A stretch of DNA of 64,000 nucleotides from Owenia fusiformis. Lineage: Eukaryota > Annelida > Polychaeta > Sabellida > Oweniidae. A model generated the notes under the pieces. The model made no database searches. It was not told the origin of the DNA and saw only the letters and a program-made list of their open reading frames with translations. The position numbers and the translations under genes are program-made. Position 1 is the stretch's first letter. Every line of letters begins with the position of its first letter. The stretch covers positions 42,261,394 to 42,325,393 of the forward strand of contig CAIIXF020000005.1 of NCBI GenBank assembly GCA_903813345.2. Reading direction: 5' to 3'. This document shows, in pieces, positions 1 through 64,000 of this stretch.

Positions 1-800
1 GAAAGCGAGGTCCAAAAAAAAGTTCTCCGAATCAAATGTCCAGGATATTAGTCTTATAGGAAATTTTCTCAGGATTCTGAATCTGCAAACCAAATTTCGA
101 TCAAACTACCGGTTCGGAAGTTATGGCGTTTTGAAAACTCAAAAATCGCTAAATTTGGTGCCCATGTTAAGTCAATGGGAAAAAATATTTTTTTGAAGTG
201 AAAAATACGGAATATAGACTGAGTTCAGCTTCATATAATCAAAGCCTTCAAAAGAAGGGGACCTCAAAAGCCATCTAGCTTCAAAATTTGGACACCGAAA
301 TGCCTAGGTCAAAATCTAGGTCAAATTCATAGGTTTTCCTTATTTTTTCGATTCTGACACTACACTTTAATTATATTCTTCGAAATTTTGTATACATGTA
401 GCCAAGAATATGCTTATAGTGTTAGCTTTTTGCCGTCAGAAAGTATTTTGACCCACTTTTGAGATATGGTGTCCGAAAAGTAGGTCAAAATAAAAAGTTC
501 TCCAAATTTAATATATGAGTTATGAATAAAGAAAGGAATTTTGTCAGGAATCCGAATCTGCAAACCAAATTTCGATCCGACTTCTGGTTCGGAAGTTATG
601 GCGTGTCCGAAAAGTAGGTCAAAATAAAAAATCTCCAAATTTAACGTATGAGTTATGAATTAGGGATAGAATTTTGTCAGAAATCTGAATATGCAAACCA
701 AATTTCGATCCGACTTCCGGTTCGGAAATTATGGCGTTTTGAAATTTCGAGAAAAAACGATCTGATGGTATCCTGATAAAAAGTCAAGAGTAGAGAAGAA
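1..800. repeat. Dispersed repeat family H, long copy
   Basis: No gene is seen here. The stretch is a degenerate repeat with internal duplications: a segment around CCAAATTTCGATC followed by GGTTCGGAAGTTATGGCG occurs near 85-130, 560-605 and 693-740, and a segment around AGTAGGTCAAAATAAAAA occurs near 480 and 615. A diverged second copy lies at 16985-17360, sharing GATTCTGACACTAC, GAATATGCT and CTTTTGCCGTCAGA or close variants in the same order. No coding potential or terminal structure was recognised. Confidence 0.7.
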
Positions 801-812
801 AATATTGAAAAA

Positions 813-1005
813 TTCATCCATCCTTCCTATCTCATCCTATCCTTCCTATCTATCCTTCCTTTGTATCTTTTCCTTCCTATCCTTCCTATCCTATCCTATC
901 CTTTCTTCCTATTCTATTCTATCCTATCCTTCTTTCTTATTCTATCCTATCGTTCTTTCCTATTCTATCCTATCCTACCTTCTATTTTATTTATCCATCT
1001 TTTTC
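813..1005. repeat. Polypyrimidine tandem repeat (TATCC/TTCC)
   Basis: About 190 bases of almost pure pyrimidine on the + strand, built from TATCC, TTCC and TATTC units. The open frame that crosses it (serine, leucine and tyrosine rich) is a by-product of the repeat. The flanks, AAAAAGTCAAG at about 778 and GGAGTCTGAAATTGAAC at about 1074, recur around a different tandem repeat at 30970-31420. Confidence 0.9.
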
Positions 1006-1369
1006 TGGATGACTCAGCTTATTCTGGATGACTCGGCTTATTCTAGATGACTCGGCTAAAAAAAGTCTAGATCTGGAGTCTGAAATTGAACTCGTTCAAT
1101 TTCCAAAATCTAGTTATTCTTTCTTTTGGTTCTTCTACATCCTTGATAGGCTGGGTATCTTTATAGACCAACTGTTCTAGATGTCCCCACTGGACTGCCA
1201 GTAAGCCATTTGTCTAGGCTAGACATTTTCGAATCTCCAAAAACTCCAGGGTAGCATTGGACCTGTGTGATGGAGCACTGTTCTATCAGAAAATGAAATT
1301 TCTTTCACATGTTTTTTATATCTTTGAGGAGTAACCTTTTCTAACACCTCATTTCAGTAATATTCAGAG

Positions 1370-2108
1370 TAAAGGAGAACCCCCGATAAGGAGAGCTTTT
1401 TAGAAGGACACAACTATTTTATTCTGGAAGTGATCATCATGAAATGTTAGCATACTTTTAGAAATGGGGTGAATTTATACATCCTGAAATATCTTTTTTG
1501 AATTATTACAACGTGCGTTTGAAGAACAGTTTTTGTGAAGTGATAAAATTCAATTTTCCATATTTAACCATTACATTTTGCTTAAAATGAATAACTTTCC
1601 CATTACTGTACGAGCAAAATAGAATGTGGCTAAGTAACATAATGAAGCGAAGTCTAAGTTTTCGTAAAGAAATCGATGGGCGCTCCACCAGAAATATATT
1701 TTGAGTATTTTTTACGAATTGGTTCCATTATTCCGTCATTCTCATGAGTGTAAAGGGTCTCAAAAACATATTTCTAGGAAAACTCCCATTGATATCTTTT
1801 ATTTTCTAAGAGTTCAAATAGAACTTATCTTATAATTGTGACACTCTGTTCCTATCCTACCAGGCCATACACGGATTTTAACCACAAATAAAGAGTCTAA
1901 CCTTAAAAAACGAGTTCATTGCCTTGCAAAAAATGTTCTTAAAAAGCAATTTTTATATCACACATGTTGGTTTTGGGAATATCTAAGATCACCCAATATC
2001 TAAGATCATCTCTGAGGTATTGTTGAACTTCCATAATGATCACATCCAGAATAAAAAAGCAATGACCTTTTAAAAAGCTCTCCTTATCAGGGGTTCTCCT
2101 TTTGCTCC
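1370..2108. mobile_element. MITE-like element with inverted ends
   Basis: The left end (about 1370-1445) and the reverse complement of the right end (about 2030-2106) share AAAGGAGAACCCC, GATAAGGAGAGCTTTTTA and TTATTCTGGA with few changes. No open frame inside resembles a transposase, so this is best read as a non-autonomous DNA transposon of about 740 bp. The family and the target-site duplication were not resolved. Confidence 0.7.
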
Positions 2109-2984
2109 TGGTTCAAGAAAAACAGGGTTGGTCTTTCCTTATTTGAAATCACCGAGTGACACCACTACCTTTTCAGAAAAATGTCATCTCGATTTGAGTA
2201 GCCTTTTATGGCAAATGCCACTCTTCTTGCTTACTGATTCTATCCTGTTGATAACATGCATATCTATGAAGATCCCTAGCTAGATCAGGGATGTAGACAA
2301 ACTGAAAGAACAAATAATTAGGAGCTCTGGATGGTACTCCCGCAGAGATCCATCAATTATGCCAGTGACTTTCATGTCTTAAGCAAATAATCCGATCAGA
2401 AGGTGGGCTTATTGAGCCATATGATGGACAGGCTGAAGAAGAAATGAATTTGTTTTATAAGCATACACATGTATTTTAAGCAACTACGGTTCAAAAACTG
2501 AATGAAAATAATGTATTATAATATCCACTTATGAAAGTCTTGTGACAATGATGCAAGTTTAAACTGAACGGTAAAATTGGGTAGAAAAAAGCTAATGTTT
2601 GCAAAAACGCTCCTTTCAGTACAAATGAACTCCCCTAGTGTTAATTAACAATTATTGGAACAATTTATCATTGGAACATTTTGGAATCATCTCGTCTTTG
2701 GATATTGAACTTATAATCGAGGATTAATCAAGGATATTAATCTACGCTGAGATTGTGGACACCTCCCTGAAATCCATTTAATTATTACCTTTATATCATT
2801 GTAATCTCTTTATTTTTTGTTTTTGTAAATAGATTTTGAAAACATTAATTAATCTTTGTCTATTGTCTTCGCATTATCTGTCATAGACCATAACACAATC
2901 AAAAACATTTCTGTAAAAGAACTTCAAAAAATGAACGCTGATACTTAAAAAATGAATGCCAAAAAAGTGAACGCATTCCCTTCA
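2109..2984. other. Unassigned sequence, no gene seen
   Basis: AT-rich sequence without a convincing exon, RNA gene or recognised repeat boundary. It lies upstream of the transmembrane exon of the kinase gene and is presumably intronic. Confidence 0.5.
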
Positions 2985-3395
2985 GACTTTTCATATTTTA
3001 TATGTGAATACTATAAGCATGGCACACTGTCTAATGACACTTTGGGTAGTAGGCCGCCATTTTGAAAAATGGCCACCATTTTTACATTTTTTACTATAAC
3101 TCAAAAAGTATTAATGGAGTGATTTTGTTCATATTTGATATGTGAATACTTTAAGTATGGCACATTGTCTAATAAAACTTTTGGGAGTAGTCGGCCATTT
3201 TGAAAAATGGCCACCATTTTTATGTGTTATTTTACATTTCTTATCATAACTCAAAAAGTAATAGAGCGATTTTGTTCATATTTGATATTTTAATACTCAT
3301 AAGGATTGCATACTGTCTTATGAAATTTTGGGTGATTTCTGTTCGATGGGATTCGCTTCACTTTGGCGTTGCCGTTGTTCTGGTTTTGTACCTCC
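2985..3395 (+). repeat. Hairpin-headed repeat family D, 3' fragment
   Basis: Contains the family D body (CTAATGACACTTT, then GCCGCCATTTTGAAAAATGG) three times in diverged form, and ends with the typical family D tail at about 3341-3395 (GTTCGATGGGATTCGC, then GGCGTTGCCGTTGTTCTGG). The head hairpin and TCCG tract are missing. The short open frame at 3200-3412 is a by-product of this repeat. Confidence 0.8.
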
Positions 3396-3904
3396 CCCAA
3401 CCTCCAACTTGAGTGTCAGCGAGTGGGAAAAATTGAGGTGCCTGATATTCTGACCAAGGTGTTCAGTTTTGGACCAAGGTGTCCACAATTTGAAGGAAGG
3501 TATTCAACATTTGTAAGTCACTCATGTTAGGTGTTCCCAAGTTGACAGGCCTGAAAAATGGGTATGAGACAAAGTGAACAGATCACCAGACTCAGTCCAT
3601 AAATGACCAGAAGTTTCCCTCTAAATGACCCTGTACCTACAAATTTTGAAATGTTGTATCTTTTTTTCAGGGACACCCTTGGATTCTGAAACATTGCAAT
3701 CTTATGTAACTTTCCATAAGGAACAAAATGATATATAACATGATACGGTGGCAATATGTATGAGTTAATGGGGGGTGCATATATATGAAACACCCTGTAC
3801 ACTAGGTTTGCATAACGTAATAAAACAATTGATTTGTACTGAAACATGCATAAAGAAAACATTTTTAAATGGAATTGATTTTTTGATCATGTTGTATGTT
3901 ATAG
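3396..3904. other. Intron sequence before the transmembrane exon
   Basis: No exon or repeat recognised. It ends with a weak acceptor, TATGTTATAG, at 3895-3904. Open frames on both strands here are short and mutually overlapping and show no family resemblance. Confidence 0.5.
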
Positions 3905-4050
3905 CGCCTGACGTGAAATCTGGGGACCTGTTATATTTGATCATTGTTCCACTGGGACTTGTACTTCTGACGGTAATTGGATGTCTTGTCCTATTCTGCC
4001 ACCGTAAAAAACAACCTAAAAAAGCTTCTAAAGCGTGGCAAGAAAATATG
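3905..4050 (+). CDS. RTK exon: transmembrane segment
   Basis: Starts inside a codon (phase 1) after the acceptor at 3903-3904 and ends with ATG before the donor GTAGGT at 4051. It encodes a short extracellular stub (APDVKSGD), a helix of about 23 hydrophobic residues ([20 protein letters not shown] onward) and a basic stop-transfer segment ([12 protein letters not shown]). The next 14.5 kb are intron. The phase-0 end matches the next exon exactly. Confidence 0.88.
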
Positions 4051-7000
4051 GTAGGTAATTTACTCTGACTCATGCTACTTTAATCCAAAGACTTCTACCT
4101 CGAGATAGATGTCTTTATATAATCTTATGCAACAGAAACTGGTTGTAAACAAGTTCTAGAAGTTCATTTGAGAAGTGGTTCCATTGGCCACGACATGTAA
4201 TTATACATGTAACTGTAATACATGTATAACTCAGTCAAATAAAATCAATGTTCATTTATCTGCTTGTGCTTTTGATTTTTATCACACCCCTGAGTGCTAC
4301 ATTGTGATCAGTTTGCCGGGAGGGTGGTCAGCAGTCAAGTGGGTTGTCAGGTGGGCATCTTCAGGTTTCCAGTCAAACCGTTTCATCTGGGATCATCTGA
4401 TATTTGAGATGTTTCTACGAGGAGTCCCATGATTGCTCGATATATCGATATGCTCGAAAGGAAGTCCCAAATATCGATACACGTTTTTTCCAAAATCTTC
4501 TAAATGTTTGACTTTTTTAGAAATTACTTCTATATTATTAGTTTGGCTGCTCAGTGGAATAAAGCCCCCCCCCCCAACTGTTGTGTCAAAGCAAGCAGAA
4601 TGTAATTCTTATATATACCGGAAATGGCCTCAGGTTTGAACGGAATTATTTTTATCTCACATCTTTTTAGTATTATTTGTGCCAGTGACCAGTGCATTGA
4701 AAAAGAACTGTCACAATTCGAGTATGAGTACATATACCCTATATCTAAGTACAATACTGGCAGTAAAACATACCATAGTGACTGTAATCCCACTGGATAC
4801 TTGTCCCGGGCGATAATATGGGACAATATAATTTCTGCCGCCAAAAACCAAACCGGAAGTAGCACTTCACGTACCAATTACTATGTAAACCCAGGGATTT
4901 ATTACTCCTTACTTACATTATTGATATCAGGAGACATTTCCACTAACCCTGGACCCATTAAATACAAATTTCCGTGCACTGTGTGCGCCAAAGGAGTACG
5001 GAAAAACCAACATGGCCTACTTTGTGATATGTGTGAGCTATGGACTCATAGAAAATGTTTAAACATGTCCACCAACCAATATTTTGAACTTTCTAACAGT
5101 ACTGAAGGCCATATTTGTAACAAATGTGTAGCCCCTACGATTCCAAATACTGTACCAGATGTAATTTCTAACATTCTAACTAATACTGAACATACAGGAA
5201 CCGATGATGATGTTTCGTATTCAATCCCAAAATTGGGTAAAAAGGGGCTTATTATCGCTGCATATAACATTAATAGCCTTGTTGCACACCTCGACCATCT
5301 GAAACAGGCATTAGCTAATGACTCTATCCATGTCCTCTGTCTATCTGAAACTAAGCTCGATGAACGTATAAATAACACTGAACTTCATATACCTGGATAT
5401 AACCTTATCTCTCGGAAGGATCGAAACCGGCATGGCGGTGGTGTTGCATGCTATGTGAGGAACACAATCGCTGCGTTTGATCGTCCTGATATAAACACCA
5501 ACAACCTAGAACTTACCTGGACTGAAATCAGGATCCCGAACACCAAACACATTACAATCGGTAGTGTTTATCGTCCACCCGGACCAGTCATTATAGACTG
5601 GTACAACAATCTCTCGAACTCCATATCCCAGATTAAAATGACAACACAATCTCTAACATATTTACTTGGGGACTTTAATCTGGATGCATCAACAAATGCC
5701 CTGGATGATCTCACCCAAATCACAAATGAACTTGGACTGCAACAACTTATCAAGCAACCCACAAGAGTGACCCCTTCGTCAGCAACCACAATCGATCTCA
5801 TATTTGCTGACTCAAATAAACCTGTCATAGGGGGGGGGGGGGGTGTACACCCTTGGCATAACTGACCACTACTTGATCTACTGTAACATAGATATGAATG
5901 TACAAAGGCCACCAAGTAAACATATTTATTGTAGAAACTTCAAGAATCTTTCAAAAACTGAATTTTTGGCTGACTTAAAAGCTTTTCCCTGGCCTAAATT
6001 TTTATCTGCAAGTAATGTTAACATTGCATGGGAAACCTTTGCATCGTTCTTCAGTGCTGTGTGCGAAATCCATGCGCCTTTGCGCAGGTGTAAAATAAGA
6101 TCTGATAGCATACCGTGGATGAACGATGACATAAGGAAGCTCATGCAAGGTCGAGATTACTTGAAAAAGAAAGCCTCCAAGGCAATAGGTAAAGAGACTC
6201 AGCAATCTCTCTTTAACTCCTACAAAATAATTAGGAACAAGGTAACAACTGAGCTCAAAAAAGCAAAATCATGCTATTTTCATAATCTTATAGTTGAAAA
6301 CATGTCAAAATCTGATTGTCTCTGGTCCACTATTAATAAAATTTTGCCAAACTCTAAAGGGACCACAATTGCTGCCCTAGAGGTAGATGGTAATACTATT
6401 GCAAATGATAAAGACATTGCCTCTGCTTTCAATATGTTTTTCTCAACAATAGGTAGCAAATTCGCGGAGAAGTTCAGCCCTGTTCAGGTAACCTCTAAGC
6501 ACACCACCTGTGAGTCAAAATTCACATTCTCCCCACTTGGGTACCAAGAGGTCCAAAAGCAGCTGCTGAACTTGTCTGCCAAAAAGGCAACGGGAACGGA
6601 TGGTATCTCGGGAAGATTGTTAAAAATTGCAGCCCCCGAGATATCTATCCCCCTGACAACCCTTTTTAACCTTTCTCTAATGACAGGGGAAATACCTGAT
6701 CAGTGGAGGAAGGCTAAAGTTACGCCAATCTATAAAGATGGCTCCAATTTGAATACTTCAAACTACAGACCAATATCTGTTCTACCAGTCTGTCTAAAAG
6801 TATTTGAAAAATTTGTACACAATCAATTATATACTTACCTGACTGACAATAATATCTTAGCTGTTCATCAGTCGGGTTTCAGGCCCAAACATTCCACGCA
6901 GACCGCACTTGTAAATGTTACTGATTATATACTTAACAACACCCAAAATGGGCTTTTAACGGGTGTAGTATATCTTGATTTGAAAAAAGCCTTTGACACC

Positions 7001-10000
7001 GTCGATGTTAACCTAATGCTCGTGAAAATGCAAAACATCGGTGTCAGAGACAAAGAATTGTCTTGGTTCAGCAGTTATCTCATTGGTCGAAGTCAATGTG
7101 TAAGTATAAATGGCAAAGTGTCATCTTCATTACCAGTCGAGTATGGAGTACCTCAGGGCTCTGTACTGGGGCCTCTGCTTTTTATTCTCTACATAAACGA
7201 CCTCCAAAATCAAATTAAAGACTCCAAAGTCACTCTCTATGCAGATGACACTGCCATATTTTACCATGCCAAAGATATTCACTCTATTAAAGCAAAGTTA
7301 ACAGCTGACATGAATGTGGTACACAAATGGCTGTGCTCAAATAAATTAACATTAAATGTCAAGAAGACTAAATTCATGGTGTATGGGTCATCCCAGAAAC
7401 TGTCAAAGGTAGATGAAAGTGACGACATAGTCATAAATGGAGAAAAAATTGAACAAGTCGACGCTTTCAAATATCTTGGTTTGTGGTTTGATCCAACACT
7501 CACTTGGAAAACACATATAACCAAAACTTGTACAAAATTGTCACAAAGGTTAGGGGTCATTGGGAGAGTGAGAGATTCTCTTACCCTCAATACAACCAAA
7601 CTTTTAATCCAATCTACCATCACACCCATTTTTGATTATGGTGATGCTGTCATCTCTGGATGCAGCTCACAACTCTTAGATAAAATTCAGAGATTCCAAA
7701 ACCTTGCTGGTAGATTGATAGTTAAATGTGCCCCACGTACCCCATCCCAGGATGTTAGAAATACTCTGAAGTGGCCATCCATAAGAGAGAGGCAGGACAT
7801 GCACAACCTGACACTAATGTATAAGGTAGTGAATGGACTGGTTCCCACTTATATGCAGGACAGTTTTACCTTAACTAAGGACACTCACAACTATGGTACT
7901 CGTGCTACAACTAACAAATGTATTTTTATTAAACAAAATTGTAATAATGCAGGCACACAAACTTTTAGTCACAGAGCATCTGTTCTCTGGAACAAGGCAC
8001 CTTTAGATTTAAAGGAATCTGCCTCAGTGAAATCTTTTAAAGTTCATCTAAAAAAGCAATTCCTTGCTTCAATTAGTGAATAATTGTAATTTTACATGTC
8101 TTAATATGCTCAAATGTCAAGTGTGACAATTACTTTTAATGCTTATTTTTATCGACTAGTCATATAGTATTTTTACACATATTAATGTACTGTTTTTACA
8201 AATTTCTAATTTTATGATATGTATTGTCACATATTTTATTGTTAAATGTAGTGTGTATGTGTGTCTGCAGGGTTCTAATGGAAACAAGAAAACATATGTA
8301 TTTCTTATTAGATATCCCTGAATAAATAAAATCTAAATAAAAAAAGATAAAAAAAGTTGTTCTCTATGTTTCATGTAAATGCATATAGCTGGGCTTTAAA
8401 CAGAAGATCAGATTAATGATAATTTCATGTCTTCTTGTGATGTTAAGTTGGTTTGTAGTTATAGTTTGAGGTTGATCCGAGAAAAGTTATTTTTGCTTCT
8501 GTTTGAAGGTTTGAAGAGTTTTACAAAGCAGGAAGAGCAGACTTGCAATAGGTTTCTAAATCCTAAATTCATGGTGTTCACGAAGATTACGACCCCAAGG
8601 GTTACGGAATTTAATCAATATAAACTGGAGCCGTTAAAGGCAGAATCAGATCCGGTGATTTTAAGAAAATAGACATAAAAAGGAATGACATGAGCCAGAA
8701 ATATTCTAAAATTGAAAAAAAAAATTGTTGGGCTGCTAGCTAGATCTGATTCTCTCTTTAACTATTTTGCACATAAAATTATCAATTTGAATTTTTCTCC
8801 GGGTTTCTAAGAAAGGCCACTGAAGTTGTGAAAGCACTTTTTCAAAACTGCTTCCATGAAGGCAGCCAGAACAATGTAATGCAGCTTGATAATACAACCA
8901 GTCTAGTCTTTTAAGAAGATATTTAGGAGCTGTGTTGAACAAGACAGTTCTGCAGTCAAAATGTGGGCAAATGAACGAATTAAAAGTAGTTTCAATGTGT
9001 TGAGAGGTCATCATGTTTTTATTAGTATCTTTAGTGGACCAAGCATTTTACTAATTTTGTCGAAAATATCATTTATATGCTGACTATGTGTCAGACAAGG
9101 CTCAAAAGTTTAGCCAAGATGTTTATGTAGATTGACTCTCTCAATTTCCATATTATTTAGGTGAGATGATCTAACATTGTCTAATTTCATTTTTGATCTG
9201 TGAAAAATAATTTCTCAGCTTTTTTCACGTTTAAACTGTAATCCCCATGTTCTTGACCAAAGCTCAGTATTCTGGAGATTTGAGGTTACAATGTTATCAA
9301 TTTGAGGAGGATTTTTAGGGTCAAAGGAAAAGTGAAGTGATGTATCATCCGCATTGATGTAGCACTGTTTAAGTTATCAGGAAGATCATTGATGTAGAGG
9401 ATAAAGAGAGGAGGACCAAGTATAGAGCCCTGGGATACTCCACAGTTTATGAATCCAGATTCTGATGAAACAGATGAGTCACCACCAACTAAGATAAGAT
9501 TCAATAATTATAAATAACTGTCCATGGATACCATAGGCTTTTTATTGTTTAAGTTGCTTTACCTTGATCAAAATTATATGAAAGAAAATGCTCCATTGCT
9601 AGTAGCGGAGAATGAGCACCATGTCCATGTAAAAAGCTGAATTGATGTTTAAAAAGAAGTTCATTTGTCAACAGGCGGTTTTTTATTCTGTCAGCAAGAA
9701 TCTTTTCTAAAAGTTTAGAAATAGTACTTAACGATGGAAATGATAATCATACTGAATTTTTAAACTATTTTATAAGTATTGTGTCATTTGTTATATATAA
9801 AACATACAGGGTGATCCAGAAGTAACGTCAAAGATGTTGTAATTTCAAAAGTATTCATCAGATCTTCATGAAATTTGGTATACATGTACCCACAACATTT
9901 CTGAGTTACCATCTCAAAGATTGGAATTCAATCATTTCATTGGTTGAAATTATGGTTGCTATAGTAACCCGATATCGCGTAACCCGGGGCAAATTACTTA

Positions 10001-13000
10001 ACGTGTAATGCGTAATCTCAAAATATCAACAAGATCTGAAATTGTTATATCCTCAACATTTTATTTCACAACAATATAAATCATACTATTGCACAGTTAC
10101 TAATAATAGTTCATTCTACATAATTGCCACCATTTGCAACACATTTCTCATGTCTGGATACCCATTCCTTGAACACAGAATTAAATCCATTAGAACTCAT
10201 TCCTTGTAGGGCTAGTACTACGGCATTTTTCAATTCCTCACAGGATTGAAAATTATTTCCACTAAGGTTTCTTTTTAGTTCCCCATACAAATAAAAGTCA
10301 CTGGGGGCAAGATCAGGTGAATAAGGGGCATGTTCAAGTTGTTGAAATCCAAGTGTTTGGACTGTGTTGCTGGTCAGGATTGCAGTGTGCGTAGGGGCAT
10401 TGTCCCAATGCAAGATAAACTGCTGCAGATGTCCGGGACGCTTTTTCCTCAGGGAACGTTGAAGATCACGCTTCAGAACCTGAAAAACAAATGTTTAATG
10501 GTTGTTAAACCAGTTGTTTCATTGATTGGATTTGGATTTGAATCATGGCCATGGAGTTATAATTATATTGACAGTGAACAACATTTAAATACTTTAATTT
10601 AAAAATAAAATTCACAGTATGATGTATTATTAGAACAAATGATATCTTACCTTTGCAATGTAAACGGCATTAATTCTCTGGCCAATGGGAACAAAATGGG
10701 TTAACACCATTCCTCTAATGTCAAAGAATGTCACAACCATTTGTTTCTTTTGTGGAATTCCTGGTACTATTTTAGGCTTGGTTGGTGTTGGGGAGTTGTC
10801 ATGTTTCCACGATGAACTTTGTTGCGTGGTCTCTGGGATGTAGAATGATAGCAATGATTCGTCACTCGTAATGATCTTGTTAAGAAAGTCATCTCCATCT
10901 CTCCGATATTTTGCAAGAAAGTCCCTTGAAGCCTTAACACGCCGGTCTTTCTGCTCCTGTGTCAAGTCATGCGGCACCCATTTAGCAGACACCTTCTTTA
11001 ACAGACAGTTCTTTGTCAGTATCCGTTGCACAGTCCCATAGCTCAGATCGTGTTTTTCAGCCAATTCTCTGATAGAAATTTGCCTATTGTCCATAACATC
11101 AGCTTCAATTGCTTTGATGGTTTGATCATCGAATGACGACACTGGCCTAACTCCTCGCTGCTTGTCTACCACTTCATCATATCCACTGGAATACTTGTTA
11201 AACCACCTGTAAATGTTTCTCTCAGCAATGGCAGCTTTACCATATGCCTTCTTTATCTGTCTTATAGTCTCTTTTACACCTTTCCCCAACTTTACACAGA
11301 ACTTAATGTTTGTTCTTTGCTCTATTTTACTCTGACTTGGCGCCATCTTGAATTGGGTGGGTTAGTGTCCTTGGTCATGTTAGTATTTGTCATGGATGAT
11401 GGAAGCAATTCAAAGAAATTGAAAGCTTTTTATGAATGCCTATTGTGACATCACAACTATTACATATTTGTTACCATGGCAACAAATATAAAAATCATAG
11501 AAAACAAACAATGAACATTTTCAAATGTTACTGACTTTTTAAATTAGAGAAATTCACAAAAACGTTATGGTTTCTCTTCAATTTGCCCCGGGTTACGCGA
11601 TATCGGGTTACTATAGCAACCATAATTTCAACCAATGAAATGATTGAATTCCAATCTTTGAGATGGTAACTCAGAAATGTTGTGGGTACATGTATACCAA
11701 ATTTCATGAAGATCTGATGAATACTTTTGAAATTACAATGTCTTTGACGTTACTTCTGGATCACCCTGTATATTCAAGAACTGAATAATGGTATTAAGTG
11801 TAATTTTGAAGGCACTATTTAAACTTTAAATTCTGAAATCTGTACTCTTAAAAATGTATTTTTTAAAAACAAATGGAAAATGATTAAAACATAACTTACT
11901 ATACATTATTGTAATTAATTGTATCATTGTATTTCTGTATCGTAAAAACCTAAATTAGAATAAACTATATTTGAAAAAGAAAAAAAAGAAATAGTAACGT
12001 GTTATGGGTCTATAATTTGTTATATTGGTTTTGTCATTTTTCTTGAAAATTGGGCCAACACTTCCAGTCTTCCAAGAATTTGGAAATGTTTTATTTGTAA
12101 GAAGTTTATTAAATAATATATTTATATTTTATAGTGGTCAGTCTTACAATTCAACAAAATATAAAACAATTAATTACAATTTTACCCAGCCCACCTTATC
12201 TGGTTAGTTGTTATTGACTAATATTTGCTAAAACAGTGCTATGGTCAGACCCACCAATTATATCCACATGGTCAAACTTGGGGTTTGCCAGGTTTGTTCA
12301 GCAGTTTGGCTAGGTGATCTATAACAGAATCCCATTAGAATATTTTTATTGTTGGTATTTAATTCTGTGAACAGACAATCTAATCTATCAATATTAAATT
12401 GGGGAGGTTATGTGTATATATTATAAGGCCTCTTCCATGATCTGAGTATAGTGAGTTGTAATTTCAAAGTTACAAGAATCCATTTTTGTTTTTGAGATGC
12501 CTGCCTCGCATAAGCTAATTAATAATGGCAGGGTTTATATTTTTACTCTCAATTTTAAAGACAACTATGCTGTTAATGTTTGAAAAAAGACAAACTAGGT
12601 CACCATCCAGATTCGGACCAGCATTTGGATGAACATCACCTGCTAAGAGGAGAGGAGTAATATCATATTTGGAGAATACAAAAAAATGAAGCTTCCTGGA
12701 AGCAACTCAATAGCAGTTTAATTGCTACAATAAAAGCATGAGGTCTTGAAACACATTTGACATAGATACTTAATTGAAGGAAGAAAACAATGGGGATTAC
12801 GATGAAAATAGAACAGAAGCTAATTAAGTAACCAGCTAGTAAAATTAGACTTTATAACTGTCTGTAGCCATAGAGAATGCTCACACATGTCATAAGAATG
12901 AGAAATAAATATTGTGATTGTACTTAGTTAGCCAAGTAATGTATGACAGGTTGTGTGATGTATGCATTTGAGCCTACAGGCTGAAATACATGTATAAAAA

Positions 13001-16000
13001 AGACCAACAGCAGCTCTCCATTGTTCCCAGCTTCCACACCTGACATTGAGACCCAAGACCCACATGGTACCAGAATATAACATGACCAATAAGCTTGTTA
13101 TTACTTTAAAACAAACAGAATATGGGTCTGGTTCAGCAGGTATTGCAACTTATAATAATTGAATACAGTATAATCAAATAAAGATTCATTGGTACTACTG
13201 GATGTAATTGAATGATTATAAATTCTTTAGAGAGCATGGTTTAAGTAATTGTTCATAATATGATATCCAAATATACATATGAGCTAATACGTGATGTAAT
13301 GAAACAGAATTTATATCCAGATAATCTTGTAGATGAACTTTAATTTGTTTGCTAATCTGATCACAACAATATGTTGAAATTCCAGACACGCAACTATTTA
13401 AGAAATTATAGTGATTTATGGGTGATTTGAGGCCTTTCAGCTCATAAAGAAGCATTTACACTCTCTTAAACTGTAGAATCCATTTGCAGAAATGTGCTAT
13501 TACTTTAATCATGTGATTTATCTTTTTGTTCATGAGAAACATGACATATATAACCAAACCAATTTACTCAGGTGGAACCTGAACAAACATTTGATTAATT
13601 AGTAATAATCTCATGTAATGGGGCAGAAAATATGAGTTATGTTTGTAGCCTTGGTCAGGCTTATAAATTTGGTGCAGACAGCTATTCAAAATTACCTAAC
13701 AGCTCTTAAAACATTAAAAAACAGAGAAAATGCAAAAAATGAATAGATATAAAATGGTCGATGGTTGGTGGTTGGCAAACGGTGGATGGCGGTTGGTAGT
13801 TGGCGATTGATGGGTGGCGGTTGGCGTCTGTACCAAATTCTTAAAACTTCCAATAACTTTACAAATATTGTTTAGACTGACTTCATTTTTTTGGCTCACA
13901 CAGTGAGCCTATGGGATTGTCCAGGCGTCTGTCCGTTGGTCCGTCTGTTGGTCTGTCTGTTGGTCCGTCCGTCCGTCCGTCCGTCTGCCTGTCAACAATT
14001 GGCCCGTTTTAAAACCTCTGTCAAAAGGATTCCCGTTTTAAATTATTTTTGTTCCACATCAATATAGAAAACCCCCTTTAATGACTCCTGGTTCAAAAGC
14101 TCGCCACCATTTTTGTCTCACGAAATTCACTTTTGGACTATTTGCTTTAAAACCTCTCTTGATAGGATTCCCGTTTTAAGTTATTTTTGTTCAATATCAA
14201 TGCAAAAAACTTCCCTTTGACTCCTGGTTCAAAAGCTGGCCTATTTTCAATATGGTTGCCATTTTTTTCTCGCAAAATTCAATTTTGGACCATTTGCTAG
14301 CTTTATAAATAATTTCAGGTATCCTGCATTGTAAAAAGCCATGTCACTGTAAAGAGTAGTTGTATGAAATAAATTTGTTACAAAAAAATCAGCAAAAAAT
14401 TTTATGTTTTATTTTTTTATTTTCTGCCATTTTAGCCATCATTCACTTTTGAGCAACACCATGTGAGCCCAGTACCCATGGTACTATTTATACAAAATAA
14501 GAGATGTTGGTGTTAATAATTCTACTTTAAGTTTTATCAAAACACATGCACATATTCATTTATTTAATAATTTAAAACAGTTATTCATAATATTTATGAA
14601 TTCTGGATTGATTCGAACTTGGCTATCTGTGGGGCATCAATTTGTTTAAAGAAACAAGAGCTCTTCACCAGGGGTTGAAAGTACATGTATATTAATATCC
14701 CGAGGCTCCGTATATCGCGAGCAATTAACTCTTGTTAGAAGCGGGCCCTTGATATACAAATGTATACAATAAAATTTAAATATAAAATTTAGTATGAAAC
14801 TGAAACTCAGTAAAACTTTATTTTATATCACAATTTCAGTTGCAGGACAACATCGTTCTTCAACTATAACACATTATATATAGAGATGAATAGAAAGGCT
14901 TATAGATCTTTATCCCTCCAATTCTCTTATAAGACCCAGAAATTTTGTGATACTTGTTTCCAGCAGTTGCTTTTTTAGTCCTAATAACATGTAACCATTA
15001 AGGAGAATTAAATGGAAAGATTTCACAGAGCCAGGATTATCTTTGTGTGTTTTCAAAGTGTAAGATTTGAAGAACCAGTGGATGGAATTGCCACATTAAG
15101 TAATTAGCCCAGTCAAACTAATGAAAAAAATAGCTTAACCCAAAACAAATTGCAATAGAAATCAAATTAGGTTAGTTATTTACATTTATTAACCTTGAGA
15201 TACATACTAAAAATCTACCAAAATCGAAGTAGTGGAACAATGTTAAAATTTGAATCGAAGATACCCCCTACCCCACCCCTTCAATTTATGAGTATAGGAC
15301 TAAAAAACATATTTCTTAAAGTTGAGGTCTTATTTTTACATAATTTAGCTTGACCACGATTGGATATTGTTTTTCCTAGATAATAATATTTATTTAACAA
15401 AGAAAAAGTTCATTTGTCTTCTTTTTAACCCTTACAAACCCAGAAAAATAGAAAAAATCTCTCAAATTTCGCATATACTAATTTGAATATGTGTTTTGAT
15501 ATTAATGGGACCTTCTAGAAAATGTCCTATAATTTATAACGATGGACCAACATTACACTCATTATTTCTTTGTAATCTTGAAATGATAGGTTTATTGAAT
15601 TTTGAGAAATAAACTTTTTGATACCGTATGGTAAGGCTACAAGAATGAAGGTCGGAAAATGAAATTTGTACAAATGAGAGGAAAAGGCACAAATAAGGTA
15701 CCGTTGTAAAACTTATGACCCAACCTTTTCAAATTCACTTGTATCTGAGTCTCAAATTTGTTACCAATAATGTCAAATGCCAGTTTCCATAGCAACCATT
15801 TGAATATTGTCAATAGATGTAATACATTATCAGGCAAATTCCGCTCATTATTCGTCGACTCAAATTCATATTTGTATCATAATGAAGCAATAAATATGCA
15901 ATTAGCTCATATGCAAATTAGCTCATTTGCTCATTTATTAAATTATTATGACATCATATGATGTGTATTTTCTCGTACCTAAAAAGGTAGGAAACTGTTG

Positions 16001-19000
16001 TCTGCTTGGCGGATGGGTGGTGTTGCATTTTTCTTGAAATCACGATTCCTGGAAAACCACTTAATGGATTCACTTCAAATTTTCACAAATGTTACATGGA
16101 AAGAAGTTCTAGAGCTTATTAACTTTTCGGTGGCCATCTTGCATTCTGGCGGCCATCTTGGAAGTTTTTAGATAAATCTTGCCATCACAATTCCCAAGGA
16201 ATCCCTCAACATATTTATTTCAAATTTTTCACATGTTACATGGTAAGAAGTTCTAGAGCTTATAAACTATTCAGAAGCCATCTTGCATTCTGGTCCCCTT
16301 TCAGTGGCCATCTTGTATTGTGGCAGCCATTTTGTACGTTTTTGGATTAATTTTGTCATTGGCATTCCTTGAAAACCACTTCATGGATTAACTTCAAAAC
16401 TTTACTCATGTTACATGGTAAGATGTTCTGCAGCTGATAAACATTTTGGTTGTCATCTTGCTAATAGGGTAAACAAGCCCACACTGCTATATGTATGAGG
16501 TACAATATTGTTAACCCTGTGTTTTGTTCTACATTGTACTCATATATTTAGACACAATGTTGATTGGTATTGTAAAAGTTACTATTGTCAGGCGGTAAAC
16601 ACGATACAAATATATGTCATATTCCGCAACGAATATGGCATATTCACTTGCGGTGTTTGCCAGATTCACCCGCGGTATATGGCATACACACTAACCAATG
16701 AGAACGCGAAATGAAGCCAATCAAATCGATGCTTTCTGTATAACGTTCTCATCTGCTGTATATGGCATATTCGGCAGTTGAGTGTATCGCATATTTACTG
16801 TGGAATATGCCATACTCACCTGTGGAATATGCCATATTCTGCAGGTGAGTATGGCATATTCACCCGTATCACGAATGTCGCACAACCATGAATATATGCC
16901 ATATTCCGCATTACAACTATAAGACTATGACTAGAATATGTAAGCACTAGTGCTAAAGGGTAAGGACCAAAACTTGTTCAGAACAAAGTAAGAAAAAGAA
17001 AACATTTAAGTACAGAAGGGGGCCTCAAAAGCTACTTGAATTCACAATTTTGAAAAGCAAAGGTCATATTTTTGCGATTCTGACACTACGCTTTCATAAT
17101 ATTCTTTGAGGTTCGATGTACAGATAGCCGAGAATATGCTAATAGCCGTAGCCTCTTGCCGTCAGAGGGTATTTTAACCTACTTTTGAGATTTGTATGGA
17201 AAATAGGTCAAAACAAAAAGTTCTAAATTAATGCAATGTTTGAGGTGTCAAAATACTGGGAAATTTTTGAAATCAGAATTGAAATCTGACTTCGAGTTTA
17301 GATTCCTTGATGTTTCGAAATCTCGAAAAGTCGACTTGATGATATCCTCATGTTAAGTCAATGGTGCAAACTTGATCAGCAACCCACTAAGCTACTTAAT
17401 CAGCTACTTACCCAGCTACCTATATCATATTTATAGTGTATATAATATTAATAAGATTTCATTTTCAAATCCATAAGGGTTATTGGTCTCAATTCTCCTA
17501 GTAATTTAAAAATAAGTGAAACAAATGAAGGCCTACCCCTATTTTTCAATTTGTTTTAAAAAATCATGACTTTATATATATTTATATTATATTTAAGGCA
17601 TACATAATATATATATGCTTTCATTATAAAGTCCTTAGGGGTTAATGATCTTAATTCTCCCAGTGATTTAAAAATAAGTGAAGCGAATGAATGCCTACCC
17701 CTAATTTTTTTAATTTTTTTTTCGAAAGTTATGATTTTTTTTCTCAACAACTAATGGATGCAAAATTCTCTTGCTTTATATATGTATGTATTACATAATA
17801 AGGTAAAACTGGGATTTTTTTATACATGATTAAGTCGCTATTTAGGAATATAATGGCGTTCACATAAAATTACCGTGCGCATTTAATGCAAAATTTGAGA
17901 TGAATAAGGGTTAAAAATATTCTTATTCACTCTGAATATCAAAGGTTAAGAGATACACAGATTGGGATACCTTATTACAAGCAAGAAATTGTAAAATTAC
18001 TTTAAAAAAATTGCAGGCATTTGAAAAATAATTTTTTCCTTAGGGGGGTCTGTTTTTCAAGGGGAGGGGGTACCAAAAATGATTTTTTTACATGTTCCAC
18101 TTAATAGATTTTGGTAGATTTTTAGTATGTCATTTCATATGTTTATATGAATTGGAAAAACAACATTTTATTACTATTGCAATTAGTTTTGGGTCAAATG
18201 TTACTTTGACTGGACTAAATTGCAGTAATAAGGAGAAGTTGCGATAAAATCAACAATGGAAGAGTTTAGCCCTGTTGCATTGAGAATTAGGAATATATTG
18301 TGAATACAAAGAAAATAATAGGTCAAAATATGTTTTTAAGGAATTTCATAATAAGAAAAAGTCATATCATTAGTGTCCTCGAGTTGGTGATAGGCCTTTA
18401 ACAATGGATAAAGAAAAGCAAAAATGATATCGGGAGCGTATTGAGTGCAGATTTTTTCAGACTTGAAAAATTGCACCCAGTTGAAATTTTTTTGGGGAGA
18501 ATACTGCATCTTCACTTGTTGTGTTTTAGAACTACAACTTGCCTAATTTGGACCAAGATGAGGAGGATTTGTTGTTAGAGCTTGACAACTTTGAAGTGAG
18601 TTTCAGCAGCCTCACTCTGAGACAGGTCATTGGCCAAGGGGCATTTGGAAAGGTTGTCTGTGCTGAACTACATGCCTCTACGAGAATAATGCGCAATGCA
18701 CAACTACCCATGGTTGCAGTTAAAATGTTAAAAGGTACACATCTTGCTTGCTTGAAATTTTAATTTTGCAAGTTTTAGTTTCGCAACTTTTGAGAAATCA
18801 CAATTTTGTAGCTATTGAATTTTGTGGATTTTTTTGATACTGATCATCAGAGAAAAAATTTGGATGAGATATGTTATCCAATATGCAGTGAGAGTTGAAT
18901 GCCATAGAATTTAATCAAGGTGTTATAGCATGACCGTTACGACACCTCTGAAAACGAGATTAGACGACTACGATCACTGATGTGTCCAATAAAATGGCTG

Positions 19001-22000
19001 CGATGGAACAGAAAACTAAGGTTGGTGCAGTATTTTCTTCTACTGTGTATCAATGAGAGGATAAACGATTTTTGTAGACATCGCATTCGGTGCATTTAGT
19101 AATGTATATTTTGAACGTATTGTTGAGTTTGAAATTCAAAACTACACAAAATTTGTTTATTTTTGTCGTTAGGGCATGGTCTACATTGCCTAACGACCTC
19201 GGGGTATATAGATGTAACCTGCATACGATCATAAAAAAAGCCAATTGAGCATTGGCAACCACCTAATATGTTCTACTTAAAGAGGCAATAAGGACTGTAG
19301 AGAGAAAATTCGAAAATTTTTATTTTTTCTGAGCTATCAGGTCAATATTTGGCTTAATACCTTCTTTGACATACCTATTTTCATAAAATGTATGTATAAA
19401 CTATCAATTTCAGCATTAAGAAGTGTAAATTCAATTCAAAGCTTCTATAAAGGGAGTCCCACTTATAGATTTTTAAGATCCATCATGTTTCAAGAGGAAT
19501 ATAAGCTGAAATAATGTTCATCCAGAGGGTTTCTTTGTAGATAATGAAAATATATGTTAGTCTTGATGAAATATCCAAACCTAAATATATTTTGACACTT
19601 GTCGATGATCGTTGAATGGCCCCCCTGCACTATTTGTAGCACCTTTAAGCCATAATATTGTATTTTTAATTTGCAGTTACGCTAAAAATTGATTGACGGT
19701 TACGCGAATCTCGTTCAAATATGTGTCCCAGATTCATTGTTATTAATTTTGTCATACTGTATTCATCAGTACTTGATGCTAATTCTTCTTTTGCCTCTTC
19801 ATTGCTATCTTTTTGACTTAAATTGGTTTCATTAATAAAGCAAGACACAATTTTTTCTTTGCCCTATAGAGGCTCAAACAAGAGCGTCTCTTGCGAGTCC
19901 TGAAAACAAATATATAAGCAATTCAATATTCCATTTCTTATCCATTATAACAATTACATGGAAAGAGGCTATCAGAACCAGCAACCTTAACTTGAAAGAC
20001 GTACATGCACATAACCGTCCGCTAAATATCTAATGTACATCTAATACAATACGTTACCGTCCATAGAATTCATACGTAGTCGTCTAACGACATTGCATTT
20101 GAAACCTTATTATTTACAATATGATCACGTTCCTGTTCTGGATTTGTCATTTTATGGCTTGTTTATACACAGTTTACTTACTGTTAATAGTTTGAGTGGC
20201 TCTGAGGCACAAATACTGAGAAATCACGAGAATGGACTAAAAAATATGAACTTGGACATCTCAGTCGGTAAGTTTATACAGCTTATATTCTAGTAAACCA
20301 CCTGGCAGATTTGACCCAGTCTTTATAACCATCCATATATACGTCACCGAATGGAACTAGTTAAAAAGGAAATCTTATCTGTGAATCTTGCCTACAGGCG
20401 AGAAAGAGGACATGCTGTCTTTCCCATCCGCCATTTTTTGTTATCGTTACCGCAATATTTTGCAAATCGCCTTGTCGTAACCGTCATGCTATAACACTGT
20501 GATAATGGCATTTAACATTTAAGTGGCAGGTATGACATTTTATCATTCAAATAGTATGTCCTTTGTTAAATTTTCACAATGTTGATATAAATTGATTGAA
20601 GATTAATATGGCTTGCACTATATAGGTTATTTCATGCTTGATTTTCAATATGAATTTTATTCCACGGGAAATATGACATTGACCTCGGTAAATATCATAT
20701 TGACACTCACTCGCTACGCTCGTTCGGTCAATATCATATTTCCCTCGGTCAATATCATATTAACGTGGAACAAAATTCATATTGAAAATTAAGCATGAAA
20801 TAATCTTTTTATTCCATTATTTAATTTTTGAGAATTTGAGGAAAATGAAAATTTCTGGAAAAATGAAGATTTTTGAAAAAATGAAGATTTTTGAAAAAAT
20901 GAACATTTTTGAAAAAATGAACATTTTTGAAAATAAATGAAAAGTTTTGGAAAAATGAAAATGTTTGAAAAAATGATTCAAAAATGAAATTTTTTTTGAA
21001 AAAATGAACTTTAAAAAAAAAATAGGGACAATATGATGATGTATGCATTTATATGAATTTTTTCCAGCGACAATATGATTTTTCGAGTATATATTATTTT
21101 AAGAGGGATAATATTATTATTATTATGAGCTTTATTATACTTTTATCCCACATTTGGGCAAAGTGTACAGCTTAAACAGAAAAAATGAAAAAGCTTAATT
21201 ATCTATAATTATATTAACTAATCAAGGGTGCTAAATCATTGCAAGATTTTATTGGATGTATTTTGTGTTTTTTTCTCTCTCAATAAAAATATTTGATATA
21301 TATTTTGCGAGTATATTTAATATTATTCCCTCTGAATTAAATAGAAACATTAGTTTATGTTCCACGTTATTCATGTTTTCTAAATTTTGACAGTGTTTTT
21401 TATTTTATCCATGTAACTTGATCGATCATCTTTTAACTTATTGCATTCTAATAGGAAATGGCATTCTGAACCGGTTTTCTTGTTACACATTAAACATTTT
21501 CTGTCTTCAACATGATTTTATTTCCCAGGGAAAACAGTAGTATTATTGAATAAATTGGAATATTCAATGGGTAGATATTTTTAACTTTTATTTGAAAGAT
21601 TTGAATATTCAAAAAATAGGAACCTGACAACATTTTCCCTATATTTTGTTTAAAGATTCTTTATATATCTTATCAAATCATGAAAAATACTAAATGAATC
21701 ATAAAAACAGATTTTCAAGCTTCAGAAAGGGCCTTTAATATATATGTGAGGTCCTGGGTGACAAATGTCAATGCTTTTCCACAAATGTAATTAAACTTTC
21801 AGTTGTTTTAAAGCAGCATAGGCATTAAGCATACTATAAATGAATATCAGCAATGAAGTTGTCCTCAAAATGAAATAGACTACATGTAGAATGGAGATGC
21901 AAGTAGAAATAACATTGATTTACATCATTTACTTTTGCTCAAAGTTATATCATATTTGAAATCTACATGTAAAATTAAATCTGGAAATTCGGTTTGAAAA

Positions 22001-25000
22001 AGTTTTTATCAACTTTGAAAATTAAATTTTCTTTGAAAAGGTGGTTTCTTGATTCTAGGGCTTGTAGGTCTGTATGTGTTTTTCTTTTGTTGATTCTCTT
22101 AATGATTGATACATTGCAGCAAAAGGCTTTTACTAGACTCTGTCCATTGTTAATTGTAGGGCTGTATGTGTTTTTCTTTTGTTGATTCTCTTCATGATTT
22201 ATACATTGCAGCAAAAGGCTTTTACTAGACTCTGTCCATTGTTAATTGTAGGGCTGTATGTGTTTTTCTTTTGTTGATTATCTTCATGATTTATACATTG
22301 CAGCAAAAGGCTTTTACTAGACTCTGTCCATTGTTAATTGTAGGGCTGTATGTGTTTTTCTTTTGTTGATTATCTTCATGATTTATACATTGCAGCAAAA
22401 GGCTTTTACTAGACTCTGTCCATTGTTAATTGTAGGGCTGTATGTGTTTTTCTTTTGTTGGTTCTCTTCATGATTTATACATTGCAGCAAAAGGCTTCTG
22501 GTGAACATTGGAAAGTCAATTGATTCTAGGGCTATTATACTGCAGCAAACATTGTGATACTCATAGCATCTTTCTGTTTCACCTAGCTGAAACATCTCAG
22601 GGCTTAAAAATGAGATGTCATGGTTTATCATGATGTGCAGCAACAGGCTTCTACTCAACTCTAGAAAGTTCATTCGTTATTCTTTTGTTGTTTGTTGATT
22701 GTTATGCATTTATAATTATTCATTTTAATATAGATGGCGCGCTGGAGGAAGATGCTCAGAATTTGCGCTCAGAGATCAAGTTGATGAAGCAACTTGGGCG
22801 TCACAAAAACATTGTTTCAATGGTAGCATGTTGTACTACTGGGCCTAAGGTCTGTCTCGTTATGGACTACTGTCCTTTAGGAGATCTCAAGAACTACTTA
22901 CGTAGACTCAGAGAGAAGGTAAAATTGCCCAAATACTATAAGCTTTTTGATACCCTTTGATACTCTTTCACTGTATGGATATTAGAGACTATACTAGATT
23001 TTGTGTTATTGTCTTGCTTTGATTATCCACAGAGGTTCTCATTTTTTAGTAGAAGTATTGAATGCAAATGTCATTTATTCAATACAGTGATGATAAATTA
23101 ATAGGCACTCATATTCTGTTGGGTGAACATCCAATATTTCAAGATAGTTTGAAGGCTTTCTTCAAAGACCCCTGGAACAACTATGTTATTAAACCAATCA
23201 AGCAGACAGCATTTAATTTCTTAATACAGAGTGACCCATCTTTATAGGTATTTTAATATACATAATATGTATGGATCGTATTTTTGAGTTGACCCTGTAA
23301 TGAATGTAAATGTCAGCCTAAACTGAAAGCCTGATAATATTTCTATTCTAGTACGCACCGCTGTTAAATCTTGTGCCAACTAGTCAAGCGGACAAAGTGT
23401 ACAGTTTCTATCAGGCGAGGCATCATTCTGAAGAAGACAGTGGCACATGTATTACGGATATGACTGCACTGTCGAGTAGCAAATCATCTTTACAGAATAT
23501 AGGTTAGCCTTGAAAAATGTAAAACCGAGATAGTTGTACTTTGATCCTTAAAGCGGCAACAAGGTCTGTGAAGAGAAAAATGGATAAACTTTACCTTTTC
23601 CGAGCCATCAGGGCAAAGTTTGGTGTAACATCTTCTTCCTTATTCCTATTTTATTAAAATGTATGCATATGACAATATTCATCAACCAGCCAGAAGAACT
23701 GACAAATCATTTAGAATCTATAATTCTATAAAAGGAGTCCCAATAATAAATTTTATAGATCCAAAATACAGTATCCGTTATACTTTGTCATATTTTAATC
23801 GGTAAAATTGAAGGCTTTATTTCGATGGCAGAACATATTTAACTATTCAATCATTATCAGTCTAAGGCATTCCAAGTCAGAAATATAATTAATGAAAAAG
23901 TAAATGGATTCTCATATAGGATAATTAAATAGTCCTATTAAAACAACATAAACAACTCAGCAACATCCTGACCAAACCGCCTATACAGCCCTCTAAAAGT
24001 TTATCTCTTTCTGGTCAAATTAGGTTCACTTAATATAAAAACATCATAACAAACAACATCCCAAGACTTTCTTTTAAGAGCATTTAAACTTAAGCCCAGA
24101 AATGGAGATGTTATTGCCCAAACATGGGAGAGAATGTTTAAATGTTCCCTGTATATTAGTAAGTTAAATATTTTATACTCTAAAAATCTTCCTGTCCGAC
24201 AGTTAAAAAATGAGTTACAAAATGACCATAGAAATTACAATTAGAGAGATGTGGCCACACCTACTAATTCCTGAATGCTTTTCATGAGGTACATGTTGGG
24301 CGCCACTGAGTCATCTAACCTTAGGCAAAAGAGACCATATTCTTTCAAAAATCCAATTATAGTTTTGCGTAGACCATAAGAATGATTTCCAATAATTCAA
24401 TTGTGATACAGCTACACACACTTTTTATTTAACCCTTGGCAGCAAAAATGGGTAAAAGACAAAACAAAGGAAAACAAGTGAATTATTTTTCAATAATGAA
24501 TGTTATTTTTTCATAAAAATAACAAGATGTCATCCTCCAACTTAAGCATATGATCAACATGTACACAAGTAATATAACATGACTAATTAAAACTATAATT
24601 TGCATGTACCTCACATTTTTATCCCATCGAACGAAGTTCAGAGGGATATAGGGGACGCCTCCGTCCGTCCGTCCATCCGTCCGTCCGTCCGGGCAATAAC
24701 TCAAATACCCTTGGCCCGATTTTGTTCATATTTTGTACACATATACCCTATGGGGGTAGAAGTTCTGCTCGAAAGCCCATTTTCAAAATGGCCGCTCATT
24801 TAAAAATGGCGGCCATTTTAGTGCCGATTTTACAGTAATTTAGGTCCAATATGTAAAACTGTAATAGCAGTATGTTTTAAATGTAAAAAATTATATAGGA
24901 CATTGATAAAGCTAAAAATGTAGATATTAAAGAAGCACATGGCAGCCATCTTGAAAAATGGCAACCTTTACTAGTTATTTTACGATTTTTGCTATAACTC

Positions 25001-28000
25001 AAGAAGTAGTGGCGCGATTTTGTTCATATTTGGTAAGTTAATACTATAAGCATGGCTCACTGTCTAATGACACTTTTGGTAGGAGGTGGCCATTTTGAAA
25101 AATGGCCGCCATTTTGGAAAATGGCCGCCATTTTAACATATTTTACTATAACTCGAAAAGTGGTGGAGCGATTTTGTTCATATTTGGTATGTGAATATTA
25201 TAAGCATGGTACACTGTCTAATGACACTTTTGGTAGAAGGTGGCCATTTCTGTTCGATGGGATTCGCTACGCTTTGGCGTTGCCGTTGTTCTGGTTTATT
25301 ATATTTTTAGAAATATCTGAGAAAGATTTTTGAAAAATGGCCACCATTTAAACGTATTTTACTCGTCCTTTACTCGTTATTTTACGAGTTTTGCTGTAAC
25401 TTGAAAAGTAGTGGAGTGATTTTGTTCATATTTGGTATGTGAATACTATAAGCATGGCACACTGTCTAATGACACTTTTGGTAGAAGGCGGCCATTTTGA
25501 AAAATGGCCACCATTTTAAAGTAATACTAGAAAAGTAGTGGAGCGATTTTGTTTATATTTGGTATGTGAATACTATAAAAAAAAGCATATTACTTTTTCT
25601 GATGACAACTTGGCTTGTGAGTAACCATTTTGAAAATGGTGGCCTTTCTTATGTGTGTTATTTTATGATATTTATATATTTCGTTTGTAAAAATGCCAGC
25701 CATTTCTGTTCGATGGGATTCGCTACGCTTTGGCGTTGCCGTTGTTCTGGTTTATTATATTTTTAGAAATATCTGAGAAAGATAATTTGCCATGCATGGT
25801 ATGTCCCCTACCTCCCCTATAATATGCATAATGAATAAAAAATATGTGATCCTTAATGAAGCTAAAATAAGTTATTCTTGTGGTAAAAGTGTGAAATTAG
25901 GTTTGACCCAAATTTTGACCTATCTTTCAGCCCGATCCGCATCGAATAATTTTTGCTGATTCTAATTTATGTTTGCCATAAGATATTATTGGTATTTTGC
26001 TTATATTTCACCATTAACCTACGTTAAAAATATATTTTATACCCCTACCCCCATGTTTGAAAATGAATAGATGGTGCCTCTTTAATTGCAAATAGCGAAT
26101 TTGTTTGCCACTCATTTTTATTCCACCCAACATAAATTTACTCTAGAGAGTATCTGGAACAAAATGATACCAACAAACCTTTTTTCACAGCCGAGTAACG
26201 AAATCGGAGCTGAGGACTGTATCATAAGGTTTGTGCACAAATTCTAGCTGCATATATTGAAAATAGATACATTTTTAAAGGCTATAACACATTCAAAGCT
26301 TTCATTTTACGATAGGCCCAAGATCACTGGATATGACTCGGCAGTCCAAGTTGCTACTTTAATAAGCCACATTGTCCGTTTCATATTGTGAGAGGTCAAT
26401 GCAAATCTATCTATCCTCAAAGGTATAATGCATTTAATGTTCAATTATATTTTATAATTATTTTCTTCTTTAAAAGGGAACTTTATTCACACTCTATGTT
26501 AGAGATAAATCTTTGATCAAGCCTTGTCAAAGTATGTGGATCAAAACTATTGAAATACAATAACAGCTTCTTTTTCATTAAGATCCTAGCAGGCTCAAGT
26601 CTGCAAAATTATCCTTTCCCATCAAATGATAGTTCTCACTTATAGCCTCTTTACTTCAGGGTGATTTTAAAAGCATATTGTTAAACTTCACTTCTAGAAT
26701 TCTATATCATCAAATAAAAAGTGGAAGTGGAATTGTTCTTGTTTCAACTTGTTTGTTTTATTTACCATTCTTTAATAACCTTACACCTTAACTATTGCAA
26801 TATACATAATATGATATCTTATAGAATGTTGAGATTTACTAGATATCCCAAGAGTTATAAATTATCATTTTAACACTTTACATGACTTAAAGGTGCAATA
26901 ATTAGTGCAGAGGGGTCATTCAACAGTCCTTATTGCCCCTTTAACATATTACATGACATAATATAATATATTGGGTGTCCCAAAAAATGAGACACATTTT
27001 GACATTTATTATCTCAGCAACTGCCTCGAATTAACTGAAAATGTGTACACAGTAGTAGCCTACATTGTAAGAGTATCATGAGCAAGTTGTAAAAATATGA
27101 AAAAGATGTAAAGTAAATATTGTGTGAGTACTAAGAAATTCAAAATGGCATATCAAATATTCCCATGAGCTCTACGATGGGACCTCCATCGTGTTTTTAC
27201 CAGCTATCAGGTGATAGCATCTGTCAATCAGTCAAAATAGCTTGTCTGTGTGTCCTGTCTGATTAATTTGTTTTATTCTTCTCAAATATCCAAAATCCAT
27301 TCATTCTCAAAATTCATTGGGGACGATATTGTAAGAATAATTCTGCAAAAGTATTTTTGCTTAGAAATGAACTAATAAGTGATTTTTACATTGATATTGG
27401 TTATTTTGACATACTGTCTTTAATTCAAAAAATACAAACATAATATGAGACCAATCTCTTACATATTCATATCACTAGCAACCGACACCCTAAAGTGCCT
27501 CAAGTAAAGTTTTCAAAGAATTTGGCTCATCTATTGCTGAGAAATTAATTGCTTCCCATTTTTGGTACAAGCCCTATTATAAGTTCTCATTGTGTTGCTC
27601 CGGTATGGGATCTTTTGACATGTTATTTTGAATTTCTTCGTACTCAAATAATATTTACCTGATCTTTTTCATATTTTTGTACTTTGCTAATGATTCTCTT
27701 GGGCTACTTTGTACAAATTCTGAGTAAATTTGGTACATCAGTTATTGAGAAAAATACTTATCAAAAAGTGTCTCTTTTTGGGACATCCGATCTATATATT
27801 TTTTCTTTTATTGCTTCTACATAAACATTTTACATTACAGTACATCATATTTTACAATTTCACAAAACATAATAATGTTTTATTTGGCAAACATAAAACA
27901 TTTTGCCTGGATCTGGATGTAATCTTTCATAGAAATTACATCTTTATCACCCAGTGTTTATTAGTTGGTACTCTCATCATCCTTTATTATTTTCATTTGC

Positions 28001-31000
28001 AATAACAATTTACTTCATTTGATCGGTTTTAAGAGGACAATTCATTCTGATACTCTCCCTCATTTAAATGATTACACTCATGAGCTGGTAAAATGGGCTT
28101 TTCTCATTTTAAAGAACTCACACTTCAAACAAAGGTTATAAATTAATAATGTATGTTGTGTTCTCAAAGTTTTTGACTACAAATTAATTTTTGTCATCAA
28201 ACATTTCAGCAAAACCGCTTACCTTTTCAACTTGAAATTTTTACAGATGCAAAAGTAGACTAGTGTCAAGATCTGAGAAGGTTTAGGGCTTGCTGGATAA
28301 ATTTCTCAGTGGTCATTCTGAATTTTTCCAGAAATCTTGTCATAAAGGAAAACCACCTATTCACTTGAAATTTAAAAGATAGAACAGACTATGTGCCAAT
28401 ATCTGATTAGGTTTTGGGAATGCTGACTTGTACTTAGGCACATGGTGGCCATTTTGAATTTTTTGATTAATCGGCCATTTTGAATTTTTCAACCTATTTT
28501 TCAAATTAACATATTTATTTTTATTTGAAAATCATCTTCAAGTTCTCAGGAATTCAAACCTGACCTTTGATTTGATTTCTTGACCTTTGGGTGACCTTTA
28601 GTGACCTTCCAAGTTTGAAAGATTGATTTTTAAAAATGATTTTTTTTATTCAAATTTAGGCAAGTTTAATACAAAAGATCTACTGAAGTCTGAAAAGGTA
28701 AAGTTTTCAAGGTCAAGGTCATCAAACTAGGTCACAAATGCTGATATTTAAGTTTTTCAAAGTTTGAGACTACAATTCCATTCTTGTCATCAAAGTTCCA
28801 GGAAGACCGCTGATCTGTTGAAGGCCCTCAATTTTAAGAAAGGGCCCTTTTGGAAAATGGGCCAAAAGATGATATTTTTTATACATTTCAACAAACAATG
28901 TGTACATATAGTGATTAAAACAACCATTAAAACAATGTTCAAGGTACCTCTTTATTTCCATTAAACAACATATTGTGACCCTTGTGATATACATGTTTAG
29001 AAATATTGAAATGTCACTTCCACTTTAGATGCTGGTTCAAAGCGGCCTGAATCTGGAGCTCTATCTGAAGAGAGTGCTGTGTGTCTTACTGAGGATAAAC
29101 TGGTACCCAGCAAGGAGGACTTTGTTAGTTCAAAACAACTTATATCATACGCCAGACAGATTGCAGTTGGCATGGTAGGTGTTAGTGTACTATATAAATC
29201 CCAGATGAATCTATTAAAATTACGTATTGAACTAAAACTTCTGAAGTGTGGTCTTGTGAAATTCAAATAGACTAATCTAAAAGATCTTTCTGCTCTGAAA
29301 GATTAAGCATATACATGTAGTTATATAGAATAATTTGCAACTGCTCATTTAGCATGACATAGAAATATTCACGTGCAATTACAGGAATATTTATCACAGA
29401 AGAAATTTGTACATCGAGACCTAGCATGTCGTAATGTACTTGTCTTTGATCACAACTTGGTGAAGATATCTGACTTTGGCCTGACTCGGGATATATATGA
29501 GAACAGCCTCTATCTTAAAACCACACCTGGAAAGCTTCCGTTTAAATGGATGGCTATTGAGTCAATATTTGACCAAATTTATACAATTAGAAGTGATGTG
29601 TAAGTATGAAAGGGAGCTCCGACATCCAATCGTTTAGAGGGAGGGGGTTAACCAATAGGCCAAATCTAAGATACTGCGAGCAGCTTAATTGTACATTTGA
29701 TCATTTTGGGAATAATTGTTTTTGAAAATCATACACTTGGTAACAAAGGGGTTCTTTGACACTAATTATCCAAGCGAATAAAGTTCAGTAGGGATATAGT
29801 GAAACCATTCAAGATAACTCAAATACTAATGGACAGATTTTCTTTATATCGGTGAATAGTTGAAATTTTGGTAGTGTATTAACAACATCTATCTATTTTA
29901 TATATATTCAGAATTTTCACCATGATCCCCTGGTGCCATGGTGGGGGGTCCGGAAAATGGGAATTTGCGTTAATTTTGAGATCTTTCTAAGTATAGCCTT
30001 ATTATACTCATATGAAAGGCAATTTAGAGTAGATTGCAAACATTGTATCTGTTTTGCAATTTGGGCCTTGTAAAATTCAAAATGGCCACCTTATGTGAGG
30101 TTTCGCAATAATTTTCTGATCCCTTTAAAGTATGGCTATATTATACTCAAATTGAAGGAATTTTAGGGTAGATCATTACCTTGGTGTTGTCTTTCTGATT
30201 TGTGCTTCAGAAAATTCAAAATGGCTGCCAACAGGAATTTGCATTTATTTTGAGATCTTTCTGAAGTAATACTTTATTATACTCAAATGGAAGGCAATTT
30301 AAAGTGGATTCCAGATATCGTATCTGTGTGTAATTTGTTCACAATAATTTTCTGATCTCTTCAACGTACATGTATGGCTATGTTATTCTCAAACTGTAGG
30401 TAATTTAGTGCAGATAACTGATTTGTGCCTCAGAAAATTCAAATTGTCTTTATTGTTTGTGCCTTTAAGACTCTCAAATGGTCATCCAAATGCTTTTTAA
30501 GAATGGTAGAAATTCTGATATATCTCTAATGTTTCCAAACTTCAGATTTTTTTGTGACAAATAAAGATTCATATGTGTTATAGTGTTTGTTGGGATTTGC
30601 TACTCCATGGAGTTGCCGTTTTCTAGTTCTGAAAATGTGTACATGTATATTGCATTTGTCTTTTTCGGTTCTAATGAATTTCGACATTTCTACTTCTCAA
30701 CTTCAGCTTCAATAACTTCAGTATTAGATATCTCAATTCTATTTCAGTATAAATTGAAAATTAGGATTTAATGGAAACATTAGCATGCCTAGAATATATA
30801 CATGGCTACTGCCATTATGCACCCTACATTCTGTGCTTCCACTTGAAAGGGATATATCATGCTGTCATCTTTTAAGATTTCACTTGGGAAGTCATGTCAT
30901 AGACATGATGATAGACATGATGATAGCCTTATAAAAAGTCAAGGGAAGTGAAGAAAAAATTGAAATAAAAATACCAATCCAGTCCATTTCCAGGTCAAAG

Positions 31001-34000
31001 TCCAGGTCCAAGTCAAGGTCCAGGTCTAAGTCCAGATCAGGTCCCAGTCCAGTCAAAGTCCAGGTTCAGGGCCATGTCCAGTCCGGTTCCAAGGCCAGTC
31101 GAGGTCCAAAGGCAGTCCAGGTCTAAGTCCAGTCCAAGTCCAGCACAGGTTCAATCCAGTCAAGATCCAAGTCCAGTCCAAAGCCAGTCCAATCCAGGTC
31201 CAAGTCCAGGCCAATGTCTAGGTCCAAATCCAGGTCCAAGTCCAGTCCAGGTCTACGTCCAAGTCAAGTCCTGGTCCAAGTCCAGTTCAGGTCCAAGTCA
31301 AGTCTAGTCCAGGCCCAAGTCCAGTTTAGGTCCAAGTTTAGACCAGGCAAGGTCTAAGTCCAAGTCCAGGTCAGAGTCCAGTCAAGGTCCAAGTCCAGTC
31401 CAGTCTGTCCTTCCATCCGTCCATACAGAAGATCTGTCATCTGGAGTCTGAGATTGAACTTGTTCAATTTCCCCAGTCTAGTGATCTTTGATTTAATCCT
31501 TCTAAAAGTTTATTCTTTTATTCTAAGCTGAGAAGCTCTGAGCATAGTTTTGCACAGAAAGTGATGACCACTTGTCTAGAAGGGGATTTGTGCAATTTTC
31601 CTTCTCTGTAATCGACGAGATGAGAGTTGATGACATCACTCTCTTAATGAAATCTTAAAGGCCCACTTTGGGATTTTTTAACATTTTTGGGCAAAATAGA
31701 GACTTACATTTAAATTTCATAGTATGCCCAATGTATTGATAAGGAACTTGTCTTTCATTTGACACCAACAACAACTCGAATGGACCACATCAAAGCTTAC
31801 AATAAATTATCTAAAAATATTTTTGATCTGTCAAGATTTACATATCAAGTTTTTATCATTGAAAGATGGCAAAGTTTTTTTTTTATAGAAGTGTTGCCAT
31901 CTTTTAAACCAATAGTAATTTAAAATATGCACTTTGTTTAACATGTGCATGCATGTCTTATGATTTCAGAAATTCAAATGCTTTTTTCTACGTGAGGTAT
32001 TTTTTTCTTGGTTCAATATTAAAGCAAATCAAACTTTGTGTCATATTTGAGCAAGTGTGTTAGTAAAATGAATCTATGATTATTATTATTTTTTCTTCTT
32101 AATTAAGTATAGTGCAGCTTTTTTAGATGGGGGCTTACTTGAAGTGAGCACATATATTTCTAAATGATCAACATTGACTATATATAGATATAGGATTTTA
32201 TTAGTACTGATGCCCTTTTAGGGCCAAACGTACATCCGATATACAATTTTCAATAACAGTAAATATAGCAATAAAGTAAAGAAAATAGGATTACATTCTT
32301 CAAATGACATATATAAAATGTTACTTTGATATAAGAATCCTGTCTCTACCAATCATTAGATACTTTATCATGTCAGCAGCTTCTTTTAATATGATCCCCT
32401 CACTCGTCAATAGAAAAATTGTCTTTTGGTGATCATTCATGTTTTTAAAATTACTACACAGGTTTTCAAGTTTTTCAATATGGGATTTTCTGATAAACTC
32501 CAATTTTTTACATTTGAATAAAAAGTGTGTTTCATCTTCTATAACCGAGTCCTTACATATTTTACAAAATCGACTATTAAGATCAGTAATTGGTTTTGTA
32601 TATCGGCCTCTCTCTATCTCTAGATTGTGGGCGCTTATACGTAATCTAGTTAAATGTTTAGCGTTTGAAAGTCTCGTTTCTGAAAGGTAGTGTTCAAACC
32701 CAAAGTGCGATTTTAGTTGTTTAAATAATCTAAGTTTCCCCCCATTCCCACTTATCAGATTCTTCCAATATACTTGATATCTCTCTATTAATTTCTTTTT
32801 GACTTTAATAGCAAGCCTATTTGTGCTCTTCTCTATGTTTACCTTATCTTCAAGATTCAATTCATCAGACATTTTTATTTTAATATGGCACAGTATATTT
32901 TTGAGTTGTTTGTGCCATGTAAATGTGTTATTTGTTAAAACAAATGTTTTACTCATAATTAATGAATCGTTTAGTAAACTCCCATTTGCACTCAACTCTA
33001 AATGACCGAGGTATTTGATTTGTCTTTTTATAATATCGACTACCAAAGGTATTCTTCCCAATTCTCCTCTTACTGCCATGTTTGTGGCTTTTCTATGAAC
33101 TCCGAGAACATATTTTTGGAACCGAATATGATTGTTTTCAATTAAAGCACTTTCGTATTTATGTTCAATATCTCTATTAGTTAGGCAGTCACGCTTGGTA
33201 TATATATCAGTACACCATATTTCCGACCCGTATAAAGCAACGGGTTTGATAAGTTGATCATACAATTTCATTTTCAGTGAAGACTTCATCTCTGTGCCGC
33301 TTGTCAATTGATAAACTTTAAACATGGCTTTATTTGCTTTTTCCTTTATGTTTTGCTGGGCCGGTTTAAAAGATCCCGAAGCACTTAAGATAATTCCCAA
33401 ATATGTATACCTTTGAACATTTTGTATAATCTTACCATTTATTTGAAATCGTTCTTGACAAACTTTGCCACATTTCCAGAATTTCATAATTTTTGTTTTG
33501 TCAATGTTAATTTCAAGTTTCCAGTCATCACAGAAGGATTCAAGAGTGTTTAATTTTAGCTGCATTCCTTCTTTACTAGTATCAAATATGACTAAATCGT
33601 CTGCGAATAGCAAACTGCTAACATGTTGAGTTTCAAGGAATGGAGATTTCCCAACATTATCAAACTTTTTTATAATATCATTTATATATATGTTAAATAA
33701 TAATGGACTGAGCGAGTCTCCTTGTTTTACACCCCTAGCACATGAAAACGATTCCGTATAAGTTGAGTGATTAAGTTTTACACACGCCGTGGCATTTTCA
33801 TACATATATATACATTTTCCAGTGTTTTGCTAAATATGGAAAGTATGTATATGATTATCCCACCGAGTGAAGTTCGAGGGGGATATAGGAAAGCTGTTCG
33901 TCTGTTTGTTTGCCAGTCTGGGCAATAATTCAAATACCGTTTTGACTTATGGTTGTAGGACATCTGCTGGAGAAGGAATTTCCAATATGCTCTCATAATT

Positions 34001-37000
34001 CAAAATGGCCACTATTTTTCATAAAAAACATAATCCTAAATAACATAAATACTATTTGACAGCTTTGGTTTAAAATTCATAAGCTGATGCCTAGGGACAA
34101 AAAAGCTTTGCTCAAACAGAGATTTTCAAGATGGCTGCTGAATTCAAAATGGCCTCCATTGTTTGTAAAAGAACATTATCATTGATAACTCAAATACCAT
34201 ATGAGGGATTTTGTCTAAATTTTCTTTGCCTTGAGATACAGGAGCTCTGCTCAAAAAGACATTTATAATATTTGATATCTCCAATATCATTGCTTGAATT
34301 TGCTTCATATAAGCTGATGTCAGAGATCAAAACAGCTAAAATTCAATATTGCTGTCATTCTTCATAAAAACGTTAATCAAGGGAGGAATTTTCAAGATGG
34401 CAGTTAAATATCAAAATGGTCACCTTTTCATTAAAAGAACACAATCTTTGATGAGTCAAATACCAGTGGAGCAATTTTGTTCAAATTTTATATGGTGATA
34501 CCTCTGATGACATTTCACCAATTTAAAGTTAGGAGTTTCAGATTTAAATACAAAAAGAGGAAAATCTTTTAATTTGTCTGAAAAAGAACCTCGATATTTT
34601 ACAAAATGAGCATGCTAAACAATTAACATATATAGAAACTATGAACCATAAAGTTTGAGAGGGTGATTACTTACATGAGGTGAACTACAAGCAATGATAC
34701 TTGGGTTTTGTTCAATCATTTCATTAAAGTGGATATAGTCATTGAAATGTGTTGAACATATTGAAATACACCATATGCTAAATTCAGTCCCTGTTTCTTA
34801 ATAAAAGCATTAAACTAAGAATTAAAAACATTTAATGATAACACTTTTTCAGGTGGTCATTTGGTGTTACATTATGGGAACTGGTAACTTTAGGTGGCTC
34901 CCCCTATCCTGGTGTGTCGGGCAATGAACTTTTCAAATTGCTGAAAGATGGCTATCGTATGGAGAAGCCGGATAACTGTAGTCCTGAAATGTAAGTTAAA
35001 TGAAATGGGCCGATCGGGTGTGGGCAAGACAGATGCCAACACTGAACTGGATATAAGTTATTTATAATCTGACAAAAATTAAGATTTCTTAAAGGCAGAA
35101 TCAGATTTAGCAATTACTTTGGTGCTTCACCTTGACGAAAATTGCTTCAATTTTAGATTATTTTTGGCTCATATCATTCCTTGTGATGTCTATTTTCTAA
35201 AAATTCCTCAAGTATATACTTTATTTGAGGAAAACTAAAGATTTTTAAAATAATGCAATCATTTGTCTATTTTTAGGTCACCACCGGAAAGTGGTGACAT
35301 ACAGGGTGTTCACTAATTAATGACACTAGGTCTCTCGTTTTGTCAAAGGAGGAGGGAAAGTATTGCAACAGACAGTCATATGTTGTTTCAGACAGTCATA
35401 TGTTGGATTGTGGCTATTCTCTGAGGATTTAAACAGGTGCATGTGTTAGAGCAACACATTACCTCCAGGAAAAGCACTCATAAAGATGATAAAATAATTT
35501 CGACTTTGAGACAGGGGAGGTGCAAACAACCCACCCACATGTTTTTTCTGAAATGCTGTTCTGGTTTTTAACCCCTTCCACCCCTGCTTTTTCAATTTTT
35601 GTTGTATCAATATGTTGCGTTTTGACACACAGTTAACCACTTTAAAGGAATAAATAATTCCTTCAGGGGTTTAAAAGATATCCATTATGGCCAAAATCCA
35701 ACATATGACTGTCCAAGATCTGTTGAGAGATTGGGTCAAAATTGTATAAATGGGAGACCTTATTACTTAGTGAACACCCTGTATTGTTATGGTCTCCATT
35801 TTTTGTGACGGCAGTTGGTGATCAGCAGGTGGTGGTTGATGGTTGGCGATCTGCGTCTGTAACAAATTCTTACAACTCCCAATAACTAACAAAAAATACT
35901 GTTAAGACTGACATGAATTTTTCAAAATCATCTAAAAGTTTTCCGAAGTTAAAATCTGATTTTAGATTTCAGATTTGACCTCCTATGACCTTCTTAAGGT
36001 CTTTTTTCAACTTGCTTCAAATTGACCAATTTTTTACAAAATCATCTACAAGTTCTCAAAAGTACAAATCTGACTATAGATTTGAGATTTGACCTTCTAT
36101 GACCTTTTAAAGAAATTCGAGCAATAAAAATAACAAAATGTTACTTCTGTCACAAGATCAAACTACATATTATTTTGAAGAACTTTTCTGAATTTTTAGT
36201 CTTCAAACATGTTGGTGCAGGTGTTTAGCTTTCCAATGGTACCAAGATTAGCCGGTAACCTTTTGGAGGTTTAAACTTCTTTATTTGAAGACTTTATGAG
36301 ATCTGGCTACTCATCTATATTCTTTGACATATTCTTCACCCTACCTACATGCATTTTGTAATTTAACAATCAACACAAGTATACCAAGTTCTCGGAATAT
36401 CAAATCTGACTATAGATTTGACCTTTAATAACCTTCTCAATGTCAAAAAGATTCATAATATTGTGAGCACCTACATCTAGGTTTGTGGCATGTTATAGAA
36501 TGTTGTGCGTGTTTGCCTTCTAAATATTGCAGATCATGTTTATGTGATTAAAATGTTATCCTAAGCTAGCTGTTTCCAATTAATGATAAATGATGATATT
36601 TTTCTACTGTTATTAAATGGATGAGACTTATTTGTTATTTTGATGGTTAAGCCTTGATGTTGTGGTTTCATTTCTTGTTAATAATGTTCAGATGACCTTT
36701 AATGTCAAATGAACCTTATTAACCATATACTTCATGATCATTTTACTCCATCCCAAATGAAAAATGTTTATTCACATTTTGTTTCTTATGTTCAGCTATC
36801 AGATCATGTTAACATGTTGGCATCCTACACCCAATGAAGGACCTTTATTCACATTTTGTTTCCCATCAGATTATGTTAATATGTTGGCACCCTACACCTT
36901 ATGAAAGATCTACATTCACATTTTGTTTCCCATTTTCAGCTATCAGATTATCTTAACATTTTGGCACCCACACCTTATGAAAGATTTACATTCACATTTT

Positions 37001-39146
37001 GTCAACCCATTTTCAGCTGTCAGATTATGTTAACATGTTGGCACCTAACACCTTATGAAAGATCTACATTCACATTTTGTTTCCCATTTTCATCTATCTG
37101 ATTATGTTAACATGTTGGCACCCCATACCTTATGAAAGATCTACATTCACATTTTGTTTCCCATTTTCAGCTATCAGATTATCTTAACATTTTGGCACCC
37201 ACACCTTATGAGAGATTTTCATTCACATTTTGTTTCCCATTTTCAGCTATCAGATTATGTTAACATGTTGGCATCTAACACCTTATGAAATATCTACATT
37301 CACATTTTTTTCCCATTTTCAGCTATCTGATTATGTTAACATGTTGGCACCCCACACCTTATGAAAGACATATATTCACATTTTGTTTCCCATTTTCAGC
37401 AACAGATTATGTTAACATGTTGGCACCCCACACTTTATGAAAGACATGTATTCACATTTTGTTTCCCATTTTCAGCTATCTGATTATGTTAACATGTTGG
37501 CACCCCACACCTTATGAAAGACATATATTCACATTTTGTTTCCCATTTTCAGCTATCTGATTATGTTAACATGTTGGCACCCAACACCTTATGAAAGACC
37601 TTCATTCATATTTTGTTTCCCATTTTCAGCTATTAGATCATGTTAACATGTTGGCACCTTACACAGTATGAAAGATCTACATTCACATTTTGTTTCCCAT
37701 TTTCAGCTATCAGATTATGTTAACATGTTGGTACCCCACACCTTATGAAAGACATATATCCACATTTTGTTTCCCATTTTCAGCTATCTGATTATGTTTA
37801 CATGTTGGCACCTTACACCTTACACTGTATGAAAGATCTACATTCACATTTTGTTTCCCATTTTCAGCTATCAGATTATGTTAACATGTTGGCACCCCAC
37901 ACCTTATGAAAGACATGTATTCACATTTTGTTTCCCATTTTCAGCTATCAGATTATGTTAACATGTTGGCACCCCACACCTTATGAAAGATCTACATTCA
38001 CATTTTGTTTCCCATTTTCAGCTATCAGATTATGTTAACATGTTGGCACCCCAAACCTTATGAAAGACATGTATTCACATTTTGTTTCCCATTTTCAGCT
38101 ATCAGATTATGTTAACATGTTGGCACCCCACACCTTATGAAAGACCTACATTTACATTGTTGCGGAATAAACTAGAAAGAATTTTAGAAGAATCAACTCC
38201 CTACATTGACCTGAATATGAAAGGGAATAAGGACTACTACATTCAACAGGACAGTGTTTCAGGGTGAGCTTATTAATCAAATTTGAAAAAGGGATATTAA
38301 GTCTAACTTATATTACAATGCATTGTATTTTTATGTTTTAGTGCATCATAGTCACTTATATGTCATTGCAACATGTTAGATTCAAATATCAACGTACCCA
38401 ATGACAAAATGTAATCAAAATGTGAAAATGCCATGTTATGCCACAAACCTGTAGAAACTCCAACGCATGGTTACACAGTGTTGTGCATATATTTAAAATC
38501 ATTAGAAAGTGAAACAATTTGAAATGAAAACAAATTATGTTGTAAGAGTGAAGTAAGTTTCAATCCTAAATATTTTTGTATAATTTGAATAGAATTTATT
38601 ATTTATTTAAATGATTTCTAAAATAGTTCCAGTGAAATTCGTGCTTTCTGTGGTGGCATTTCTGCAAAGGAAAATGATTCTGGTGAGATGAGATGTAAAC
38701 CCAGGGAATCACAAGTTGAAGTACATACCTTACCTCAACCCACATATTACCGGTATGGTTCAAACCAACATGCTATGAAAAATTCAACCAAAAAAGAAAT
38801 AACATTTGATGGACATTATGTAGCATGTGGGAGTAAGGTTGATACCAAGAAGCCTCTAGACCGTATAGATGATAATTTATTACAGTGCACTGAAGTATTT
38901 CATCAACCAGCCTCACCCCCCACATATAGTGATTACTCTCAAAGTGCTACAAGTGCAACTCCATTGATTCACCAATCAAATGAAAATATGGATTTGAACA
39001 AGGGCGGCAAAAATCCTGGCATTGTTTACTGTTTAGATGTATATAGGAAAGGCAAGAAAGGTTACGAAGTTAGTACAGGTGATTTATCATATGAAAGTGC
39101 AAAGTCAAATAATGGGACAACCACTGATCATTTATCAGAAGAGTAA
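3905..39146 (+). CDS. Receptor tyrosine kinase gene, 3' part, nine exons
   Basis: Membrane receptor that would phosphorylate tyrosines on itself and on partners after ligand binding. The join 3905-4050, 18530-18734, 22734-22918, 23352-23502, 29029-29174, 29385-29599, 34853-34990, 38099-38263, 38627-39146 keeps frame throughout (622 codons plus stop), and every intron is GT-AG. Order: transmembrane helix, acidic juxtamembrane stretch, glycine loop GQGAFGKV, lysine in VAVK, kinase insert of about 80 residues, [47 protein letters not shown], and a tail of about 200 residues rich in tyrosine. The activation loop and GGSPYPGV resemble the FGFR/VEGFR/RET group and invertebrate Cad96Ca-like receptors. 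Orthology cannot be settled without the extracellular part, which is not in the window. All catalytic residues are present, so the enzyme should be active. Confidence 0.93.
4051..4559. other. Intron sequence between TM exon and LINE
   Basis: No exon recognised. It may include the 5' untranslated part of the LINE that follows; the 5' edge of that element could not be placed. A C10 tract lies at about 4565-4574, just before the LINE reading frame. Confidence 0.4.
4624..8083 (+). CDS. LINE polyprotein: 2A-like, PHD finger, endonuclease, reverse transcriptase (one frameshift)
   Basis: Replication protein of the LINE: it nicks target DNA and copies the element RNA in place. The first part (4624-5865 frame) has a hydrophobic N-terminus, the 2A-like GDISTNPGP (residues about 103-111), a Cys-rich PHD-like finger (CTVC, CDMC, HRKC, CNKC) and endonuclease motifs [38 protein letters not shown] and TIDLIFAD. 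The second part (5843-8083 frame) starts at the endonuclease motif GITDHY and carries the reverse transcriptase: [51 protein letters not shown] and the catalytic YADDT. The two parts are +1 to each other, joined at a G run at 5830-5843. Apart from that the frame is open over about 1,150 codons, so the copy is young. The start at 4624 is the first ATG of the open frame. Confidence 0.9.
4918..4956 (+). other. 2A-like ribosome-skipping motif in the LINE
   Basis: Codons 4930-4956 read GDISTNPGP after the leucine-rich stretch LLTLLIS. Canonical 2A peptides follow D-[VI]-E-x-N-P-G-P and make ribosomes skip the bond between the last G (4951-4953) and P (4954-4956). Such motifs are known near the N-terminus of non-LTR retrotransposons of marine invertebrates. 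Here the usual E is S, so activity is uncertain. Skipping would free about 110 N-terminal residues from the finger/endonuclease/RT part. Confidence 0.7.
5830..5843 (+). other. G14 run at the LINE frameshift
   Basis: Fourteen consecutive G separate the two parts of the LINE reading frame. Loss of one G, or gain of two, would restore a single frame. This is either an inactivating slippage mutation or a homopolymer sequencing error; the sequence alone cannot tell. Confidence 0.85.
8361..8735. other. Unassigned spacer between two LINEs
   Basis: A short open frame at 8427-8672 has no recognisable family. No repeat boundary was seen. It is probably intron sequence or remains of an older insertion. 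Confidence 0.4.
10111..11346 (-). CDS. Mariner transposase, two exons (intron 10480-10650)
   Basis: Cut-and-paste transposase that binds the inverted ends and moves the element into TA sites. Exon 1 is 11346-10651 (232 codons, starts MAPSQSK), exon 2 is 10479-10111 (122 codons plus stop), about 354 residues in total, the normal mariner size. The N-terminal half has paired helix-turn-helix regions ([20 protein letters not shown], then [20 protein letters not shown]) and [14 protein letters not shown], typical of mariner. Catalytic acids: SDES in exon 1, [10 protein letters not shown] and [13 protein letters not shown] in exon 2, with 34 residues between the second and third D. No stops interrupt either exon. 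Confidence 0.93.
10480..10650 (-). other. Spliceosomal intron inside the mariner transposase
   Basis: On the minus strand exon 1 ends AAAG and the intron begins GTAAGATATC (10650 downward) and ends TTTGTTTTTCAG (to 10480). Both neighbouring codons are complete (phase 0), and splicing joins YIAK to VLKRDLQRS, restoring the mariner alignment up to FILHWDNAP. Without splicing, the extra 171 bases carry in-frame stop codons. Confidence 0.85.
11470..11483. promoter_or_regulatory. X-box-like palindrome in the mariner 5' region
   Basis: GTTACCATGGCAAC fits the RFX factor consensus (GTNRCC, 2-base spacer, RGYAAC). It lies about 125 bp upstream of the transposase start. Function is only inferred from the match. 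Confidence 0.35.
12614..12640 (-). other. Degenerate 2A-like motif in the LINE relic
   Basis: The minus strand encodes [14 protein letters not shown]. Canonical 2A ends in NPGP; here the first P of that tetrapeptide has become A through one base change (GCT for CCT), which is expected to abolish skipping. It shows that the relic's ancestor also carried an N-terminal 2A-like sequence. Confidence 0.65.
12681..13741. other. Intron sequence, nothing recognised
   Basis: No exon, RNA gene or clear repeat was seen. Two short open frames (13216-13455 and 13714-13899, minus) have no family resemblance; the second overlaps family A repeat sequence. Confidence 0.5.
13742..13892 (+). repeat. Hairpin-headed repeat family A, fragment
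   Basis: Contains the GGTTGGCG/GGTGGCGGTTGGCGTCTG stretch and CTTCCAATAACT ... TTTAGACTGACTTCA, which also occur in the family A copies at 35275-36475 and 40548-41027. The head is missing, and the copy is cut off exactly where a family B element starts. Confidence 0.75.
13893..14487 (+). repeat. Hairpin-headed repeat family B, full copy
   Basis: Starts with the hairpin GGCTCACACAGTGAGCC, followed by a GTCCGT/GTCTGT tract (about 13920-13990), a body with repeated GATAGGATTCC-type lines, and an end CACCATGTGAGCCCAGTACC that repeats the head arm in inverted form. A second copy is at 47731-48474. Confidence 0.82.
14488..15104. other. Intron sequence, nothing recognised
   Basis: AT-rich, without an exon or repeat boundary that I can support. 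Confidence 0.5.
15974..16505 (+). repeat. Hairpin-headed repeat family E
   Basis: Starts with CGTACCTAAAAAGGTAGG, a hairpin, then CTGTTGTCTGCTTGGCGGATGG and a body with the line GGCCATCTTG repeated four or more times. A tail GAGGTACAATATTGTT at about 16496 repeats the head arm in inverted form. It has the same plan as families A-D, with a weaker microsatellite. Confidence 0.6.
16600..16910. repeat. Cluster of GAATATGCCATATTC-type palindromes
   Basis: The motif GGCATATTC and its complement GAATATGCC occur about ten times in alternating orientation, with several perfect or near-perfect palindromes (for example GGAATATGCCATATTC near 16830). The cluster can fold into multiple stems. No open frame of interest. 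Confidence 0.75.
16985..17360. repeat. Dispersed repeat family H, short copy
   Basis: Collinear with 180-500 of this window: GCCTCAAAAGC, GATTCTGACACTAC, AGCCGAGAATATGCTAATAG, CTTGCCGTCAGAGG, ACTTTTGAGAT and AATAGGTCAAAA appear in the same order with substitutions. Confidence 0.75.
17440..17740. repeat. Two-copy local tandem duplication
   Basis: Segments near 17463-17560 and 17630-17735 share TTCTCC(T/C)AGT, ATTTAAAAATAAGTGAA and GCCTACCCCTA. Diverged tandem duplication of about 170 bp, no coding content. Confidence 0.6.
18530..18734 (+). CDS. RTK exon: juxtamembrane and kinase N-lobe start
   Basis: Begins in phase 0 after TGTTTTAG and ends with one base of a codon before GTACAC at 18735. 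Encodes [13 protein letters not shown], then [20 protein letters not shown] (glycine loop starting at codon 18632) and VAVKMLK, whose invariant ATP-binding lysine is codon 18722-18724. The spacing from glycine loop to lysine includes a longer beta2-beta3 stretch with [12 protein letters not shown], as in FGFR and RET relatives. Confidence 0.93.
18920..20498. mobile_element. DNA transposon remnant with 25-bp inverted ends
   Basis: The left end GTGTTATAGCATGACCGTTACGAC (about 18920-18944) matches the reverse complement of the right end (20474-20496) with one change. The interior has only short frames (such as 19666-19848, minus, of unknown identity) and a nested repeat at 19275-19650. The start of the ends resembles hAT style, but no target duplication was established. 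Confidence 0.65.
19275..19650. repeat. Dispersed repeat family G
   Basis: Starts AAAGAGGCAATAAGGACTGT and ends near GCACTATTTGTAGCACCTTTAAG, so that its ends are weakly inverted. Related pieces are at 23545-23800 (AAAGCGGCAACAAGGTCTGT, AAAAGGAGTCCCA) and 26885-26945 (AAAGGTGCAATAATTAGTGC, CCTTATTGCCCCTTT). Confidence 0.6.
20630..20826. repeat. Palindromic fold-back repeat, family F variant
   Basis: Inverted arms carry TTATTTCATGCTTGATTTTCAATATGAATTTTATTCCACG on one side and its complement on the other (20625-20663 and 20773-20815), around a core that repeats GGTCAATATCATATT and CTCGCTACGCTCG. Related copies are at 41290-41440 and 54928-55131. Confidence 0.72.
20830..21012. repeat. 18-bp A-rich minisatellite
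   Basis: Units close to GAAGATTTTTGAAAAAAT repeat about ten times with drift. The minus-strand frame rich in HFFKN is a by-product of a unit length divisible by three. Confidence 0.85.
21013..22039. other. Intron sequence, nothing recognised
   Basis: AT-rich. No exon or bounded repeat could be supported. Confidence 0.5.
22040..22500 (+). repeat. 92-bp tandem repeat, about five copies
   Basis: The segment GGGCTGTATGTGTTTTTC recurs with its G at 22159, 22251, 22343 and 22435, a strict 92-bp step, with a diverged first copy near 22063. Each unit has a run of T and C followed by ATACATTGCAG, which looks like a 3' splice site. The array ends about 230 bp before kinase exon 22734. A decayed piece (GCAGCAACAGGCTTCTACT) is at about 22635. 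Confidence 0.9.
22734..22918 (+). CDS. RTK exon: alpha-C helix and hinge
   Basis: Starts with two bases that complete an aspartate codon and ends with AAG before GTAAAA at 22919. Encodes [20 protein letters not shown] (alpha-C; the E of RSEIKLM should pair with the VAVK lysine), LGRHKNIV, then the hinge [18 protein letters not shown]. The line [12 protein letters not shown] is typical for FGFR/VEGFR/RET kinases. Confidence 0.93.
23352..23502 (+). CDS. RTK exon: kinase insert, first half
   Basis: Follows TTCTATTCTAG, starts in phase 0 ([20 protein letters not shown]) and ends with one base before GTTAGC. Serine-rich ([16 protein letters not shown]), with tyrosines in KVYSFYQ that could be docking sites. 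It is less conserved than the neighbouring exons, as kinase inserts usually are. The call rests on splice sites and matching phases on both sides. Confidence 0.85.
23545..23800. repeat. Family G repeat fragment
   Basis: Collinear with 19275-19500: AAAGCGGCAACAAGGTCTGT, GAGCCATCAGG, TATTCCTATTTT, TTCTATAAAAGGAGTCCCA. Confidence 0.6.
23801..24620. other. Intron sequence, nothing recognised
   Basis: No exon or bounded repeat seen. A short minus-strand frame near 24483-24704 overlaps the TCCG tract of the next repeat. Confidence 0.5.
24621..25780 (+). repeat. Hairpin-headed repeat family D, copy with doubled tail
   Basis: Head ATCCCATCGAACGAAGTTC with inverted arm, TCCGTCCGTCC tract at about 24661-24692, CAATAACTCAAATACC, then several lines with AAAATGGCCGCCATTTT. 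The tail GTTCGATGGGATTCGCTACG occurs twice, at about 25252 and 25707, each followed by the same sequence through AAATATCTGAGAAAGAT. The inverted relation of head ATCCCATCGAAC and tail GTTCGATGGGAT is exact. Confidence 0.85.
25781..26968. other. Intron sequence with a family G end
   Basis: Mostly unassigned. 26885-26945 matches the ends of family G (AAAGGTGCAATAATTAGTGC and CCTTATTGCCCCTTT). Confidence 0.5.
26969..27793. mobile_element. MITE with ends of about 190 bp
   Basis: Left end GGGTGTCCCAAAAAATGAGACAC (from about 26973) and right end (to about 27787; reverse complement GGATGTCCCAAAAAGAGACAC) are inverted copies. Homology continues through AAATTCAAAATG... on the left and its counterpart near 27635 on the right. 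It is mariner-like in style. No transposase frame inside. Confidence 0.72.
27794..29028. other. Intron sequence with family C-like lines
   Basis: 28230-28870 has lines such as AAAACCGCTTACC, AAGATCTGAGAAGGTTTAGG, GGCCATTTTGAATTTTT and GACCTTTGGGTGACCTTTAG, like the bodies of hairpin-headed repeats, but no head or tail was found. The rest is unassigned. Confidence 0.5.
29029..29174 (+). CDS. RTK exon: kinase insert end and alpha-E
   Basis: Follows CCACTTTAG and starts with two bases that complete an aspartate codon; it ends with ATG before GTAGGT. Encodes the rest of the insert ([20 protein letters not shown]), then [20 protein letters not shown], the alpha-E helix that leads into EYLSQKK of the next exon. 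The last 18 residues fit RTK alpha-E well. Confidence 0.92.
29385..29599 (+). CDS. RTK exon: catalytic and activation loops
   Basis: Starts in phase 0 after AATTACAG and ends with two bases of a valine codon before GTAAGT at 29600. Contains the catalytic loop HRDLACRN (catalytic D codon 29418-29420; most receptors have HRDLAARN), the metal-binding DFG (D codon 29472-29474) and the activation loop [20 protein letters not shown] with two separated tyrosines instead of the YY pair of FGFRs, as in RET (DVYEEDSYVK). It ends in [17 protein letters not shown]. Confidence 0.96.
29767..30632 (+). repeat. Hairpin-headed repeat family D, decayed copy
   Basis: Head TATCCAAGCGAATAAAGTTC with GGGATATAG, no TCCG tract left, body lines CAAAATGGCCACC and AAAATTCAAAATGGCTGCC, tail GTTGGGATTTGCTACTCC at about 30590 and CCGTTTTCTAG. 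The body matches the copy starting at 63301 (for example TTTGGTAGT, CAACATCTATCTATT, TATATATTCAG). Confidence 0.75.
30633..30968. other. Intron sequence, left flank of a tandem repeat
   Basis: No exon. The last 50 bases (TATAAAAAGTCAAGGGAAGTG and on) match the left flank of the pyrimidine repeat at 813. Confidence 0.55.
30969..31425. repeat. CCAGGTCCAAGT-type tandem repeat
   Basis: Degenerate 6/12-bp units of CCAGTC, CCAGGT and CCAAGT over about 455 bp. The open frame at 31074-31307 (rich in S, P and Q) is a by-product. The array sits exactly between flanks that elsewhere surround a different tandem repeat (813-1005). Confidence 0.9.
31426..32179. other. Right flank of the tandem repeat, then unassigned
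   Basis: 31440-31500 (CTGGAGTCTGAGATTGAAC, TTGTTCAATTTCCCC) matches 1068-1130. The rest to 32179 has no recognised feature. Confidence 0.5.
32180..33835 (-). mobile_element. 5'-truncated non-LTR retrotransposon
   Basis: Minus strand. The copy begins at about 33835, just upstream of reverse transcriptase motif B, and ends near 32180 after a short 3' untranslated part with AATAAAATCC. The frame is open to its stop, which suggests recent insertion. The upstream edge coincides with the start region of a family D repeat (33855). 5' truncation is usual for LINE copies. Confidence 0.8.
32321..33805 (-). CDS. Reverse transcriptase C-terminal part (truncated LINE ORF)
   Basis: About 494 residues. 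Motif B is present ([19 protein letters not shown]), then the catalytic FADDLVIF, the thumb/primer-grip line [12 protein letters not shown] and [12 protein letters not shown], a long connector, and a Cys-His end [20 protein letters not shown]. Motif A and the endonuclease are absent, so the protein cannot work. The style differs clearly from the CR1/L2 copy at 4624 and is closer to RTE/I-like groups, but I cannot place it firmly. It was inserted antisense to the kinase gene. Confidence 0.85.
   Translation of the reverse strand: MYENATACVKLNHSTYTESFSCARGVKQGDSLSPLLFNIYINDIIKKFDNVGKSPFLETQHVSSLLFADDLVIFDTSKEGMQLKLNTLESFCDDWKLEINIDKTKIMKFWKCGKVCQERFQINGKIIQNVQRYTYLGIILSASGSFKPAQQNIKEKANKAMFKVYQLTSGTEMKSSLKMKLYDQLIKPVALYGSEIWCTDIYTKRDCLTNRDIEHKYESALIENNHIRFQKYVLGVHRKATNMAVRGELGRIPLVVDIIKRQIKYLGHLELSANGSLLNDSLIMSKTFVLTNNTFTWHKQLKNILCHIKIKMSDELNLEDKVNIEKSTNRLAIKVKKKLIERYQVYWKNLISGNGGKLRLFKQLKSHFGFEHYLSETRLSNAKHLTRLRISAHNLEIERGRYTKPITDLNSRFCKICKDSVIEDETHFLFKCKKLEFIRKSHIEKLENLCSNFKNMNDHQKTIFLLTSEGIILKEAADMIKYLMIGRDRILISK
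33855..34560 (+). repeat. Hairpin-headed repeat family D, copy without TCCG tract
   Basis: Head TATCCCACCGAGTGAAGTTC with GAGGGGGATATAGG, then GTCTGTTTGTTTGCCAGTC in place of TCCG units, CAATAATTCAAATACC, and body lines TTCAAGATGGC and TCAAAATGGCC. The tail was not identified; the end is approximate. Confidence 0.7.
34561..34852. other. Intron sequence before exon 34853
   Basis: Unassigned. It ends with the strong acceptor ACACTTTTTCAG. Confidence 0.5.
34853..34990 (+). CDS. RTK exon: alpha-F to alpha-G
   Basis: Starts with one base that completes valine (GT|G) and ends with AT before GTAAGT at 34991. Encodes [20 protein letters not shown], then [20 protein letters not shown] and NCSPE. It is close to RET and FGFR at the same position ([16 protein letters not shown]). 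Confidence 0.96.
34991..35274. other. Intron sequence after exon 34990
   Basis: No feature recognised. Confidence 0.5.
35275..36475 (+). repeat. Hairpin-headed repeat family A, interrupted copy
   Basis: Head GGTCACCACCGGAAAGTGGTGAC, then (after a nested MITE) TTGTTATGGTCTCC, GGTTGATGGTTGGCGATCTG, and lines GATTTGACCT...ATGACCTT. The end near ATATTGTGAGCACC corresponds to ATATTGTGCGCAAC at 40997; the final inverted GGTGGTGAC is not clear here. Confidence 0.75.
35300..35783. mobile_element. 480-bp MITE nested in family A
   Basis: Inverted ends CAGGGTGTTCACTAA at 35302 and TTAGTGAACACCCTG ending 35781, flanked by TA on both sides. A second inverted pair (AGACAGTCATATGTTGGAT at about 35392 and its complement at about 35697) lies inside. 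Removal gives GACATATTGTTATGG, which equals the uninterrupted family A copy at 40566 (GACATATTGTTATTG). This confirms the insertion and the TA duplication. No transposase. Confidence 0.88.
36476..36764. other. Intron sequence before the 77-bp array
   Basis: No feature recognised. Confidence 0.5.
36765..38098 (+). repeat. 77-bp minisatellite made of an exon start plus its splice acceptor
   Basis: About 18 tandem copies. The three last units start at 37945, 38022 and 38099, a strict 77-bp step; earlier ones vary (75-78 bp, one truncated near 36855). Each unit has the last 17 bases of the intron (TTGTTTCCCATTTTCAG) and the first 60 bases of kinase exon 38099 (CTATCAGATTATGTTAACAT and on). The final unit is the real exon: it alone keeps AGACCTACATTTACATTG and continues into TTGCGGAATAAACTA. 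Most other copies have AGATCT or AGACAT at the RP codons. Nearly every copy keeps a good polypyrimidine tract and AG. Confidence 0.95.
38099..38263 (+). CDS. RTK exon: alpha-H, alpha-I, end of kinase domain
   Basis: One base completes isoleucine, then [20 protein letters not shown] and [11 protein letters not shown], the usual end of an RTK kinase domain (CW and RPTF). It continues with [20 protein letters not shown] and ends with two bases of a glycine codon before GTGAGC at 38264. The first 60 bases plus the acceptor are copied in the upstream array. Choice of this acceptor: all upstream ones lead to a stop in the next unit. Confidence 0.95.
38264..38626. other. Last intron of the kinase gene
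   Basis: 363 bp, GTGAGC to TTTCTAAAATAG. No other feature. Confidence 0.85.
38627..39146 (+). CDS. RTK last exon: tyrosine-rich C-terminal tail
   Basis: One base completes glycine. 172 codons and a stop (TAA 39144-39146). No known domain. Tyrosines occur in [39 protein letters not shown] and LSYESA, which may be SH2 or PTB docking sites after activation. SPPTYSDY contains PPTY (codons 38916-38927), the PPxY form bound by WW domains. The tail is low in hydrophobic residues and likely disordered. Confidence 0.92.
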
Positions 39147-39257
39147 AGACACAAACCTTCTTAAAGGCCTCATATAAAGTTTAAACCACTTTGACTTATA
39201 TTACAGTTCTACCCAATGCGATCAATATGTGCTTTGTAAAACTTTATTAAAAATTCT
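39147..39257 (+). other. Start of the RTK 3' untranslated region
   Basis: About 110 bases between the stop codon and a MITE. ATTAAA at 39246-39251 and AATAAA at 39381-39386 (inside the MITE) are candidate poly(A) signals; the true site is not shown by sequence. Confidence 0.45.
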
Positions 39258-39873
39258 TTAAGAGCAAGCTCTCCAGATTAATTTGACACAAGCAGATTTA
39301 AAATCCTTCTATGGTTGACTACACAGGACGGATTTCATTGACTCTGCGCGCCAACATCTCAGTGGTTAAAAAGAACCAAGAATAAAGAGGAAGCATTCCT
39401 CTAACATTTAATCTTATTCACAGTTAAAGAATGACATTTTACTGATTTATTTCTGCAATTTTCTATCCTTCTTTTGTAACATGGCCACTGTACCTATCCA
39501 TGCAAACAAGCGCTTGTCTCAACATGTCCTTACAAACACGTGTGATGAGCTCCCTAAGTGGGATGACCTTGGGGGTCATCCGACTGGCTTATTCAATGCT
39601 ATAATCCAATTTCAAAAGTGGTCTGTCAAAGTCCTAGACTTGTGAGCAAGAGTTCCACTCTGTTGTCAGCACACATGCTGGAAATGACCATTCTGCTGGC
39701 GTCAGAATCTTGGAATGCCATCCAGAGAAGGCGTAACATATTCAACCACTGACAAGTTTGCGCTAATCAGATTTCACATGAGTTAATAAAATCTGTCCAT
39801 GCAGTCAATCATGAAAGAATTAAGAATCTGCCGGTGTCAAATTAATCAAAGGGGCTTGCCCTTCAAGACATCA
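39258..39873. mobile_element. MITE-like element in the RTK 3' end
   Basis: The left arm (about 39258-39345: AAGAGCAAGCTCTCC, AGATTAATTTGACAC) and the reverse complement of the right arm (about 39786-39873: TTGAAGGGCAAGCCCC, GATTAATTTGACACC) match over about 85 bp. No coding content. It may provide or interrupt the poly(A) site of the kinase gene. Confidence 0.72.
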
Positions 39874-40505
39874 AGTTAATTTTAAGGTAAACTCCACAAT
39901 TATAAAACATTTTGACATTTTTATACATTTAACATTTTTATTGAGCTACACTGTAGTGATGGTTTTTCAAGTTTTAAAAAGAAGTGTTTGAATAATATTT
40001 CCAAACTTAACATGGGGCCTTTAAATGTTGATATAATCTGGAAAATAACTACTCAAGTAAAGTCGATGTAACCTAAAAGTTGGTTTTCAAGAGTTTGGAA
40101 ATTCAATTATAAATTTTCACATCAATAATTTATGATAATGCATTGACTAGTACCATAATATCTCTAATATGTGCACATACTCCAATAAATGCACACCCTA
40201 CTTTTTCATGAAAGATTCTGTCAACTTGAGCAACAAAAATCAAGAAAAAATAAATGATGCGAAAAAAATCATTGGGCGATAATAGGGTGATTTCAATTAA
40301 TTCTATAATTAAGTGCTATCGATTTAGTCATTTTTGTGCACAATGCTTCTACAGATTGTCTCCGGAATCTTTAAAGTTATGAATACATTCATGATAATTT
40401 TCTATTGATGAGTTAAAAGCCATAATGAATGCTTAATCTGACCAAAGTCATTTGACACTTACAGTGCATTATGGGAGTTTCCGATTCAAAAATACATTTC
40501 CGACT
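39874..40505. other. Unassigned intergenic sequence
   Basis: No gene or bounded repeat recognised. Confidence 0.5.
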
Positions 40506-40509
40506 TTCC

Positions 40510-40530
40510 CACACACACACACACACACAA
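40510..40530. repeat. (CA)n microsatellite
   Basis: About ten CA units. Confidence 0.95.
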
Positions 40531-40547
40531 ATACTCATTCATTTTTA

Positions 40548-41027
40548 TGTTACCACCAAAAAGTGGTGACATATTGTTATTGTCTCCGTTTTTTGTGGCG
40601 GCGATTTGTGGTTGGCGATCGGCGGGTGGCGGTTGGCGTCTGTAACAAATTAAAACTTCCAATAACTCAACAAATACTGTTTAGACTGACTTCAATTTTT
40701 CCAAGTCATCTACATGTTTTCAGAAATTCAAATCTGACTTTACATTTAGATTTGACCTTGAATGACCTTTTTAAGGTTAAAGAAGGTCAAAAAGTTAACT
40801 TACTTTGAATTGAACAACTTTTTAAAAAAAAAATCATCTACAAGTTATCAGAAGTTTAAATCTGACTTTAGATTTGAGATTTCACCTTCAATGACCTTTT
40901 CAGGGTCAACACTTGCTTCAAATTGACCAATTATTTTTCAAAATCACCAACAGAGTTCTCAGAAATTCAAATCTGACTTAACATTGAACAAATAATATTG
41001 TGCGCAACTGGGTGGTGACATTTTGTC
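40548..41027 (+). repeat. Hairpin-headed repeat family A, complete copy
   Basis: Head TGTTACCACCAAAAAGTGGTGACA (an inverted pair), TTGTTATTGTCTCCG, GGCGGGTGGCGGTTGGCG, lines CTTCCAATAACTCAAC and AATCTGACTT, and tail GGGTGGTGACATTTTGTC, where GGTGGTGAC is the inverted head arm. The open frame across its start is not a gene. Confidence 0.85.
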
Positions 41028-41289
41028 ATGTTAATGCCTTGTTAAACCTGTAGTACTAGTAGTATTATATGAATATAAAACATATTTTCTCTGACTATGA
41101 AGGCCAGTCAGTAACAGGAAAAGTTTAGATTTTGACTCGGGTATTGCCGTCAGTTCCCTAAATGGCAGCCTGGAAAGATCGCTGTGAGAATATTTTATCA
41201 TCAATATTTAACACACATACGTTGATTTACCTAAGGAAACATATTCAGCAGATTGATAAATGCATGAAGAAATTATCGAGATATGATAT
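41028..41289. other. Unassigned intergenic sequence
   Basis: A short open frame at 41162-41401 (MAAWKDRCENILSSIF) runs into the next palindrome and has no family resemblance. Confidence 0.4.
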
Positions 41290-41440
41290 AGAGGTTATTT
41301 ACTGGGAGAGATTCAATATGGATTTTATTCCGAGGGACAATATGATATTTCGTGAGGGCCCGGAGGGCCAGAGGAAAATATCATATTGTCATGAGGAATA
41401 AACCCATATTGAATTCCGACCAGTAAATAAGTTTTTTATC
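41290..41440. repeat. Palindromic fold-back repeat, family F
   Basis: Arms GGTTATTTACTGGGAGAG / GATTCAATATGGATTTTATT / CCGAGGGACAATATGATAT and their inverted copies to about 41430, with a short core containing GGGCCCGGAGGGCC. Near-perfect hairpin of about 140 bp. Confidence 0.85.
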
Positions 41441-42385
41441 CCATGATATTCATAACTCTCTTCATAAATCATTTGTTCAATATCCATATCTGATTATCTG
41501 ATAATCTCAATATAAAAAATTAACAATAAGAAATACAAGTTCACCAGGACATTCGCATAATACAATTTTTGTCCCGGTGTTATTCACCAGAAAGTAGTAG
41601 TAATCCAGTTTTAAAGAGGAAACTCATTAAGTACTCTATTATTGCCCATTATATTAATCTTTCAGAAAACCCAGGGGATTTTGTTATTTGAGACATCTCC
41701 TCCGGGAGAATTAGGAAAACACACTGTGCATTTATTGGAATGAATACAGTATGCTTAAATCAAAAGTTAGAATTCATGAAAAAACGATCAGACCTTTATT
41801 TTTTGTATGTAATTTTGCTCAACTACATCCAGAAGCTTATGGATAGAAACACAGTATTAAGTTATCAAAAAGACAATTAAATGCTTTGTATGGTGACTTC
41901 AAAGTTATGAAGAGATCCTTGGGTTTGCGAGCTGTCACTGAAGAATCCCCCATAGTTTTGTAGATTTAACAAATATCAATTGTTCCCTCCATTGAAGTGA
42001 TGGATCCCCTATGTATGACCACATGTAGTCAAATACATCGAACATCTCAACATCAACAATCTGGAACATTACCGTACTGTACCATTTTGGCTACGGTACT
42101 GTATTGTACTGTAAAAATGGTTTCAGACTAAAACCCAACACTGTACAGCACCATACTTGAACAGTACTTTACTCTAAATGTACTATTTATTAGCATGAGA
42201 TTTATAATTTCAAGATGTGAAATAAATGTATGAGGCAATTTGAATATTTTTATTCACAAAATCTGTCTTAGTTTTGTATATAACCAATGTACATGTATAC
42301 CCTAGTCATTATGATTTGACGTTTGCAAACAACTACATTACATGTAGTCAGGTGTGTGTTTTGATTTAAGATAAAATTGCATTTT
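41441..42385. other. Unassigned intergenic sequence with a GTAC-rich patch
   Basis: 42069-42185 repeats short GTAC-containing words (ACCGTACTGTACC, ACGGTACTGTATTGTAC, ACTGTACAGCACC) that can fold. Nothing else recognised. Confidence 0.5.
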
Positions 42386-43012
42386 CATAGGTCTGTGTAC
42401 ATTATATGTGGAACTGAATGTTCATAGGTGTACATTATATGTGAAACTAAATGTTCATAGGTGTACATTATATGTGGAACTGAATGTTCATAGGTGAACA
42501 TTATATGTGGAACTGAATGTTCATAGGTGTACTTTATATGTGGAACTGAATATTCATAGATGTACATTATATGTGGAACTGAATGTTCATAGGTGTACAT
42601 TATATGTGAAACTGAATGTTCATAGGTGTACATTATATGTGGAACTGAATATTCATGGATGTACATTATATGTGGAACTGAATGTTCATAGGACGGTGTA
42701 CATTATATGTGAAACTGAATGTTCATAGGTGTACATGATATGTGAAACTAAATGTTCATAGGTGTACATTATATGTGGAACTGAATGTTCATAGGTGTAC
42801 ATTATATGTGAAACTAAATGTTCATAGGTGTACATTATATGTGGAACTGAATGTTCATAGGTGTACATTATATGTGGAACTGAATGTTCATAGGTGTACA
42901 TTATATGTGGAACTGAATGTTCATAGGTGTACATTATATGTGGAACTGAATGTTCATAGGTGTACATTATATGTGAAACTAAATGTTCATAGGTGTACAT
43001 TATATGTGGAAC
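42386..43012. repeat. 33-bp minisatellite, about 19 copies
   Basis: Unit close to GGTGTACATTATATGTGG / AACTGAATGTTCATA. One unit has a short insertion (ACG at about 42693). Because 33 is divisible by three, both strands show long frames (HRCTLYVELNV on +, MYTYEHSVPHI on -); these are not genes. Confidence 0.95.
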
Positions 43013-43277
43013 TGGATGATGAAATCTTAGCTTCCTATACAGCTACTGTAGTTATTAAAATATTTTACACAATAAGACATAGCAACCTAAATCAGGGTTC
43101 TATCTGTCAATAGAAATATCACAAGATTACTCCCAAAATTGCTTAAATTGCACTGGCTCATCCAGGATGGGGGTGGGGGGTCTAAAATTTGAGCAAATTT
43201 GAGCAAAAGGACCTTGAGTTGTTTGTAGAATGAATTGGTTGAGTTTTTTCATGCATTTTGCTTGTGTTTTTCTCTAA

Positions 43278-43603
43278 AAAGCATCAATACACTTTAAAAC
43301 ATATTATTGAGTATAAGATTGCACCATATAATCCAAAAAGATATTTCTAATTTTCAAGGATTATCTATGGATTTACACCCAGGCATTTTTATTTTTCAAA
43401 ATTGTTTTGTTTATGTAAAACAGCATTTATATTATTCAAAAATGTTTGTAATAATCATTCGCCATCCTTCTGAAGTTTGAAAAATAAAAATACCTGGGTG
43501 TTAATCCATAGATAATCCTTTAAAATGAGAAATATTTTTGGGGATTATATGGTGCAATCTTATGGTCAATAAAATGTTCTAAAGTGTATTGATGTTTTTT
43601 AAA
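43278..43603. repeat. Fold-back element with arms of about 120 bp
   Basis: The left arm (43280-43400: CATCAATACACTTTAAAACA, AAGATTGCACCATATAATCC, GGATTATCTATGGAT) and the reverse complement of 43478-43600 match at most positions. About 75 bp of AT-rich loop. No coding content. Confidence 0.85.
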
Positions 43604-43950
43604 AATATTAAAAAATTATTGGAACCACCTCCTATCAAATCCGATGCACTGTATACATACAACCATGCAGGCTGCATTCAACAATCAATGTGGTTTATAC
43701 ACTTATAGTCTTTATACATTGTTATACTAAATTATGAGATTTGGTGAGATTTTAAAAGTAGCAGTTTTTGACTCATCATGAAATTGTCAACTTATCTGTC
43801 TGTACTTCCTTCTATCTGTCTACTGTGTGAACTAAGTCTCATTTTTATTTCATGTCCTATTTTTGCATTTTTTGAGAAATCAGCTTTTGGTCATCAAATA
43901 CATGTATTACATCTATATTAATTTCCAATCATATAATAATGTAACTTCAA
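43604..43950. other. Unassigned spacer before the 45-bp array
   Basis: No feature recognised. Confidence 0.5.
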
Positions 43951-46900
43951 CACATAGTCAGAAGTACATGTATCCCTGTCAGTTGCTATACTTGAAACAT
44001 ATGGTCAGAAGTACATGTAACCCTGTCAGTTGCAAATTGCAATATATAGTCAGAAGTACATGTATCCCTGTCAGTTGCAACTTGCAACATATAGTCAGAA
44101 GTACATGTCACTCTGTCAGTTACAACTTACATTATATGATCAGAAGTACATGTCAACCTGTCAGTTGCAACTTGCAATATATGATCAGAAGTACATGTAA
44201 CCTTGTCAGTTACAAATTGCAACATATAGTCAGAAGTTCATATTACCCTGTCAGTTGAACATACATGTTCTTGCATATTATAATTATGTACTCTCCAATA
44301 TATTATGGAGGCAATAAAGATACATAAACATAAACTTGCAATTCATAGTCAGAAGAACATGTAACCCTGTCAGTTGCAAATTGTAATATATAGTCAGAAG
44401 TACATGTAACCCTGTCAGTTGCAACTTGCAATATATGATCAGAAGTACATGTAACCCTGTCAGTTAAAACTTACATTATATAGTCAGAAGTACATGTAAC
44501 CTTGTCAGTTGCAACTTGCAATATATGATCAGAAGTACATGTAACCCTGTCAGTTGCAACTTACATTATATAGTCAGAAGTACATGTAACTCTGTCAGTT
44601 ACAACTTACATTATATGATCAGAAGTACATGTTACCCTGTCAGTTGCAACTTGCAATATATGATCAGAAGTACATGTAACCCTGTCAGTTGCAACTTACA
44701 TTATATAGTCAGAAGTACATGTAACTCTGTCAGTTACAACTTACATTATATGATCAGAAGTACATGTTACCCTGTCAGTTGCAACTTGCAATATATAGTC
44801 AGAAGTACATGTTACCCTGTCAGTTGCAACTTGCAATATATGATCAGAAGTACACGTAACCTTGTCAGTTGCAACTTGCAATATATGATCAGAAGTACAT
44901 GTAACCTTGTCAGTTGCAACTTGCAATATATGATCAGAAGTACATGTAACCTTGTCAGTTACAAATTGCAACATGTAGTCAGAAGTACATGTAACTCTGT
45001 CAGTTGCAACTTGCAATATATGATCAGAAGTACATGTAACCTTGTCAGTTACAAATTGCAACATGTAGTCAGAAGTACATGTAACCCTGTCAGTTGCAAA
45101 TTGCAATATATAGTCAGAAGTACATGTAACCCTGTCAGTTGCAACTTACATTATATAGTCTGAAGTACATGTAACCTTGTCAGTTACAAATTGCAACATG
45201 TAGTCTGAAGTACATGTAACCTTGTCAGTTACAAATTGCAACATGTAGTCTGAAGTACATGTAACCTTGTCAGTTACAAATTGCAACATATAGTCAGAAG
45301 TACATGTCACTCTGTCAGTTCTAACTTGCAATAATATATGATCAGAAGTACATGTAACTCTGTCAGTTGCAACTTGCAATATATAGTCAGAAGTACATGT
45401 CACCCTGCCAGTTGCTACTTGCAACATATATTAAGAAGTACATGTAACCCTGTCAGTTGCAACTCGCAACATATATTCAGAAGTACATGTAACCCTGTCA
45501 GTTGCAACTTGCAATATATAGTCAGAAGTACATGTAACCCTGTCAGTTGCAACTTGCAATTTATAGTCAGAAGTACATGTAACCTTGTCAGTTACAAATT
45601 GCAACATATAGTCAGAAGTACATGTAACCCTGTCAGTTGCAGCTTGCAATATATATTCAGAAGTACATGTAACCCTGTCAGTTGCAAGTTGCAATATATA
45701 GTCAGAAGTACATGTAACCCTGTCAGTTGCAACTTGCAATATATGATCAGAAGTACATGTAACCCTGTCAGTTGCAACTTGCAATATATGATCAGAAGTA
45801 CATGTAACCCTGTCAGTTGCAACTTGCAATATATGATCAGAAGTACATGTAACCCTGTCAGTAGCAAGTTGCAACATATGATCAGAAGTACATGTAACTC
45901 TGTCAGTTACAACTTACATTATATGATCAGAAGTACATGTTACCCTGTCAGTTGCAACTTGCAATATATGATCAGAAGTACATGTTACCCTGTCAGTTGC
46001 AACTTGCAATTCATAGTCAAAAGTACATGTAACCCTGTCAGTTGCAACTTACATTATATAGTCTGAAGTACATGTAACCTTGTCAGTTACAAATTGCAAC
46101 ATGTAGTCTGAAGTACATGTAACCTTGTCAGTTGCAACTTGCAATATATGATCAGAAGTACATGTTACCCTGTCAGTTGCAAGTTGCAATATATAGTCAG
46201 AAGTACATGTAACCCTGTCAGTTGCAAGTTGCAATATATAGTCAGAAGTACATGTCACCCTGCCAGTTGCTACTTGCAATATATGATCAGAAGTACATGT
46301 AACCCTGTCAGTTGCAAGTTGCAACATATGATCAGAAGTACATGTAACTCTGTCAGTTACAACTTACATTATATGATCAGAAGTACATGTTACCCTGTCA
46401 GTTGCAACTTGCAATATATGATCAGAAGTACATGTTACCCTGTCAGTTGCAACTTGCAATTCATAGTCAAAAGTACATGTAACCCTGTCAGTTGCAACTT
46501 ACATTATATAGTCTGAAGTACATGTAACCTTGTCAGTTGCAATTTGCAACATATGATCAGAAGTACATGTAACCCTGTCAGTTGCAACTTGCAATATATG
46601 ATCAGAAGTACATGTTACCCTGTCAGTTGCAACTTGCAATATATGATCAGAAGTACATGTTACCCTGTCAGTTGCAACTTGCAATATATGATCAGAAGTA
46701 CATGTTACCCTGTCAGTTGCAACTTGCAATATATGATCAGAAGTACATGTTACCCTGTCAGTTGCAACTTACATTATATGATCAGAAGTACATGTAACCT
46801 TGTCAGTTGCAACTTGCAATATATGATCAGAAGTACATGTTACCCTGTCAGTTGCAACTTGCAATATATGATCAGAAGTACATGTTACCCTGTCAGTTGC

Positions 46901-47068
46901 AACTTGCAATATATGATCAGAAGTGCATGTAACCCTGTCAGTTGCAACTTGCAATATATAGTCAGAAGTACATGTAACCCTGTCAGTTGCAAGTTGCAAC
47001 ATATGATCAGAAGTACATGTCACTCTGTCAGTTACAACTTACATTATATAGTCAGAAGTACTTGTCAC
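43951..47068. repeat. 45-bp satellite-like array, about 67 copies
   Basis: Unit: AGAAGTACATGTAACCCTGT / CAGTTGCAACTTGCAATATA / TAGTC. There is one break at about 44255-44336 with unrelated sequence. Higher-order structure is visible: a three-unit block (135 bp) repeats at 44521-44790, and a ten-unit block (450 bp) repeats, 45895-46080 being the same as 46345-46530. Units contain the palindrome ACATGT and TTGCAACTTGCAA. Both strands are open in long frames because 45 is divisible by three; no gene is proposed. Confidence 0.96.
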
Positions 47069-47730
47069 ATGTGGTGACATGTCATGGTGTGTTAATATAT
47101 TGGTGTTATTGATTCTTCAAATTCAAATGATATAATATCCAAACTTTGTCTCACTAAGATCCTATATTAGATTATATATTACCTAACATTTGCTCATCTT
47201 CTTTCAAAATTTTTACCATCCAAAACTTGTGTTCTTTGTTTGGTTACATATTATTTTTGTGGTCTAAGTGTTTTCAATCAATTTGCTGTAACATATAGCT
47301 CATTATCCTATGCCAAGTAGAGTTTTAGGGAGATTGTAAGTCGGTAATATATGTCCCTTATCCTAACTTTGAGGTTTCCACATCTAGAACCTCCATATCT
47401 TCCACCAAATTGAAAAAAAAATTTAGAAAAATTTGAAAGAACTACTGGGTATAGGATAAATCAGTTATGTAGGGTCGGTTTGGATATGGGGTTTATCCCT
47501 CCTGAGATATACACATCTATTTTTGGTCCCTACAGTCCCTCAGGTAGATATGCATATTTATCTTATACTTAGTAGTGTTATAGGTAGATAATTTGTGGGA
47601 ATATGATTGTTATCTGAGGTGAACGGGAGATATATCACCCGCTCATCAACAATTCCCGGGGATTTCGTACGGTACTTTTTTCGTTCACCAGTACAGTACG
47701 TGTGTTACCGTGGCCCTATTGAATTGATAT
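47069..47730. other. Unassigned intergenic sequence
   Basis: No gene or bounded repeat recognised. Confidence 0.5.
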
Positions 47731-48474
47731 TTAGCTCACATGGTGAGCTTTTGCAATCACTCTCTTGTCCGTCAATCTGTCCGTGCGTGCGTACGTCCGT
47801 CTGTCCGTCAACAATAGTGGCACGTTTTAAAACCTCTGTCGATAGGATTCCTGTTTTAAGTTATTTCTGTTCAACATCAATACAGAAAACTCCCCTATGC
47901 ATTTTCAAAATGGACGCCATTTCACGAAATTCTCGCGAAATTCATTTTGACCCATTTCCTAGTTTTACAAATAATTTCAGGTCCTACATTGAAAAAATCC
48001 ATGTCGATGTAAAGAGTAGATATATGAAATAATTTTGTTACAAAAAATCAGCAAAAAATTATATCTATTTTTTATTTTCAGCCATTTTAGTTAACATTGA
48101 TTTGTCCATCTGACTCGCGAAATCCACTTTTCAATCAACAACAGTGGCACGTTTTAAAAGGTCTGTCGATAGGATTCCTGTTTTCGCGAAATTCACTTTC
48201 GACCCATTTCCTAGTTTTACAAATTATTCCAGGTGTCCTGCATATTGCAAATACATGTCACTGTAAAGAGTAGTTGTATGAAATAATTTTTTAAGCCATT
48301 TTACTTAACATCGATTTGTCCATCTGTCTCTCAGTCAGTCCAAAATATTGTCAAGTGGCTTTTAAATTGTTACAAAAAATCAGCAGAAAAATATATCCTT
48401 TTTTTATTTTCTGTCATTTTAGCCATCATTCACTTTTGAGCAACACCATGCGAGCCCAGTACCCACGGTACTAT
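47731..48474 (+). repeat. Hairpin-headed repeat family B, second copy
   Basis: Head TTAGCTCACATGGTGAGCTT, GTCCGT tract (about 47766-47810), body AAAACCTCTGTCGATAGGAT, partly duplicated inside (about 48110-48240), tail CACCATGCGAGCCCAGTACC. The long frame at 47607-48032 crosses it and is not a gene. Confidence 0.82.
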
Positions 48475-48480
48475 TTTATT

Positions 48481-50153
48481 ATGTCCCCACCACATAGTGT
48501 GGGGGGCCATATTGTCGGCCTTGGCGCGTCCGTCTGTCTGTCCGTCCGTACGTCCGTCCGTCCGTCCGTCCGTCTGTCCGTCCGTCTGTCCGTACGTCCG
48601 GGAGTTTTCTCCAAAACCGCTACAGATATCACCTTCAAATTTTCAGGGATAACTTATGAGTGCATACAGATGTGGATGAAAAAGTTTCAAGTTGATACCT
48701 ACTTCCTGTCGGCCATTTTGAAGTCAAATGCTAAAATCCTTGTCTGCAAACTTTAAGAAAAACGGCTTCACAGTTGCTTTTAAAACTTTACCATCTTGTT
48801 TAGCTCACTTCATTCTAGATCTGATTAGGTTTTGGACCTGTTAGCTCAGTCATGTCAGCCATTTTGAATGTCTTAAGAAAAGTTAGCGCACGATAATACT
48901 TTGTATCATATTGCATGGTGTTTTTGAGTTTTCATACTTTAACTATTTAGTAGCTTTATAAATAATTTCAGATGTACTTTGTTGTAAAAGCCTATGTTAT
49001 TGTTAACAGTAGTTATATGTGATAATTTTGTAAGAAGAAATCAGCAAAAACACATAATCACTTTTTTATTGTCCACCATTTTGGATTTTTCCGTCCTAAA
49101 ATCTTGTCTGTGAAGTCTTGTCTACGTGTTTTCAGGTGAACCGTTTGGTGGATCAATTTCAAATTTTCAGGGATGATTCTTAGTATAAAAATCTAGATCT
49201 GATTTGTTTTTTGGCATTCTGGGTAAATGTCAAGGCAGCCATTTTGGATTTTCCGTCCTAAAATCTTGTCTGTAAAGTCTTGTCTACGCATTTTCAGGTG
49301 AACCCTTTGGTAGATCAATTTCAAATTTTCAGAGATGATTCTTAGTATGAAAATGTAGAACTGATTAATTTTTTGGCATTCTGGGCAAATGTCAAGGCAG
49401 CCATTTTGGATTTTCTGTCCTAAAATCTTGTCTGTAAAGTCTTGTCTATGCATTTTCAGGTGAACCGTTCTGTAGATCAATTTCAAATTTTTAGGGATGA
49501 TTCTTAGTATGAAAATCTAGATCTGATTAGTTTTTTGGCATTCTGGATAAATGTCAAGGCAGTCATTTTGGATTTTCCGTCTTAAAATCTTGCCTGTAAA
49601 GTCTTGTCTACGCGTTTTTAGGTGAACCGTTTGGTAGATCAATTTCAAATTTTCAGGAATGATTCTTAGTGTGAAAATCTACATCTGATTAGTTTTTTGG
49701 CATTCTGTGTAAATGTCATGGCAGCCATTTTGGATTTTCTGTCCTAAAATCTTGTCTGTAAAGTCTTGTCTACGCGTTTTCAGGTGAACCATTTGGTAGA
49801 TCAATGTCATATTTTCAGGGATGATTCTTAGTATGAAAATCTAGGAACAGATTAGTTTTTTGACATTCTGGGTAAATGTCAAGGCAGCCATTTTGGATTT
49901 TCCATCCTAAAATCTTGTCTGTAAAGTCTTGTTTACATGTTTTCTAGTTAACTGTGTGACGGATCAATTAAGAATTTTCAGGGGTGGTTCTTAGTTTGAA
50001 AATCTAGAACTGACTAAATTTTTGGCATTCTGGGTAAATTTTTAGGTGGCCATTTTGGATTTTCCGTCCTCAAATTGTGTTGGTAAAGTCTTGTCTACTC
50101 ATTTTCAGGACAACCATTTCATGGGATCACCCATTGGTGGGGACATTTTGTAC
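48481..50153 (+). repeat. Hairpin-headed repeat family C with inner 162-bp tandem repeats
   Basis: Head ATGTCCCCACCACATAGTGT / GGGGGG, TCCGTCCG tract (about 48527-48600), a body of five to six 162-bp units (CAAGGCAGCC at 49231, 49393, 49555, a variant at 49717, and 49879), and tail CCATTGGTGGGGACATTTTG, where GGTGGGGAC is the exact inverted head arm. It abuts the family B copy with only 6 bp between. Confidence 0.88.
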
Positions 50154-50671
50154 ACATTTGTGTTCTTGTTTTATATGTTCCCAAATGTTAAAAACCATTT
50201 AATTTAAAAAAAACCAATAAATGCTAAGAAATTTAAATTGAGAAAAAATAATCATGTTTCTATTGTAATTATCATTATTGTAATTATTACACGATGGTTC
50301 AATAACACTTGATTCATACTTACAGTAATCTTCATAATCTACTAAGTATAGGGTAAATCAGTTATTGAATGCTCGATTTATGATACAGGATTTCATTCTG
50401 TGTTTCATTAACTAATATCCCTTCGGTCCCTCGGGTAGATACATTGTATTTCCCTCAGATATACCCTGTATCAAAAACCTCCCATTGAATAACCTCATAT
50501 CTCTTGGGATAAAAGACATATCCAAAACCTCCCAGTATATAACCCTATATATATCTATCTAATTGCACCATCGTTAGTTCCTATTACTCTCTTTGTAAAA
50601 AGTGATAATACATCTCAAGATTCTTGATTTACCTAATAATTACTATTGCCTGATCACAACTTGTTTCACTG
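50154..50671. other. Unassigned intergenic sequence
   Basis: No gene or bounded repeat recognised. Confidence 0.5.
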
Positions 50672-50940
50672 AGAGTGCATCCTCCGATCACAGTGCTTCA
50701 AAATCCAGAATATATTCTTTCTTTTTACCCCCTGCGATAAGCAGTTAGCATTTCCCCGATTAAGAACTCGCAATCTGATTGGCTGTCGCAACACTGCGAC
50801 AGAAATCATGTATAAGTCATTGCGCATAATTAGATCATGTGATTCACTTTAATCTGGCGCTTCCAAATTGGTTATAGCAGGGGGAAGAAGGAGGTACGGA
50901 TTCTGGATACCTGCTTAGGAGGATGCTGGGAGTGTATCTG
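50672..50940. mobile_element. Short MITE, about 270 bp
   Basis: The left end (GAGAGTGCATCCTCC, ATCCAGAAT, TACCCCCTGCGATAA) and right end (reverse complement CTCCCAGCATCCTCC, ATCCAGAATCCGTACC, CCCCCTGCTATAA) are inverted copies. The core has a small hairpin TGTCGCAACACTGCGACA. Confidence 0.7.
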
Positions 50941-51728
50941 TGTATAATTTGGAAATTTAGTTAATTTGTAAGAGGGGATAATCTAAATCATTGCCTAATT
51001 ATATGATATATATAAGGTAGGGGTATAACGAAATATGGACAAATCACGTTTCTTTTGGCATTGTCTTTTATGTATTTTGACCATTATATCAAAATATTTG
51101 ATGTTAAGTTATTAAAAAAAAAAGTTATTATAACCCAAGTAGTCTAATCTGCCTGTATCAGCATAAATTAGTGAAATGTGGAAAAAAGGTTGAAGAAAAA
51201 ACAATAATCAGGTCTCTCATGAAGCATTTTCAGACATACTTCTCGACTTTGATATTTAATTAAAAATTAAAAAGGAGGCCCCTTTATCGTATGCGATCGC
51301 TGGAAATTATTCCTATATCCCTGGGAGCAACTACATGAACAATTAGGCATTAGAAACGCTTACTTCAAAAGTTACCGAAAAAATCAGACCCCCTTTAGGA
51401 ACTCTAGGGTATCCCACAGAAATTCATAATGGCCACCATTTTACTGTTGAAATATCACTTTTTGTCCCTTTATACCAGTGTTATAAATTCATAGTTAATG
51501 AAAACGGATTAGAATCCTGTGCTAAATAGGGCTGATGTTGAAAATTCAGTCCAATCTAGTCGGGACTGTTCTACGAAAATAACTTTATTAGTTTTACAAA
51601 TATTTTCCAACAAGGATGCTCATTTACATGAAACTACCTCATATTTGCTTTTACAGCTCATATAGCTACATGTTCATGTTATGTGAAAGATGTAAAAATG
51701 ATGTTTCTATATTTATTTACATCTTATA
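50941..51728. other. Unassigned intergenic sequence
   Basis: No gene or bounded repeat recognised. Confidence 0.5.
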
Positions 51729-52783
51729 TACAGGGTGGTCCAAAAATGGGACACTCGTATTTCAAAGATAAATATTGATTTTCTTGATGAAAACATGTCA
51801 TATTATATACCAGTGGATTGGGAATTTACTGATCTTTAATTTGGTATATCATAAGTTCAAATTTATTAAAATGTCTGTCAACCAGCGTCCATAATATAAA
51901 AAATGACGTCATTTTCATTTCAAAACGGGTTTTCCAAAACTTGCAAAAACAAGTTTTATTATCAACTTTATTTACATAAACAGACGTTCAATATGTCCAT
52001 CATTTTTATCAGTTGTACCCCTCAATTTTGGCCTAAACTGACCAATAGCATCATTGATATGCTGTCAAGACAATGAATTCCACTTCTCATTAATTCAATT
52101 ATGTCCTCAAGAGACTGAATAGATGTAAAGGATTCATGGTACACGAGGTGTGTTAGTTCTCCCCATACGTGGTAGTCGCAGACTTTGGGTGATCGGATGA
52201 TCTGGGGGAGGCAGCGATTAGCTATAGGGGGATGAATCTAGGCACATTTTCCTTTAAACATTTGACACTCTTGTGAGATCTATTGCTTGTGATGATCCGA
52301 GAATTAGCTAAAAACAACATAATTGGATAATGCGATGTCAACGTCTGTGAATACCACGTATTGGAAGAACCTACAGAACTGGTTTACCATGAACCCCTTA
52401 CATCTACTCAGTCCCTTATTATGTTGAGAAGTGGAATTCATTGTCTCAACAGAATATTAATGTTGTTTTTGACTCGTTTAGGCCAAAATTGAGGGCTATA
52501 ATTGATCAAAATTGTGGACATATTGAACGTCTGTTTGTGTAAATAAAGTTGACAAAACACTTGTTTTTGCAAGTTTTGGAAAACCCGTTTTGAAATGAAA
52601 ATGACGTCATTTATATAACGGACGCTGGTTGACAGACATTTATAAAAAATTTGAACTTATGATACACCAAATTAAAGATAAGTAAATTCCCTATCCACTG
52701 GTATATAATACGACATGTTTTCATCAAGAAAATCAATATTTATTTTTGAAATACGAGTGTCCCATTTTTTGGACCACCCTGTA
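51729..52783. mobile_element. Fold-back mariner derivative with the transposase end in both arms
   Basis: Ends CAGGGTGGTCC (51731) and GGACCACCCTG (to 52781) with TA on both sides. The arms stay homologous to near the centre (about 52254), about 500 bp each. The right arm (+) encodes EYHV...ELVYHE, QSL and RSGIHCL, then FDSFRPKLRAIIDQNCGHIE and RLFV with stop TAA, the end of a mariner-type transposase. The left arm (-) encodes the same end (CDYHVWGELTHLVYHE, IQSLEDIIELMRSGIHCL). So both arms come from the 3' end of one parent element; the 5' end and most of the transposase are lost. Confidence 0.85.
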
Positions 52784-53707
52784 TATATTCATGTACTTTC
52801 ATGTACATTTATGTATGGCTATAGATAATCTATGGACACATTACTATGTACTCTGAATCTCATTATTCTTCTGTGTAGTGTACATTACTGTATATAGGTG
52901 GCGGATCATCATGAAATACTCAACATCAAACCTACCTGCAATGGACATTTTTAACCTAAAAGGATAGGTACAGAGAATATCACTAGTTTTTAGTAGATAG
53001 AATATTCATCGTGTAATGATTATATCAACACGACACCATTTAAAAACAGAATGGTATCTCAATCTATCCATTTTTTGTAAAGAATGTTTTCTGATAACTT
53101 AAGGATTTTATTAGTTATTCTTCTCGCCTCCTGGATATCAGAACTATATGTTCCGTTTATTTACGATTGAACTATTTAACATTTTCAAACATTATGTCAA
53201 ACTGAAATTCATAAATAATAAAATGATCTGAAAGGGTACTTTTGAGCCTGATTCATATTTCTATTGTCTTGATGAAGCCTGTGTGCATCTGTATGTCTGT
53301 CTAGGTCGGTTGGTGCGACACAAACCGCTAATCTGTTCAATCACAAAAAGCGCATGTTTTTTTTCATGCAAAGTACATGCGAAGTCCATTTAAACCAAAA
53401 GAAATATGGCTGACAAAGAATGTTCAACTGAAAAAGATTCAGGTAATTTTCATGATTTTAGAACAATAGTCAGAAAATGACCAATCAAATATAGATTCAG
53501 AAGTTACCGACATACTTGGACATTCTGCATGTCTATTATGTGAGAGGTTAAATGCAAGTATTGCTGTGGTTAATTCAGTTTAGATCCTTCATTGCTATGA
53601 ATAGCTATGAGCCTTCTAGCAGGAGGTCCATATCTGAATGGACAAAATTACCAGAACTGGAAAGACTACTTGATCGAAGAGAATTCCTAAATGTGTGAGG
53701 CACACCT
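52784..53707. other. Unassigned intergenic sequence
   Basis: No gene or bounded repeat recognised. Confidence 0.5.
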
Positions 53708-54391
53708 TAATAGGGGCTCATATGGTAGCCAAAGGTGGGCCCGTCAGTGAGCAAATTTGAACCACATTATTTATCTCGGGAAACACGTCAGATTTAATGA
53801 TTTGGAACTTTGACGCCCAAAAAGCGACCATTATGGATAGCTTTTCTAGGTTTTATACCCCCCGTGGTTATTTTTGAGGGGGTCTCAACTCTTTCTTAAT
53901 AACTTTAAAAATATTAAAGATATGTGTCTGAAACTTGCAGGGTACCTTCCTGGGGTCAACACATGGATGTATTGAAAGTTTAGGATTATTTGGAATAACG
54001 GTTGCTATAGCAACCAAGAAAATGTGTTTCCGAACTGGCAATTTACAGCAATTTTGGCCTGTAGCAACCTGGTTGAAGTTAGATTTTTTTTTTATTGATG
54101 AATTTTTACATTGTTAATTGGTTTCAAAAACACACTACAACTGTATTCTTTCATTTTATTGCAGATTAGAATTGACACCATAAGAATTAAAGGTCCATAA
54201 TCATACATGAATGAACCCACCCCCCAAAGTCTATAAAAAGTGGGCGTGGCACCAGACATGTACCAGTTTGTAATTCATAAGTTTAAACACCCAATAAATA
54301 ATGTTGATATTTATGTTACCCTGTTTCCAGTGGTAGTTGAATAAATTCTTTTAAAAAACTAGATATATTACCATGGAAACCATATATTTAT

Positions 54392-54405
54392 GTTGCCATA
54401 GCAAC
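54392..54405. promoter_or_regulatory. X-box-like palindrome in the transposon arm
   Basis: GTTGCCATAGCAAC fits the RFX consensus. A related GTTGCTATAGCAAC is in the other arm (58603-58616), and further GGTTGCTATAGCAACC copies occur in both arms (about 54000, 58432, 58995). Binding is not shown. Confidence 0.3.
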
Positions 54406-54927
54406 AGAACTATGGTAATGAAATAGTCAATAATTTGATCGAAACCCTCGTGCATGTGGTCCCATATATACAAAAATCAAATGTCCTATATCTCTCAAAG
54501 ATCTTAAAACTGTCCTGGGGTCAACACAGAGCTGTATTGAAACTTTGGGATTATTTGGAGTAATGGTTGCTATAGCAACTAAGAAAATGTGTTTCCGAGC
54601 TGGACAATTTATGGCAATTTTGCCCCACTACAACTTGGTTGAAGTTTGATATTTTTTCTAGTGATGAATTTTCACATTGATAATTGGTTTCAAAAAACAC
54701 ACTACAATTGTATTCTTTCATTTTATTGCAGATTAGAATGACACCATTAGTATGAAAAATCCATAATCATACATGAATGAACCCCCCCCCAAGTCTATGA
54801 AAAGTGGGCGTGGCACCAGACATGTACCACTTTGTAATTCATGAGTATAAAAACCCAATAAATAATGTTGATATCTATGTTACCATGTTTCCAGTGGTAG
54901 TTGAAGAAGTTCTCCTAAAAAATGTAA

Positions 54928-55131
54928 TCATTTATTCCATAATACTTCTGTTTTCCCAGGGAAATATGAAGGAATAGAAATCGTATTGAATCGTATTACA
55001 TGAAAAAAATCGTATTGTCCCCGGGAAAAAAATCGTATTGGAGCGTATTACATGAAATATTACCCTTCGGTCAATATCATATTGTCCCTCGGAATAAAAC
55101 CCATATTCAATCCCTCCCAGTAAATAACCTA
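54928..55131. repeat. Family F fold-back inserted in the left arm
   Basis: Comparison with the right arm (58060-58095) shows about 200 extra bases here, including TTTCCCAGGGAAATATG, GGTCAATATCATATTG, CCCTCGGAATAAAACCCATA and CCCAGTAAATAACC, the same as the family F copy at 41290. The insertion is therefore younger than the arm duplication. Confidence 0.8.
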
Positions 55132-55580
55132 TATATAATATATATATATCATATATAAATATGTTATCATGGAAACCATACATTTATGTTGCCATAAAAC
55201 AACTTTGGTCTGTTAATGCAAGGCTTAATGGAATTATTGTTCATTTGACTATTCATTTGGCCATTTAGAGAAAACAACAAATGTATGAGTAAACTATATT
55301 GGCTGAATATATATCTTAGTAGTTTACATTCTTTGAAGTTCACATTTATATGAGCTACTATTCTAGTATATCTGACACATCTCTATTCTATAGTGATACT
55401 TTTACATTTGCTTGCAGAACGTGATATGTGATAGGCCCCAGAGTGATGGCACTCAGAAGACTGCATATGATATCAAAAAATGAAGCTTGAAAGAGATAAG
55501 TAATACAGCATACTATGACCCTGTCATTTAACCAACAGATGAAGCTGTAAAGTTCTTAAACCAGTCTATTTCAGTTCTCC

Positions 55581-55778
55581 TCAGTCCTTTTTGAAAACTT
55601 CACCTATATAATTTTGAAGCTCATATGTGGGTTCTGACTCTTCCGGATCTGTCATAGCTGGCCTCATCACATCAACAAGATCTTGTCGTAATATATTTGA
55701 TGTGCACCAGTCTAGTTCTAGTACACAAGATTTCAACCCATTGCCTCTGGGAGATGAGAGTACAGGCTTGTGTTGCAC
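55581..55778 (-). pseudogene. Duplicated C-terminal coding piece in the left arm
   Basis: The minus strand is open for 65 codons: LSSPRGNGLKSCVLELDWCT, then SNILRQDLVDVMRPAMTDPE, ending IGEVFKKD and a stop. The right arm (+, about 57590-57779) encodes the same with R for G and E for D. This is the C-terminus of the element's own protein, present in both arms in opposite orientation. Confidence 0.7.
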
Positions 55779-55875
55779 ACAAACTCTTCAATTACAGCCT
55801 GTGTTTCAGTTGTAATATTTGTAGATGACCCAATACATTAATTGATTGCATCTTGGTATTTCTGGCTATTGATTC

Positions 55876-57779
55876 ATTGGCTTTGCTTTCACGGTTTCTC
55901 TGAGATCATCATTGAAGCTGGCATATATGCTAGTGGATCTCTTGAAGGTGTGCTAACTGGAAACCATTATAACAGATCAATCAGAGTGCCCAAAATCATC
56001 CTGGAGTTGCTACAAAGGAATTTGTAAGACAAGTTTATCAGCCAGCTACCAATCTCACAAGAGGTTATTGTCATGTAATATCACGATTCATCCAAGCTAG
56101 CAGAGAATGAGTTTGACCTCCACTTACTCTGTTGAGCGTCTACAAGACCTATGTCCACTATTTTTCGCAATGGACCAGCCCAACTATGCTATATATCTAA
56201 CAGCGCAATATGTCATGCTTGCTAGCCTCAAACATACAAACCAAGAGAAAGAAAGGCTATTGAGAGACCTTGGGTTTAGTGTTAACAGGTCCCAAGTACC
56301 TGCACTACATTTGCCAGTTAATCAAACCAATGAACAGACTATCAATCAGAGTGCGAAATCTGAGGGGGTGGGTAATTGGATTTATCACCAATCCAAATGC
56401 CTACTACCATGCAAACATAGCAGGCTCTGAAGGTGTTTCAAAAGCAAGGGCCGCAATAGGTAACTTTTTTAGACCCCTTTGAGACAGATGCTACGACTAT
56501 TATCAACTCTACTGTCTATCATCAGGAATGCGGCCTGTTCCAGATGTAGCTCAAGACCTACTGCATGTCAGGTCCAGAGGCAAGGTGGAATTTGAAAAAG
56601 ACTTGTGAGTGACACCAGAAGTTTTCAAGATCCAGTGAAAAGAATAAAGATGAAGACATGTGTGACAATCGAGAAGGACATCCTGATAACATCTGACAAG
56701 TTTAGAGCTGAAAGGAATATTTTTTGACAGTTAGTTCTTATATCTCAAGAGAACAAGAAAGTTTTAGAGTATCTGCTTAGTCCAGTGTCATGGGCGCTAG
56801 GGTCTCCTGATGGTCTGCCAGCGAAGGCAGCAAAAGCAACACTCCTAAATGCTCTTGAGAATCTCCAACTTCACCCTTCAAGACCAGCAAAAGATGAATC
56901 ATTCTACATATATGGTGGTAATGCTATCTATCACAGCTTAGTGCAGCATCTATCCACCTTTGAAGAACTGACAGAGCAAGTGTTTGACATGCTACCACTG
57001 AAGTAAGAGAGGGTAGATTTCTTAACTGACAGTATCAAATACATAGATTCAACAAAAGAACCAGAGAGAATGAGAAGAGGAACATCAAAACCCTTCATGA
57101 TCCAAGGACCAAATCCCTAAGAATTGGTAAGAATTTTTGAGCAACAGCCAAAACAAGACCCAACTAAACAGTCTTATCCTTTGCAAGAGGCAAACAGATA
57201 AGTACTCAGCCAAGCTGAAGAACAGAAAAGTATGCTTTACATATGCAAAATTCTCACTAGTGATGGTCTAAATGTCCGATCATATGTTGATAACAATCTA
57301 TTGTCAACGCAAGAAGAAGCAAACACCAAGATGAGTACATGTGAAGATGTTTTGATCAGTCAAAGAACATTATTGTACATTCCCCAGACACAGATTTTCT
57401 AGTCTTGATGATACACCATTCTCACAGGTTCTTATTGTGTTAGTGCATTTGTTCAACGAGGAAAAACCAGGCCCACAACTCTGCTATTCAATAGCCAGAA
57501 ATACCAAGATGCATTCAATTAATGTATTGGGTCATCTACAAATATTACAACTGAAACACAGGCTGTAATTGAAGAGTTTGTGTGTAACACAAGCCTGTAC
57601 TCTCATCTCCAAGAGGCAATAGGTTGAAATCTTGTGTACTAGAACTAGACTGGTGCACATCAAATATATTACGACAAGAGCTTGTTGATGTGATGAGGCC
57701 AGCTATGACAGATCCGGAAGAGTCAGAACCCACATATGAGCTTCAAAATTATATAGGTGAAGTTTTCAAAAAGGACTAA
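55876..57779 (+). pseudogene. Decayed protein gene in the palindromic transposon
   Basis: Pieces in changing frames: 56107 onward, with DQPNYAIYLTAQYVMLASLK and TNEQTINQSAKSEG, then a shift to GFITNPNAYYHANIAGSEGV (to 56482); 56785-57006, with VSWALGSPDGLPAKA-like and DESFYIYGGNAIYHSLVQHL; about 57310, with EEANTKM; about 57380, with HSPDTDFLVLMIHHSH; and the C-terminal piece in the right arm. The order matches a recurrent family of large uncharacterised invertebrate proteins (motifs like EEADTRM and SPDTDVFVL), which I believe are transposon-linked but cannot name with certainty. Several frameshifts and stops make it non-functional. Confidence 0.65.
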
Positions 57780-59300
57780 GGAGGACTGAAATAGACAGGT
57801 TTAAGAACTTTACAGCTTCATCTGTTGGTTAAATGACAGGGTCATAGTATGCTGTATTACTTATCTCTTTTTCAAGCTTCATTTGATATCATATGCAGTC
57901 TTCTGAGTGCCATCACTCTGGGGCCTATCACATATCATGTTCTGCAAGCAAATGTAAAAGTATCACTGTAGAATAGAGATGTGCCTTGCGTTAACAGACC
58001 AAAGTTGTTTCTATGGCAACATAAATGTATGGTTTCCATGATAATATATTTATATATGATATTATATATGTGTATATTTATTATATTTTTAGGAGAGCTT
58101 CTTCAACTACCACTGGAAACATGGTAACATAAATATCAACATTATTTATTGGGTTTTTATACTCATGAATTACAAAGTGGTACATGTCTGGTGCCATGCC
58201 CACTTCTTATAGACTTTGGAGGGGGGTTCATTCATGTATGATTATGGACCTTTCATACTAATGGTGTCATTCTATTCTGCAATAAAATGAAAGAATACAG
58301 TATGTAGTGTGTTTTTGAAACCAATTATCAATGTGAAAATTCATCACTAGAAAAAATATCAAACTTCAACCAAGTTGCAGTGGGGCAAAATTGCCATAAA
58401 TTGTCCAGCTCGGAAACACATTTTCTTGGTTGCTATAGCAACCATTACTCCAAATAATCCCAAAGTTTCAATACAGCTCTGTGTTGACCCCAGGAAGGTT
58501 TTAAGATCTTTGAGAGATACAGGACATTTGATTTTTGTATATATGGGACCACATGCATGAGGGCTTCGATCAAATTATTGGCTATTTTAATACCATAGTT
58601 CTGTTGCTATAGCAACATAAATATATGGTTTCCATGGTAATGTATCTAGTTTTTTAAAAGAACTTCTTCAACTACCACTGGAAACAGGGTAACATAAATA
58701 TCAACATTATTTATTGGGTGTTTAAACTTATGAATTACAAACTGGTACATGTCTGGTGCCACGCCCACTTTTTATAGACTTTGGGGGGTGGGTTCATTCA
58801 TGTACGATTATGGACCTTTAATACTAATGGTGTCAATTATAATCTGCAATAAAATGAAAGAATACATTTGTAGTGTGTTTTTGAAACCAAGTAACAATGT
58901 GAAAATTCATCAACAGAAAAAATATCTAACTTCAACCATGTTGCTACAGGCCAAAATTGCTGTAAATTGCCAGTTCGGAAACACATTTTCTTGGTTGCTA
59001 TAGCAACCGTTATTCCAAATAATCCTTATCTTTCAATACAGCTATGTGTTGACCCCAGGAAGGTACCCTGCAAGTTTCAGACACATTTCTCTAATATTTT
59101 TAAAGTTATTAAGAAAGAGTTGAGACCCCCTCAAAAATAACCTCGGGGGGTATAAAACCTAGAAAAGCTATCCATAATGGTCGCTTTTTGGGCGTCAAAG
59201 TTCCAAATCATTAAATCTGACATGTTTCCCGAGATAAATAATGTGGTTCAAATTTGCTCACTGACGGGCCCACCTTTGGCTACCATATGAGCCCCTATAA

Positions 59301-59777
59301 GCTTCAACTAGTCTGTGAAGGATTATCTTAAACGGTAGGATTGAAAAACCCCATGTCACGATCACCTGATGTCCCCATTTCGGTCATTTTTGCCAGAAAG
59401 CTCAATGCCTCAATTGAATGAGCAATTTTTCATGTTTGAGCATTCTCAGATTTAAAGTACATTGTGCTAAGGGTTTTCTACCGGAAAATCAACGATGTCC
59501 CGTTACAATTGCGTATATCATACCTGACATACGTACCTTATATTTATTATGAGACTCACTTGGACACCGTTCCACAGCTGGGTGACTCTAACTGCAGTTA
59601 GCGTCATTCAAGATGATTGCCGAAATTCTTTAGTTTTCGATAAACCTCAGATTTCAGCTAAACTAAGTTGAATCTGGATTCCAAAAGTTTCGCCATGCAA
59701 ACTTATAAAGCTACGAAATGCGATATGGATGAATTTTAAAGAAAATAGCTTCGCTTAAATTGACTCTAACTGAAGTT
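59301..59777. other. Unassigned intergenic sequence
   Basis: No gene recognised. The last part leads into an inverted repeat. Confidence 0.5.
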
Positions 59778-59880
59778 GTCATCATCGGGGTCACCTCATT
59801 GTACCGACGCGCATTATACCGAAACCCATTATACAAACGCGCATTGTACCGAAATATTTCAGCATCTATAATTCAATGCG
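59778..59880. repeat. CGCGCATTATACCGAAACC repeat, left copy
   Basis: Contains ATTGTACCGACGCGCATTAT, CCGAAACCCATTATAC and CGCGCATTGTACCGAAA. The reverse complement of 61862-61945 matches it (CGCATTATACCGAAACTCAT, ACCGACGCGCATAATGCC), preceded by CTGAAGTTG in both. A family D repeat lies between the two. Confidence 0.75.
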
Positions 59881-59891
59881 TTTCATTTAAT

Positions 59892-61458
59892 TATCCCATC
59901 GAACGAAGTTCGAGGGGGATATAGAGAAGCAGTCCGTCCTTCCGTCCGTCCGTCCGTCCGTCCGTTCGACCGTGTGTCCGGGCAATAACTCAAATACCGG
60001 TCGACGGATTTGGTTCAAATTTTATAGGTTTATGCCTTATGAGTAGAGATTTTCAAGATGGCCGCTTAATTTTAGAATGGCGGCCATTTTTCAACTCAAA
60101 TACCAGTGAACGGATTTGGTTCAAATTTTATATGATGATGCTTAGGGACACAGTAGCTATGTTCGACAAAACATTTTCAAGATGGCCGCTTAATTTCAAA
60201 ATGGCGGCAATTTTTCGTAAAAAACCTAATCTTTGATAACTCAAATACCAGTGAACAGATTTGGTTGAAATTTTATATGATTATGCCTAGGGACACAGTA
60301 GCTCTGTTCAAGAAATAATTTTCAAGATGGCGGCTGAATTTCAAGATGGCGGCCTATATTCGTAAAAAACGTAATCTTTGATAACTCATATACCAGTGAA
60401 CGGATTTGGTTCAAATTTTATATGCTGATGCCTAGGGACAAAGGAATTTCGCACATAAAGAGATTTTCAAGATGGCCGCTTTATTTCAAAATTGCGGCCA
60501 TTTTTTGTAAAAATATGTAATCTTTGATAACTCAAATACCAGTGAACGGATTTGGTTCAAATTTTATATGATGATGCTTAGGGACACAGTAGCTATGTTC
60601 GACAAAACATTTTCAAGATGGCCGCTTAATTTCAAAATGGCGGCAATTTTTCGTAAAAACGTAATCTTTGATTACTCAAATACCAGTGAACAGATTTGGT
60701 TGAAATTTGTATGATTATGCCTAGGGACAGAGTAGCTCTGTTCAAGAAATACTTTTCAAGATGGCGGCTGAATTTCAAGATGGCGGCCCATATTCGTAAA
60801 AAACGTAATCAATGATAACTCATATACCAGTTAACGGATTTGGTTCAAATTTTATATGCTGATGCCTAGGGACAAAGGAGTTTCGCAAAAAAGAGATTTT
60901 CAAGATGGCCGCTTTATTTCAAAATTGCGGCCATTTTTTGTAAAAATATGTAATCTTTGATAACTCAAATACCAGTGAACGGATTCGTTTCAAATTTTAT
61001 ATGGTGATGCTTAGGGACACAGTAGCTATGTTCGACAAAACATTTTCAAGATGGCCGCTTAATTTCAAAGTGGCGGCAATTTTTCGTAAAAAACGTAATC
61101 TTTGATAACTCAAATACCAGTGAACAGATTTGGTTGAAATTTTATATGAATATGCCTAGGGACACAGTAGCTCTGTTCAAGAAATAATTTTCAAGATGAC
61201 GGCTGAATTTCAAGATGGCGGCCCATATTCGTAAAAAACGTAATCTTTGATAACTCATATACCAGTGAACGGATTTGGTTCAAATTTTATATGATGATGC
61301 CTTGTTCACAATGGTATAAACTAACTTTGTGCCAAATTTCATGCTTCTATCACAAAGTGCACAAACATTTCAACATTTACACTAGCTATAATAAGCATAA
61401 TATGTTTTGTTCGGTGGGATTTGCTACTCCGTGGAGTTGCTGTTTTTCTAGTTTCAAT
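59892..61458 (+). repeat. Hairpin-headed repeat family D, long copy with higher-order tandem body
   Basis: Head TATCCCATCGAACGAAGTTC with GAGGGGGATATAG, TCCGTCCG tract (59943-59966), CAATAACTCAAATACC, then about ten subunits of about 145 bp grouped as trimers of about 434 bp (GCTTAGGGACACAGTAGCTA at 60140, 60576 and 61009). Most subunits contain TTCAAGATGGC followed by AAAATGGCGGC or AAGATGGCGGCC. The tail is GTTCGGTGGGATTTGCTACT at about 61410, through GCTGTTTTTCTAG. Confidence 0.88.
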
Positions 61459-61861
61459 TCAATTTGTATTTTCTTTTACATTTTTTATTTACTTTTACAT
61501 TTTTCTGCCCTCGAGAAGGGATCTTTGAATTAAAGGCTAGACAACACGGAATAAATGTTAGAATTGTGGCAGCAATTTTTGTAATTGGCTTCCGTTGTCG
61601 AAGATTGTTCTAAATCAGACGTCCTATGGCCATTAGGCGTATTCCTACAAATTATTGAGTTGTTTTTAAAATAAATAGACGGACAGACAAACAAATGGGC
61701 GGATTTTCTATTTCTGATGACAGGTTGTTCTAGTCTCAAAATACTTGTTCTATCGTTTGAAAAGATTTTCTTCAATTCTAATTAATGAATATCATTTATC
61801 AAAACTTTAAAAACTGTCTAATATTTTACTCCAAATAAACTTTAAATATGTGTTCGTTATA

Positions 61862-61945
61862 TGTGAATCGGTATTATGGCATTATGCGCGTCGGTATAAT
61901 GAGTTTCGGTATAATGCGTGGACCCCTCATCATCAACTTCAGATA
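61862..61945. repeat. CGCGCATTATACCGAAACC repeat, right copy (inverted)
   Basis: Inverted partner of 59778-59880: GGTATTATGGCATTATGCGC, GTCGGTATAATGAGTTTCGG, TATAATGCG, then GGACCCCTCATCATCAACTT. Together they enclose about 2 kb including a complete family D repeat. Confidence 0.75.
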
Positions 61946-63300
61946 TAGGGGGACTGTTGGTACTTGATTTAACGTGGCTTATAACCCTGTTTATTTTTTT
62001 GTGAAGCCACTCAGTAAAATTACAATTTCTCTGCATCCTGATGTCCAATCAAGATCATTCGAGTATCTATGCGTTATTGACACGTTTGGGCATCCAGGAA
62101 TTACAATATCTACCCTATAAGTTTGCACGCTGTTTTGACGTCATTCATGACTGAAATCGGGAAAACAAAATTTGAGATACACAAACAAAATTGCTTCTGA
62201 AAACTATTTACAAAAGTGTTCCAGAGACTCTAATCTACTTGGCTAAGGTTTTATTTGAAGATTGCTTTAGAGGTGTATACAGAACACGGAAGCAAATGCC
62301 ATATTGAAAAAATCTATATTGCAGTTTGAGCATGTTAGTACATGCCACCTAGGCCAGTGTTTTATATAGGGATTAGATTTACATGATTACTTGTTTACAT
62401 GAACGTAAAACGTAGCATGAAATCTGCAGTCTTCCGGGTTTTCTCCGAGTTTGTATTGTCTCATTTGGCGTTTCTGACTTTAAAACAAACCCTTGCCCAA
62501 ATGGATTTGTATCTCGGGAAAATTTTTGTGAATAGTTTTTACAAGCAATTTTAACTTGAATTCACGACAGGAACAGGAATACCTTCACTCAATCATATAT
62601 CTCCATTGTCTGCAATCGAACATATGTTATCAAAATGCACCTTCTGGCACAGCTTTCACCAAATAATGCATCAATGGTGTATATTAATATGGCCGATGTG
62701 TTGGAGGATACAAAAAATTGACAAACCGTAACAGTACATATAGTGAACATATCAAACATCCCGCTTTCAAGAGTTGGTAGCACATACATTTTATTAACAT
62801 GCTCAAAAATATCAACGCAGAATCAATACATTTTAGGTTAAGAAATCCGAGTTTATATTTGCCGAAAAAAATAAAATATTTCATAATTGTCTAAAAATCC
62901 ATCATTAAAGTGATATTTTAAAAAAGGATAAGCAATATTCCAAACAGGTACATTGTGGTAATGATTGCTAAAGTCTGGTCAACAAAAAATAACACATTGC
63001 ATGTCCATGAAATCAACTTATATGCCGTAGTCTCTAGTACAACAACAGATTTTTAAATATCAATTATGAAATTGTCCCATATATATATATTTATCGTATG
63101 ATCTGTAAAATGAAGCCCTCTGATTGGTCAGTTCTTGTGCTGTAACAATCTGTATTGCTACTGGGATTGTCCCCGTTGATCATCTCCGTCTCAATACAGA
63201 AAATATTGGTACGGAGGGGGCAATCTCAGCAGCAATACAGAGGATCATGCACACGATAAAAACGGTATCGAATGATTTGAACTGCAATACAGGATATATT
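61946..63300. other. Unassigned intergenic sequence
   Basis: Short minus-strand frames at 62589-62789 and 62684-62884 have no family resemblance. No repeat boundaries recognised except the head at 63301. Confidence 0.5.
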
Positions 63301-64000
63301 TATCCCAACGAACGAAGTTCGGTAGGGATATAGTGAAGCCCTCCGTCCGTCCGTCCGTTAGTCCGTCAGTCAGTCTGTCCGTCCGTCCGTTCGTCTGTCC
63401 GTCCGGAAGATAACTCAAATACTAGTTGACGGATTTTCTTCATATTTGGTGGAAAGATGTATATTGATGAATAGTTTTTTTCAAGATGGCCGCCGCTTTA
63501 AAAATGACGGGACTTTTTCGCAAAAATCATAAATATTTCATTCTAAACCAGAGTAATTAATATTATTGTTTGAAATTTTGGTAGTATATTCGCAACATCT
63601 ATCTATTCCACATATATTCAGTGTTTTTCATCCTGACTCCCACGGGCCGTGTATGGGGGGTATAAAACAGAAATTTTCGCTAATTTTTAGATCTTTCTGA
63701 AGTATAGCTTTATTATACTCAAATCAAAGGCAATTAAGAGTAGATTGCAAATATTGTATCTTTTTTCTGATTCGAGCCTCGTAAAATTCAAAATGGCCGT
63801 CTAATGTACAATTTCGCAATATTTTTCAATCCCTTCAACGTATGGCTATATAATACTCAAATTGAAGGAATTTTGGAGTAGATCACAATTATGGTATTAT
63901 TTTTTCAGATTTGTACCTCAGAAAATTCAAAATGGCTGCTTTGCAGGAATTCGCAATTCTAAAATCTAAATTTTTCAATTTTAACCAAAGTAATGAGTAT
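63301..64000 (+). repeat. Hairpin-headed repeat family D, cut by the window end
   Basis: Head TATCCCAACGAACGAAGTTC with GGTAGGGATATAG, TCCGTCCG tracts (63341-63403), AACTCAAATACTAG, body lines TTCAAGATGGCCGCCG and CAAAATGGCCG. The tail is beyond the window. The body is closest to the copy at 29767. Confidence 0.85.

Follow-up and report, generated by a model that had tools for sequence, protein, structure and literature searches.

The window, the whole 64,000-nucleotide stretch of Owenia fusiformis DNA that was analysed, lies 131-195 kb from the end of contig C5 and contains an otherwise intact receptor-type tyrosine kinase gene, one exon of which begins within a long minisatellite (Table 1). 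A profile search gave PF07714 matches in the exons near 22739, 29385 and 34854, and alignment to an intronless paralogue adds the kinase exons from 18551-18733 to 38099-38263 listed in Table 1; the same alignment places a membrane span near 3919, by a weak match only (E 0.008). The catalytic motifs of the gene are intact. The exon ending at 34990 splits a codon (AT/C) and, when it is joined to 38099, the frame stays open until the stop codon at 39144-39146. The closest paralogue (C9:20349210-20349506, L001/L006), which is intronless and has an uninterrupted frame of 1153 residues, reads EIYQVM straight across this junction.

Table 1. Exons of the kinase gene and parts of its array (positions in the window), followed by the exon-boundary arrays found elsewhere in the genome
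Feature	Position	Strand	Basis
Exon with glycine loop and VAVK lysine	18551-18733	+	alignment to intronless paralogue
Kinase exon containing LRRLREK	22733-22918	+	PF07714 match, paralogue alignment
Kinase exon	23352-23444		alignment to intronless paralogue
Kinase exon	29118-29174		alignment to intronless paralogue
Kinase exon with HRDLACRN and DFG motifs	29385-29600	+	PF07714 match, paralogue alignment
Kinase exon 5' of the array; ends SPE, codon split after AT; donor GT at 34991	34853-34990	+	
Exon-boundary minisatellite, 18 tandem units of ~77 bp, the last being the real intron/exon junction	36770-38149	+	TRF, cyclic alignment
First (leftmost) unit; AG intact; exon part from 36796	36770-36846	+	unit alignment
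Unit 2; homologous acceptor removed by deletion	36847-36913	+	unit alignment
Unit 5; acceptor AG changed to AT	37068-37144	+	unit alignment
Last three upstream units; exon parts from 37868, 37945 and 38022	37842-38072	+	unit alignment
Intron part of terminal unit; branch-like TTCAC, pyrimidine tract, CAG; acceptor presumed used	38073-38098	+	
Real exon, 165 nt; donor GT at 38264; homologous to paralogues L001-L005	38099-38263	+	
Last coding exon; start 38627 or 38633; stop codon 39144-39146	38627-39146	+	
L025/L137, acceptor array before kinase exon, units 101-103 bp	C6 ~40509640-40511554	minus	
L097, kinase exon, acceptor array 86 bp x 3.8 and donor duplication 71 bp x 2.0	C5:68974-70242		
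L136, ABC-transporter exon, 21-bp acceptor array, 3 copies	C12		
L143, kinase, donor array, 54-bp units, 3.9 copies	C10:27469518-27470615	minus	
L148, 51-bp acceptor array, 4.8 copies	C2		

TRF reports the array at 36770-38158 with a period of 77, 18.1 copies, 87% matches and a score of 2062, far above chance. Each unit joins 26 nt of intron end (ATTCACATTTTGTTTCCCATTTTCAG) to 51 nt of exon start, and 18 units are resolved when the array is aligned cyclically to its consensus. The original prediction, which had 18 units precede the exon, was right in the number of units and off by one in their placement, since the terminal unit is the true start of exon 38099-38263 and the extra copies upstream are 17; as it had also proposed, only the last unit runs on into the full exon. 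The splice signals are widely but not uniformly kept. The homologous AG is intact in 15 of the 17 upstream units, the 26-nt intron part is the same as that of the terminal unit in 10, and the stretch from -20 to +8 is the same as the real splice site in 7, among them each of the last three; YERPTF is coded by the terminal unit only, so the claim that every unit repeats the same intron end and coding start does not hold. The branch-point consensus is yUnAy, and a branch-like YTNAY motif is present 16-45 nt from the acceptor position in all 18 units; TTCAC or TTCAT opens the intron part in 17 of the 18 and is gone from the unit at 37758-37841. Of the upstream units, the leftmost resembles the terminal one least (85.7% identity). 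A tandem unit that straddles an intron-exon boundary, copies that bear splice signals and a last unit that continues into the exon are the features of the arrays called mirages in amphioxus (PMC3087553).

Minisatellites (period at least 10, at least 3 copies) cover 13.5% of the window; in ten 8-kb samples of the interior the figure is 7.5%, contributed almost entirely by three of them, and with such coverage chance arrays at exon edges are to be expected. One intron of this kinase gene holds a 92-bp tandem array (22062-22497, 98% matches) with a CAG in every unit; on reading, its units are unlike the next exon at 22733, and it was taken as an intronic minisatellite rather than a second mirage. 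Further minisatellites of the window lie at 42395-50109 and 60093-61302 (33 bp x 19, 45 bp x 61, 162 bp x 6 and 145 bp x 8).

Upstream acceptors and variation among the units

Of the 18 junctions, the terminal one alone keeps the frame open as far as the end of the gene. When the frame is joined at any of the 17 upstream positions, a stop is reached after 2-39 residues, as the predicted truncation implied; in particular, from the acceptors that precede 37868, 37945 and 38022 the stop comes 31 residues later, in agreement with the frame shift foreseen for the last regular units. The premature stop thus precedes a later junction for 17 of 17 positions, as at a poison splice site, and its distance to the end of that exon is 148-1384 nt, or 148-1359 nt for the 15 units that keep the AG. 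A stop located more than 50-55 nt upstream of a junction generally leads to decay of the transcript, and by this rule the transcripts from these 15 units are expected to be decay targets. To act as tandem cassette exons the units would each need a donor of their own. On the usual nine-position donor consensus the best of the 55 GTs within 36770-38098 matches 6 positions and the others at most 5, as compared with 8 of 9 for the real donor at 34991 and 7 of 9 for that at 38264. No good donor being found among them, the units are better described as alternative acceptors than as cassette exons.

The exon part of the upstream units differs from that of the terminal one. The terminal exon and all five paralogues compared (L001-L005) have the proline of the RPTF/RPSF motif, whereas its codon CCT is kept in only 2 of the 17 upstream units, the others having TCT (7), CAT (6) or TTT (2); YERPSF is found in one upstream unit, and YERSTF, YERHVF or YERHIF is read in 10. 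In the first 46 exonic nucleotides of the upstream units, the distinct changes number 4, 11 and 10 at codon positions 1, 2 and 3, respectively, and this lack of an excess at position 3 gives no sign of protein-level constraint on the upstream copies. From these sequence comparisons, only the terminal copy looks protein-constrained, and the upstream copies are taken as unconstrained. A constraint on the upstream splice signals was also considered, since changes are rarer in the intron part (8 of 432 cells, 1.9%) than in the exon part (39 of 778, 5.0%), and was rejected because this raw gap is not significant when distinct changes are counted (8 versus 25, p = 0.20).

Pairwise identity between the units ranges from 79 to 100% (mean 91%, gaps left out) and is independent of their separation (Spearman -0.05), so that a simple history of local expansion is not visible; identity to the terminal unit climbs weakly toward that unit (rho 0.49, p 0.048). 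The left end of the array (ATTCACATTTTG) resembles the exon sequence just past the last unit (ATTTACATTGTTG). The homology of the array ends (ATTCACATT-TTG / ATTTACATTGTTG) was equalled or beaten by 5.1% of the 2371 position pairs 77 bp apart that served as control (window 20001-36600), and homology of this length may plausibly have seeded a tandem duplication.

Paralogues and further exon-boundary arrays

A protein search of the whole genome (498,259,871 bases in 525 contigs, of which C1 to C12 measure 31.9-62.2 Mb) listed 62 matches, including the two query exons and several array units. Three matches above the cut-off to PF16915, the erythrocruorin linker, a family of annelids, are also present in this genome and spoke against an amphioxus host; a search for COX1, intended to reveal the mitochondrial code, gave no match. 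No array was present at the same-place intron in the four multi-exon paralogues fetched whole (L002-L005), and no TRF array was found between both flanking exons in ten further kinase regions. Several receptor-kinase-like matches, including C9:20348400-20352400 (L006), lie in uninterrupted frames of 511 to 1153 residues; such long frames suggest repeated retrocopying.

To learn whether arrays of this kind are rare, 143 regions around exon matches were surveyed in the same genome, the array of the window being kept outside the count. They comprise 44 kinase regions (L002-L005 and L007-L046), 40 cytochrome P450 and 20 kinase regions (L057-L116), 20 kinase and ABC-transporter regions (L117-L136) and 19 kinase regions (L138-L156). 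An array was counted when TRF gave a period of at least 15 and an overlap with the family match; reading was confined to arrays at or near the match, and a short array at an exon edge that the match does not reach may be missed by this rule, L149 possibly being one. Six regions passed and on reading five of them hold exon-boundary arrays, that is 3.5% (95% interval 1.1-8.0%), a rate per region and not per gene, since certain regions fall in one and the same gene and a number of the matches are in intronless genes. None was found among the 40 P450 regions, versus 5 in the 103 others (p = 0.32).

The array before the kinase exon on C6 (L025/L137) is longer than that of the window and has 19 intact acceptors, the real one included; 3 of its 19 units have a variant with an in-frame TGA. 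The exon of L097 belongs to a kinase that we take to be PAK-like. In the donor array of L143 the units continue in frame, with another unit cluster beyond an unrelated insert, and since 54 bp is a multiple of three and the frame is open through several units, splicing from downstream donors would add 18-residue repeats to the kinase. The idea that unit lengths are never multiples of three, suggested by 77, 101, 86 and 71, is broken by 54 and 51. The first two further arrays found lie ~329 kb (C6) and 69 kb (C5) from contig ends. A subtelomeric bias was not established by the count of all regions (2 of 13 less than 500 kb from a chromosome end versus 3 of 130 others, Fisher p = 0.065), for which extra exons had been sampled near ends and in the interior and the regions L018 and L030, which lie on 25-kb contigs, put with the others.

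Several candidates were set aside. The array of L105, flagged by TRF, is intronic on reading. In L068, L091, L022, L109 and L123 the array is near a splice site and does not include the exon; those of L068 and L091 are intronic minisatellites that start or end within ~12 bases of the site. L026, L124, L146 and L147 do not hold boundary arrays on reading. L149 (C1:49727296-49728345, 403-480) is borderline and possibly a small mirage: it has a faint 21-bp repeat upstream, of which a third and diverged copy forms the acceptor junction of the exon. As TRF stops before the exon, it was left uncounted.

Known arrays of the same kind

The statement that no array of this type had been described is contradicted by at least two known systems. 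In amphioxus, the mirages are minisatellite-like tandem duplications over intron-exon boundaries of globin and Adh3 genes, and RT-PCR suggests that splicing is undisturbed; one array has 6 units in one haplotype and 3 in another, and such arrays have been proposed as seeds of new introns (PMC3087553). The amphioxus mirages and the 77-bp array have in common the boundary-straddling units, the splice signals in many copies and the authentic section beside the copies; in amphioxus, too, either side of an exon can be affected (the acceptor side in BflGb6, the 3' boundary of exon 2 in BflGb9). They differ in scale and in the data at hand: the units are of 150-160 bp (6 or 3) in BflGb6 and of 10-72 bp in Adh3 (PMC3087553), as compared with 17 extra copies of 77 bp here, and the cephalochordate arrays come with RT-PCR and allele data whereas the annelid array is known from DNA sequence.

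In the human CBS gene, the polymorphism c.844_845ins68 duplicates a 68-bp portion of the intron 7/exon 8 junction and creates two competing sites, of which the distal one is strongly favoured (PMC2630376). This account terms the site a 'donor', and the title of a 2002 paper that it cites speaks of 3' splice site selection. That duplication is a single extra copy whereas the kinase array has 17. A 31-bp VNTR of the same gene, c.1444_1467+7(16_21), is length-polymorphic with 16-21 units which its name puts across an exon end (PMC2630376), and it differs from the kinase array by its donor side and its unit length. Internal tandem repeats at human exon-intron boundaries, described from segmental duplications, can change splicing or make novel introns (PMC2812944); they concern recent paralogues and average ~4 units of ~30 bp, versus 18 units of 77 bp here. 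Among the papers listed by searches of the open-access literature, no annelid exon-boundary minisatellite was recognised. The kind is thus already known from amphioxus and human CBS, and what is new is the annelid example and a survey with several like cases; the kinase array is notable for its copy number, for its host phylum and for how many similar arrays the same genome holds.

Origin of the array and choice of the acceptor

Taken together, the anatomy of the array, the full kinase frame obtained from the last site only and the loss of the proline codon in 15 of the 17 upstream units make it probable that the array is an exon-boundary minisatellite of the mirage kind, tolerated because the last acceptor wins, with perhaps some unproductive leakage. 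A 77-bp stretch made of the intron end and the first 51 exonic nucleotides would have been duplicated in tandem, and then multiplied by the ordinary turnover of minisatellites, by slippage or unequal exchange. The leftmost copy would retain the left context of the intron and the rightmost the remainder of the exon, so that use of the 3'-most acceptor would leave the gene intact. This acceptor would define a short exon of 165 nt, instead of at least 242 nt, beside the real donor, and exon definition should favour it; we infer that splicing uses it. The 17 upstream copies would then be intronic, non-coding and free to drift neutrally.

The explanations diverge on whether the upstream acceptors are silent. 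If each of them captured a small share of splicing without any regulation, more copies would mean less productive mRNA, and length alleles would tune the dose of the receptor. The intact AGs, the seven units with the real site from -20 to +8 and the decay expected by the 50-55 nt rule for all 15 AG-keeping units are in agreement with such a copy-number-dependent leak, which is a live alternative to a neutral mirage, if a rather unlikely one. The difference of 6 versus 3 units between two amphioxus haplotypes (PMC3087553) also favours it. Against it, the amphioxus RT-PCR and the CBS duplication point to regular or strongly distal splicing. The original prediction had left the choice between a neutral expansion and a tunable off-switch for the receptor. 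Our data favour the former, in view of the lack of protein-level constraint upstream, the two lost AGs and the similar arrays at other exon edges, and the latter finds no support here. A factor that moved the acceptor choice upstream would shut the receptor down or yield a truncated kinase, and the geometry would suit it, as the product of the three nearest acceptors would end ~12 residues past YER.TF in the kinase C-lobe and that of some others earlier. Such a regulated switch is nevertheless very improbable with no sign of constraint on the array, the absence of the array from the four multi-exon paralogues and the like arrays at unrelated exons.

That the array, seen in one assembly, could be an artefact or inflated in copy number can hardly be expected, as the units carry individual variants and the array measures 1.4 kb. 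The published assembly of this species (505.8 Mb, 12 chromosome-scale scaffolds), if it is the same, was built from PacBio reads with an N50 of 25.75-30.75 kb (PMC9977687).

If the rate of 5 in 143 regions held genome-wide, well over a thousand exons would be concerned. It is a decidedly doubtful extension of our results that exon-boundary minisatellites are genome-wide here and that many of them, acceptor or donor arrays, act as copy-number rheostats; if this were true, a length-dependent share of transcripts would be bled into unproductive or extended forms, giving heritable variation of dose as well as a source from which new introns and exons could form. Otherwise ordinary genes whose arrays offer up to 19 acceptors amount to natural experiments in how the spliceosome chooses when the local sequence is of little help. 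If mirages are as frequent as this small survey suggests, splice-site choice would be testable on many loci of one sequenced animal, and the idea set out in PMC3087553 that arrays seed new introns could be tested on many loci at once.
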